Source: Symmetrospora coprosmae
Lineage: Eukaryota > Basidiomycota > Cystobasidiomycetes > Symmetrosporaceae
Direction of reading: 5' to 3'
Length of the DNA: 64,000 nucleotides
NCBI GenBank assembly: GCA_008802785.1
Contig: VUYT01000027.1
Location: 186,001 to 250,000, forward strand
Translations under genes and position numbers: made by a program
Notes under the pieces: generated by a model
Database searches by the model: none
Seen by the model: only the letters and a program-made list of their open reading frames with translations
What the model was told of the DNA's origin: nothing
Shown here: in pieces, positions 1-64,000 of the stretch
Position numbering within the stretch: the first letter of the stretch is position 1
Layout: each line of letters begins with the position of its first letter

Positions 1-901
<901 letters not shown>

Positions 902-1634
902 CTTGAGTGTTTTGGGGAGAGTGTCGAGAGCGGGGGTGTGCGTCGGAACGAGCCTTGCTGCCGTCTAGCCGAAGCCCCCCTCCAGGAAGGAAGGCCGCCC
1001 CAATTTTGATCGACTCGAGGCAGAGTCCCTCGCGACGCCTCCAGGACTGAGACCTTCGAACGAGTAGAGACTCATCTCTGACAGGAGAGCCAGTGTACAT
1101 AATCGAATCACGCATGGCAGTCGCACCGGTCCTGTGCATCCTTTGCTGGCTCAAGAGGACCTTGCTGTCGAGTCCGGGGGCCTGCTCTCAGTGGGACATC
1201 GCACGCAAACTGACGTATATATTCGACTGCATTCACTGAAGCAAATCATCTCATGACACTTCCGTCCCTTGATGCCCTTCTCTCCAATCTTGTCGGGCCA
1301 TTTTCTGCTCTCCGTTCTGCCCCCTGTCTCACGCTGAAACGAAGGCTCTAGCGCAGCGCTGGCCGCGCAACACGACTCCTTCATGCTTCGAGAGCCTGGC
1401 AAGGGCACGTCTGCTAGTATTGCAGGTCTGATAGGAGCGCCGTACATTGCCTTCAGGCCTGTCTGCTCAATCTGGGGCCGTGCATCAAGGGAAGCGCCAG
1501 CGGGATGATAGCTTATACGTATTGATGGAGCCCGCTCACTAGAGTTACACGTAGTCGAAAGATGCAGATACACCGACAGGAACCCATCAACAACCCCTTT
1601 CCTTCTCGCAGCCTTGTCATCGTGCCTGGACCGC
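902..1634. other. intergenic: upstream of RPS14, downstream of MFS gene
   Basis: Holds the presumed promoter and 5' UTR of RPS14 (minus strand) and the 3' flank of the sugar transporter. Open frames here are short, lack family motifs and overlap each other on both strands. I see no gene. Confidence 0.6.
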
Positions 1635-3541
1635 TCAAAGCGACGGTGCACGCTTGCTCGACTCATCCTCAATGTGCCCCATCTCTGCCTTCTCCGGCAG
1701 CTCAGCAGTGGCGTGTCCGCCAAGCTCCCGAGCGTGCTGCTTGTCGAAAAGGAGGTCGATGTCCTCGAGTGAGCGGCCCTTGGTTTCTGGGTAGAAGAAG
1801 TACATGACGGGAACAAACGACGCATTGAAGCACGCGAAGAGGATGTATGTGCGCCAGCCGATGTTGGTGATGGCGAGCGGGAAGATCTTGACGACGGCAA
1901 AGTTGATGATCCAGTTGCAGAAGGTCGCAAGTGCCGTGCCCTTGGCTCGGATGTGGAGCGGCAGAATCTCGGGAGGGTACACCCAAACGGTCGCCTGGAA
2001 ACCGGTGGTGAACGAGCCCATGTAGAGGAAGGCCATGCTATCAGAGTGGGTATAGCGTCAGATCAGCTCGAGATCGACAGAGGTGCTTCCGCGTCATTTG
2101 AGACACCGGAACTATTGAGACCACTCACGCGACGGCCCCCCAACCACAAGCTGTCGCGTTCGATGCGCCGATGTCGACTTGGTGAACCAGACCCGTCATT
2201 ACGGCGAAGATGCCTGCCATCAGGGCAACACTGCCGATGAGGAGAGGTCGTCTGCCGAGGGTGTCGATGAGGAACCACGGGATAAAAGATGCGATGAAGA
2301 ACCAAGTGAAGAGCAGGCCGGAGAGAAGGGATGCAAGCGAAGAGCTCAGTCCCAGGGAGTTTGAGAACAGGAAGACCGCGTAGTAGATGATTGCATTGAT
2401 GCCACCGAGCTGCTGGAAGCTGATATAGGGAAGGTGTGCGCAAGCGTGGCGTATCGCGATTTGGCGAAAGACCGAGGCGGACGACGTCAACACGTCAGCA
2501 AGAGCCTCATTTTAGCCTCTGTAACGGAAACAGTGCGTTGCTACTCACAACTGCACAGAGCAGGCAATGAGAAGCCTGCGGCGCGTGCTGAGGCGGTCGT
2601 TGGCAAAGAGCGCGCCCCAGCCCGGTGCGGTATTCTCCCGCTCGTAGCGAGCAGCCTCGGCGATCTCCGTGTGACGGTCAATGACTTCTTGGTCCGTTGT
2701 AGGCCTGCCCACAAGCTTGCCGACGACCTTGAGTGCTTCCTCGTGGCGTCCGTGGTTCTCGAGCCAGCGGGGCGACTCGATGCAGAAGAGCGAGAGCACG
2801 AAGATGGGGACGATGAACACCAGCTGGAAGGCGATGGGGAAACGCCAGGCGAAGCTCGTGGTGAAGTGCTTCGTGGTGCCGTAGTCTGCAGACGAGCGGG
2901 GCATACAGATGAAGGCATTAGCAACGGCGATATACGGAGTGTAGGTTTCCCTCCTGAACAAGCTGGAGCAAGCTGCCTCACCGATCCAGTAGCTCAATGC
3001 AATGGCAAAGTTGAGCATAGAAAGCTGAGCACATACGAATCGTCCTCGCGAGGCTCGAGGGCTGACTTCAGCCTGAAGGACGGGCGCAGTGGAGTTGATG
3101 GCGCCCATGCCGAGGCCCGAGATGACACGAGCTGCCAGCATCTGACCCCGTCCGAAAGGCGTGGCTTGTAGGACAGCGCCAATGGCCATGATAATGGCGC
3201 CGAGGCTGAGCGTCTTCTTTCGGCCCAGCTTCTCGCCGACCAGGAAGGCACCGAGCGCTCCAACAGCGCACCCAACCTCGTAGATAGCTACGATGTTGCC
3301 GAGCATCCCTGGGTCGTCGGCTGTACGAAAGACGGCGTTCCAGGACGAATGACCTGTCAAGCCGCCAATGACACCATTGTCATAGCCGCTGTGGACAAGC
3401 GCGAAGCAAATCAGCTTTTGCCACCGCGGGGAGACGCGCCCAACTTATGCTGATGATGCTACCCTAAAGGCAGGACTGGACTCACATCAAGCAGAACGAC
3501 AGCGCCGTCAGCAGCGAGACGCTGAAGAGAGCCGGCTGCAT
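1635..3541 (-). CDS. MFS sugar transporter (SP family)
   Basis: Plasma-membrane sugar:proton symporter type protein of 497 residues. Exons on the minus strand: 3486-3541, 2982-3388, 2549-2885, 2129-2419 and 1635-2037; the lengths sum to 498 codons including stop. Family marks in order are GYDNGVIGG in the first membrane segment, GEKLGRKKTLSLG in loop 2-3, ESPRWL in the central loop, QQLGGINAIIYY in helix 7, DTLGRRPLL in loop 8-9 and PETKGRSLEDID after helix 12. These define the sugar porter subfamily; the substrate cannot be read from sequence, though lactose, hexose or related sugars are usual. The start is the first ATG with a signal-anchor-like stretch that splices in frame to GYDNG. A TATA-like element lies about 140 bases upstream. 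It is divergent from the lactonase-like gene at 4355. Confidence 0.93.
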
Positions 3542-4354
3542 GATGCCAGATGAGGTTGTATGAGAGACTGAGCAGAGGCGAGGCGGGCTGGAGGGCCAGG
3601 GATCAGCCCTGGAGGTGCTCTGTGGTCTTGGGGAAAGAGAGGAGAGAGAGAGGAGCAGAGTCGGTGCCCCAGTATGCAGCTTATATGGTCGTGCATGCGC
3701 ATGCGCCTGATGCGACGTGTGTGGCTCTCTCCATCGGAAGCTGAGAGCAGATGGCCTCAGATAGCCGTGAGTGCGTCCCGGTGAGAGCCAGTGTTTACAC
3801 GTATACGGCACAGAAGCAAGCTGCACAGTACGCTGCAGCTCGCGTAAACGGCACGAAACCAGGCGAACTCTGCTTCGCCTGCTCTGCTTCGCCCGAGAGG
3901 CGATCGAGACAGGTCCCACGAGGGCCAGCCGGCCCGGCCAGACTCCGGATTACGCTCCGCGGCGGCCCCGCGTCTAATCTCGGGGCAAGCCCGATGTGGG
4001 TCATGCTTCCGGTCTGGAGCTCCGGGACAGCATCAGACACACACGCAGCACTGCGACCACCGCTTCGCAACGGCTGTCTCGATGATGCCTGTCGCCCTGC
4101 TCGGGAGCCTCCTTCGCAGCGAGAGCGATGGCTTTCGACCTGCCCAAGTACATCTCAGCACGGATACACGCTCGTACAGCCATTCCTGGTGGCGCAACGC
4201 GTCTGCTGGGAATCTTTCGTATAGCAGAGGTCATCGCAGGACCTGACTCCTCCCAGAATCTGCCCTTCACCTAAGTCAAGGCACAGAAGCTCCCGGCAGG
4301 AACTGGCTGCACACCACCTCTAAATCTGCATAGACAGCAGATCCGGCTAGCAAG
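3542..4354. promoter_or_regulatory. divergent promoter region, MFS and SMP-30 genes
   Basis: About 810 bases separate the start codons of two genes transcribed away from each other. Apart from the TATA-like element on the minus side I see no gene. A purine-rich stretch (many GAGAG runs) lies around 3625-3660 near the transporter start. Confidence 0.5.
3681..3687 (-). promoter_or_regulatory. TATA-like element of the MFS gene
   Basis: Reads CATATAAG on the minus strand about 140 bases before the transporter start codon at 3541. Position and sequence fit a TATA box; no transcript evidence is available. Confidence 0.4.
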
Positions 4355-5770
4355 ATGGCAGTCAAGCGGAACGTCACAATCGTGCGTGCCTCAATGATTG
4401 TCTGGACATTTGGTCGGTGCGCTGATACGGTGTGACGGAGCAGACATCCGAGACGCGTACAGGTGCAGACCTCGCCTGCATCGCCTTTTCCTCTCGCCCA
4501 TCCGGCAAGCCAAACGGCCTGCAGAATGGCAGTCACCAGCCAGGCGCTATCCTAGCCCACCATCATTCAGACTTCGTCTCGCTCGTGGGCCCGTCTCCCA
4601 GGCTTTCACTGCTGGCCGAGAGCTGCGAGCCACTGTTCCACGAAGCGGGGATCTGGCTCCCCGCTCGTGGGTCCATCTTCGTGACGAGCAACCGGCTGGA
4701 GCGGCACGGATCACCCAGCATCATCGTCTCGGAGGTCGACGTCGAGAGCGGCGAGCATTGGCAGTATTCGGAGGAGGAGATTGGCCTGCGCATGGGGAAC
4801 GGTGGCACCAACTTCGGCGACTCGGGCATGCTCTTCTGCGAGCAGGGTTACGGAGATGAGCTACCGTCCAGTCTAGTGGTAGTCGAGCCAGATGCAGACA
4901 GCGAGAGCTTCGCGACGCATACCATCTTGAACAACTTCCATGGCCGTGCCTTCAACTCGCTCAACGATGTTGTAGTGCACGAGCCGAGCGGGACGATATG
5001 GTTCACAGATCCAGACTGTGAGGAGCTGCATACCCTCCAAACCTTGTCTTGTATGGACTGACATAGCATCTGTCCCCAGACGGGCGCGAGCAAGGCTTCA
5101 AGGGGCCGTCCCAGCTTCCCAATCAGGTCTACTGTTTCAATTCACAGACTGGCCAGACACGTATTGTCATCGATGGAGACTCTCGCTGGAAGTGCAATGG
5201 TATCGCCTTTTCGCCAGACTGGAGCACTGTCTACGTCACCGACACTTCGCACATAGCCGGCACCGGTGTGGTTGATCCGACAAGTGGAGGCTACATGTGC
5301 GTGAGAGACCAGCGTGAATGGACGGCAGCAACGTGATTGCTGACCGCTGCGTCTGTAGATACGCGTTCGACGTGATGTACGCCGACGCATCGCTTCAGAG
5401 GCCAACATTCCTGGCCAACCGACGGACTTTCGCATTCACCGATGCTGGGGCGCCAGACGGCATCAAGTGCGACCGGGAAGGGAACGTGTATGCAGGGTGC
5501 TTTGACGGTGTGCATGTAGGTCAAAGTCTAGGCTCCGCAGCCGGCAGGTCGAGTTGCTGACCGCTCTTTTTCCATTGTCAGGTGTGGAATGCGTTTGGTG
5601 ATCTCCTCGGCAAAGTGATTTTGCCCAACGGCGAGGGCTGCGCGAACCTTGTGTTTGGGCCACCGGGCAATCTCTTTATCATGGCGGAGAAGCGATTGTA
5701 TCGACTGGACATGCCTAGGTCGACGGCAGGAGCGCGCAGCCTGCTTGGAAGTCGGATGGGCTCGCTGTAG
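4355..5770 (+). CDS. SMP-30/gluconolactonase-like protein
   Basis: Six-bladed beta-propeller lactonase family member, 360 residues. Exons: 4355-4381, 4525-5017, 5080-5296, 5359-5515, 5582-5770; all phases agree and total 361 codons. Family marks: FHEAGIWLP with the expected metal-ligand Glu near the N-terminus, SLNDVVVHEPSG with the conserved Asn, IWFTDPDYG, CNGIAFSPD, and GAPDGIKCDREGNVYAG with the conserved Asp of the active site. Known members hydrolyse sugar lactones or related esters using a divalent metal; the substrate here is unknown. The first exon (MAVKRNVTI) and its junction to the second are the least certain part, chosen because both sites are phase 0 and have good consensus. It shares an upstream region with a sugar transporter, which suggests a carbohydrate role. 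Confidence 0.88.
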
Positions 5771-6339
5771 ACTCTGTGGACGATCGGATGGGCTCGCTAT
5801 CAACTTCGGCGAGTATCGGAGGTCTGTATCCATACACATGTAATTAGCGGATCTGGATGTTGGGATCTGCCTGTGAGAGCAGAGGTTGGGATGTCGCACG
5901 GCTGTCCAGGCGGATGGGAGTGGGCGCGAGCGGGGCCGGCACATTGCTTCAGTGTGCGAGGTGACGGTTGAAAGGTAGTCATAGGCTTCTTGCGTTATGC
6001 GCGTATATGCCGATGCAGGGACTGGGAGAGGATGCTTGGAGCAGGAGACGGGCGCATCTCAAGTTAGTAGCCAGGCAGCGTTACGCTGAGCGTTTGTTCC
6101 ACAGCGTGGATTGCGCAATGTTAGTGTCAGTCTCGATGCTCTGGGCATTGTCCATTCCGAGAGCGCCCAAGCCTGTTCGTGCCGTCATCCTCCAAGCTCT
6201 TCTCGCCTGCAAGTTTTTGGGGGCCAGCCAGACGGTGACGGCGACGGCGACAGCTCATGAGATCCGCACGACTCGCGCATACGCACAAGCACACGCACAC
6301 CCACACACATACGCACAGACAAGCAGACCACACATCAAG
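5771..6339. other. intergenic before eIF4B gene
   Basis: Contains the promoter and 5' leader of the eIF4B gene, including a CA-rich microsatellite just before the start codon. No gene recognised. Confidence 0.5.
6291..6320. repeat. CA-rich simple repeat in eIF4B 5' leader
   Basis: Imperfect ACAC/GCAC dinucleotide-rich run ending about 20 bases before the ATG at 6340. It probably lies in the 5' UTR. Confidence 0.7.
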
Positions 6340-8599
6340 ATGGGAAAAGCAAAGGCAAGCAAGCAGAAGATGTCGCTCGGGGATTTCCTCGACAACGGCG
6401 ATGGTCAGTCGCAGTCGCAGGCGCAGTCGCAGCGCGGCGGGAGCAGGCAAAGGCACAGGCAAAGGCCGTGAAAGCGGCGCGCAGGTTGAGAAGGGCTGAC
6501 AGATCTCTACTTGTCACCTTGTACAGGCGGAACCTCGTCGTGGGCAGACGAGATGGACGCCATGCCGACTGCGCGTGAGTCCCTCCGTCATTTATGCCTT
6601 CGGCAGGCGCGACAAAGGATGAAAAGGCCTTGCTGCTGTAGGGGACCCAGACAGCTGACACCGTGGCTCCTCCCGGCGTACACGATGCGGTCCGCGTCTC
6701 CTCTCTGCCGCTATACTATCACAAACCGCTCGCAGCCGGCCAGTACGCAGAGATGGGTGGATCCAGCTTCAGGCGCCCTGGAGGAGACAGGGCCGGCGGC
6801 TTCGGTGACAGGGGTGAGTGCAAACGGCAGTGGTATATTCCTGACTTACGATGCTACCGCTGAAGCTGTGCAACCCCATCTTCCCCGCCTGATCGCAGAC
6901 TCGCGACCTCCTCGTGAGGATGTGCCTTTCCCCGACAAGCCGCCGTACACAGCCTTTGTCGGCAATATGAGCTTCGATTGCGGAGAGGATGAGGTCAAGG
7001 ACATGTTCTCTGCTGGAGGTGTCGAGGTGAGCGAGTGAAGCGGTCCAGGCGTGCGAGCTGGGATTGGGACTGAGAACGCGCTCTCGATCCGCAGGTCGTC
7101 AGCATTCGCATGGTCAGCGGCTTCGACGGAAAGCCAAAGGGGTTCTGCTACGCCGAGTTCGCCGAGCCTAATGCTCTCCGCAAAGCGCTCGACATGTCTG
7201 GCACTCAGCTCGCAGGCAGAACCGTCCGCATAAGTGTTGCCGAGCCGCGTGAGTCCTTCTATCTCACTTCTCTGCCGAGTAGGCATGTTGCTGAACGCCG
7301 ATTCGTCTACAGCCAAGGCCGGTGAGCAGGGACGATCTGGCGGTGATTGGACACGAAAGGGCCCTCTTGAGGATCTGCCCGGCCGCTCGGGCTCGCGACC
7401 TTCGGACCGAGGCGACCGCGGCAGCTCGACCCCTGTCGACTCTGGCCGCGACTGGGGAGACATGCGAGGCAGCAAGTTCGCTCCTAGCGTCCCCGTCTCC
7501 CCCGCTCTTGGATCGGCTAGGTCCACCGGAGGCTTCGGCGGCGGCTTTGACCGAGACGGCCCATCCAGTGCACGAGCCGGTGGATTCCGAGACCGGGACT
7601 TCTCGCCTGCTGGCGGACCTCCTCCCGCTGAGGACCGAGATTGGGGAGCCGCTCGTGGCGGCAGGTTCGCGCCCACTCTGACAATGGAGAGGCGACCAAG
7701 CAATATGCGTCCGGAGGTACCAGAGCGCAAAGCTAGCGAGTCAGACTCGGCGAGCACGTGGCGCAGAGCCGCCCCTCCTTCCGCCTCTGCCACTCGTGAG
7801 TCGTATTGTGCAACGGCAGTGGTGTCGCTCCTTCATGCTGATACCGTGAAACTATATAGCCTTGGCTGGAAGCCCGTCGAGCGAGGATGTCCCCGGCACG
7901 TCTACGCCCCCCACCCCTGCGGCACCTTTCGAGCGCAAGCGTCTTCAGCTTGCGCCGCGCTCCGCGTCTTCCACGTCGGTTACGAGCGAGGCGAGTCCGG
8001 CAACGCCCAGCTCACGAGCAAACGTCTTTGGGGCTGCTACCCCAGTCGACACGGCGGCTCGCGAGCAGGCATTGCTCGATGCTCGGATAGAAAAGGAGCG
8101 AGCGCAGGCCGAGGAGCGACGCGCAAAGGCTGAAGCCGATGCCCAGGCCAAGAAAGACGCCGACGAAGCTGCTGCTGCTGCTGCTGGGCCAGGAGAGGAG
8201 AAGCCCGAGTCCAAGAGCGACAAGGAGCTCAACTGGCGCATGCGAGATGCGAAGATCGCAGAGAAAAAGAGCGCGAACCCTGGGAGGGAGTGGAAGCGAC
8301 CTGCCGGCCCTCACGCAGGTTTGACCGACCAGCAGCCGACTGCACCTAGCTCGGGCATCGCCAACGCCGCGGAGCAGAGGGAGAAGGCGGGCTCGCCCAC
8401 ATCCTCTGCCTCGTCCGGCACGGCGCCCAGGCAGATCGCAAAGAACCAGGGCATCAGGAAGGAAGGCTTCTCGTACTCGAACATTGCAGGCAAGAGCCAG
8501 GTCCCGCCCACCAGGCCAATGACGACCGGCGAGATCATCCCCGAGAACACGCCTGTTCAGGCAGCGGCCAAGGAGGCGGAGACCAATGGATCTCAGTGA
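6340..8599 (+). CDS. TIF3: translation initiation factor eIF4B (Tif3/Sce3-like)
   Basis: Cytosolic RNA-binding factor that stimulates the eIF4A helicase during scanning. Exons: 6340-6403, 6527-6574, 6655-6813, 6899-7026, 7095-7248, 7313-7795, 7860-8599; total 592 codons, 591 residues. The N-terminus has the family signature KMSLGDFL followed by SSWADEMDAMP. An RRM spans about residues 108-184 with RNP2-like AFVGNMSF and RNP1-like KGFCYAEF. Next comes an Arg/Asp/Gly-rich stretch with repeated RDWG and RFAP units (about 190-345), then a charged segment rich in Ala, Glu and Lys (KERAQAEERRAKAEADAQAK), and ELNWRMRD near the C-terminal part. These features and their order match fungal Tif3/Sce3. 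All six introns were placed by phase and consensus. Confidence 0.93.
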
Positions 8600-8833
8600 A
8601 GGCTTGTACCCTGCTCGTCCGCTCCGCCCTCTAGCTTGCGTGTTGTAGCGAACATATACCGTAGCTTGGTCCCAATGCACTGCGAGCCCTGCTCATGGGT
8701 ACCTTGATGGTCTCGGACGAGGCCCGTGCGTGCGGCTGATCCGCACCTACTCGTACATCTGCGACACACGTCACACCTTCTCTCTCTTCCTCAACCTAGG
8801 CAAGTGTGAAACATCAAAGGCTTCTACGAACCA

Positions 8834-9930
8834 ATGCCTACCACCATTAAAGTTGCGCTGGACTGGACTCCCGTTCGTTCTGTCTCGCGATAAGCGATGC
8901 AGGATCCGGGCTGATCATCCCGACCTTCTCGTCTTGTCTAATCTTGACAGAACCCGCTCCACGCTGGTTTCTATGTTGCGCTCTCGAAGGGCCTCTACGC
9001 GCAGGCTGGGCTCTCCGTCGAGCTGATCTCACCCTCCGCCGATGGCTACGCGACAACCCCGGCCAAGAAGCTCTCGACTGGCGCTGTAGACTTTTGCCTT
9101 TGCCCTAGCGAGAGCGTCATCAGCTACCAGTCGTCCGCAGACGCTTCCGCACGCATCAAGGCGTGCGCCAGCCTGCTCAGCCGCGACGCGTCTGCCATCG
9201 TGTCGCGAACGGCATCCAGGCCCGCCGAGCTGGTCGGCTCCGGCAAAAAGTACGCCAGCTATGGTGCAAGATACGAGGACGCCATCGTACAGGCCATGAT
9301 TGACATTGATGCAGGCGGCAAGGGCAAAGCAGGACAGCTCGAGACGGTCGTCCCGCCCAAGCTCGGCATCTGGGAAACGGTCGTGAATTCGAAGGGCGAG
9401 TGCGACTCGACCTGGATCTTTGAGCCGTTCGAGGGTGGGTCTGCTGTGTTTCCGCTTGCCTGGCGAACGCCGACTGACATATCTCATCAATAGGCGTACA
9501 GGCCAGACGGGCCGGCCACGACTTCACAACGTTCCAGCTCGGCGACTACGGTATTCCCTATGGGTACAGCCCGCTGATCGCCTTCAGAGAGTCCTCTGTC
9601 AACGAGTCAGCCTACAAATCCTTCCTCGCAGCTACCGGTCAAGGCTACGAGATTGCCGCGAAGGACCCGAGCGAGGCGGCTGGCGTCATTCGCGAAGCCA
9701 TGTTGGAAGCAGGCCTGTCCGAGCGTGACACCGATCTGGAGTTCCTCAAAGAATCGCAAGCCAGCATTGCCAGTTACTACAACCTGGAAGGCGGCTTCGG
9801 CAAGATGAAGAGTGAGGTCTGGAAGGCATTCCTGGGCTTCTTGGAGCAGCAAGGACTGCAGAAAGACCGGGAGGGGAGAAAGGTGTCTGTCACGGCAGAA
9901 CAGCTGTTCACCAATGCACTGCTCGGCTAG
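8834..9930 (+). CDS. SsuA/THI5-like (NMT1-domain) protein
   Basis: Protein of 319 residues with a periplasmic-binding-protein fold type sequence related to fungal THI5/NMT1 and bacterial ThiY/SsuA. Exons: 8834-8872, 8951-9434, 9494-9930. Marks are VALDWTPNPLHAGFYVALSK at the N-terminus, SPSADGYATTPAKKLSTG, SYGARYEDAIVQ, GIWETVV, DSTWIFEPFEG, and YGIPYGYSPLIAF; the end EQLFTNALLG is typical of the fungal THI5-like subgroup. True THI5 enzymes make the thiamine pyrimidine from their own His and PLP and carry a CCCFC motif, which I do not see here. This is therefore more likely a pyrimidine-precursor binding or salvage protein than a classical HMP-P synthase. It is followed on the same strand by an MFS transporter 561 bases away. 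Confidence 0.85.
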
Positions 9931-10491
9931 ACGGGGCGAGCTCTCGTAATGGAAACCTGGATTGATCCATGTGCAGGGTAGAGTGAGCAAGTCTTGGAAG
10001 CTCGTTGCCGAGCTCAAGGTGTGTGTCATCCGTCACGGCATCCCGGCGGGCCTGCAGATCCTCACCGCCGGTGCTGGCTGAGCGAACCCGTGCCTGCACA
10101 ACGCCCGGACTGTGCAGCGCGGCCCTTCTGCAACAAGCCTGAGCTCCGTACGAACGACAAGAGTAGCAGAACGGGCCTGGCTTGCCTGGCGATGCTTGCT
10201 CACTTCGTCGCCGAATTAACGGAGAAGCTCCGCGGTCCAGCCAAAATCCCTCCGCCGGCTCATTTCCGGCTTTTGTCGGCAAGGTGCATTCTGCGCGCAT
10301 GATCTGGTACTGAGTGGAGGTGACGTCCGCCGCTCCGAGAGACCCAAGCTTCTCCAGTTTGGGGATCCGCACATTTCTCCTTCTTTCCCCACCCTCCCTT
10401 CGTCTACCTCTTTGTTCTGCACTGGACTTCCATCTTCAGGGTCTGCCTGCACTTCCGCACTGCTGCCCATCCTCAAGCGACAGCTGGAAAC
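9931..10491. other. intergenic between THI5-like and MFS genes
   Basis: Presumed 3' UTR of the THI5-like gene and promoter of the transporter. The stretch 10370-10450 is pyrimidine-rich (TTCTCCTTCTTTCC and similar), as is common just before fungal start sites. No gene seen. Confidence 0.5.
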
Positions 10492-12601
10492 ATGCCACGG
10501 ACTTTCAAATACCGTGGCGAACTCGTCTCGTTGACGGCCTTGATGGTCTGCACCTTCTCGTCAATAGGAGGCTTCATCTTTGGCGTAAGAGCTGCCATTA
10601 TATGCTGGCTAATAGCCCTTCAGCCTTGTTGACATGCAGTGTCTCCGCAGTATGACATCGGATACCTCGCTGGTTGTCTAGAAATGCCTTACTTCCAGGC
10701 TGCGTACGGGACGTCTTACCCGGACGGGACTGCCCACGCCTCCAGACAAGCCATCACAACTTCCATCCTCTCTGTCGGCTCATTCACTGGCGCTCTTCTC
10801 GGAGTTCCAATTGCCGACTATGTCGGACGGCGCCTGTCGATCTTGACGAGTGCCGTAGTCTTTATTATCGGCGTGGTCGTGCAAGTCGCACCGGTACGAA
10901 TCTGGGGCGGCCTGCTTGCAGGTCGCTTTATCGCAGGAGTGAGTGCCAGCTAAGCGACAATCGAACGTGAATGTGGAGCTGACCAAGCATCTCATCAAAG
11001 ATGGGTGTCGGAGCTCTGAGTGCTCTTGTTCCTTTGTACCTTGGAGAGGTATCGCCGAAGGTTGGTGCCAGGGAGCCTCCGCTTCTCTCAGGGGTGACAA
11101 GGCTGACTTGGCCGACTCGATCAGGCCCTTCGAGGAGGCTTTACCTCGCTGTACCAAGTCAGCATCACGCTGGGTATCCTGCTAGCATATATCCTCACCT
11201 ATGCCACCCATCGCATTCCTTCGGACGCCAGCTACCAGATTCCCATAGCGATTCAGTGCCTCTGGGGCCTGATTCTCGCCGTCGGATGCCCCTTCCTACC
11301 TGCATCGCCTCGAGAGTCTGTCTTGAAGGGAGATCTCGATGCAAGCAGAAAGACTGTCGCCAGTATGCATGGAGTGGCACTTCACCATCCGCTCGTCGAG
11401 TACACGGTCCGCGAGATCGAGTCAAAACTTGAGGAGGAAAAGGCATCCGGTTCAGGCTACCTGGACTGCTTCAACTTTAAGAATGATATCCAGACCGGAA
11501 AGCGGACGCTCATCGGCATGACTGTCCAGGCTTTTCAGCAGCTTACTGGAGGTAAGGAGCTCTCTAGGCCATACAGCTTTCAATGCCCATCCTCGTCCAG
11601 CATATCCAGCTGACCTGTGCACAACTATCTCCTAGCTAATTTCATCTTCTACTATGGAACCACTGTATTCACAACGCTCTCCATCGACTCGTACGTCTCT
11701 CAAATTATCTTCGGAGCCATCTCGAGCGTCTCCACCCTTCTGGGCCTCTTTTGCCTGGACTACTTCGGCAGGAGAAGGACAATGATCACAGGAGCGATTG
11801 TGATGGGCCTGGCATACCTCATGTACGCTGTACTAGGTTCATACGCCTTGGTAAGTTCAGATTCGCGCGGCTTTGGGGTCTCCACCATCTGGTGGCAATT
11901 TTGCGGATGCAGGCCCACGAGGCCCCACAGAGTCCAAAGAGCATCGCTGATGTCTTCATCTTGATCGCAATCACCAGTACCCGAACAACGACACTTCTGC
12001 TGAGCCCAGGACGAGTGTTGGCGGAGTTATCGTCTTTTTCATCTGCATCGTGAGCCCTTTCTCGCTTTCCGAACGCTCAGACGGCCCCATACTCATATGA
12101 ACACCTTATAAACACTCGCAGTTCTCATTGGCGTATGGAGGAAGTTTTGGCCCTGGTGGCTGGGTGAACACGGGAGAGATTGCGCCCCTTCGTACAAAGG
12201 CAAAGCAGCTCTCATTCGTCGCCGCCTCGAACTGGACCTTCAATACTCTGATCAGCGCGCTCAGCCCAATCATCACCGCCTCCATCGGCGCAAAGTACGG
12301 CTTTGTCTTCCTGGTCACCAATTTCATGGCCGCAGCTTTCATCTACTTCTGCGTTCCGGAAATGTCCGGCCTCTCGCTCGAGGAGATCAACCTGCTCTTC
12401 CAGGAACGCGTCTCGCCCCGCAAATCCTTCAAATGGAACAAGGAGCAGCGTGCAAAGAAGCACAGCTACGATGGGGAGACCGAAATCACCGACGTCAGCC
12501 CGGACGTCGAGGTGGCTAACCTCAAAACGGCAGAAAAGCCAAAGGCGCCGGCGCCGCCACAGCATCTGGAAAGCGGAGACAGCGGTGCTACGCGTGTCTG
12601 A
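10492..12601 (+). CDS. MFS sugar/polyol-type transporter
   Basis: Twelve-helix membrane transporter, 544 residues. Exons: 10492-10584, 10651-10938, 11001-11060, 11125-11551, 11636-11850, 11978-12049, 12122-12601; total 545 codons. Marks: FIFGYDIGYLAG, ADYVGRRLSIL, GMGVGALSALVPLYLGEVSPK, FQQLTG before helix 7, DYFGRRRTMI, AYGGSFGPGGWVNTGEIAPL and PEMSGLSLEEINLLF. The last replaces the usual PETKG. The intracellular loop has SPRESVLKGD rather than SPRWL. The family is secure; the substrate is not. Intron 2 uses an AAAG acceptor at 10997-11000. Its place after the THI5-like gene raises the possibility of a linked uptake function. Confidence 0.93.
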
Positions 12602-12803
12602 GTATCATATCGTGTAGCGTAGCTCTCCTTCCTCTGTCTCTATCAGTAAACGCATTGCAAACGGAAGTGTCGAACCGTAACTGTTCGAGGTCGAATCACA
12701 GCAGAAAGCCAAAGGGTTGCTGACAGGGGTACGAGCACCCGCGATGCAGTATCTGTACAACACGACGATGTAGGCCACAGCTGACAGTCTATGCGCTCCG
12801 AGC

Positions 12804-13981
12804 TTATGCAATGTATTTGCTGCAAAGTAGCGAGGATCGGTCATCAGCACCTGCGATCACCGCGACGGCAAGCGATCTGTACTCACGCCATGAATCTCCG
12901 GTGGAATGTAGACCTGATGTTGTCGTTGATGAAGCCCTCCTTGAGCGCGTCATCAGTCTTCATGGCCTGGTTCTTGAAGATGACGTCGTCGTCCCATCGC
13001 TTTTGGATGGCAAAGCTCGAGGCGGCGGACCCTGTCGACGATGCAGCGTAGCCTCCAGGCGAGTCGAAGCTCCTGCTGCCAGACAGCGCCGCTTGCAAGT
13101 TTAAGAGTGGGTTGCCCGATGCGGCGGACTCCTCCGCAGAGACGGCCGCAGATGCGGCCCTGTCGGACTCCTGCCTGGCCTTCTCCTCTGCACGCTCCCG
13201 CTTGATCTTCTCGAGCTCACGCAGCAGCTCGGCAGTCTCGTCCTCGTCGTCCTCTTCCTCGTCCTCGCTGTCCTCCTCCTCCTCCTCATCTTCGTCCTCC
13301 CGCTCGCCATCCTCGACTGCAGGTGCTTTTCCCTTGCCCTTGCCGTTCCCGTTGGCTTGCGCCGCAGCCGGCGCACCGCCGAGATCAATCTCGTCCTCCT
13401 CGTCCTCGCTGTCCGAGTCGTCCCTGTCAAGCGCCGCGGCGTCCTCTATCATCTTGCGCCGCTTCGCCGCCTGCTCGTCCTCCTTCTGCTGTGTCGCGCC
13501 GACGGGGGCGCCCTCGATGAGCCCAGCTGCAGCCGGCGCAGCGCTCTCGCTCTCCTCAGCGGGCGCGAGGCCCTTGCGCTTCCGCCGGGCGGCCTCCTCT
13601 GCGCGCGCAAGCTCAAGCTTCAAATCCCGCCGTGCAACCTCGCTTGCTGTGCCCTGGCCTGGCTGCCTGAATTTGAGCTTGGTGTGCCCGGCAATGTCCT
13701 TGACCGAGAGCTGGCGCGACCCTGAGCCGACGTCTTTGGCTTGGGCGGGCTGTGCAGCGGTAGCAGCAGCAGCGCGGCGGCGGAGAACACAAGCATGAGC
13801 TCGTCAGTTACATGGCGCTTGGTGATGGTCTTGACAGCCATGTAAGAGGCTGCACTCACTGCCCACGTGGGTCGATCTGGACGAGCCGGTTGAGCAGCGC
13901 AGGCAGGCAACAGCGTCAGCAGGTTGAGCGGCATTGCCAGGTGCTCTGGAGCGTTCTGCATCGCTTACGTGCTGTAGACAT
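12804..13981 (-). CDS. CWC15: pre-mRNA splicing factor CWC15
   Basis: Component of the Prp19/NTC-associated spliceosome, 302 residues. Minus-strand exons: 13969-13981 (13 nt), 13860-13876 (17 nt), 12887-13749, 12804-12819 (16 nt); total 303 codons. The tiny first exons together give MSTAHRPTWA, which continues PAQAKD and then SGSRQLSVKDIAGHTKLKFR, the family hallmark. The middle is very acidic (runs of Glu/Asp) with KKR-like basic patches. The C-terminus reads QKRWDDDVIFKNQA, then IRSTFHRRFMAKYIA, matching the conserved CWC15 end. The final 16-nt exon is needed to supply KYIA. The assignment is secure; only the microexon edges rest on splice logic. Confidence 0.95.
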
Positions 13982-14664
13982 CCTGTGTGTATTGGAATGT
14001 TTTGTATGGTTTGGGTAGGTAGAAGCGACACGTCGAGCGGAGGTCTACAGTAGCGGCAAGACAGCTTGGGAGGCGATCTTGCAGCCGCAACGGATCTGCG
14101 CAATGTTCAGTTCAGAAGTATGTGACCCTTACGCACAGAAACTGACACTATGCTACAGATGGTATACTATGTCACGTTCTGACGGCGATATCGAAGCTTT
14201 CGGCTTCCCTAAACGGCCGTCCTTCCGTACGCAAGCATGTCTGCTCTCATGCGCGCCCGCTATGGCAGAGAAAGTGACGACTGAGGATGTCTCGACCACC
14301 TTTCCGCAAGATAGCTATCGTACAGCTGCCTCGCTGCCGCCGAGTCCACGTGCGGAGCTTCGACGGTCTCCTGTTGCTGCTGGCGTGCCCGTCCGTCCCT
14401 CCGTCTTTTTAGCGGGTGCGGAGAGCCGACGGACCGCATGTCCAAGCGGGCAAGCACCTTGCTGAGGGACACTTAGCGGCCGCTTGTACGGCTCTGAGTT
14501 GGTCCCAACGCAGCATCTGGGAGTTGTCGGTTGTGGAAGCGGAGCCGCATGGTGCGCGCTGAGCAAGATGGCGGCAACTTGGCGGTCTAGCACGCCCGCG
14601 ACTTTGCGGGCGATGACAGCGCGCTGAGATACCAGCATGGCTGACGGTGTTCGTGGCGCATTGA
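13982..14664. other. intergenic between CWC15 and MED22
   Basis: Upstream of CWC15 and downstream of MED22, both on the minus strand. Overlapping short frames exist on both strands but none has recognisable motifs or splice partners. Confidence 0.5.
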
Positions 14665-15331
14665 TCATTGCCTAGCCTGCACCCGCTCGAAGAGCTCCCT
14701 GGCCTGGTCCTTGACGGCCTGGAGCTCTTCCTCGGCCTCCTTGCGCTGCCGTTCCTGTACTTGAGCGGAACCCTTGTCTTCATCGTCCAGAAGGAAGAGC
14801 ATCTTGAGGGTGTGACTGAGGGAGAGGAGCGATTCCGTAGCTCGGACCTGAGGTAGCGGGGGCGGTGAGGGATGTCCATGACGGGGCAGACGCGTCTGTT
14901 AGAAACGGAGCGCGGGCGGGCATATCTGAGGGATGGAACGACACGTACCATCGACTCGGCCTTTAGTTCGACCTCTAGTGCGTCTTGCGCCGCCTTGAAC
15001 TTGTCCTTGTTTCCAACCTGTGCATAGCGTCTGCATCAGCGTCCGCGAGCCCTTGCAGGACGAACGCCCTCACCTTTGACAGCCTGACACAGTCTCCGAG
15101 TCCATCCACGAGGATCTCCATCTCTGCATCGACCTTTTTGTGCAGCTCCTCCTCGAACCTGTCGAGGTATTCCTCCGAGCTGACCTCCTTCTCTGCCCCA
15201 GCTCCCGTCTGCCCTCCTCCTCCTCCTCCCCTCCCTCCCATCCGACCGGACCCGCCTGCGCCAGGCAGGAGGCCAGTATTCAGCGACGTCTTGACTGAAA
15301 CATCCGTCTTGAAAGGTCGCGCCGTCGACAT
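14665..15331 (-). CDS. MED22: Mediator complex subunit 22 (Surf5)
   Basis: Head-module subunit of the RNA polymerase II Mediator, 169 residues. Minus-strand exons: 15074-15331, 14949-15017, 14665-14847; total 170 codons. After a Gly-rich N-terminus the protein is helical: EEYLDRFEEELHKKVDAEME, then GNKDKFKAAQDALEVELKAE, then VRATESLLSLTHTLKMLFLL and a coiled-coil end with EERQRKEAEEELQAVK-type heptads. This matches the Med22/Surf5 profile in length and order. It is divergent from the membrane protein gene at 15798. Confidence 0.88.
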
Positions 15332-15797
15332 CGTGGACAGTATCGATGCTGAGCTGAGCTGAGCTGAGCTGAGCTGAGACGAGCTGGCCCGGAGCTCTCC
15401 TCTCCGCAGCACGTGTGTCTCGACATCGCTGTTCTCCTACGCAGCACGAAGACTGGCACGATATGACAAGCGAATGGGGCCAACTCCTTCCCTCTGTGCA
15501 TGTTGATGGTTTCTCGGCCTGTCTTGAGCCCCGACTTTGACCGACCAGCGCGTCGAGCGCGGCTGGCTTCCTTTCATCGCGCAAGGCAAGCACGTCTCAG
15601 CCAACATGGACCCTTTGTGCGCGGCCGCAAGAGGAGCAGCCAAGCACCGCACTCCTCTGGCTCGGCTTATGATGGCATGGCGCAGCTGCCGCTGCGCGCA
15701 ACTCTACAGGCGCCAGACAAGCAGAGCCGCCGAATGAAGCACGTCCGCATAACGCCCATCCGGACAGCCCTACCCTTACATTTGCACACCCGCCACA
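15332..15797. promoter_or_regulatory. divergent promoter, MED22 and membrane protein
   Basis: 466 bases between divergent start codons. A GCTGA pentanucleotide repeat sits immediately upstream of the MED22 start. No further gene seen. Confidence 0.5.
15348..15379. repeat. GCTGA pentanucleotide tandem repeat
   Basis: About six consecutive GCTGA units, 17 bases upstream of the MED22 ATG, hence probably in its 5' UTR or core promoter. Confidence 0.85.
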
Positions 15798-17018
15798 ATG
15801 AGAGCTCTGGTAGCTCGAGCGACGGTGACTGCACTCCACACTCTCTTGCAGCGGGCTGCCGATGATGAAACGAGCACGAGTGGCAGCACCGGAGCAAAAG
15901 GGAGCTCCTCGAGCGCAGCAGGCAGCGGGGCCAGGAGCCCAACAGCGTCAACGAGCAAGGCAGCCAGCAAGACGTCTGCAGCTAAGGGCGCAACAGCGAA
16001 TCCGAAAGTGGAAGAAGAGGACAGGTGCGCGAGTCCGCCAGCCTGGCACTGTCTGATGTGGTCTGGACTAGCGGGCAGCTGACTCGTACATGTCTCCGCC
16101 CGCCTGCAGCTGGATATTCCACAACACGGACCTTGTCGTCTCTATATGCATTTGCGGAGTTGTCCTGACCATCATTGGCCTCATCCTGGTCTGGTGGTGG
16201 CTGAAGCGGAAGCACACCAAAGCTATGGCTGCTCGAGAGGCTGCCGAGGCCGCTGAGGAAGGGCAAGCAGGTAGTACGGGCGGCGATATATCTGTCTTCA
16301 AAGGTGAGTGCAGATGTCTGGAAGCGTGTGAGCCATACGGAAGCATGCTGATTTGAACATCTGTGCATCCGTAGGCATCGGTCCGGACGGTCCGGATGCC
16401 GAACAGCAGCAAGCCCTGGACAGCATGTACCCGCACTTTGGCGCGAGTCAGCCGAATGTCCCAACGCTAGCATCGTCATACCCTCCTGGCGACAACGACT
16501 ATGCCGATGAGAAGCTGGGATCGGGTGGAGGGTATCCGCCAGGCCAAATTGGTGGAGGCGGATACTCGCTCGGCGCCATCACGGAGCGCACTGAAGAGAC
16601 TGAAGGAGGCGGATCGCTGAACGACCGAGGTCTGGCGCGAGCGGGGACCAGTCCGGACCAGCAAGAGTGCGTATCCGATGCCGAGCAGATCACCGGTGAG
16701 GTTCGGCAAGAGGCTGATACCCGTCATGCTGCACTCTCCTCATCGACTGTCCCGACATCCTATCCGTTGCTGGCCTCCTTTACTCCAATCTTCCCTGGTC
16801 CTGCACCCTTTGCGGGCACCGCCCCTCGCACGCGCTCTATCCTGTCCGACCCCAGGGACTCCTACTACTACAACGATGAGCCGGACTACCGGTCAGCAGG
16901 CGGCTCGTCTGTTCCGGCAAGTCTCCAAATGCCGCAACCTGCACATCTCAAAGCGGGACCGAGGCCAGACGAGAGGGAGTCCATGTATTCGATGCAGGAC
17001 TCGACTAGATACGCGTGA
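15798..17018 (+). CDS. single-pass membrane protein of unknown function
   Basis: 354-residue protein; exons 15798-16024, 16110-16303, 16375-17018, phases consistent. I do not recognise the family. The N-terminal 75 residues start with a short amphipathic stretch (MRALVARATVTALHTLLQRA) and become a Ser/Ala/Lys-rich region. One strong membrane segment at about 84-107 (VVSICICGVVLTIIGLILVWW) is followed by KRKH, which predicts a cytosolic C-terminus. The tail is Gly/Pro/Ser-rich with SYYPPG-like motifs and ends in a Tyr-containing segment. The pattern (Ser/Thr-rich front, one helix, basic stop, disordered tail) resembles fungal cell-surface sensors or Mid2/Wsc-like proteins, but without a clear signal peptide that is only a guess. 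Confidence 0.75.
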
Positions 17019-17266
17019 AATGTACAAATAGGCTGGTGCAATTCTGAACATCTGACGCGATGTCTGCGAATGCTGGATGGTGCCATTGATGCACCCGCAA
17101 TCCAGACTGCGTTGTAGATGGGACTTGCAGTTGCCCCAGAGCGTGAGCCCTGCGCCACCATGACACTCGCCCAAGCCGCGTCACCGGCGAGGGGACGACG
17201 TGCACTACCGCGCTCAGCTTCAACCCAACTCTCAGGGAATAGCATCCGCAGACAAGCACTGCACCA

Positions 17267-19112
<1,846 letters not shown>

Positions 19113-19725
19113 AGACGGCGGGAGGATGATCATGCAATGCTCACTCCGGATTCAGAGTTCAGGAGCGTACTGCGACTACAATATCACTGCTGCTTTCGCT
19201 GTCCCGTCCGAAGACCTTTGCCGAATGTTGCTGCTGACGTAAAGGCGGCTGTGCATGACGACGTGGATTTGCCTCGTGCTGCTGCATCTCTGATTGACGC
19301 CAATCTTCACACAAAGCGTGGCATCCCCGTTGCTCTGTCATTGCGGGTACCAACCTGCGTGCACATCTCGAGCCTATATAAGCTATACAGCAGCGGAAGC
19401 CTACGCGAGTCGTTCAGACCGTGGTCATCTTCCACCCTCAGGCTTGGCCTCGAGGGCGCAGAGCTCCAGTACGGAGCAGCAGCAACAGCGACAGCCGCGC
19501 AGCTACAGTATACGCACAATCACTGTCAAAGGCTGCTGATCGCTAGACATAGTCCCCTTGACTCGACGAAGCCTGAGGCTCCTACGCGCGGTCCTGCAGC
19601 CCGGGCGCACGACTGTGCCATCATCACGACACCTGGCAGCTCAAGGCACGGCAGCTGCGCGCCCGAGCTACTCATCGCTGCGCATCAGCACATCTCCAGA
19701 GCTTCCTTAGCCGCGTTCAACCAAC
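19113..19725. other. intergenic before HUA1-like gene
   Basis: 613 bases with a good TATA element but no gene that I can support. Short frames on both strands lack motifs. Confidence 0.5.
19374..19382 (+). promoter_or_regulatory. TATA box candidate of HUA1-like gene
   Basis: Reads CTATATAAG on the plus strand, about 345 bases before the ATG at 19726. It is the best TATA match seen in the window. Confidence 0.5.
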
Positions 19726-21069
19726 ATGGCCTCCTACGCCGAGCCCGCACATCCGCCACCGGCTCCACCTCGACGCACGGCTGCAGTAGAAGCAGACGCC
19801 GATGACCTCGGTGATGCCGAGCCTCCTCCGCCGTACACATCCGTAGCTACCGGAGCGTCGACAACGCTCGAGGCCAACTTCTCGCGGCCGTACGAGGTGC
19901 AGGACTCGGGTGCCTTCGCGCAGTCGCAGAGCGCGTCAGGCCCGTCAGGCTTCGCGCATCCGACGGGCGCGCCGCCGCAACATCCGCATCGGACAGGTGC
20001 TTCTTCCAGCAGCAGCACCGGATTTATGCACCCGCCGGGACCGCCGCCGCCCCCTCAGCGTGCCAATGGCGCTCCCCAGCCCTCGCCGCACATCGACGGC
20101 GTGTCTTCCTTCAACCGCCCGGCCTTGCCGAACCAGGCACCGGCGCATACCACAGCGGCTCCGCCAATGGAGACCTCGCGAGAGTACTCGCCGACCGTAA
20201 GACCGTGTTCGGGGCAGCCGCTGCTCAACCGCGGCCGCTTGCTCATCTACACGAACGGCTTCTACTGCCCGAAGTGCCGTGAGTCTGCGACTGTAGATTC
20301 ATCACCGCGCTAGGACGTGCATTAAGCTGACCTGATCAGCTCGCTGTCCCTTGCAGATAACACCGGCTATAAAGCGTACGATCCCTCGAACCCGCACGAC
20401 CGGGTGCGTTGCTTCCCAGCTCATGCGACTTGACGCCTGCTGACGCAGTCTGAGATCTCGTTCTCAACCTACATTCAACAGTGTTGGGAGAAGTACGGCA
20501 AGCAGTTCACCGCTGTGATCCGCAACAGCCCGAATTTCACCTTCTCCAACCCAGCTTTACAGAAGCCATTGCCGAACGTTCGGTATACAGCCGCGCTGCC
20601 TCCAGCCCCGCCTCCACCGCAGCATCAACATCCAGGCTACTTCATCGCAGGGCAGCAGGGCGGTCCGCCGCCCTTGCAGTTTCAGCCCCCGCCACAACAG
20701 CATCACTACCCTGGCGCGCACTATCAGAACAACGGAGGCATGATGGCCGCGCAGCCGCACGTGTCGCACATGACGGGATGGGGACCGCCACCGCCTGGAG
20801 CGCTCGTGGTGCGGCCAGGAGATCCGAGAATAGGTGGGCTTTAATCAGCTCCACGACTCGAGCGCGCGCTGATGAGGCTGTGGTACTTCAGGCGGGCGGA
20901 TGTGCTACAACTGCGGCGGACGAGGCGTCGTCGACTGCGGATTCCTCTTTCTCGATGAAGAGACGTGTAGAATGTGCAACGGTACGTTTTGCGGAGCGGT
21001 GGCAGGATGCCCGAGTGCCTTTAGGCTGACATTGCACTGTTTCTGTCAGGTACCGGGCGGGTGTTCTGA
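19726..21069 (+). CDS. HUA1: HUA1-like proline-rich zinc-motif protein
   Basis: 353-residue cytosolic protein; exons 19726-20278, 20357-20403, 20482-20833, 20892-20981, 21050-21069, total 354 codons. A long Pro/Gln/His-rich region carries a PPPPYTS motif (a likely PY ligand for WW domains of Rsp5/Nedd4 ligases). Then comes a zinc-binding-like pair split around another proline-rich stretch: FYCPKCHNTGYKAY with DRCWEKYGKQF, and MCYNCGGRGVVDC with CRMCNGTGRVF at the C-terminus. The second resembles a DnaJ central zinc repeat (CxxCxGxG). This order and the NTGYK motif match fungal Hua1, which binds ubiquitin-pathway adaptors in actin and endocytosis. The last exon is only 20 bases. Confidence 0.82.
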
Positions 21070-21452
21070 ACCTCTCACATGCGACCTTCTTCTCTCCCCA
21101 GTACCGCCAGATCGCTAATCCGTAAATGTTGTTGCTACAAATTCCGTTGCCCTGTGGTGCAGTGCATACACGCTCGTCGAAACAGCAATGGAAGAGCATG
21201 CGACGAATGTGCAGGTGTGGCGTGCTGCGCTGACATGCTGAAGCCTACGTCATGTCGACTGATGATCAATTGGGCTTAAATAGTGGGAGAGCTGGCCGCA
21301 GCTTCCGAAGCTGGCCTAGACTGGTCGTACCCGTAGAGCTGTAAGCAGCGACAGCTCCCAAGCCTGCTGCAAGCATACGCGGCGATCCGAGCGAGAGGCC
21401 GATCCTGCTGACCACTGCCTGGCTGGCGGAAGATGTCTTGCAGCTCGCCTTC
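21070..21452. other. convergent intergenic region
   Basis: 3' flanks of the HUA1-like gene (plus) and DHFR (minus). No gene or clear terminator structure recognised. Confidence 0.5.
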
Positions 21453-22203
21453 TCACGTCCGGCACCACATCTCGTACCGCCACGCAATCTCCCCCTCTGT
21501 AACCTCGCCATCTGGCACCTCGACTCCCTCGAGCCATTGCCTGTGCTCCTCGATGCCTGCCTTCCTCCACTGGCTCTCGTCGAGCTCGGGGAAAAAGGTG
21601 TCGCATGACCACTGCTCGTCGCCCTTTGCGATGCGCGTGAGGAGGATCCGGTCGGCCAGATGCGCGTTCTCGGAAGCGAGGGAAGCAGTGTAGAGCTGAG
21701 CGCCTCCAATGATGAAGGTATGGTGGATGGGCGGAGTGCTGTCGGAGGCGAGGACGGACATGGCTTCGGCGAGTGACTTGGCCTGAAAGACACCTTCTGG
21801 CAGACCGCTGGGCGGGGGAATGACAGCAGGCAGGACAGGACAGTCAGTCTCTGCGTGTGCCAGCATGCGTCGAGCTGTACTGTAGCACCCACAGCTCCTT
21901 TCGCGTCTTTGACGCGCTGAGCACGCAGTTGACGCGATCCTTCAGCGGGCGGAACTTGCTCGGGATTGAGTCCCACGTCGTGCGGCCCATGATGACTGCG
22001 TTCTGCGGCCTGCTGCCGTCGCTGTCACTCTGCTCGCTTGTCGCAGGCACGGTTGTCGTTGCTCGGGCAAAGTATCGCATCTCCTTGCTCAGCTTCCACG
22101 GCAGCGAGCCATCGCGTCCGATCCCGCCCGAGCTGTCGAGCGCGACAATGAGCGTCGCTTTAGGATGAGTGGATGCAGATGGAGACGATGATGAGGATAC
22201 CAT
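21453..22203 (-). CDS. DFR1: dihydrofolate reductase
   Basis: NADPH-dependent reduction of dihydrofolate to tetrahydrofolate in the cytosol; 221 residues, monofunctional (no thymidylate synthase fusion). Minus-strand exons: 21893-22203 and 21453-21807. Marks: [20 protein letters not shown] at the substrate/cofactor site, [28 protein letters not shown] and [12 protein letters not shown], all in the right order. The C-terminal part has [14 protein letters not shown] as in fungal enzymes. The intron is placed between GTGGGT at 21892 and CAG at 21808 because this is the only choice that restores frame with a normal 85-base length; it joins KEL to GLPEGVF. An upstream in-frame ATG exists but adds a sequence with no family similarity. 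Confidence 0.95.
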
Positions 22204-22657
22204 TGCTCTTCGGAGGAGGTGATAGTTGTTGCGCATGAACAGGCAGTGGTGAGGGGAGAAGCCCTCCAAAGGGAGATGCGCATCTCCTTCTCTCGCTCTC
22301 ACGCATTCCACGCGTTAACATGACAATTTTATCGCCGCAGCAGCTGAAAGCCAGCAAACTTTCGCTTGACTGACTCTCGCATCTAAGCTATTCTAAATCA
22401 TCTACAGCTCGCCGGATTGATTGAGGTTTGCCTCGCAGTCACCTTTTCTCGGAGCGCGCGCAACATGGCACCTCTCCGCATGCCCGGCATCACACTCCAC
22501 CCTCACTACCTCCCTGTCTTCACTCAGCGTCCACTGTTAGACGCGTGCTGGAGGTAGAGGGAATGGCTTCTCGCTCGCCCCGACAGCTCTGCACATGCCG
22601 GCTGGCGATCAGCAACGATGTACTGCCCAACCAGCACGACATGGACTCTTACGGTAC
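22204..22657. other. intergenic between DHFR and Sfk1-like copy A
   Basis: Upstream of DHFR and downstream of array copy A, both on the minus strand. Nothing further recognised. Confidence 0.5.
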
Positions 22658-23578
22658 TCACGGGAAGAGATCTAGTGCGAAAGATGCGACGAAGACGATG
22701 AAGACAAGGCAGACGGACCATTCGAGAATAGCCGCCAAGTCGAAGTTGTCTCTGGACTTTGCAATGAAGAAGCCTGAATGCAACATATAAGGGTCAGCCT
22801 AGCCGTTTCGTAAACATTATACGCACTGACTCACCGCTGACTAGCACAATTGAGGCAATGAGGAACAGCACCCGGAACCAGAAGCTGGTCCGTAGATAGC
22901 TGTACTCGGGCCGATAGGTGTTGGCCATGCCGCGATATACGATGCAGAAGAAGGCAGCGGCGACAGTGTAGCCTCCTCTGCGTCGATGATACGGTCTTCA
23001 GTGTGCTCGATGACGCCAATACGCCAACCGATCCGACCGACTCACATGAAAACGCCCAAATAGACGATGTGCATCCTCGGGTACCGTGCCGTGTCGTAGA
23101 CTGCCAGCAAGATCAGTCCGGCTGCACCCACCAAAGCGAACAGTATGGCCAATCCTGCAAAAGCTTTCTGCGCTGCGCTTGCGTACCGCACTAGCCTGCC
23201 GCGCAGCCGAAGCCAGAACTCGATGACGAGCGCTATATCGAAGAGGATCACGGCGATGGCGCTGCCCACTATGAATAGAGTCCGAAGACGGTACGCTCCC
23301 TGGAGGAGTCCCCGAAAGGGGTCAGAGCAGCATAGGTGACTCTGAAGTCCGAGCGGGCAGACGCACCACATCGCTGACGAACGCAATGTCCTGCTTGCGA
23401 TCCATCGAACGGTAGCGCGGTTGACCTTTGCTTATCCAGTAGATCAACATCGTCAAAAGTGTGACTGTGAAGGGCCAGCGTACTGTAAGCGACACCGCCT
23501 TGACAGCCTGCCCGTAAGGAGACGCTCACCGAGCCATGTTGCCGCAGCGACAAGCGGGAAAACCCAGTACGCCGGCAT
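22658..23578 (-). CDS. Frag1/DRAM/Sfk1-family membrane protein, array copy A
   Basis: 225-residue multi-span membrane protein. Minus-strand exons: 23530-23578, 23367-23482, 23046-23299, 22835-22977, 22658-22773; all phases agree (226 codons). It begins MPAYWVFPLVAAATWL (membrane segment 1) and has TLLTMLIYWISKGQPRYRSM, DIAFVSDVGAYRLRTLFIVG, IAVILFDIALVIEFWLRLRG, AGLAILFALVGAAGLILLAV and SFWFRVLFLIASIVLV, and ends AAILEWSVCLVFIVFVASFA with DLFP. The order of helices and the motifs SD(V/I)GA, GRL and AA(V/I)LEW match fungal Sfk1-like proteins. Known relatives act at the plasma membrane or lysosome/vacuole (Sfk1 with PI4-kinase Stt4 and in phospholipid asymmetry; DRAM in autophagy). The stop follows DLFP directly, so it lacks the cytosolic tail of copy D. 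Copy A looks intact and is the best-preserved short-form member. Confidence 0.82.
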
Positions 23579-24106
23579 TCAGTCGATCTACACCAGGTAG
23601 ACTCGATACGCATGTCATCGCAGAGCAGCTCGACAGTCCCGCTTTCATTGGCAACGTTAGCTGAGATTTCTCCCCTTGTTTGGGTGACTGCAACGGCTGT
23701 GAAAGCCTGGCGATCGCGGACAACCTGCACGGACTCAGCAGGGAGCAGTCACCAGACTAGCGTTTCGGGTTAGAAGCACCACGGATGGCACCACAGATAC
23801 CACCTACGACCTTCTACAGTACTGCTTCTCTACTCAATATCACTGAATGCTCGTTGAGCTGGACTTGCTCTTCCCACTGCCGTTTCCATCCGACTGACAT
23901 GTGCAACGACTCTCTTGCCTCTCGCCTCTTTCGCTTACCTGACCCAATACGTTTGGCCCCTCTGCCAGTGACGAGTCCACCTTTTCGCCCTGCTCGACAC
24001 AGGGCTCCTTTCCTGGCAGTGCGTACGGCTCTTCGCGCGCTGAAACGGCCCTGCGATCATGGCGACTCGTCAGCACGCTGGTCGTTGCAGATAGTACCAG
24101 ACTGGA
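23579..24106. other. intergenic between array copies A and B
   Basis: Presumed promoter of copy A and 3' flank of copy B. I see no fifth copy here: neither the start motif (xxYWxxPLxAA) nor the AAxLEW end motif is present. Confidence 0.5.
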
Positions 24107-25074
24107 CTATGCTCGCGGCACCAAGTCGAAAGCAAATGCCGCCATTGTGATGATGAAGAGCATCGAGATGGCCCACTCGAGCACAGCTGCGAGCTCGTGC
24201 CGATCCTCCCACTTGAGCACGAAGAAGCCTTCTCTCGCACGGGGTGTTACTTACATTAGCTGCGCTTTGACCGAGTTCGGAAAGCAGCGTCCGAGGCACT
24301 CACCAATGGCTAATGCGGTGGTGAGGGTCAATAGCGCTAGTTGAAGTCGGAAGCTTCTGAGCAGATGCGGGTATTCATGCCTGTATGCGAATGCCAAGCG
24401 ACGGTAGACTTCACATGCACAGCCTGAAGATATTCTATAGCTGACCCTGAGCGCCGAGCCGACGCAGTCAGCTATGACACTCTGGCGACATCGCCTGTGG
24501 GCAGCGCTCACACGAAGCCGACCAGGAAATACGCATGTATCTTGCGGTACTGCACCGTATCGAAGACGGTCAGAAGAATGAGTCCCTCAGCGCCAACGAG
24601 GGCAAAAGCGACTGCCGCGCCAGCTACCTGCCTTTGGCGGTCACTGGTATAGCGGACAAGTCGCCCCCGGTTCCGAGCCCAGAACTCGACGATGATGGCC
24701 ACATCGAAAAGCACGACCGCGAGAGTGCTTCCGGTGACGAAGAGAGGTTTCAAAGGCCCCGCGCCCTATTCGACGGGTCAGCCAGCGCACTCATTCCAGT
24801 TGACATTCTACCACATGCACGCAGCAGCTCCGAGATGAGCGTGATAGAGCCAGGCTCGTGCTCAAAATGCTGCAGGGCGTGGTGAAGATGCGAATCATGC
24901 ACGCGAGAGCGCACCTCCTCGATACGCGCCAGGAGCATAGTGCCAAGTGTGCCTGTGCAACAGCCGTCACGGTCGAGCTCGCTCAACTCAAGCACCAGCT
25001 CTTTGAGCGAGGTCCAGGCACTCACCAGCCCATATGACTGCCGCGAGAAGAGGCAGTAGCCAGTAGAGGGGCAT
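24107..25074 (-). CDS. Frag1/DRAM/Sfk1-family membrane protein, array copy B (exon 2 abnormal)
   Basis: Minus-strand exons: 25026-25074 (MPLYWLLPLLAAVIWAG), exon 2 from 24952 with unclear end, 24512-24765, 24304-24446, 24107-24228. Exons 1, 3 and 4 have exactly the same lengths as in copy A (49, 254, 143). Exon 3 reads GAGPLKPLFVTGSTLAVVLF and NRGRLVRYTSDRQRQ, exon 4 CACEVYRRLAFAYRHEYPHL, exon 5 AAVLEWAISMLFIITMAAFA ending DLVPRA. Exon 2 starts GTLGTMLLARIEE and later has PGSITLISEL, which corresponds to the DIAFVSDV end of exon 2 in A, but no GT donor follows it in the needed phase (CTGCTGCGT where copy C has GTAAGT). Either a cryptic donor such as GTGCGC at GAGGAG is used, which shortens exon 2, or the copy is decaying. 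The membrane segment of exon 2 in A is also not recognisable. Confidence 0.65.
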
Positions 25075-25402
25075 GCAGACGCCAGGAAGCGATCGCCTGC
25101 CACGATGGCTTAATTCAGAGTGGCTGCCCTGAAGCGTACGTTGAGGCGCCAGACAATCGGGTGCCGGACCCTGTTTGGAAGCTGAGCCACCGCCATGAGT
25201 CAAGTGTCAGTACATATGTTGGCGCTTGCTGACATGTACTAATTCGGGCGCGTCTGCTGCCCAGTACAGATTCCTTTGTTGTGGCTCGCCAAAGGGTTGT
25301 GCCATCTAAACTCGGATCTGACGAATACTCTGATTCCCACCGAAGCAGCAGAATGTTGAAAGTGCTAAAGATGGGGACTGCGTTGGCTGACTCATATGCC
25401 GG
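25075..25402. other. intergenic between array copies B and C
   Basis: Short spacer holding the presumed promoter of copy B. Nothing further seen. Confidence 0.5.
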
Positions 25403-26584
25403 TCATGCGGTGCCGTCGCGGCGTGCCAGTCTTACCGTGACATCTAGGGTCGATATGATGGCACAAGCAGCTCTATATGTAGTACTTGGCGACAGACCGC
25501 CCTTGCCCTCAGGAGGTCTCCGAGAGTATTGGATGTGGCTTCTCTCCTGCTTCGAGTGTTCTAGGGAGGAGTCGGGAGAAAAAACACAGATCAGCTTGAC
25601 AAGACTGGACCGGAGGCGCCTGCACAATGCTACCCACGGTTTTAGATCGAGCGCGAATGCACCCATGAAAGTGATGAAGACGATTGATATGATCCACTCC
25701 AGCAAAGCAGCCGTGTCGTGTTCCTTCTGTCGCTTCAGGACGAAGAAGGCTGAGAGGGATGCGAGATCAGTCTACAACCTGCAGACAGACGTATAGGCGA
25801 AACGAGCTCGTCCTGACCGTTGGCCAGGAACGCCGTAGTGACGGAGAAGACGACTTGAATCCAGAAGCTCTTGGTGAGATACGGGTACTCGTACCTATAC
25901 GCTTTCGCTAGGCGCCGGTAAACCTCGCATGCAAAGGCTGCGGCAATGGCATAGCCGATGCTGAAGGCATTCTTCTTTCAGCCTCACCGATCCATTTGAC
26001 AGATCGAAGCGCTCCGACCTACATGAACACGTAAAGAAGCACGCTGTGCAGATCCTCGTATTCTTCAGTGTCGAAGGCCGTCAAAGCGATCAGTCCCACC
26101 GCGCCCATTACGGCAAAGACGAGGGCCATGACTGCGAGCTGCTTTTGCCGGGCGGAGGTATATCGGACGAGCCGGCCCTGATTGCGAAGTCTGAATTCTG
26201 CTAGCAGAGCGATGTCGAACAGCACGACCGCGACTGTACTGCCTGCGACGAAGAGGGATTTGAGCGGACCGGCGCCCTGGACAGGCGGACAGGCCAAGAC
26301 ATTCAGCTCATATTAACCCGCTGGCAGCGCACTAGCACACTTACGACCTCTGATATCAAGGATAGCCCATCGTGCTGCTCCCGGACATCGCGCGTATGCA
26401 GCGCTCGAGGGCTGCGAATGTATAGCGAGAAAGTGCGCCGTGAACATGGTAGACAAGGTGCCTAGTCAACGATGTCAGGAAGCACGTTCAGTGTGGTAGT
26501 CAATGTGCCATTGGGCAGCACCTACCCGCTCACGTCAGCGCGGCCGATACGGGCAGGAGCCAGTAGAAGGTCATCAGGACTCAT
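25403..26584 (-). pseudogene. Frag1/DRAM/Sfk1-family gene, array copy C (possible pseudogene)
   Basis: Minus strand. Exons 26023-26276, 25818-25960 and from 25749 downward are well kept and match A and B in length (254, 143): GAGPLKSLFVAGSTVAVVLF, NQGRLVRYTSARQKQ, CEVYRRLAKAYRYEYPYL and AALLEWIISIVFITFMGAFA. The front is damaged. In the frame that matches A and B, exon 1 (MTFYWLLPVSAALT, ATG at 26574) hits TGA where B has Trp. Exon 2 begins like B (GTLSTM) but its conserved end (GLSLISEV before a GTAAGT donor) is in another frame. An alternative open chain from the ATG at 26584 exists but encodes no membrane helix. The 3' end reads through DLKP into about 75 residues of unlike sequence to a stop at 25403, unless a GTGGGT donor there is used. 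It is either a recent pseudogene or a 5'-truncated protein. Confidence 0.6.
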
Positions 26585-26990
26585 GCAGTACAAGCCGACT
26601 TGTTCGCTGATCTCGGGACGTAAGTAAAGGACTGACCAGACATATGTGTGCTGCATGGGTCGACGTGATGCGCGACCCTACACAGGCGCAAGCCCTTTGT
26701 CAAGAGCTTGACATCGAAATGGTGACAGGCGGCCAGGCGCTCGCTGACACGCACAAGTGATGGAGTGCTTAGCTGGTCAGCAAGCGGACCGTTGTGAACT
26801 TGTCAGGTTTGGAAATTGTCGTGCTTGGAAAGGACTCCGCCAAAGCGTCGCGTCCATGCACCTCTGGATTTTCGGCTCAGAAAGCCGAGTAACGGCACAA
26901 CTATGCACATCTAGGAGACAATACTTACAATCTGTATGGACACTGACTGCTGTTGCTATTAGGCTGCGTGTATAAGCATTTGTGGGCTCC
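26585..26990. other. intergenic between array copies C and D
   Basis: Upstream of copy C and downstream of copy D. No gene recognised. Confidence 0.5.
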
Positions 26991-28276
26991 CTAGAAATTG
27001 CGAGCGGGGTACATGGCCTGCTCGCCACCATTTTGGACCATGGGCTGGCCCGAGGAGTAGCTGTCGCGTCCAATGGGGGTGTTACTCCCTGTTGGGTGAT
27101 TCGCATAGTGTCCAGAGGGGTCCTCCCGGAAGACGGGCCCTCCAGTGACGCTCGGGCCGTTTTGCTGAGCCATAGCCATCTCCTCGGCAGTCGGGAAGCG
27201 GTCGTGCTTGCTGCCGACAGCGGGAATAAAGTCCATAATGAAACTAGCTTGATAGAGGATGAAGAAGCTTGCACGATAACATATCACACCTGTCAGGAGA
27301 AGTTCTCGCCACCCACTGCTTAGAACCGAATACCGGCATTTTGAAATCACTCACAGACAAACGGTCCACTCCAATACGGCGGCCGTGTTGTACCGATCGC
27401 GATAATTCTCGACGCCAAAACCGATGACAAGGGCGACCTCGATAAAGATGAAGGCGAGCTTTGTCCAGAAGCTGATTCGAAGGATGCGGTACTCTCTGAA
27501 CTTCATCCCGAGTCGCTGGTACTCTGCGCAGATGAAGATGGCAGAGACGACGTATCCGGCACTGTATGGGGGAATTATTCAGGTCAGCGGCCTTCTCAAA
27601 TAACGCACGGCAAGACCAGTCCTCACACAAAACTACCATCGTAGCGGAAAGTGCGCCAGTGGGGAACAATGGGTCAGCGCTCAGGGTGAGCGAGATCTAC
27701 GCCTCAAGCACTACCTGCTCACATCCCAAGTCCAGTGTAGTGAGCTCCTCGGTGATACCGCGAATTGGCGGATGCCAGGAGGATCAAGCCCGCTGCTCCA
27801 ATGATGGCAAAGACCGAGGCGAGAACCGACAGAATCTTCTGGCCCTTACTAGTATTGTGCGCGAGGCGTCCCTTGTGGCGGAGCCAGCGCTCGGATATGA
27901 AAGCCAGGTCGAAGATGACGACCGAGACTGTCGATCCAGCAATGAACAGAGGCTGGATACCCGTCGCGCCAATGTCACTGGGTTTCGTGCGACCGAGTAA
28001 CAGTCAGTCGTCCGATCATGACGAGCTCGAGGAGACAGTGCCCAAAGCGTACCTGACGTATGCGATGGTCTGAGCGGGATCCATCGTAACATACTGCGGC
28101 TTGCCCTGTGCCAGCCAAACGATCATCATGGCGAGGAGCGTGCCTGCAGGAACCGCCACATTGACGTCAACACTCAACTCTGGGAGCAGCTGCACAGCAC
28201 GCGCAGAACGCACCGAACCATACTGCTGCTGCAAGGAAAGGCAGTTGCCAGTACGAGAGGAACCATCCGCAGGCCA
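26991..28276 (-). CDS. Frag1/DRAM/Sfk1-family membrane protein, array copy D (long form)
   Basis: 297-residue member and the most canonical of the four. Minus-strand exons: 28213-28276, 28053-28143, 27723-27977, 27355-27561, 26991-27267 (298 codons). It reads SYWQLPFLAAAVWFGTLLAM, DPAQTIAYVSDIGATGIQPL, STVSVVIFDLAFISERWLRH, GRLAHNTSKGQKILS, FAIIGAAGLILLAS, GYVVSAIFICAEYQRLG, LRISFWTKLAFIFIEVALVI and NTAAVLEWTVCLFFILYQAS. This is close to the fungal Sfk1-like consensus as I know it (SDIGA, ERWLRHxGRL, NTSxxQK, ICAEYQRLG, RISFWxKLAFI, AAVLEWxxA). After the last helix it carries a polar tail of about 75 residues (SKHDRFPTAEEMAMAQQNGP) absent from A and B. Its exon lengths differ from A-C, so it looks like the older paralogue. 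The last intron ends in CAAG. Confidence 0.9.
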
Positions 28277-28755
28277 TGTTTGCCAGTTGTGTGAGTCTTT
28301 TTTCTTTCAGGCCCAAAGGGAGAGATCCAGAGAGCAGGGGTGGCGCGCTCTGCACTCGACGTCAAGGGAGCGGCGGCGGCAGCGAGATGCAATGCACAAT
28401 AGCGTATGTATGGACGGTGAAAGATGCGGATGACGCAGAGAAGAGGGGAAGGGGATGAGCAGCAGAGTAAATCTATGTTGGGCGGCTTTTTGCAGTGATG
28501 TAATCACGCTCGCAGCTCACTCACGGCCTCACGTCGGACAGTCATCACGGTCGATCATTTCAACCCGCCAGCCCGGGAAAGCCGCGCCGCCGTCGGATGG
28601 ACTCCGGCCGAACCCCCCTTTCGTCACGTGACCGCCATCGGCGATTGTCGGAGATAAGCTCAAGTATAGGGTGAGTAGGGGCGCCCTGCCTCTGCATTGC
28701 ACAGTCAAGGTGCCTCTGCTTTCTTGCTTGCTCGAGGTGTTGGCCAGTAGTAAGA
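28277..28755. promoter_or_regulatory. divergent promoter, Sfk1-like copy D and thioesterase
   Basis: 479 bases between divergent starts. The 28310-28460 part is purine-rich. No gene seen. Confidence 0.5.
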
Positions 28756-29547
28756 ATGCCTTCATACGATGAGGCCATTCCGCCATTGCGGGCTGAGCCG
28801 CCGAACGGCAAGAAAGCCACGAGCAGCTTCATTTTCCTGCACGGACTGGGCGACGAAGGGTCCAGTGAGGCGCGCGCCTGCGGCCATTCATGAGGGCGGC
28901 ACTGCTCCACACACGACGACACGTCTAACTCAGCTCGCGCAGGCTACCAGAATCTGGCAGATCAGTTCCATCGCGCGGGCAAGCTTCCCAACACCCGCTT
29001 TGTCCTGCCAACGGCCGAGTTCAACAGGGACGCTGCGGAAAGAGCGTGGTACCCACCCGTGTCTCCGCATTTCGAAGATGCATCGGGAGCAGGAGATAGC
29101 ATCGACGTCTACGAGCCTGCCATGGCGGTAGTGGACGCACTCATCGAGGCAGAAGTGCAGAGCGGGATTCCTCGCAATCGCATAGTTGTGGGGGGCTTCT
29201 CGCAAGGCTCGGCCGTCACCATCCTGTGGGCCCTGCGGAACCAGAAGAGAGCGGAAGACAAGGTGGCTGCTCTGGCCATGGTTGCTGGCTACGTTCCGAT
29301 GCGAGGCAGCCTGGACAAGCTGGTGCAATCGGACAGGGCGCTCCTCAGGGATCAGCCCATTGTCATCATCCACGGGCAGGAGGACACGCTCATCCCGCTA
29401 TGGGTCGCGCAGAAAGGCATCAAGCTGATCGAGGAGGACTACCAATTCGAGGTCAACTGGGCCGCATGCCCTGGCATGCGGCACAACTTTACGGGACAGA
29501 GCATGGGCATGCTATGTCAGTTCCTGGAGAGCGTCCTGGAGGAGTGA
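28756..29547 (+). CDS. acyl-protein thioesterase 1
   Basis: Cytosolic serine hydrolase that removes palmitate from proteins (and hydrolyses lysophospholipids); 237 residues, the usual size. Exons: 28756-28864 and 28943-29547. Marks: SSFIFLHGLGDEGS forming the oxyanion region near residues 24-37, RAWYPP, the nucleophile elbow GGFSQGSA with Ser near 123, VIIHGQEDTLIPL with catalytic Asp near 186, and GMRHNF with catalytic His near 216. This is the phospholipase/carboxylesterase family triad in the standard order. The single intron is placed inside DEGS|YQNL with phase 1. Confidence 0.95.
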
Positions 29548-29951
29548 TGGACTAGAACGGGGAGGAGGAAGGGATGGTCAGGATGAGTGTGAGCAGCAGA
29601 GGTTCCGAGTGATAGTACTACGGCAGAACGACACATGAAGGCGGATATGCTACACCGTGCAATGCAAGGCCACATCCTCGCTTGTGGCGGCGTCAGTTCG
29701 GGAGAGCTCTCAAGGCCCGGGCCGGTTCAGAGCATGAGACGAAGACGAGCAGCTTGGCAGCGGTGTACTGTAGCATTTGGACCATGCTTCTTGTCTATTC
29801 TGTGCTGCTCCTTTCCTGCGTGGTGACGGGTGAAAGGGCCTTTGTGCAAGCTGCCAGTGCGCGTGTGTGCCCAAAGGCACCAGCCGGTCCCGCCGTGCTG
29901 ACGGCTTGGACCAGCTTCCATCAGCTCCATTTGGTACGGCACCGGCTTGCT
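29548..29951. other. intergenic before membrane RING gene
   Basis: 3' flank of the thioesterase and presumed promoter of the RING gene. The reading frame of the next gene is open upstream to 29682, so an earlier start within this stretch cannot be excluded. Confidence 0.45.
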
Positions 29952-31966
29952 ATGGCCGACAGCAAGGATACGCCGAGCACGGCTGGAACGGCGGGAACGC
30001 TGTCGCATACAGAAGATGGTGCATCTCCCGGCTATCCGTCAGGCTCGTCAGCGCGTGCGCCGAGCATCGCCACCAGCGCGACGACACGAGCCAGTGCGAG
30101 TACAGCGGGAGGATACGAGACGGCCGATGCAGGCGCGCATATCGATGCAGATGGATCAGTAGCACCCACAGATGGCCGTGTTGGAGCTGCTGCAGCAGCG
30201 GAACGCGAGGGTCCAGCTCTCTCGACAGCAACGGCTGCGGATGCTGACGCCGCGCACGAGCCCGAGGAGGACAGCAATGACGGCGACGACGAAGAGCATT
30301 ACAATGCAAGCAGATCCTCCTCCCAAACAGGCGCGCAGCCCATCAACACAGCCCTCGCCATCCCTCCTCCGTCCAGCGCGACAACCCCGACGTCGTTTCA
30401 CTCGATGACGCCCGCCTTGCAGCTACGTCTCGGCCTCTTCCACCGCCTCAAAGCTGGCGTACTGTCACTCCGCGGCCGCACAAAGTTCGTCCTTGGATTC
30501 ACCTCCTTCCTCTCGCTCGCACAGGTCGCGACCTTCATCACCCTGCTCGCCTTGACCGCGAGCGACCCGTGCGACAAGCCCTTGCGGACGTACCTCGCCC
30601 TGCACGTCGTGCGCGTGTCCGTCGCAGCGCCAATAAAGGTCTACAATGCGCTTGCGCCGAGAAGGCGACGAGGCGACGAGGATACGGAGGAGGCCAGAGA
30701 GAGGCGCGAGCGGAACAGGCTGGTCGGGAATCAACGGCTCGATGCGCGTGTCAGGGGGTAAGACGGTGCACCCCTAGTTCCTCCAGACAAGCACACGCAT
30801 CTAACATGCGAACATCTCAACCTTGTCGCCCGCAGCCTCACGGACCTCGTTTCACTCTTCTCCTTTCTCTGGTTCGTCCTAGGCAATTTCTGGGTCTTCT
30901 CGTCGCTACACACCTGCAGGGCGTCCTCTCCCGAACTATGGTGGGGCAGCATGGCGAGCCTCATCATTTCATACTTGCGTGCCGTCGAGATCCTTGCGAT
31001 CGTGCTCGCCGTCGTCTTCTTCCTACCAGGTGAGCCGGCCCTGCGGCTCCTGAGCTTTGCGGGTCCTCTACTGATGCGCCCGAACGTCCGTCATCTGTTT
31101 CCTCAGTCGTTCTCCTCGGTATGCGCATGTTCGGCGGCCTGGAAAAGAAGCACGAGATCGGTCCATTGACGAAAGAGCAAATCGAGAAGCTGCCCAAAGT
31201 GTGCTATATACCGGCTCCGCCTGAAGAAGGACAAGCAAAGCATGCACCGGAGGCTGGAACGGATGAGGGTGCCGCTCAGTCGAACCAGATCAGCACGGCT
31301 GTTTCAGACAAGCCGGAGGTGCAAAGAGTGGAGTTGGAGATGCAGGATCTGTCTCGGCCAGAAGCTGCATCTCCGAAAGTGCCTCCGGCTGTTGCCGAGC
31401 CGGCGCCCTCGCCCGCAACAGGACCGCCTGTCGCGCTGCCTGCAACAGAAGCGAAGAATCCGGCCGCGCCCCCTGCGACCGCGGCCCGTCCAAGGCGGCG
31501 GCACTTGCTGCGCCTCTTCTTCCGCCGTCACCGCGAAGCTCCCGCAGACACGTCCGCGACCGACAAAAGCGCCGGCCCCGGATCCGACGGGATATACGTG
31601 TCCACGCCGCACCCGCTCCACGCGCTGCCGGACAACCTGTCTACTTGCCCAATCTGCCTTTGCGACTTTCTCGCTCCGCCCCTGCGCAGCGAGAGCGCAG
31701 CCGACCAGGCAAAGAAGCTCGCAGAGCTCGAAACCCTCAATCTCCTGCCGTGTGGGCACTGCCTGCACAAAGACTGCCTCGCAGAATGGCTCGCTACCTC
31801 GGGCCGATGCCCCGTCTGCCAGGCTGCCGTGTACCCTGAGCTGGAAGATAAGGAAGGCAAGAAGGGCGGCCGAATACGAAGACGCTCCCGCACAGCTAGT
31901 ACAGCTGCCCCCGCTTCAGGTGACGGCCAGGGCCAGCAGCAGAACGGCAGTGATAACAACGTGTAA
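29952..31966 (+). CDS. membrane-bound RING-H2 E3 ubiquitin ligase
   Basis: 619 residues if translation starts at MADSKD; exons 29952-30757, 30836-31029, 31107-31966. The N-terminal 170 residues are acidic and Ser/Ala-rich. Membrane segments follow: FVLGFTSFLSLAQVATFITL (about 177-205), SFLWFVLGNFWVFSSLHTC and VEILAIVLAVVFFLPVVLLG. The C-terminal half is Pro/Ala-rich with a basic RRRHLLRLFFRRHR patch and a RING-H2 domain near residues 513-562: CPICLCDF, then LLPCGHCLHKDCLAEWL and CPVC, with C-x2-C, C-x-H-x2-H-x2-C and C-x2-C ligands all visible. An insertion (APPLRSESAADQAKKLAELE) lengthens the first zinc loop. The architecture fits a fungal membrane E3 ligase; substrate and compartment cannot be read from sequence. 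Confidence 0.85.
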
Positions 31967-32300
31967 CAGCCCTCGTCCACTCTAAGTCCTGGTTCTCACC
32001 CAATGTAGCGAATCGACTACCCCCCTGTCGCGAGCCTTAGCATGTAGATGTCGCAGTGAGCAACACTCATCGTTGTCCTGACAAGAAAGTACTGCCATAT
32101 GGCAGTTCTCACCCATTCCCCCGGACCAACCCCTCTGGTATGCTATGAATGCTAGATGTACAACGCCACACGTAAGGAGCACCAAGAAGTCATTAGTGAA
32201 GAATTGCATGGGTAATGTCCATTTTGGGAAGCGGTGATCAACAGCCTAGCAGGCGCCCCTGCCGGTGATCATGCGCTGTTCTTGCGATCCTTCCCACCCT
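31967..32300. other. convergent intergenic region
   Basis: 3' flanks of the RING gene (plus) and the Zn2Cys6 gene (minus). No gene seen. Confidence 0.5.
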
Positions 32301-35300
32301 TCACATGATGAGAAGGGTCCACCTGCGAGCCTGAGCGACGTCCTTCCAGCTGTGGCATGGCTCTCCCGCCTCGAGGCGCTCTGAATTTCGCTGCCATACC
32401 TCGTCCATGATGCTCCTCAAACTCCAGATGTTTCCAGCGGGACCTACCAGGGCAGGGCGACATAGCAGACAAGGAGATGTGTCGGACGTCAGCGCAATGC
32501 CGTACAAGCGATGACCAATCTGTGCAGACTGACTGTTCCAGGTGCTGTCGAGCCGCCTGTACAGGACACTTCGATCGTTCTGGCTGGTAGCGACAGCGCC
32601 GGCGATGAAGAAGGCAAAGATGGCCGACGTGTTGTAGTTAGAGTCTGCCGAGAGCGTCATCAGCAGCCATTCGACTTCATTTGACACCGCAGGCAGAGTG
32701 GGTCGCTCACTCTGCTCAATGTTGCCGAGAAGGTTGACTATCTCGCCAACGCGCGCCTGTATGGCTTGATCGTTTGGCGCGACCTCGTGCAGCTCAAGCA
32801 GAAGGTGTATGCTCGTGCCGAGACGGAACAGGTCGAAGAAGCGTACGGAGACGGCGCGATGTACCTGAGCCTCTCGCGCCACGCTCGGTGGGAGCAGCAG
32901 CCGTCCTGGACGGGCAAACTGGATTTTCGACTCGAGGTCGCGGATCTTCTGCGTCAGCTTTGATTGCGCTGCTCGGACTTCCGTAGGAGAGGGCGGAGCC
33001 GGTGGGTTGGCGGTTGTGTGCTCGCCTTCCTCGTCTTTAGCGCCTCCCGCAGACATCTGCACCTGCCCATCCCCTTCGACGGGCAGAGAGGCGGCGACTT
33101 CCTGCAGGCGCAGCGCATGCTGCTCCTCCTTCAGCTGCGTGATCTCGTTGAGCAAGCTGACGAAGAAGGTAGGTATACCAAGGAGGCCCGTCATGGTGTA
33201 ATCTTCGTAGTTGAACCCCGACAAGCCAGCACGGCGTTCTTCTTCCTGATCCCACTGCTCGATGATCTGGAGGAGCGTGCTGAGCGTGTATTTCCCTGAA
33301 CTGACGCTTCGAAGGTCGCCGGGGCGCCGAGATAGGTTGGCAAGCACCTCGTACACCACATGCAACCGGACAAGGAAGCGGAAGTCCGCCGATGCCCCTG
33401 TACGCTGACTGGCCTCCGGCGCGGACAGCAGGTCGAAGCGCGCATTGATGACACCCTGCGCTCGCTGTGAGAAATGTTGAGGTTGCGTTGTGCCAGCATC
33501 GAAGACGCTGTACCTGAGATTGAGCATAGAGGTCGAATTAGCTCAAGAATTAGAACTGGCGGAGATTGACTGAAGGGGGACATACAGCGACAGGAGCAGC
33601 AGCGTGAACAGACCGATATCATCTTGCTGCTGAAGAGAGCGCACGTATAGATCCACGCTAGCCTCGAAATACAGCATGCTCTCGGCTCGTGCTTCGACCG
33701 AGTGCGGCTGCTGATTGATGGCGGAGAGGGCGAGCACAGCGTGTAAGAGGCAGAGAGAATCCGCCACATGCTCAGCTACGAATGTGCGGAATGGATTCTT
33801 GGCGTGGTCGATCGGATTGAAGAGGCCAACGATGTTGACAAAGTCTGTAAGGAGGAAAGCATCGAGGCACATGTCGTCTCAGCAACGTGGCTCAACGACA
33901 GATAAGTAACTCGGATGTGCCGCTCACAATGCCTCAGCAGCTCGGCATGGCGCTGAACCGGCATGCCCTTCATGGCCTCTTCCATATTTGCAGGCACAGT
34001 CCAGTCCTTCAGCTGTCCGGTGAAGGTCGCGCCCGCAAGAACAGGCGGCGGACCGAGACCTAGCTCCTGAAGCGAAGGGACGGCCTTGTCGCGGTTGGCA
34101 GCCTGTCGATGGAGCTCGAGGCTGGAAGAGGCAGCTAGGATGGGGTCGATGGCAGGCTGGGGCGAAAAGTCGTACGCGGCCAGGTAGCGTCGCTGTGCAG
34201 GGTCGGCGGTAGTCGTACCCGTAGCCACGCCGGTCTTGTCGTCAGGCCCGGTCTCCGCCCCTGCAGGCACGGACAAAGGTGCAGCTGTCGGGTTGGACAG
34301 CACGAGACCGGCGCCTGACGGCGCACCTGCTGCGTCAAAGTAGTCTCCGCCTTCTGCGATCTGCAGTTGGCTATGGGAATCGACTCTGTCCTGCTGATCG
34401 CCGAGCATGTTCAGGAATGCATCGTCTCGCCCGATGCTCGTACCTCTGAGACTCTCAAGCATACGACTTAGGTACTCTGGGTCAGTCCAGATGGCGTCGA
34501 GATTGTTGATGGCGCTAGACGGACCGGACTCCGCGGGCCCAAAGCCGGTCCCAGCGTCATCATCGTCACCTTCTCCGCCTTGGAACCTCTTGCGAAGTTC
34601 CTCAATGCTATCGCGCTCATTTGCACTGTTGGTGCGATAAGCTGTGGCATTCTCGGTGTGGAAGAGCGAGTCGAAGTGGAGGGGCACAGCGCCTCCGTCT
34701 GCAGGGTGTGAGGGTGGTACACTGGTGCTCGAGTGGCTACCAGTTTGCAGCGAAGCGTAGTTGGATGGGCGTAAAGGGTGAGCGAAAGGCGCCAACGGAG
34801 CTGAGCCAAACGGAGTAGGATATTCGACAGGTTGGAAGAAGGCCGACATTGACGGCAAGGACAGGCTGCCTCTATGCTCAGACGGTCCCTGTATCGGCAC
34901 GGAGGTGGTCGTGATCGGCGAGTGCGACCTCGAACCTGGGCGAGTGCTCGGATCATGCTCGTGCTCTTTGGGATCCGAGAGTTTTGCGCTCGTCGACGGG
35001 CGATCCGTTATAACACCCGTTCCGCCTTTACGGACCCTTTTGGCCGATCCGTTCCCAGAGGACGGGGCGCTCGAGCCGGCTGACATGACGGTGGGTGCGA
35101 CGCTGCCGTTGCGTGCTGCTGCGCGCTGGGCGGCTTTGCTCAGGGCGAGGGACGGGTCCGGGTAGACACAATCCTGTTTTGCGATGGTGCATCGATTGCA
35201 TATCGGGTGTGCTTCGTCGCACTTGACACGGCGGCGTCTGTTGTGCGATGGAACAGCAGCCGAGTTGGGGGGCGATTAGCATCGGAGCTAGCTGAGCAGC

Positions 35301-35728
35301 CAGCCATTGTGCTGCCATCGGAGATCCAGACACGTAACACACCTGCATGTTAGACAGCCTGATTTGGTTCTTCTCGCCTTCTCCTTCTCCTTTGGTAGGG
35401 CTGTACTGGTTGTGCTTGCGGTGCTCGACGTCGGCCCCCCAGAACTGGGACGGCCCGGTGGAGCTGACTGTTGGTCCTCGCCGCTGCCGAGGCTGTAGTG
35501 GAAGCATCTCGTCGAAGCGACTGACGGGGTGGAGGGCGCAGTTGCGTAACCTCCGCGGTGGTTTCCGTCGAACGTGTCCCCGTTGGCGGCAGTGCCAGCG
35601 CTGTGGTAGCCGAGCGAGGGTAGCGAGAGGGACGATGGACGCTGCTGAATCTGACGATACTGACTGCCGTCGCTGTTGGCGTTCGCAGTCGCGATTTGAG
35701 AGTCCTTGGAGTAGTGGGGGCTGCTCAT
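32301..35728 (-). CDS. Zn2Cys6 (Gal4-type) transcription factor
   Basis: 1,055-residue nuclear regulator. Minus-strand exons: 35343-35728, 33928-35237, 33586-33844, 32301-33513; total 1,056 codons. The binuclear zinc cluster has six cysteines at about 125, 128, 135, 142, 145 and 152 (CX2CX6CX6CX2CX6C), read as KSGCLTC then RRRRVKCDEAHPICNRC and DC; an intron falls inside the cluster. A long polar segment follows, then FVNIVGLFNPIDHAKNPFR and HAVLALSAINQ with further helical blocks, which resembles the fungal-specific regulatory domain (Fungal_trans_2-like). Target genes cannot be inferred. Its upstream region is shared with the E2 gene at 36779. Confidence 0.9.
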
Positions 35729-36778
35729 GCGCCGCAATGGCAGCTTAAGCCCGCCTTGCGCAGCGAGCGGGCGGACGGTCGGACTTCGGAGTGAACGCTG
35801 ATTTTGCCTGCGACCGTCCGTTCGCAGGATGAAGACGAGGAAGAGGAATCGGTGGAACGAATGGGAAGGGAGACAAGAAGCGAAGCGCACCCTCAAGGAG
35901 GATCGTCCTTCCGCTTTGTGGCACCCTAAGCAATATTAGGCTCTGATGACGGTCGACGTCCCAGAAGGGATCCCCTGGCGGTCGGAGCACCCCCGGAGAT
36001 ACCGTCGAGGGTTACGCGAGCAGGTCGAAGCGCAGCGCGCGTGACACACCCTACGCCTGTGAGCGTACGAAAGCGGTCAAACGCGACAGATTTTGCGGTC
36101 TGAGGGATGTCGCGCCTTCGCAGACCTTCGGTTCGTCGAACAGGCCGGGACGGCGGACGAAACCTTGGTCGGAACGGACCGCTCCGCTCCTCCCGCACAG
36201 ATGGGAGGGGCGCGAATGTAGCTGCTCTCTGCCTCGAGAACCGACACAAGAACCGAAGTATCCGTTGCGAATTCGTTATCTTGACCTGAGCGAGGACCAC
36301 CAAGTCGGCAAGACCGCACGTGTACTTCAAGCTGACCGGTGGCAAATGCTGACGGTCCATTGCCTACAGACGCGGTTGAGCAAGGCCAATGAGCACGTCT
36401 CCTGGTCATTCGACTAGTCTGGAGATCTTCGCTGCATCCGCCTTCTCGTCTCTCTGCTTCTGCTTCAGCATCTGCTGCTGCTGCGAGACTTGGGCCTGTT
36501 CCAGTGCTCGGCTGTCCTCCGGCTGCACGCCTGCGAGGCAGCTGCGGGCCTGCCAGGCAGACCCGCATTGGCAGTGTGGTTTCGGTTCTCCCAAATCAGC
36601 ACGTCCGCGGGAATCACAGCGTGCTTTTCTTCGCTCGTGGTTATTAAGCGTGATCGCAGAAGCTTCGCTCCCATACGCTGCGCTGCCATGTGTGAGCGCG
36701 CCATTCTCGCCCACTTCACCCACGCACGGTCACCCACGCACGGAGATCCCTTTGAGCTGACATCAGATCCGGACCCTC
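35729..36778. promoter_or_regulatory. long divergent intergenic region, Zn2Cys6 and E2 genes
   Basis: 1,050 bases, the longest gap in the window. It contains a minus-strand frame ending at 36406 that encodes a helical end (QQQQMLKQKQRDEKADAAK), which could be the tail of a small unrecognised gene, but I could not find a convincing splice to an upstream exon. Otherwise nothing is recognised. Confidence 0.45.
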
Positions 36779-37426
36779 ATGCGCGCAGCTGGGAGACCCA
36801 ATCTCGGCAGCAGGCGGCTGGCAAAGGAGCTGACTGCGTTGAAGGAGAAAGGATGCCCAGCAGGATGCGCGCTCGTCAAAGCTGACGACCTGGAAACCTG
36901 GTGAGGCGGGGCGATGTGGTGTTCAGACACGTCTATATCGCGCTGGCAAGCACCGTGAGCTGAAGCGTATTGCATGATGCAATGGCCACGGACTCCGTCA
37001 GGTTCCTGTCAATCGAGCTGCTCGGCGAGTCGGTCTATCAGGGCGAGCGCTTCCTCCTGCGTTTCCGCTTCGACTCGTCGTACCCTATGGACGCGCCTGA
37101 GGTCGTCTTTGTCACGAGCGACGGCTACATCGCACCAGAGCACCCGCATGTCTACTCGTGCGTGCTTCAACACAACTTACAACAGCCGTCTGAGAGCAAA
37201 GCGGCTGACGCTCCATGCCCCACGCAGAAACGGGCACATCTGCATGTCGCTTCTCGGAACAGGATGGAGCCCTGTCCTAAACGTGGAGAGCCTCTGCATT
37301 TCGATTCAATCCATGCTCGCGAGCTGCAAGAAGAAGCAGCGTCCACCAGGAAATGACGCCTACGTCCGACGCGCACCGCTGAGCCCGAAAGACACGCGGT
37401 GGGCGTACGAGGACGATACGGTCTGA
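36779..37426 (+). CDS. ubiquitin-conjugating enzyme E2 W-like
   Basis: 158-residue E2 with a UBC fold; exons 36779-36900, 37002-37157, 37228-37426 (159 codons). Marks: RRLAKELTALKEKGCPAGC at helix 1, YQGERFLLRFRFDSSYPMDA with PEVVFVT, then HPHVYSNGHICMSLLGTGWS with the active-site Cys near residue 98, and VLNVESLCISIQSMLASCKK. The HPHVYSNGHIC active-site region and the short C-terminus ending in WAYEDDTV match UBE2W/Ubc16, which in animals ubiquitylates disordered N-termini rather than lysines. The standard HPN tripeptide is absent, as is typical for this subfamily (HPH here). Confidence 0.9.
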
Positions 37427-37735
37427 GGGTGCGCGTGTGTGCGTGCGTGCTCGCGCCTCAGCCTCCATCACTGCACCCGCACCACTTCAGTGTCACCGTA
37501 ATATGTCCTTCGTTCCATTGTTGTCGTCACACCGTACCACAAAGACACACGCCAGTTTCCTCGCGAAGAACGCAGACATGTAGCCGCCCAGCAGTCAACG
37601 ACAATCGCATAGAGAGCCTGCACCGCTCTTTCGCAAGCGTTCCGCGTGCAATCAGCCATTCCAGCCTAGTTGCACCTCAAGGACATTCAGCAGTGCATTC
37701 CTGAAAGCACGATAATTGCCATATATCCCATCCCT
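37427..37735. other. convergent intergenic region
   Basis: 3' flanks of the E2 gene (plus) and the giant CCCH gene (minus). Nothing recognised. Confidence 0.5.
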
Positions 37736-40700
37736 TCAACCGCGGAAAGTGGGCGGCAGTGACCCAACGTGACCCATCTGCTGCATAGCAGCCGCAACCT
37801 GCTGCATCTGCGAGGCACTGAGATGCCCGGCTCCGCTGAGCCCGTTCAGTTGCACACTCGGTGATACGCGCCTGCCTGAAAGCGATAGGAAATTGATTCA
37901 GCCGGGCTCAATCGTGCCATCTGCGATGCAATTCACCTTGGGGCCCTCTTGAGATACTTGATGCTTGCTTAGCGGGATCGAGATGGCGGTATGCGCAATT
38001 CGCACCTGTGAAAGCCAAGGTAGACATTAGCACCGAGCTCGAGGAACTTCTTGACAATCAATAAGCACGCACCAAATGGGCAATTCTCCTGATTCCTGCA
38101 CAGCGGCATCTCTCCTCGCCTCCCCGCCTGACCCGGTGCCGAGGCTGCGGAGGGGTGCGCAAACCTGCACACAGGATTGGCGCACGCACTGCCTCTGAAG
38201 CACGCCTCTTCGACGTCGGGCAGCCCGCGCTGGGTCGCCACAGCCGCGCTGGCCGCCGGGGACGGGTGCGCAAACCTGCACGAAGCATTGCGGCAGCCGA
38301 CAGAGAAGCGACATCTGACTACGGTTGGTGCCGGCCCCGTGGAAGCTCGACGCGCATCGCACAAAGGCCGGTCAAGTGCCAGCAGAGATGCCGCCACACC
38401 CGCGGCGCTTCCACTTGAGGAGGAACGGCTCGAGGGAGGACGGCGCATTTGGGATGAATCGGGTACATCTGTCAAGGGTGGTGCACATAGGCTGCGTGTA
38501 GTCGCGGCTGCAGCAGGCAACGAGAACGATGGTAAGGTGGCTTGATGTACGATGATGTCGAGCGAATCGGCCTCGGATGTCGCTGCTGGCGAGGACGTTG
38601 CCTCCACGGGCGTCACTTCGCAAAGGACTCTCTCGCTCCGGACAGTGCCAGCAGCGGCGGTCGCGGTCGCTGTGATAGGCGAAGGCGAAGGTGTCGCAGG
38701 CATCAGGTCACTAGCCGTCATCCGGCTTGTCGTGCCTCGGCGCTGGACACTACAAGCCTCTGCTGTCGTCGCATCCGCTTGTTCAGCAAATGGTGCAGTC
38801 GGCTTTTCCGTTTCCTTGTGCTGAGGCGGATGTGGTGTCGGATGCCGCGAGGCCAGCAACGAGAGCGGCATCCACGTTCTCTCCAGGAATGCTATCTGCC
38901 CCCAACGTCAGTGCGCTCGTAGTGAATCGCCGCAAAGGCTGCACTATAAACCCCGGCAACTCACTGTCCTGCTGCGCCCGCATAGTTCCTACCGCTGCTG
39001 GATTAGAAGCAGCAGTGTATGGCGAGGCCGTCGAAGGAGAAATGAGCAGCGCCTCAGCCGGCGTTGTGCCGGGTGCCGAGGTCTTCGGCAGGCTGGTAGA
39101 GGATGGTCGCTCCGGTAGATCCGGCTGCCTCCTGATGTCCTCCAGGAGTTCCAGCCCGATGCCGAGTGACATGTCGGGCGCATGCGCACGTAGATCAGGA
39201 CTCTTGCTCTTGGCTTTGCTGGAAGGCGCGGTGTGGATGGGCAGCATAGCGCCTGCGTCGTCTACTCGATCCGCCGCGGGGGAGTTCGGAAGTGGGCGAA
39301 GCTGGCCTCCTTCTACCTCTGCAATGGCTGACTCGGAACTATAGGTGGTGCTGGCAGTAGCAGAGAAAATCTGCGGGTCTGAGCGGAACGTGTGTGGCAG
39401 TAGTCGCGCTTGCGGTAGAATGAGAGGTGAATGCGCAACCTCCGGCTCCGGCGTATCTTCGATAATCTCGTAATCTCCCAGCATCCTCTTGGACGGGACG
39501 TCTTCTAGCCTAGCGGCAGTCATCGTGCCTGCGAACCCGCTCTCTTGAGCATCTGACAGGTCTGCGATTTCCGCTTCAGCTTGGAGCGTTGTATCAGCAC
39601 TGTCGTCTTGACTGCTGTGACCTCCTATAGCTGGATCTCCGAACGAATGCATTGCCTGATCTTCATCCAACCCCTGATCTGTGTGCAGACTCAGGGCGTC
39701 CTCCGCATCTGTCAGAGCCAGTAGTTCTGGACTCTGCGATGATGCGATCATTGTGGTATCGAAGCCGGGCGGGCTCCCTTGAGTCACTTGCGATGCGAAA
39801 GTTGTCGATTGGGAGTAATCGACAAAGCTCGAGCTAGGCGCCTCGAGCAGGGAGGAGTACCCGGTGGTTGCGTCTGCTTGTGTCTCGCCATTGGCGAGGT
39901 CGACATCCATGCCATTCGTTCCCACACCGCCCATATCATCATCTCCGTATGAAGTGACCTCCGCTGGTGGCGGTGATCCCGCTTCCAAAGGTGGTGAACC
40001 GGCCTCGAAAGGTGGAGACCCAGCTTGGAAAGGAGGCGAACTGGATGACGCCCCGCCGATTATACCGTGCGAATGACCGTCACCGCTCAGTCCAGGCGGC
40101 AGCTCGAAGAGATCGTCCCGCGCCTGCTCGCGGGCAGCCGGGGAGACTGTGCTGGCAAGTTGTCCGACCTCCGGTGCCGACATCGATGCTTCTGCTGCAG
40201 CAGGGGGAGGCAAGGCCGTCCTTTCCGAAGCGGTATTCGTGACGAGTGCGCTGCTGAGGGAGGCGGGCAGAAGAGCCGGAATGAGCCGCGCTTGTGGCGC
40301 AGACATCCGAGATGATGGCTGAATCTGCGAGCGGGAAGACTGAGGCGAAGTGATGGCAAGGCTGGGAAGGGAGTCCGCTGCTAGTCGCGAGTTTTGCTGC
40401 GACAGGGTATCGAGCCCGACCAGTCTGTCTTCGCCCTTCTCCGCCAGTGTGATTTGGGCTCGCGTCCTTGGCTGAAGTGTCTCCTCTATCGGCTCCGCTC
40501 GCTCACCAGCCACTGCACGATCCTCTCCATGCGTTTGACCGTCCGCTGTTTCAAAGGCAAGCGAGTCTGAGCCACTGTCGCCGGCGGGGTCAGCGGACAG
40601 GATTTTGTGCCTAATGTCCGTACGAGCAGGCCGAGCAGCCTGTGAACTGGCATGCACTGCACTTCTGCGGCTGAAGAAATCGTGCTCGTCATCCTCTCCG

Positions 40701-43700
40701 CTCGCATCTTGATCGCTGGCGACACCTGCTGGCGGAAGAGTCGATGTGACGGACTGAGGCGTCCCTCCCTTCCTTATCGTATTGGCGCGCGCCGAAGGGA
40801 CGGCTCTCGGTTTATTGGACCGCGACTGTAAGGCCCCTGCCTCTACGTCACTGTCGAGGTTTCCGGTTGCCGACACTTTCAGCCCAACGGCACCTCGAGC
40901 TGTGCTGTCATTTGCGGACGATGGCGGCTCGATGACTGCCGCTGTTGGCGCACCTGCTGATGTGGTAGGTGCGGAAGCAGGAGGAGGCGGGAGTGCAGCA
41001 GCAGGTGTGAATGTAGAAGGCTTCGCTGACGGTACCGTCGGCTGCGATGAAGAGGGCAGAGACGCCTTGCTGAGCGAACCGGAGGCCTTCTTACCGAGAC
41101 GTCTGAGCGGAATATTCTCATCCTCATCGCTGCTGTCTGAGATCTCGATGACCTTGTGGCCAGGCGCAGCGAGTGCGGCCTTCCTAGCTGCAGCAGCCGT
41201 CCGGGGCTGGATCCCATTCGGTGCGGGGTGGAGCTGTGCCGCACTCGGTTGTGGTTGCGACCCGCTAACCAGAGCACTGTCCGCCGCTGAGGGCGCTGCT
41301 TCCGGCGACGACGTGAACAGGGATCTGTGCGCATCTGTCGCAGCTTCAGGCCTAGATGGCTGTGAATGCTGAGGAGCTGCTGAAGGGCCAACTGGCTGCG
41401 TCTCAGCAGGAGGTCGATTCGGCATCTTGAGCTTGATCTTAAGGCCAGTGCTTGTACTGGCGGGTGCGCTAGCCGGCGGTGCAGGAGCCGACAGTGGTGC
41501 AGACGGCCCGCCGGCGCTGACATGATCGGCTATCTTCTGTCGCTTCTGGCTCTGACTCTGGTCCGCAGTACTGATGGCGGCCTGGCTGTCAGCTCTACGC
41601 TGCGCCTCCTGCTGCTCGCGTCTGCGCTTCAGAGCCGTGCGGTTTGCAGCGTGAGGTATCTCCACGACGGGATATAGCCGTGGCTTAGGAGCGATTGCGC
41701 TTTGAACCGAAGATGGAGCAGCTCGAAATCCGCTGGCCGACCCGGACGGTGGTGGCTGCTGCGAGGCCGGCTGCTGAGGCGGAGCCAGTGCCACCGTCTC
41801 TGCAGGCCGGCTGACAAGGCTTGCACTGCCATCAATAAGGACGTCGTCGTCTTCGACATCGCTGTTATCTACAATGACGCGCTCCTTGCCTCGCGGCGGT
41901 CGAGCGGGCGTCGGCTTGTTGGACGCAATTGTAGGACCGTCGGCCTCTTTTGCGGACGCCGGAGTCGCAGACGTAATTTCCGGCTGAATGCCCCTGTGAG
42001 CGCTGCATTCTTCGACCGCATCGGTTGGCACATGCATCGTCTCGTGCGTCTGATTTCCTGGCTCTGGGGACGATTCCGATGCCTCCGCCGCAACCATGCT
42101 CTCCATCGCCAGAGTGAGCGGCGACTTGCTGCGCTCTCCCACTTTCGTTGTATTGAGGGCGACGATGGCTGCTTCTGCCGACGGTGAAGTCGCACGGCTG
42201 GGCTCCGCCCGCGCCAAGGCGTCTGCGCGTGCTCTGTCGCTAAGCGCAGCTTGCGCAGCCATCAGACCCGTGAGTCTCGCGCGTCTCTCCGCCTCGTGTG
42301 CACTAAGGACCAGTGGCCCTGTCTCGGTGTGGTCTTCTCCCTTCTCCGCGCCCCGTGCTGCGCCCCGTGCTGCGCCAAGGCTCTCTACCTGCTCCTGTCC
42401 CTGCCTCTCCACCCTTGCGAGCGCCTCATCCCTCTCTCTTCGAGCAGCTTCACTTGCGCGTCTACTCTCCTCCGCCGCTGCGAGCGCCTTGTCTCTGTCG
42501 AGCGTGGGCACAGCCCTCGAAGCAATCTTGATTGGTCCTGCTGTCCACGCACGGCTTTCGGATGCTGCCGCCACTGCAGGGCGCGTAGAGAAGGCGGAGT
42601 TGGCTTTAGATACAAACATTGCCTTCAGAGCTGCTTTGGGAGGAGGCCGGCGTGGATCGGCGGTCGGCGGTGGACGGTTGGCTTCCGTCGCGACTGACGG
42701 CATGGGTGTTGCTGCAGTGTGTGACGAAGCTGAGCTAGGCTCGGGCACTCGATTCGAGCGGGATGTAGCAGGTGCGGGAGAGGCAGATGCGGCGGTCCCG
42801 TTCGGCGCCCCCTCCACCAGTCGGCCTTTGCCTTTCTCCGCTGCGGTGAGTGGACGAGCGAGGCCAGCGTCCAGCCTCAGGTCATCCATCGCCGTGTCGC
42901 CATTTCCGCCGTTCTCGTATGTTGATAACTCGTCAAACTGGGCATTGTCCTGCTCGGGACTGTCATCGTGCCTCCGAGGTGCCATCACGGGCTTTGCAGG
43001 CAGACCGGCGAACGTAGGTTTCTTTGGCAGGCTCGGCGGCGGCGGGCCAAGCGAAGGTGAAGGTGCAGAGGTCGAGGCAGACGTCGACGCGACGGGATCC
43101 ATCGTGGTCGATGGACGCGCCGGCAATGACTGAGCAGGCACGGGCGGACGCGGGTGTGCCGCCTGTATCTGGATGGGCGCGGTCAGGCCCGAGAAGGCGG
43201 CTGCCGACGTGGACGCCGCCGTAGACTGTGTAAAGTCAATCTCCATATCCAGGAAGTCGTCCATGGTCGTCCTGTGCTGCGGGGCCGGGGGCGCCCCCGC
43301 TTTCTTCGGCTGCGCCTTTTCGGGCGCGGGCGACGGTCGCGCAGCAGGTTGCTGAGCCTGCCGCGGTGCTGGGGCCCGACGCGGGTCAACGGCCTTGCTG
43401 CGTCGCGGATCGGCAGCCGGCGCCGGACGGCTCTCGACGACGGGCGAAGCAGAGATGGACGCCGATTCCGATGGTGGACGTGCGGTGCCGTTGGCCATTG
43501 CGTTGCCGTGGCGCAGGGACGGCGCCGCCGCCGCTGCCGCTGCCGCAGTTACGTGGGCGTTCTTGGCGGAGTGCCTCGATTCATGGGTCGAGTTGGTTTG
43601 AGGATACTGGCCAGAGGCGGCCAAGAGCCCGTCCTCGGCGTTAGCGTTGGGGTGCGAGGCGTCCGTGTGCAGCTGCGAGGATGCGTGCGCGTCTCCATTA

Positions 43701-45297
43701 GGAGGGCTCCCTGACGGTCCGGCGGAGCCGTCCCCATTAATCGCAGCTAGTGTGCGCAGCATACGCCTCTCATCCTCCCGCTGATGCTTCCTCCCCTCCG
43801 CGCGCTGCAGCAGCTCCGCGACACGCGGCGCCGATGCGCTGCTTTGCGCGAGGAGCCGCTCGATATTCCTTGCCATGTCCTTCCTCGCGTCCTGCTTGCG
43901 CCTCGGCGGACCGGAGCCGCTAGGCACGGCTTGCATGTCTGGACTTCCTGCGCGCCCGTTCTGATGCGCTGCGTCCGATGAGCCGGCCGGTGCCTGTGCT
44001 TGTGCTTGTGCTTGTGCTTGTGCTTGTGCTTGTGCTTGTACGCCGTTCGGCTTGCGCAGCGGGATAGACACTTTTGTTCCCAGGATCCGGGTACGCTCGT
44101 CTTGGTCTGGACCTACTGCATCGGGCGCGCTTGTCGTGTTCGCGTGCCTGCTGTTCTCGTGACTCGACTTCTGCTGCTCCTGCAGGGCCGTGACGAGGGA
44201 CTGGACGGTAGCCTTGCAGACGTCCCAGAGCGCGGCGTGAAAGACCAGCGTGGTCAGGGACGGCTTTGCGGGAACGTCCGCAGGGGTAACGGCAGGTTCA
44301 GTGCACTCTGGGAGCGGCCGGATCTCAGGCGTTGCAGCTGGCAATGATGCGTGATGAGTCGCTGCGGCGTCGGTCTCGGAGAGCTCTGCAGGAGCCAAGG
44401 CGCCCTGGGCAGCTGGAACAGCCGCATCCTCAGTTTGTGGTGCGTCGGACTTGAACATTGTTTGTGCAGGTGTCTCCTGCAGCATGGCCGGCGGGGAGGA
44501 CGACCAGGCATCTCTGGCGGTCGGACCAGGACATGGGATCTCTGCAGGATTCGAGGCGGTCAGGGCGGGGGCGCAGGCGGTGTGCTCAGGCTCTGATGCG
44601 TCGGGCGCTGTGCCCGTCAGAGGCGGCGAAGGTCCCGCGCTCGCGGCTGCTTGAGCTGGCGCTGGCACTTGAGACAGACGAGCGTTTTCGGTGGCAGGAG
44701 GGAGCACTGCTGTTACATCAGGGAGCGCCTCCTGAAGAAGCGGCTCTGCATGCAGCTGTTTGCGGGCGGAAGCCAGCTCGTGCGCGGCCGCCTCGCGTTC
44801 CAGAGCGCGCACGAGCTCGGCAGAGAAGCCTGTTGCGCTGTCCCGCTGTTAGCTACTGTACGTCCAGGTCCGCACCCAGGTTCACGCCAGCGGGAGGCGA
44901 GGTGTCACCCACCCCGTTTCTGCAGATAGCTCCGCACATTGTCTGCCGAGAGGTAGTCTTCCACTTTGGGTCTCGCGGCGAGCGCGTCTTTCAGTCTGGC
45001 GTTCAGCGCAGCTCTCGCAGCGTCCGCGGGCGTCGGTGCTGGCGGCGACACGGGCACTGGCACTGGAGGCTGCGGCTGCTCTGGAGTATCCTCCCGCACT
45101 TCGCCCTCTTCTGGCGCCTCCGATGTCGCTCGCCTGGGTGGCTGCTGTTCCTCCTCCTTCTCGACTGCCAGCTCGTGCTCGTGCTCGTTGGCCTGCTCCT
45201 CCCCGTGCCCATCTCGCTCGACGAGGAGAGTGAGCTCTGCGAGCAGTCCGTCGACGACCGCTGATCCTGATGCAGAGGCATTGACGAGCGTCGTCAT
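37736..45297 (-). CDS. giant disordered protein with three Nab2-type CCCH zinc fingers
   Basis: About 2,431 residues. Minus-strand exons: 44913-45297, 38876-44829 (5,954 bases), 38073-38820, 37937-38005, 37736-37875; lengths sum to 2,432 codons. The N-terminus is acidic and then has KVEDYLSADNVRSYLQKRGF and LVRALEREAAAHELASARKQ, probably a small helical domain. The middle is low-complexity, rich in Ala, Pro, Ser and Gln, with an Ala-Gln dipeptide repeat, several DPRR motifs (VDPRRAP, ADPRRSK, ADPRRPP), a helical KDMARNIERLLAQ block and an acidic VIEISDSSDEDENIPLRR. Near the C-terminus three fingers follow: CRFSVGCRNASCRFAH, CFRGSACANPVCRFAH and CRNQENCPFGANCAYRH, each CX5CX4-5CX3H as in Nab2/ZC3H14. 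These bind poly(A) RNA in known members, in nuclear mRNA export and tail control. The 55-base intron linking the long exon to the fingers is inferred from phase and consensus; the finger exons could otherwise be a separate gene. Confidence 0.8.
43992..44040 (-). repeat. hexanucleotide repeat encoding Ala-Gln dipeptides
   Basis: About eight near-perfect TGTGCT units (plus strand), translated on the minus strand as QAQAQA in the giant CCCH protein. Nearly identical units suggest recent expansion and likely length polymorphism. Confidence 0.9.
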
Positions 45298-45784
45298 TGT
45301 TCGTGTCTGAGCGTCATTGCCGTTCAGTTGCCCTGGAGGAGAGAGACGGTGGCAGCAAGAGCAAGAGTATACCATACAGGACAGCTTTGCAGGGTGTAGG
45401 TACAGTGCAGACAATCTGCATGGCTGATACTCGCACAGCAGCCCATTGCTTCTACTCGCATGTCCTGCTTCCTGCTTGTACCGTCCCTGTCCAAGTGGCA
45501 CGTGCTGCTCGCTGGTACGAGTACTGTACTCGAGTAGGTAGCTTGAAGGACACCGGCAACGCGCTGTACTGCTCCAGTGTACAGTGTACAGTATACGAGA
45601 GGGTGCTATAGGGATATGCAGGAGGAGAAGAGAAGAGAAGAGGGGTCCGGTCCTCCTTCGCGGGTGGAGAGTCCCTCGGTCAATCATCTGCCGCCACTCC
45701 CTCCCCTCGCTCGCGGACTGGCGGGATCTGCGCCCTTCTCTCTGTACGAGCACGGTAGTACAGACAAGGGAGCAGGAGGACCAG

Positions 45785-45809
45785 GAGCAGAGCAGAGCAG
45801 AGCAGAGCA
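45785..45809. repeat. GAGCA pentanucleotide repeat
   Basis: Five tandem GAGCA units, followed by a degenerate AAAGAAAAGCAGAGCA. It lies in the upstream region of NHA1. Confidence 0.85.
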
Positions 45810-45898
45810 AAGAAAAGCAGAGCATATCCAACAGCGCGCACCTCCCCAGTTTGTGCAACTGCAAAAGGAGGAGGAGAGGCCGTTCACACGCACACACG

Positions 45899-45921
45899 AC
45901 AGAGAGAGAGAGAGAGACACA
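45899..45921. repeat. GA dinucleotide repeat
   Basis: Run of about ten GA units in the NHA1 upstream region, roughly 165 bases before its ATG. Confidence 0.8.
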
Positions 45922-46086
45922 GAGCCGCATGGACACCAGCAGACAAGCAGCAGCATCACGACACGCTATCGACTATACCGTCCCAGCGAGGCTGTAGATC
46001 CGCCGATATCGACGTGCGCGATACATACATCGAGCTAGGCAGCACCCATCCATTCCATTCCAGCATCGGCTGCCAGTTGCCCAACC

Positions 46087-49000
46087 ATGTCCACCTACGA
46101 CACGGTCATCCACCACACCATTGAAGATGTCGCACACGAGCTGTACAGCGTACACCCAGAGGTTAATGTGCCCCATCTCGTCTTTACTCTCTTGGCTGGT
46201 GAGTCCCCCATCTGCTAGAGGGGCGGCTGCGACTGCGACTGCGACGACCGACAGTGCGCTGATCTCGAATGCGGATGGCCTGGCTGGCTGGCTGAACCTG
46301 CACAACAGTCTTCATCCTCTTCTTTGGAATGTTCAGGTGTGCCTGCTCCCTTGCCTGCCCTGTCCACGACCTTGTCTCAGTGCTGATGGCAACCTCCCCT
46401 CCCAGCGCCCTCATCAAGGAGCGCCTTTACGTCGGAGAAGCCATCGTCGCCACTGGGTTTGGCATAGCGTTCGGCCCATATGCAGCAGACCTCATCAATC
46501 CAAGATCGTGGGGCAATCCTAGCTTTGACGACATCACCCTCGAGTTCACGCGCATCGTCCTGGCCCTGTCCGTCTTTGCGGTCGGGGTAGAGTTGCCGAG
46601 GTGGGTCAAACTTATGGTCAGAGTCAGCTCCGACTGCCCCAGACACGCACACCACCGCTGATTGCGCCCTTCTGGCGTTGCACTGCCCAGAGCTTATGTC
46701 AAGCGACACTGGCGCTCCCTCATTGTCATTCTCGGGCCCTTGATGATCATCGGCTGGCTCGTCACGGCCGCTTTCATCTACGCGCTCATTCCGGGACTGA
46801 GCTTCCTCGGCGCCCTCGTCATTGCCGCATGCGCCACGCCCACGGATCCAATCCTCGCCGCCTCGGTCGTCGGCAAGGGCAAGTTCGCCCAGAAACACGT
46901 CCCCTCCCACATCCGGCACCTGCTCCAGTGCGAGTCGGGCTGCAACGACGGCGCGGCTTTTCCTTTCCTCTACCTAGCGTTATTTCTCAACTTCAGGGAA
47001 TCGCACTCGGTGGGCCAGGCGATCGGGTGGTGGATCGTCCTCGTGATTCTGTACCAGATCATTCTCGGCGTCATCATTGGCGTCGCCGTGGGCATTGCCG
47101 CGCGCAAGGTCCTCAAGTTCAGCAAGCGGCGCGCACTCATTGACCGCGAGTCGATGATTGCAATGTACGTCTCGCTCGCCATCTTCACCACGGCCGTCAC
47201 GACGCTGGCCGGGTCCGACGACCTGCTCGCGGCCTTTGCGTGCGGCGCAGCGTTCGCGTGGGACGACTGGTTCTCCGAGTCGATCGAGGACTCCAATTTT
47301 TCCAACGTCATTGACCTGCTCGTCAACTGCGCCACGTTCATCTACATTGGCGCGACCATGCCGTTCGCCGACTGGAACAACAGCGCAATCACAATTGTGC
47401 CCTGGCGCCTCATCGTCATTGGCATCCTCGTCCTCCTGTTCCGCCGCCTCCCCGCCATGCTGCTCATGTACAAGTGGATCCCAGACATCAAGACATTCCG
47501 CGAGGCCGTTTTCGCAGGGTGGTTCGGGCCAATGGGCGTCGGCGCCATCTTTATCGCCACACTGGCCCTGACCAAGCTGCCCACGCCCAACGAGCCCCCG
47601 ACGACCCCAGACGATTTCCTCGCCCTCACCATCCAGCCCATCATCTACTTTATCGTCCTGTGCAGCATCATCGTCCACGGCTCGTCCATCCCCTTCTTCA
47701 ACCTCGGCAAGCGCGCCCACTCGCGCGTCAATTCCATGTCGCGCACATGGACAAACCGCTCAGACAGCGAGCCGAGCTGGCTCAGCCGCGTCAAGCGCGT
47801 CGGGGACGGCGAGGCCAACATCCTCGTCAATCGAGACGATGGCGACAACCAGAACGCTGGCAACGGCAGCAGCAGCGAGAAGGAGAAGCGCAGTGGGGAG
47901 AAAGGCCGCGATCTCGACCTCGAAGCGGGGGAGACGGCTATTGACGATCCGGGAATGGACGTAGGGGATATGACCTCCAGAGACTTTGCAGACAACAAGC
48001 GCTCGGAGAAGAAACGAGGCGGCGCGGGCATGCTGGGCATGATGCCAAAGAGCGACTCGCCGGGCGGATCGTCGGACGATACGGTCCAGGGCTCTGGGAG
48101 CGATGACAAGGGCAAAGATCGCGCTAGTCCCCAGTCTGAGAATGAGAAGCACAGCCGCCGCATGGAGCGTCACGATAGCCCTACTCCCGAAGAGGAGGAC
48201 GAGTGGCAAGAAGGGGACGACATTGTTCGCGAAACGCACGACGGCGAAGACACCGAAATCATCCACAAGGATGGAAGCAGGGAGGGCGGGCACACATGGG
48301 AAGCTGCGCACGCCGAGACGCGCGACGGGCGTCGCAAGGACCAGTCTGGTTCCTCCGAGGGCAGAGAGGAAAACGAGTCTGTCGGACCGGGCTTCCCGGG
48401 CGGACACCGCATGCAGGAGATTGCAGCCATGCTGGGAAGGGGACACGGTCTCGCGCACGAGGAGCATGAACAGACGAGTGCCGCGACCCTTGCTGCTAAA
48501 GCTGAAGGGTCCCGTGGACGTCAGGACGAACGGCCGGGCAAGCAGCTCCTCGAGAACGCCACGGAGCGAGTCGTGCAGGATGAAGAACATGAGGCTGCAG
48601 CTTCTCGGTCGCGCTCACGCTCGCACACCGGCTCGGTCATTGCGTGGTCCAATGCGCGCGAGAATGAGCAGCGCGAGCTCGAGGAAGCGCAAGAACGCGA
48701 AGGAGGTGACGAGATGGCGCCTCTGCCCAATGACGCTAGCGAGCATCAGCAAGGCGGCGCCGTGCCCAACGCGCGCCCTAGCGGGCTGCTCTCGACGGCT
48801 GGGTCATTCCTCTCGCGACCCAAGAACCCGAGCCGGCCCACTCTGACAGCGGAGGAGAAGTACGCGCGCGACGCGTGGTGCCGGCGCGAGCGGCACGACG
48901 TTGACGATGACGAGGTCAAGTCCTGGGTGCAGGGCAACCACCTCGTCATTGAGCGCCGGAGCAAGCGCGGCGGCGGCGAAGAGGCCGAGGTGGAGGTGGT

Positions 49001-49562
49001 CGATGCCAACCCGAGCGCCGAGGCGCGCGACCACGCACGGCAAGACCCGGAGCTCCGCGTGCGCTCCGTGCCCATTTCGAGTATCAACGCGGCCAAAGGC
49101 GACATTGCAAAGGAGGACAGCCAGGGCCGGACCGACAAGCAGGGCTCCGGGGAGAGCACGGGCCAGCCGCACCGCTTCGATCTCAAGTCCATCCGCAACA
49201 ATGCCAGCTTCCGTCGCTTCTTTGGCGGAGATGGCCAGGCTGGTAAAGAGAGCATTACCAACAAGCGGGTCGACGCGCCGTCCGGTAGCAGGCAGGGCAG
49301 GAATGCAGATGGCGACTCGAAGGGCGTCTCGTTTGCTCAAAGTACCACGGGCGACGCGCCCCGCGAGGAGGGCAAGCCGAGCAGCAAGCGGATGACGCAG
49401 CAGCAGCAGGGCACATCTTCCGGCAGCGGAGGCGGCGAATCATCAAGCACGCCAAACTATCTCTCGACGCGCAACTTGAAGACTGGGATCGCGCTTGACA
49501 GAACCGATACGACGGACTCGCAAGTCAGGTTCGGGCACCTGCCGGTGCCGAGGCGGAACTAA
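46087..49562 (+). CDS. NHA1: plasma-membrane Na+(K+)/H+ antiporter, Nha1 type
   Basis: 1,068-residue alkali-cation/proton exchanger. Exons: 46087-46198, 46309-46336 (28 nt), 46406-46600, 46691-49562; total 1,069 codons. The first 450 residues are a CPA-type transport domain: ALIKERLYVGEAIVATGFGI, VLALSVFAVGVELPRAYVKR, CATPTDPILAASVVGKGKFA with TDP near 163-165, QCESGCNDGAAFPFLYLAL with the ion-binding Asn-Asp near 197-198, SDDLLAAFACGAAFAWDDWF, and FIYIGATMPFADWN. The final 600 residues form a hydrophilic tail full of Glu, Asp, Lys and Arg, typical of fungal Nha1, where it tunes activity and salt and pH response. Family, length and topology all agree. Confidence 0.95.
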
Positions 49563-49976
49563 TCATATACAGAATGCCTGTGACGAAGGTGTGCTGTTCT
49601 GTCAGTCAGTCTATCGTGCTGTAGCGTTACTGTGTACAAAGCGAGACAAGAGGGAAAGCCTCTTCTCGTAGCCTCGTAATCTGGTGTGGATTGCAGCTTT
49701 GAACTATGGAAGGTCCGGGTACGCGAGACAGACCACAATGCAATGCTTGGACCCGATGCTCGATCAGCGAGGATCTTCGAAACTCTAATGCCTGAGCGCA
49801 CGAGCTGTGCAAGGGGTACAACAGGACAATCATGCGAGGACAGAGGAACAGCAGACAGAGGGTATGATGTCCGGTGCCCCTGCACGCATAGGCAGCGTCG
49901 TTCTGTAAAGTCGGTAGGTATGAAGGGGGTCTCGATATAAGATGAAGGGGGATGAAGCGGGTGGCCGCCCGGCCGG
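49563..49976. other. convergent intergenic region
   Basis: 3' flanks of NHA1 (plus) and the secreted protein (minus). Open frames here are antisense noise. Confidence 0.5.
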
Positions 49977-50714
49977 CTACACGACAGTGAGGACGCCTGC
50001 AAGGAGCGTTGTGACGAGGCAGATGCCGAAGGAAGCAAGGATGGGTACGCCAATGGCGGAGCGGAAGCCGGCAGAGAAGCCATCGTCGATGTCGCCCGCC
50101 GCGCCACCGGGGACGGCGGTGCCAGAAGCAGACGCGGCAGCCGAGCCAGACGACGAAGAGCCGCCGAACGAACCGTCGTCTCCCCAGTCGTCCCACTCGC
50201 CACTGTCGCTCTTGGTCGGGGCGGGCGTGGCAGCTGGGACAGTAGCGCTGCCAGTGCCGACGGCACCGCCAGCAGCGCCCGATTCGCTTGCTCCGCCACA
50301 GCCGGTCTTGCATGAACCATCGTCGTAGGAGCTCGAGCCGGCTCCGGCGCCGGCGCCAGCGCCAGCATCGCCGGTAGGCTGAGGCTGCTGAGATCCTGCG
50401 CCACTGTCAGTAGCCTGACCAGCGCCGCAGGTCGTGCACGCCGTCTCAGACGCTGCGCCGCCTCCGCCTGGCCCGTCAACGGTGACGGTCACAAAGACGG
50501 TAGCGGGCGTGTCGTCGGCGCACTCCTCCTCCCCGACTGGAGCGCGCTCCTCGAGGGTCGGGTCCGACACAAAGGGTTCATCGGGCGAGCGCTTCGATGG
50601 GGCGGGTGCAGGCGGGTGGAGGGACTCGACCTGGCGGATGGTGAGCGCGGGGTTGGGGGACGTGTCGGATGCAGCAGCGAGGGAGGACGAGGTCAGAAGA
50701 GCAGCCAGTGCCAT
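49977..50714 (-). CDS. small secreted, probably GPI-anchored protein
   Basis: Intronless, 245 residues. The ATG at 50714 starts a signal peptide (MALAALLTSSSLAAAS). The mature part is Pro/Ser/Gly/Ala-rich with SKRSPDEP (a possible Kex2-like KR site), an EEECADD motif, four Cys in ETACTTCG and GSCKTGCGG, Gly-Ala repeats and a WDDWGDDGS segment. The C-terminus has a hydrophobic run (IGVPILASFGICLVTTLLAG) with no following basic stop, after Gly/Ala/Ser-rich sequence suitable for an omega site. I recognise no domain. A fungal cell-wall or surface protein is the simplest reading; a tail-anchored protein is the alternative. Confidence 0.72.
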   Translation of the reverse strand: MALAALLTSSSLAAASDTSPNPALTIRQVESLHPPAPAPSKRSPDEPFVSDPTLEERAPVGEEECADDTPATVFVTVTVDGPGGGGAASETACTTCGAGQATDSGAGSQQPQPTGDAGAGAGAGAGSSSYDDGSCKTGCGGASESGAAGGAVGTGSATVPAATPAPTKSDSGEWDDWGDDGSFGGSSSSGSAAASASGTAVPGGAAGDIDDGFSAGFRSAIGVPILASFGICLVTTLLAGVLTVV

Positions 50715-51363
50715 CCTGAAGACGTGGCTGTTGGAGGAGTGGGGGCATGAGATACGGGACAAGGGGAACCCGAAAAGCATGTCCCTGACCTACCTGCGCA
50801 TGATTGGCAAGCGGCGGGATGCAATGCTTTGCGATGAAGCTGATGATATAAGGTGCCTGCTACACTCGTTGCGTTCAGAGAGTGCTGAGGCGTTGGCTTA
50901 GCGTATGAAGTGCGCGTCAACGAGAGTGGGTCAGAGGGCGAGCAGGAGTCTGGTCAAGAGGCACGGCATCGCGGACTCGCAGCACGCGTAACGACATCAC
51001 GAGCGCCTCGATGGGCCTGGCCATGTGGGGTAGCCAGCCGACACCCCGGGATGGCTGTACGGCGCACCGCCGAACCTGGCCTGTCCCCCTCCGGCGACCA
51101 GATCAAAGGAGGCGATTCGCTGCTCGTGAAGGGGAGACGGAGCGACGCCAGGATACTTCAGAGAGCGCTTCATGGCCGCTCGGCATCAGGTCCGACCCGC
51201 ACGTTGCGAGTGTGAGGAGCAGAGGCTTTGAGTGCAGTTCACAGTCAGTCTTGCCAGTCCATACCCTTTCAAGCGCCATGGCTGTTTGCTCCATGCTACA
51301 GTTCCGCTGAGGGCGCGTGGAAGCCATCGCGTTGCACATCTGTACTCGTGCTCGTGCGCGAGC
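50715..51363. other. intergenic upstream of secreted-protein gene
   Basis: Presumed promoter of the secreted-protein gene and 3' flank of the DNAJC7-like gene, both on the minus strand. Nothing further recognised. Confidence 0.5.
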
Positions 51364-53772
51364 CTAGAAGCCGAAGCCAGATGACTGGAACCCGCGCGGC
51401 CGCCTGCCACCGCCGCCATTGAGGAAGTCGTCAATGTTGATGCCGCCGCTCTCGAAACCTCCTCCAAAACCGCCACCACCGCCAAAGCCGCCGTGCGCGA
51501 AAGGATGGTGATGGAAGCCGCCCGACATGCCGCCGGAGTCGTCATCGTCCTCGCCCAGATCGTATCTCCGCTTCTTTTGCGGGTCTGACAGGATGGCATG
51601 CGCTTCGGAGAGCTGGTGCCGTTTGACGCATTAGCCGACTCGTCGAAGCAGTCACATAGCCATGAGCTCAGGAGCTCACCTCCTTGAACTTTTCTTCCGT
51701 ACCGCCCTTGTCTGGGTGATGCACTAAACTCTGCTTCCTGTAGGCTTTCTTGATCTCCTGGGTGTGCGAATGCGATATCCACATACAAGCAGCCGACCAC
51801 ATCAGCTAGCTCTGGAGCGGGTGAGCCGACTGTCGTGACACGCACCACCTCGGTTGCATCCTTGCCGACACCCAAGATCTTGTAGTCTGCAGAAGTGTCG
51901 AGTGACGCGCAACTTCAGTATCTGAGCCTCTGCGCACCTCGGAGAACGGATGACACGCACAGTCCACCGTCTTGGATCGCTTCAGAGCAACCTGAGCCTG
52001 CCTGTGCTCTGTCTTCATGGCCCGCTCCTCGGCAGTCCCAGCTGGCGCTTCTTGGAAGGCGGCAGCGAACCCTGCTACAGCAGCCTCGTAACTTTCCTCC
52101 GCGAAATGTGCTCTCGCCCGTGACCGCAACCTGTGATTTACAAACCCGGCGACCCGACGTGCGTCAGCCAAAAGAACAATACATGAAGACGGTATCGGTG
52201 AGAAGGATCGCTGGTAAGCACCCACGCCTTGAAGTGCTTTGGCTGTGCCTTGAGAATCTCGTCGCAATCCTTGATGGTCGCAGAGTGGTTCCCAGCCTTC
52301 TGGTACGCCGTCGCACGATTCGACAAGAGCGTTATCCGGATGTTTTCGTTCTCTTCGCCCACGAGCTCGAGGCATTCCGTGTACTTTTCTATCGCTTCCG
52401 CATGCTGTCCCTTCTTGAAGAGCTCGTTCCCCGCTTCTTTCGTCGAGTCGACCAGACGTGTCCGCTTGAGGAGCGTCCTCGCCTCGGCGTGATCCGGGTC
52501 GTTCCGCAATGCCGCCTGTGCGTGCGCGACAGCCTGCGCCGAGTTACCCTGGGCAAACAGGACCAATCCTCTAACCCAGAGCGCGTCCGGATCCTGCGAG
52601 TTGGCCCTCAGCAGGTCCGTCGCCAGCGACGCTGCCTCGTCGAGCTTCTTCTTGCCGAGCAGCGCTTCCACGCGGTACACCTTCCACTGCGACGGTGCCT
52701 GCGCGACTTCCTTCTCGAGGCTGTCGAGGCCAAAGATGACGTACGTCCACTCCTTCTTTGAGCGGTGCCGCGTCACGTTGGCGAGGTCTCCGCGGATCTT
52801 CTCTATCCGCGCCTGGTCGCCCACGGCCTGTGAGTTGTTTGGCTCGATGCTCAGACACTCAGCAATTGTCCGCGCCGCATCGTCTATTGAGCCGAGCGCA
52901 ATCTGACACCGTGCCACGCGGGACAGCGTCTTTGCCTGTGGCGAAGCGGATTGCAGGAGGGCAGCTTTCTGGCAGTCTGCCAGAGCCGGGGTGAATTGCT
53001 TGATGGCCACTGGTAGAGTGGATTGTCAAAGCAGAGGGAAGGTCAGCTGGACGGGCGGGTCTTGCGGACATGTGGACGCCACTGACTGTAGGCAGCCGCT
53101 CGGTTAGTCAGGTAGGACGGCTCTTCCGGCTCGAGCTCGATGGCTTCGGTGTAGAGGTCTACGGCGGCCTAGAGAACAGCGGCGTGTACGTGTATTGCTC
53201 AGTAGCATGACCAGCCTGGTGCAGCATGTGCCCTTTGAGGCCAAACGCGGTCCTCCTCACCCCATAGCTGCCCGCCTTGAATTTGGCATTGCCGTCGGCT
53301 TTCCTGGCTTCAGCGCGCTGGGATGAGGTCAGGCCTGGAGATACCGAGCGCATACAGGTGCGAGCTGCGTGCATCAGCCTAGCTTGCTATGCAGACAGCC
53401 AGTGCAGGAGAAGAGGCGCTCGCGCACCGTCCGGGTTTACTGAAAACGTGAACTCGGAGGACGAGCCTGATGCGAATGAAGGCGGTTCGCTCGGGGATGA
53501 GGATGCGCCTTCTGGGTCCTGACCTGATCCGTCGCTGTGCTCATTGCCGTTCGCCTGTGTCTCTGCTGTGCCATTGCTGTTCGATGGAGATGCCACGATC
53601 AGATTTCCGTCTGCGGTGGCCAAAGCAGCCTGCAGACCGACACGCGCACACGACCACGACCAACTCACGTCGGTCCGTTCGCACCAGCAGCAGCAGCGGC
53701 AGCAGCAGCGCGCTTCTTTGCAGCAGCCGCAGCAGCACCTCCACCCGCGCCTGCGCTCTTCTTCTTTGCCAT
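51364..53772 (-). CDS. DNAJC7-type TPR and J-domain co-chaperone
   Basis: 582-residue Hsp70/Hsp90 co-chaperone. Minus-strand exons: 53685-53772, 53428-53610, 53261-53334, 53087-53168, 52226-53009, 51961-52130, 51846-51886, 51680-51757, 51364-51612; total 583 codons. After a Lys/Ala-rich N-terminus (MAKKKSAGAGGG) come TPR repeats over about residues 95-450, for example AAVDLYTEAIELEPEEPSYL, ANSQDPDALWVRGLVLFAQG, AGNELFKKGQHAEAIEKYTE and SNRATAYQKAGN. The J domain (about 459-530) has DYYKILGVGKDATE, IKKAYRKQS and the HPD motif at 488-490. It ends in a Gly/Phe-rich tail (HGGFGGGGGFGGGFESGG). This TPR-J order defines DNAJC7/TPR2. The first intron is the least certain; the donor chosen is the only one giving an open join to ADGNLIV. 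Confidence 0.92.
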
Positions 53773-54072
53773 GCTCTTGCGACGGTAGAATTCGTGCTGA
53801 TCCAGCTTGCCGGGCTGTCCTCGGGATGGATGGGGGATGGGTGTCGTCAGAAGGCCAGGCTGGATGGACACGGACGCGGACAGGGTTGGGCTCAATACGA
53901 TTCCGGGACAAAAGGGAGACGAGCAAAAGATGTAAATGATGACGCGACAACATTGCATCCAGCACAAGGCCATGCGCAAGCATGCATGGCCACTGTGCTC
54001 GGTGTGCGAGCGCCGTGGCGCATTGGGCGCTGAAGGGGAACGGGCAGCTGCAGACGGAGACATTGTATATAT

Positions 54073-54786
54073 TCACTGGCAGACTAGCATTACACAAGCT
54101 CGACACACTGGACACGAATTACATCTGGCCAGCCAGGAGGCGGCACAATCTCTATGAAAAGCATGGCGGCACGGGAGGATGGCCATGGCCAGCGATCCAG
54201 GCGACTCGAGGCAGATGGGGCAGTTGTCGCCTCCGGCTGCCTCCACCACTGTCGACTCTGACACCGCCTCTTCGACGCGGAGTAGCTTCTTGAGCTCATC
54301 TCGGGACAGGCCAGTAGGCACCGAGGCGTTCTCCTCGTCCATGTCGCCATCTTCGAGACTGGACCCGTCTCGCCCCCGGAGGTCCCGTTCTTCTTCATCA
54401 TCATCATCAGGCACGCAAGCTCGGTAGAGCAGGACTGGCAAGGTGATACTGCACAACGGGAACTGAAGCACCACCTGAAGTGCCAGGAGCACCGTCTGGG
54501 CAGCCGTCGTTGGCCGTGTGCTCTGATCGAGCGCGTCGAGGACCGCAAGCACCAGGATTGACAGGAGCGACAGGCTGCACCCGAGGAGGAGCGCTTGTTC
54601 GGCTGTCCGTTCCCCGCGCTTCCAGGTGGCGACTTGTGATGATGCCAGCCAGGCGAGAGTGCCGGCTCGTTGCTGCTGTGTGCCAGCAGGATGGTAGGCC
54701 GGCGAGACCGGTGATGTGGCTTCGACTGACGAGATCGGAAAGACCGGACAGCAGGGAGTGCGGAGGGATGGTGTCCTGAAGCTCAT
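54073..54786 (-). CDS. RING-finger membrane protein
   Basis: Intronless, 237 residues from the ATG at 54786. Two membrane segments near residues 70-120 (LLGCSLSLLSILVLAVLDAL and VLLALQVVLQFPLCSITLPV) are followed by an acidic linker (VPDDDDEEERD) and a C-terminal RING-H2: NCPICLESPGS, LPCRHAFHRDCAASWL and NSCPVCR. Ligand spacing is normal. It belongs to the broad membrane RING E3 group; the substrate is unknown. The small size and end-of-protein RING differ from the larger RING protein at 29952, so they are not close duplicates. Confidence 0.78.
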   Translation of the reverse strand: MSFRTPSLRTPCCPVFPISSVEATSPVSPAYHPAGTQQQRAGTLAWLASSQVATWKRGERTAEQALLLGCSLSLLSILVLAVLDALDQSTRPTTAAQTVLLALQVVLQFPLCSITLPVLLYRACVPDDDDEEERDLRGRDGSSLEDGDMDEENASVPTGLSRDELKKLLRVEEAVSESTVVEAAGGDNCPICLESPGSLAMAILPCRHAFHRDCAASWLARCNSCPVCRACVMLVCQ

Positions 54787-55245
54787 GCTGGCCAAGCCTT
54801 TCTGAACGATTCCTTCAGGCTCGCGCCCCGTACTGTGTATATCGGGTGCCCGCGTTGCGCAGCTTGATCGTCGTATCGTAACGAATGTGTGGGTGCAACA
54901 GAGCGCAAGCAGCTGCTGGAGCGCAAGCAGCAGAGCGCAAGCAGCAGAGCGCTAGAGCAGCAGCTGCTTGCGCTACCTCGATGCTTAAGATGAACAGAGC
55001 CAATGCCGGGCATCCCTTTGACTGCGGCATGGTGCCGCGACACCAGCGCCTCCCATGTTGAACTCGGTCTGAGCCCGAGCCCTGCTTTGCCGCCTCTTGT
55101 GATATGGTCTGCATGGCTGGAGGCGCCTCTTGAGTGCTGCTCAAGTCGGCACCGATCCGTCTGCTGCGCACGCAGACGGACCGGCCGCCGACCCTTGCGA
55201 CTTCCAGACAGCAGAGCCCCGCGGGAGTGGACCTAGAGGAGGTGC
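54787..55245. other. intergenic with inverted and direct repeats
   Basis: Upstream of the RING gene. It holds the AGC-rich inverted repeat listed separately. No gene supported. Confidence 0.5.
54902..54974. repeat. perfect 16-bp inverted repeat with internal direct repeats
   Basis: AGCGCAAGCAGCTGCT at 54902-54917 is repeated in reverse complement at 54959-54974, with a 41-base loop that itself contains two further GAGCGCAAGCAGCA-like units. It could fold as a hairpin in DNA or RNA. It lies about 115-190 bases upstream of the RING gene start. Confidence 0.85.
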
Positions 55246-55911
55246 TCAAGGGCGCGTGGCCCGGAGGGCGGGGAGAATGGGCGAGCCCGCGAACAGGGAG
55301 TGGAGGGCGCGCACCCTGGACGAGTGGAGCGGGGTGGCGGAGGTGGAGAGCGGAGCCGTGTAGGGAGAGACGCGCCTCTGGCCAGGTGCACGCATGCAGC
55401 TTGGCAGGAAGCGCATAGCGCTCGAGGTGCTTGAAGAGCGGGGCGGGTGCGCGAGTGCGAGTGCGAGTGGAGAAGCGAGCGCTAGGGTGGAGGGCGGGCA
55501 CGAGCGGAGTAGAGGAGAGGTGGCAGCGCCGAAGCGCGCCTTCAGCTCGAGCTCAGATTCAGCTGACAGCGAGACAGCCTTTTCCATCGAATCAGAGTCA
55601 GAGATCAGATCATTGGTCATGTCAGCCGGATTAACGGCGTTGGATTGGAACAGGCGGATGTGGCTCACCTTTCTCTCAACCTTGCCATACCATCGTCGAG
55701 CAGCGGCAATGGCCCTTTCCTCAGCGTAGGAGATGGCACGACCGCCGCTGCCCGCTGAGGTGAAGCGCTGGACATGCGACAGCGCAATATCGAGGTAGCA
55801 CCCCACCTGCTGCGGCTGCGAGAGCGCCTTGACCAGGCAGTACGATTCGGCCTCCGGGAGGACAGTCTTTGACAGAGCAGAAGCTGCAACGGTGAGCGCC
55901 ATAGAAGCCAT
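55246..55911 (-). CDS. hypothetical protein, weakly supported
   Basis: Open frame of 221 residues from the ATG at 55911 (MASMALTVAASALSKTV). The first 120 residues look protein-like (EAESYCLVKALSQPQQVG, ISYAEERAIAAARRWYGKVE); the last 80 are basic, Pro/Ser-rich and compositionally different. I recognise no domain, and the opposite strand is also open. A TATA-like element sits about 160 bases upstream, which is mild support. It could be a real orphan gene, part of a spliced gene, or a chance frame in GC-rich DNA. Confidence 0.3.
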   Translation of the reverse strand: MASMALTVAASALSKTVLPEAESYCLVKALSQPQQVGCYLDIALSHVQRFTSAGSGGRAISYAEERAIAAARRWYGKVERKVSHIRLFQSNAVNPADMTNDLISDSDSMEKAVSLSAESELELKARFGAATSPLLRSCPPSTLALASPLALALAHPPRSSSTSSAMRFLPSCMRAPGQRRVSPYTAPLSTSATPLHSSRVRALHSLFAGSPILPALRATRP

Positions 55912-56504
55912 TGTATCGTTCTGCTCCGTTTCTTGTGTATTGTCCGTTTGTTGTGTATCGGATGTGGGTGAGATGAGGGAGAGTCGGTCTGTCAAGGCTG
56001 TGGAAGAGCCTGTGATTGATAAAGTGATGGGAAGATGAGAGAGCAAGAAAGAGCCACATGGTCCCCGCTCTTATAGTGTGGCAGGAAAGAGCCAGGAGAG
56101 CCTTTCTGAACCCCTCTTCGCGCGACATTCCTGGGCCGGTCTCGGAATTGGTGAGATGCGGCGCCCAGCTCGAGAATCCTGAGCAAAGGAGGTGGTCAGC
56201 GAGGTCTCGACGGCATCAGATGAGTCTATGTCGATGTCGATGTCGATGTCTGTAGCTGCGTCAGTGTGTAGACAGGGGTTCAGTACTCTCGTTCGGCCCA
56301 GCCCAACCTGTCGACAGCGCGGTGCTGGCGACCAGGAGCGAGCGCCCAGTGAGGCAGCCGTGTTTGCGATAACGAAGGGGATATACAACAAGGCGCTGAG
56401 CTTCTCTGGCTCCCCAATTTGCTGCTGATACTGTGCTGGATTGCAGATGCTGATGTCGGGTACCGGTACGAGCGATGCAGGGGATTCAGCGCGGACGAAA
56501 AGAC
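55912..56504. other. intergenic between orphan ORF and vWA gene
   Basis: Contains a three-unit TCGATG repeat near 56226-56250 and a minus-strand frame (56071-56508) with an unremarkable product. No gene supported. Confidence 0.4.
56070..56076 (-). promoter_or_regulatory. TATA-like element upstream of orphan ORF
   Basis: Reads CTATAAG on the minus strand about 160 bases before the ATG at 55911. Confidence 0.35.
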
Positions 56505-58700
56505 TCACGCCCGCAGCCCGCGCCAGGCCGACTGCATTGTGATCCGCTTGGCCTGATCGAGTGAAATGGCACCCTGTCTGAGTGCAATCCCGTCCCCATC
56601 GTCATCATCATCGTCGTCGTCGTCGTCATCATCGCCGCCCATCCCTCCCGCGCGCCGCTTAGGCTTAGACGTGCCGCCGGAGCGCATGTCCGAGAAGCTC
56701 GCCGTGCTGGCCTGCGGCGGCGAGGCTGGGATGGTCCCAAACATCGAGTGTGACACTGTGGCCGGCTGCGAGTGAATGGGCGTGTCTGCGAGCGATTGCT
56801 TCGGTGCGGAAAAGCTCGCAAAGCTTGAGACGACGGCGCGGCTTGGTGAGCTGGGCGATCCTGACCCTGTCCCAGAAGGTGCAGTGCTGCGGGGTGGCGT
56901 CGTTTCTCGCTTGGGGAGAGCAGGCGCGCGACTGTAGATCGAGCCACGGCCATAGCGCTGCTCGAGGTATTCATCCGTGAAGCGTGAGCCGGTGACCTTC
57001 TTGAGATGCGGCCGCGCTTCTTGGATCGTCTGTGCTGAGCGCCACACCTCGACATTGTGGGCTCCTTCGGCTGTGGGTCTGTAGATGTTCTTGATTTTGA
57101 CCTTTTTGGTGGTCTCGTTTCTGCATGGAGAGGAGGGCGGCGCGATCGTTCAGCTAGTACCGGGCAGATGGTCGGCTTAGAATAGGACGCACCTCAACAA
57201 GAGTGCCTCGTGCAGTGCTCGCGCCACATCGTCGACGCTCTCTTGCCCGCTGTGGATCCTGGCAGCCACCTCAGCTCCCACCTCGTGAATGAGCTTCTCC
57301 AGCTCGAGGTGTTCCAATGCGCTGCCGATGATGACTCTTGCCAGCGCCTCTGCGTTCACTAATGGCAGCATGGCGCCCGAGCCGATGGATGCAATGCCAG
57401 TGAAGAAATCGGTCGCATTTGTGTATTGGGAGAGGGCGGGTTCGCAGGCGATGACGAACTGCAGTGGTTGTGCGAGGGTGTTAGACTATAGGCACCAGGA
57501 TGTGAATCAAGAGATCGGATAGATACGCACGAATGCAATGCCAAGCTGTGCCATTTGGCGAGCAAGCTGTAACGGGTCGGCGCCTTTTAGGTTGTAGGCG
57601 AGATAGGTCAGTGCGAGTCGCGGGACATGGCAGGCCATATCTTCGGAGCGCCCTCACCGTCTGGCGAGCCTTGGCTGAAGCCGTCACCGTACTCTCCGAT
57701 GCCGTGCGGTGGCTACAGCAAAGGAGACCATCGGGAGAAAGTCAGTCAGGGCGAGCTTGTGCACGCTGCATAGACGCACTCACCGCGTCTGCGATGAGGA
57801 CCTGCCAAGGGGAGCAGACGGGAGAGATCAGCACTTTGCGCTGTATCGATGGGAGAGTCCCGTACGCACCGTCATCTTGCTCGCGTTCGGTCGCCACTCG
57901 AGGTCCAAGCTCTCCTTCATCGCCGCCGTGACGGCTTCAGGTCCGTCTCCACCTCCACTCGCATACAGATTCTTGAGGAAGTCCTTCATCTCGCGCACGT
58001 TGCTCGTGAACGGCAGCGTCTTTGTGACGTAGCTCACGTCCTGCGGCGGGTGGTCCCGGTACGCCACGACGGCAAGGCGCAGCGCGTCGGCCGACGGCAA
58101 CTTCTCGGACGAGATGATGGCGTCGCAAATCTTCTCGATGTTTTGCGTGGCCGAGGCGATCTGTGGAGGAGGGGAATTCGATACGGTAAACACGTGTGCC
58201 AGGCGGGGCGGTGGCCTAATGCAACGGAATGCAGTAGCTCAGACTCACGTAGCTCCCCATCTAAGGGAACAACCGGCATGATGTAGGACCGCAGTCAGTT
58301 ATCCTTCCCTTCCGCAGCTGTGTGCAGACACGCAGCAGGCTAAGCGCGTCCGTACTCACCGACCCTGTCGTGTCAAACAAGAAGACCTGGGTGCAGCGGA
58401 GGAGGAGAGGTCAGATTGTCAGCGCATGCTACGAGAGCCTCAACATTCGTGTCTGCTGCAACGAGCCGCTGCTGCTGCTGCTGCTGCTGCTTCGGCAACG
58501 TCTGCGCATTATCGCCAGGCCAGCGCACGGTCCGTTCTGCCGCGTTGACGTTGACGTGTGCAACCACCACCGCCAGCAAAACAGCAGGCAGGCGGTAGCG
58601 GCAGCAGAACGCCTGCGCTTGAACAGGATAGGGATAGATGACTGACTAAATCCAGCATGGAGCCCATGTCGAGCTGCCCGCTGCTGTTGCTACCGTCCAT
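56505..58700 (-). CDS. von Willebrand factor A-domain protein
   Basis: 463 residues, cytosolic by appearance. Minus-strand exons: 58647-58700, 58360-58386, 58249-58260 (12 nt), 57870-58160, 57784-57801 (18 nt), 57658-57712, 57531-57583, 57193-57458, 56505-57120; total 464 codons. Joining them gives MLDLVFLFDTTGSMGSYIAS, a metal-site (MIDAS) motif DTTGSMGS near residues 23-30, with ALRLAVVAYRDHPPQD, GGGDGPEAVTAAM and KMTVLIADAPPHGIGEYGDG completing a vWA fold of the type found in vwkA-like proteins. No alpha-kinase domain follows. The C-terminal third is Ser/Pro-rich with a 12-Asp run and ends ISLDQAKRITMQSAWRGLRA. The start is the ATG just inside an exon whose acceptor lies at 58705; a 5' non-coding exon is likely. 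Confidence 0.85.
56598..56633 (-). repeat. trinucleotide tract encoding 12 Asp
   Basis: Twelve consecutive GAC/GAT codons in the vWA-domain protein. Mixed codons suggest selection for the residues or an old expansion. Confidence 0.9.
58468..58491. repeat. GCT trinucleotide repeat in intron
   Basis: Eight GCT units inside the first coding-region intron (58387-58646) of the vWA gene. Confidence 0.85.
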
Positions 58701-59341
58701 AATTCTGAGTACGCTTCACCCGTGGTGGGGAAGTCGAGACGAGCAGGCGAGTCAGCTGGTGGGTCAAGACGAAGAGGTTGAGCGGTTGGCAGACTGCCAG
58801 AGCGCTTGTAAATCGAAGGCGAGTCGGACGCAAATACACTTGCGGCCGAGCTCACCTTCAAGCGATGTGCTGGTCAGGGACAGAAAGGTGCGAGATTGTG
58901 GCGAGCTCGGAATGAGACGCAGGCCGAGTGGGGGTTGGCAGAGCTCCAGAGCAAGTCGAGAGGAACTTTGCACGATGCGGCTGGCAAAGAGAGAGGAGAC
59001 TCGAGCCGCATGCTGTAACATACGCTTCCTACAATCGACTCAAGCCATGCGCTTTTGACGGACTTTGTCCCGCTGTCCGCCTGCCGTTGTCCGCCCAGAC
59101 CTCCCAAAAGCCAGGACCGCCCGAGGCTCTCATCACAAAGCAAGCAATCCCCGCACCCGCCAGCAGACCCTTCGCATATCGATGCAAGCGGAACGCGCAG
59201 CGTAGAGTTTCATGCGGACTTGTCTACTTGTACGTCTGGTCGGGACAGGGCCGAGCCACGCCCTCATACTTTCTCTGGGACAGCACACCAGGCCGTCAAA
59301 CTGCTCTGCAGCGGTGTCCGCATCTTGATAATACTCCAGTC
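58701..59341. other. intergenic upstream of vWA gene
   Basis: Promoter and probable 5' non-coding exon of the vWA gene plus the 3' flank of the URC1-like gene. Frames here lack motifs. Confidence 0.45.
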
Positions 59342-62015
59342 TCAGTGTTCTAGGTCTTCCCATGATCTGCAGGACAGCGCGGGTCAGCCGGCGCTTCTCA
59401 ATTTTCCATGGGCATTCCCGCAACTCACCTTCCAACAGTCTTGGTGAGGTCTTCTTTCGTGACGGGCCCCCGCGACGACCAGTATCCCGCCTGGATTTTC
59501 GCTGTAAGGAGGCAAGGAGAGCACCGTTAGCGTCAATGGAGCAGATTCCCGGGCCGCCCGGGAATCTCCACGTGGTCCTTTGACCCACCCTGGATCTCCA
59601 CCTGCGAGTCGGGCGGGATGAGCTCTGCAGGAAGATCGTGTCTGTTTCCAATGCTGATGCCCGAGTTGACAATAGCGTCGTGCTTCATGTCCGACATGGA
59701 GTACTGCATGGCATCGAGACGTGAGCAAGCGCAAAGAGTAATGTCTGAAGCGGGCCCAGGAACGCACCATGTCGTCGATCTGCGGCAGTATGGGTCGACA
59801 GCGTCAGCAGACTCTTACGCGAAATCGTCGCGCCGCAGCGGACGCACCTTCTGAATGCCAAACCAGTGCAGGATGTCTGGCATGAGCGCCTGGAACCGCA
59901 TGTCCTTGACGCCGGCCTGTTTGTGCGTACAAGGTGACTCAGTCCTAGCTCCTTTTCTCTGAGACATGGACACCCACGATGTTCTCGGTGCGAGCAAAGT
60001 ACGTGCTTGCGCTATCGCCTCCGCGCTTCCTGGCATTGTAGACCTGTTTTGAACGGGGTAAGCGGTCCTTGTCACGACGCAAGCTCGGATGGCACGCCCA
60101 ACGTAACGCTGCTCACCAAGTATTTGGTGACCTCGCCCAGTGCGCGTCCTTCTTTCTGGAAGTAGACGACGAGGCCGACACCGCCGTTCTGTGCCATCTT
60201 GATGCACTCTTCGATGCCGTGCAGCTGTCGAGACGTCGCAAGGCTTGTCAGTAGGTGATGACATGCACATATTTCGGATGTCCCTCTCACCAGGTAAGGC
60301 CTGCAGGTGCAGATGTCGGACTGGATAAGAGAGGGTTGGAACGTCCATTAGCAAAGGATCTCAATTCTGAAGCGAAGCAAAGGAAAGATACGCACCCCGA
60401 AGATATCGGACCCGGAGCAGGCATCGTGCACGCGCACAGCGAGCTCTGCGGGACAGGTGCGTCAGTCGTGGCAGCTCGTGCAGGTGGACATGCCCTCGAG
60501 GTAACAAGCCAGCCCACTCTTGCTCGGATCAGACAGATACTGCGTCGGGCCAAAGATGTAGCACGTCCCGCCGCCGATGGGAGGGAGGAAAACCTTTAGG
60601 TCGGGTCGAGTGAGGAGTTCCGGGTCTGCAGTGTGCGAAGCTATCAGCGCGATGCCTGACAAGCTTTGACAGACGCACAGCAGAGCACTCACACATGCCA
60701 CCAGTGTCCTCAAATAGGCATCGTCGGAGCAAGGGCTCGCTGACGCCGAGCCTGTCCGCCACGCCCGGCAGGTACCACACGTTCTCGAACGCGACCTTCG
60801 ATACGTTGACTTCAACACCTGCGCTGTCCTTGATGCTGTTGAGGACCTCTGTCGCCTGCGGGTCGAGCTTGTCCGCGCTGTCCGTGGTCAGCGACTCTGC
60901 GAGTGTCGCGGCGGCCGAGGGGATGACGATCTTGCCATCGATGGGGAAGCGGCCTTTGGCAGCCGCGTCGTCCAGCTCGGCAATCTTGAGGTGCGCACGC
61001 GTGATGGAGAGCGTAGGGCGGATGTCGATCCCGGCGTCTATCTGCGCTTTGAACTTTGTCTGTGCGAGATGGCCCCACGGGTCGAGGACGCAGATCTTGG
61101 ACGGGTCGAACCAGGACGGGTTCGGCAGGACGTCAAAGGTGGGTTCCTGTGTCCGGATCACATCTCAGCTTGGGCGTACAGCCAGATGAGCGGATAAGCA
61201 GTGTGGGCTCACCGTGTGCGTGTAGTTGGGCCTCTGCGCAGCTGAGAGTGCGCCAGTTGCGACGGAAAGCGCATGGTAGATCGAGTATGCACCTCCGTAG
61301 GCGCCGATGGCATTCCTCTTTGCCAGAGAGAGAGGCTGTCGACTCGCGAGGATGGGCCCACGTTCCTCTGCCGTGGCTGCGCCCCACTTGAGGGGCAGCG
61401 GGGTTACACCGACCTGGCCCGGGTAGGCTGCGCAACAAGAGCAACAGCCGTCAGTTCTTATACGCTATTCATATAGTATGAGCTCGAAGACGAAGACGGC
61501 ACGCAAAACACACTGGTCAGGATGGCGCGCGAAGGGTAGATTGCCCTTGTGGCGGCGTCCGACTCGGTCCTGCCGCTGGATTTGCCATTCGGATCCGAGG
61601 CGGAGATGCCTCCTTGGGGTGTTCCGCTGTTGCTCCTCGTCCAGTTGAGGTACTCTTGCTTGGCCGCGTTGCCAATGCTGTTGTAGTCGACAGACGCCTT
61701 GCGCTGATAGCCACTGCCACTGCCGACGCCGCTGCCAGGCGAGCCTGGAGAGCCGGCGGCGAACTGGTTAAGCACAGGCGGGCTGCCTGCGCTCGTGCTC
61801 AGTCCGCCTGCTCCTCCAGGCGAGCGCGCTCCGATAGCAATGGGTGCGACGCTGCTGCTGCTGCCATTGCCAGTGATGGGCGTCGTGCTGCGAGAGGGGG
61901 AGCTTATCGCCAGCGTCTCGAGCCGCTGCTCAAGCGACGCGTGCGACGACTTGAGGTCCCGGAGTTCGGCGAGGATGCTGGCGAGAATGTCGCCATTCGC
62001 GGATTGTGATGCCAT
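59342..62015 (-). CDS. URC1: GTP cyclohydrolase II-like protein of uracil catabolism
   Basis: 608 residues, thirteen exons on the minus strand: 61514-62015, 61213-61427, 60693-61146, 60518-60625, 60396-60445, 60291-60320, 60117-60224, 59978-60043, 59848-59916, 59768-59779 (12 nt), 59589-59703, 59429-59501, 59342-59366; they sum to 609 codons. The N-terminal 150 residues are a coiled-coil start (ILAELRDLKSSHASLEQRLE) and Ser/Gly-rich linker. Then RAILTTYPGQVGVTPLPLKW, ICVLDPWGHLAQTKF, GIDIRPTLSITRAHLKI, LAVRVHDACSGSDIFGSDIC with CRPYLLHGIEECI, and NGGVGLVVYFQKEGRALGEV match the Urc1 branch of GTP cyclohydrolase II enzymes. The three Cys in ACSGSDIFGSDICTC fit the catalytic zinc site. In Lachancea kluyveri URC1 is needed for uracil use as a nitrogen source; its exact reaction is not settled to my knowledge. 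No other URC gene is in the window. Confidence 0.9.
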
Positions 62016-62311
62016 GGTGCGATATACTGTAGTTCGCGTATATGTTGCTGCTCTTCCCTACTGTCCTTGTACGAGGTGGGATACGAGTACAGTTCGAGAG
62101 CAGAGCCTCGATACGATAAGCCCGGCCGTTCTCCGCCCTGATCGACTCGAGGAGGTCACATGTTCCGTCGACGGAACCACACTGGAGCGGAGCTTCTCCT
62201 TCCTCGTTTCTCCTGCTGCTACTCACCCAATGGCACACATGGCAAGGCTAGCCTAGACTTGACCGGTCGGTCGCCCTCCCTTGCCCTACTGGCAGCCCGT
62301 CGCCGTTCAGC

Positions 62312-63107
62312 ATGTCCGGCGTGGCAGACGCCGCGTCATCGGCTATTCCGGCTGCAGGGGCATCAGCACAGGCTCCAGCCCTCACTGGCATCGCAAGCAT
62401 CCTCCTGCTGCCCTTCCGATGGATCCTCCTGCGAGCGCTACCTCTCGCGCTCAGCTTCCTCTACACCGTCGTTGTCTACCTCCTTTCGACAATTGCGTCC
62501 GTCCTCCTCGTCCTCCTCGCACCGTTCCTGTTTCCCCTGAAGCTGCTGGTCGTGAAGCCATCCATGGCCGTACTGGCGCTGTTCTACAGAGTGAGGCAGC
62601 CTCGTCACGTCTACACAGTGCAGTCACTGACCCATATAGCTGCAGAACCGCCATGTCATCTATTTTGCGACCGTGGCCGTCCTGCTGGGCGCCACGCTGG
62701 GCTACCTATCCTCTCTACTCATAAGACGGGCAAGCCGAGCAGCTGCATCAGCGTCAGGCAGCGACACAAACAAGTCTGAATCCCGCCTGACCATCGAGAT
62801 CGCCGAACATCGGATGGGAGGGACGCTCTACCAGGAAAAAAGGGCGCCCAGCAGCCTTGAGCATACTGCATCAGCCACGCCCTACAGCATCAACGCAAGC
62901 CAGCTCAGTAGACGTTCAAGCGATCGACCTGACGTTTCAAGACTACAGAGCGGCTCGACCTCCCCGGACCGCGTGTCGCAGGTGAAGGAGACAGTCGAGC
63001 AAAAGCCGAGACTAGGGCAACCCACAGCAGGACAAGACAGATTCGCCTCTGCGATGAAAACACTTGCGAAAAGAAGGAACAAGAGGAAGGATGTAGCAGT
63101 ATTGTAG
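62312..63107 (+). CDS. small multi-span membrane protein, unknown family
   Basis: 248 residues; exons 62312-62590 and 62640-63107, phase 0 junction at an intron of 49 bases. A very hydrophobic block at about 25-85 (LPLALSFLYTVVVYLLSTIA, VLLVLLAPFLFPLKLLVV) forms two or three helices. The next exon adds VIYFATVAVLLGATLGYLSS followed by RRASR. The C-terminal 130 residues are polar, Ser/Arg-rich and end in basic KRRNKRKD. No domain recognised. The hydrophobic arrangement recalls small ER membrane proteins, but I would not name a function. It is divergent from URC1 across a 296-base shared promoter. Confidence 0.75.
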
Positions 63108-63607
63108 AAGCATAATGCCTCCTACACTCCCCAGCTTCGATACGCGAAAGCTATCCGCTGCCGGACATGCTCACCCTGCCAAATGCGAGTGCGTTCTGCG
63201 CTGTCTGGCAGCCGCACCCTGCACTACAATTCGCCGCCAGCGCCATCTCAGGCTGAGATGCGGAATGGCTCTCAGTAGCCCCTAACAGCGTGTGCATTTC
63301 GCGCCCCTACTACAGTACCGCCCCTTGACGCCATCCGGGAGTTCACCGGTCCGCTCCAAAGTCGCCCTCTGGACAGCCTTCAGTGTGGCAAGAGTCCGTA
63401 TCGCGTCGTCCTCGGTCATAAAGCCGCACGTCGGACTGCCATTCTGTTCTCTCTGGACCCAGCAACCCAAGCACGTCTCCCAACCTAGAGCCGGTCTCTA
63501 TCCCATTCTCCCTAAGCCAACGTCCCCGTAAAGAGCTGTGCTCTTCTCTCGTGCCCGAACACCGTCTCAGCCTCTACTCCATACACTTTACCACCCGGCA
63601 TCGCACT
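63108..63607. other. intergenic before partial secreted-protein gene
   Basis: 500 bases; promoter of the right-edge gene. The 63480-63600 part is C/T-rich. No gene seen. Confidence 0.5.
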
Positions 63608-64000
63608 ATGCCATCATTATCGTCCCTGCCACGAGCAATTGCACTGTCCTCAGCCGTCATCCTCTTCGCCAGTACCGCTCGAAGCGAGAAGACGTTGGAC
63701 TACAGTACGCGCAAGGTACCCGATCTCACTGCCTTCGAAGGCGCGGTAGATAAGTTGGGACCCATCCTCGAGGCAAAGCTGTTTGAGATCGACTATGCCG
63801 CGGACGGCTGGAGATCTACCAATGAGAACGATGTGGCGCTCGACCTCACGTCCGACGGAGATCTCAAAGGCAGGATTGACCGTACGTTCCTTCCGCTCTG
63901 ATTGCCACGCATCCCCGGCTGATGCTTCGCCTGATCTGGTACATCCAGGCTTAATCAGCAGGCTCAACGAAACGAGCACTGATGCCAGATTTGTATTCGC
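63608..64000 (+). CDS. secreted or ER-lumen protein, partial at right edge
   Basis: Exons 63608-63881 and 63949 onward, running off the window. The ATG starts a signal peptide (LPRAIALSSAVILFASTARS) followed by EKTLDYSTRKVPDLTAFEGA, VDKLGPILEAKLFEIDYAAD, GWRSTNENDVALDLTSDGDL and, after the intron, RLISRLNETSTDARFVFA. Asn-Glu-Thr is a possible N-glycosylation site. I do not recognise the family from this N-terminal third. Confidence 0.7.

Follow-up and report, generated by a model that had tools for sequence, protein, structure and literature searches.

A diverged tandem array of four Frag1/DRAM/Sfk1-family loci in Symmetrospora coprosmae

Four loci of the Frag1/DRAM/Sfk1 membrane-protein family (Pfam PF10277) lie head to tail on the minus strand at positions 22658–28277 of the window, the 64,000-nucleotide stretch of Symmetrospora coprosmae DNA analysed here (contig C19). 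The array extends from the stop codon of copy A (22658) to the ATG of copy D (28277). It is probably an old Sfk1-type tandem array under birth and death, in which D and A are working genes, C is decaying, and B is uncertain. The array is a further case of a known family, with ordinary duplication, divergence, and decay and a mild twist at the C-terminal ends. We found no description of an array of this kind in the open-access literature, as judged by titles and the starts of abstracts. On one side, part of a dihydrofolate reductase (DHFR) gene adjoins A (21844..22314, minus strand; DHFR_1, 56.3 bits). On the other side, part of a phospholipase/carboxylesterase gene, presumably of the acyl-protein thioesterase type, is divergent from D (28894..29547, plus strand; Abhydrolase_2, 74.9 bits).

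The profile search places all four copies above the curated Pfam cut-off for PF10277 (30.3 bits), in agreement with the original prediction of Frag1/DRAM/Sfk1 membership. The cut-off is passed by A and D, by exons 3–5 of B and C, and by two further genes of the genome, E and F (F in two pieces). At these scores, chance is excluded as the source of the matches of A–D. The predicted arrangement of four same-strand paralogues in tandem is borne out by the same search, although its end, placed at 28276, was short by one base. The prediction also gave each gene five exons. This is clean for A and D, whereas B and C show five recognisable exons and no clean complete model. Because exons 1 and 2 of B and C are unclean, "four five-exon genes" is too strong a description.

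Copy A (22658..23578, minus strand) has exons at 23530–23578, 23367–23464, 23046–23299, 22835–22977, and 22658–22773. The five-exon model is clean, with GT-AG introns of 61–68 nt, and matches PF10277 with 126.9 bits (E 1.1e-36). The encoded protein has 219 residues and six hydrophobic segments by hydropathy, and the stop is positioned 4 residues past the last segment. The stop codon sits within a donor-like GTGAGT, and a further spliced end is possible. Such spliced ends comprise up to 46 residues, and by eye nothing in them resembles the tail of D. Judging from the sequence, A without a tail is the simplest model, not a proven one.

Copy D (26991..28277, minus strand) has exons at 28214–28277, 28053–28143, 27723–27977, 27355–27561, and 26991–27267. 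Its five-exon model is likewise clean, with GT-AG introns, the last acceptor being CAAG; taken together, the introns of A and D are short (61–161 nt). The match to PF10277 scores 124.2 bits (E 7.5e-36). The protein has 297 residues, and hydropathy gives six hydrophobic segments followed by a hydrophilic C-terminal tail of 74 residues. Among solved structures, no relative of D is found, the best match being an ATP synthase subunit (E 0.87).

Copy B (24107..25074, minus strand) has exons at 25026–25074, 24819–24952 (end uncertain), 24512–24765, 24304–24446, and 24107–24228. Exons 3–5 are intact (PF10277, 73.4 bits, E 2.5e-20), and the stop is positioned 3 residues beyond the last hydrophobic segment; B, like A, appears to lack a tail. 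At the position matching the exon 2 end of A, B has no GT donor. Splice paths linking the start codon with exon 3 were traced, allowing at most two introns, each of 45–200 nt, and were ranked by a simple home-made splice-site score, the rank order of which is rough. With GT donors only, B has 30 open paths, the two top-scoring of which delete most of loop 1. The sole full-length frame, in which exon 2 is retained whole, requires a GC donor and a 53-nt GC-AG intron, and only under this model of exons 1 and 2 does hydropathy give six hydrophobic segments. As a working gene, B is uncertain.

Copy C (25637..26574, minus strand) has exons at 26534–26574, 26345–26461, 26023–26276, 25818–25960, and 25637–25749. 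Exons 3–5 are again intact (PF10277, 90.8 bits, E 1.2e-25), and the frame stays open past exon 5, to 25403. In exon 1, however, the frame hits TGA where the other three copies have a Trp codon, and an alternative exon-1 splice 8 nt earlier leads into exon 2 in a frame that is closed there by a stop. There are 25 open GT paths. The top-scoring one lacks the beginning of exon 2, and the N-terminus that it yields has no hydrophobic segment above threshold. As modelled, C has five hydrophobic segments by hydropathy rather than six, and its intron-4 donor is weak (GTCAGG). On these sequence features, C is probably a decaying copy.

The 20.05-Mb genome (77 contigs) contains at least six members of the family, in two tandem groups. 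Six is a lower bound, because the exon-by-exon search scored only the best candidates. Searching the genome with PF10277 gives 8 matches at E ≤ 0.001, all within A–D and two genes on contig C16, and 13 matches up to E 10, with contig C65 as the only extra place. Searches with single proteins return the same six genes, with 18 matches up to E 10 for D, including a weak match on contig C55, and 13 matches up to E 1 for E. The C55 match (E 0.0093, query residues 211–274) corresponds mostly to the tail of D and is left out of the count. On C65, a membrane-protein frame (L010 3790–4563, minus strand) scores 18.8 bits against PF10277. It is rejected as a seventh member, being below the cut-off, and other membrane families score similarly. 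The prokaryotic relative DUF998 has no match in this genome. Beyond this genome, a search of viral contigs with the alignment of A–E gives 56 pattern matches, and a search of prokaryote genomes with D alone, which covers close relatives only, gives 17 matches; none of either set is confirmed.

The two genes on contig C16 are also in tandem. Gene E (L009 4796–5811) has a clean four-exon model, a PF10277 match of 97 bits, and six segments by hydropathy. Gene F (L009 6026–7059) stands behind E, and its protein is 59% identical to that of E. F matches PF10277 in two pieces (42.3 and 30.7 bits) and has six segments by hydropathy with one unread codon. The acceptor of intron 2 is AG in E and AA in F. 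With the normal intron-2 donor of F, the in-frame open acceptors omit most of exon 3, and the five open GT-donor paths of F start from weak donors inside exon 2. F is doubtful, not demonstrably broken. A segmental duplication between the two clusters is unsupported by the flanks compared, which are the DHFR and carboxylesterase genes at the array versus a syntaxin-type frame upstream of E.

Exons 3–5 are under purifying selection. Compared pairwise, the six genes give a pS of 0.67–0.81, a pN of 0.26–0.51, and a pN/pS of 0.35–0.75 in all 15 pairs, with B and C compared by exons 3–5 only and F with one codon unread. When 30% of the sites are changed by simulated random substitution, 1.1–1.9% of the exon 3–5 frames remain free of stops in A, B, and C; when 50% are changed, 0.1–0.3% do (substitutions only, no indels). 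Since so few simulated frames stay open, selection has kept the exon 3–5 frames, those of B and C included, for most of their history.

The open and constrained exons 3–5 of B and C are consistent with functional diversification, in which all four copies work and use different first loops and C-terminal ends for different stresses or life stages. In addition, the open full-length GC-AG frame of B keeps TM1, and the models of B and C give exon 2 lengths of 134 and 117 nt, above the 98 and 91 nt of A and D. However, no top-scoring open path of C retains TM1, and the GC donor needed for full-length B is not in consensus. We consider such diversification rather unlikely. Alternatively, the oddities of B, C, and F could be base errors of assembly or sequencing, and the family could consist of six intact ordinary genes. 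Each odd copy indeed has few problems amid open, constrained sequence, but C is affected in two neighbouring exons, and several bases distinguish B from A where exon 2 ends. Base errors are an improbable explanation. In practice, gene models of B, C, and F from automatic annotation should be read with caution, since introns may be forced into them.

Gene structure separates A, B, and C from D. In particular, A, B, and C have in common one intron position (..SG|FF in A) that is absent from D, and they lack a later intron of D (..CL|FF); in E the position is a third one. B pairs with C in both trees (86/98 in the first, 92 in the second), and E pairs with F (100). A is left at an open fork in the first tree, in which D is flagged as a long branch, and the second tree has a 49% branch that unites the B–C and E–F pairs. 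The trees comprise the array and the C16 copies with no outgroup, and do not set the polarity of the A, B, and C group. The prediction that A, B, and C stand apart from D thus agrees with the common intron but finds a counterpart in the trees only in the pairing of B with C, A being unplaced; it is gene structure alone that supports the group. Tail loss as an event, and the order of the duplications, we infer.

The array can be compared with known members of the family. PF10277 proteins are six-helix bundles, according to the cited part of PMC10584675. In the cited part of a study of yeast (PMC9018018), Sfk1 is placed at the plasma membrane and connected with phospholipid asymmetry and integrity. 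According to the same part, truncation of the C-terminal domain of Sfk1 (286–353) makes association with Tcb3 less efficient and, after heat, lowers the membrane signal of the PS probe. In contrast to the older phosphoinositide view, it reports that deleting sfk1 does not significantly alter the PI(4,5)P2 probe. S. cerevisiae Sfk1 belongs to the same Pfam family by name, and its C-terminal cytoplasmic domain is comparable to the hydrophilic tail of D, a likeness of family name and tail rather than of alignment. Unlike in yeast, three further copies follow D here.

By analogy, we infer that D may do what yeast Sfk1 does. Under birth and death of an old array, D would most likely be the working Sfk1 counterpart, with a predicted location in the plasma membrane and a predicted lipid role. 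Under membrane stress, it would help to maintain the arrangement of phospholipids and sterols and, through this, orderly phosphoinositide signalling. A would be a working six-helix paralogue, seemingly tail-less, that keeps the membrane core without the tail-dependent partner contacts. B may resemble A in role if it is spliced with the GC-AG intron, and C would most likely be a decaying copy. As to possible partners, the profile search matches PI4K_N (Stt4 type, contig C18) and EFR3 (contig C17) in the genome. SMP_LBD (tricalbin type) and 6TM_1st_PGAP2IP have no match in the genome, nor in the controls, so that both results are uninformative.

A, not D, may be the true Sfk1 counterpart. Penicillium roqueforti Sfk1, likened here by description and not by alignment, has 235 residues and six predicted helices and is in the size class of A (PMC5723657, cited part). 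Its length is nearer to that of A (219) than to that of D (297), and A may therefore be the counterpart; a short Sfk1 in P. roqueforti also makes tail length a poor guide to orthology. The cited part of that report treats sfk1 as a single gene, the silencing of which reduces apical growth.

A further possibility is that A and B, and C before its decay, make up an Sfk1 subfamily that lacks the tail and has an altered first outer loop, and that this subfamily works together with or against the tailed D. We consider this very improbable. If true, one array would tune the coupling of the plasma membrane to ER contact sites and Stt4. A genome that encodes Sfk1-type proteins both with and, apparently, without the tail is useful for asking what the tail does.

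The mammalian TMEM150, FRAG1, and DRAM proteins have roles in autophagy and in GPI anchors. They are likened to the array by name only, as Sfk1 relatives named in the cited part of PMC9018018 and in the name of PF10277. Among basidiomycetes, a Frag/DRAM/Sfk1 gene is present at a defined place in the siderophore (NIS) Cluster 1 of Armillaria, according to the cited part of PMC10700112. The Armillaria gene lies in a biosynthetic cluster, whereas the array here lies between the DHFR and carboxylesterase genes.

The synonymous divergence of A–B, A–C, and A–D is outside the Jukes-Cantor range, and the proteins of the six genes are 29–59% identical. These values imply either old copies or a very fast-evolving genome. 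An ungapped search for direct repeats of at least 25 nt finds only three families in the region (27–30 nt, matching at 67–78%). The original prediction of a recent lineage-specific expansion with adaptive value is in keeping with the single orientation of the tandem copies and with the second tandem pair on C16, but we reject a recent expansion as highly improbable because synonymous sites are near saturation in every pair, rather than little diverged, and the ungapped search finds no long direct repeats.

The window has several other features. Part of an NMT1/THI5-like gene is located at 8948–9493 on the plus strand (PF09084, 59 bits), and two RING-finger frames (PF13639) are located at 31034–31966 on the plus strand and 54073–54951 on the minus strand. 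The profile search also finds a Zn(2)-Cys(6) domain of fungal type, which, like the short introns of A and D, fits a fungus. An open frame of 2021 residues at 38783–44848 on the minus strand has no Pfam match at 1e-5 and by eye is rich in Ala, Pro, and Ser. Finally, a long open frame at 46662–49562 on the plus strand contains a sodium/hydrogen exchanger domain (PF00999, 152.6 bits) followed by a long charged stretch.
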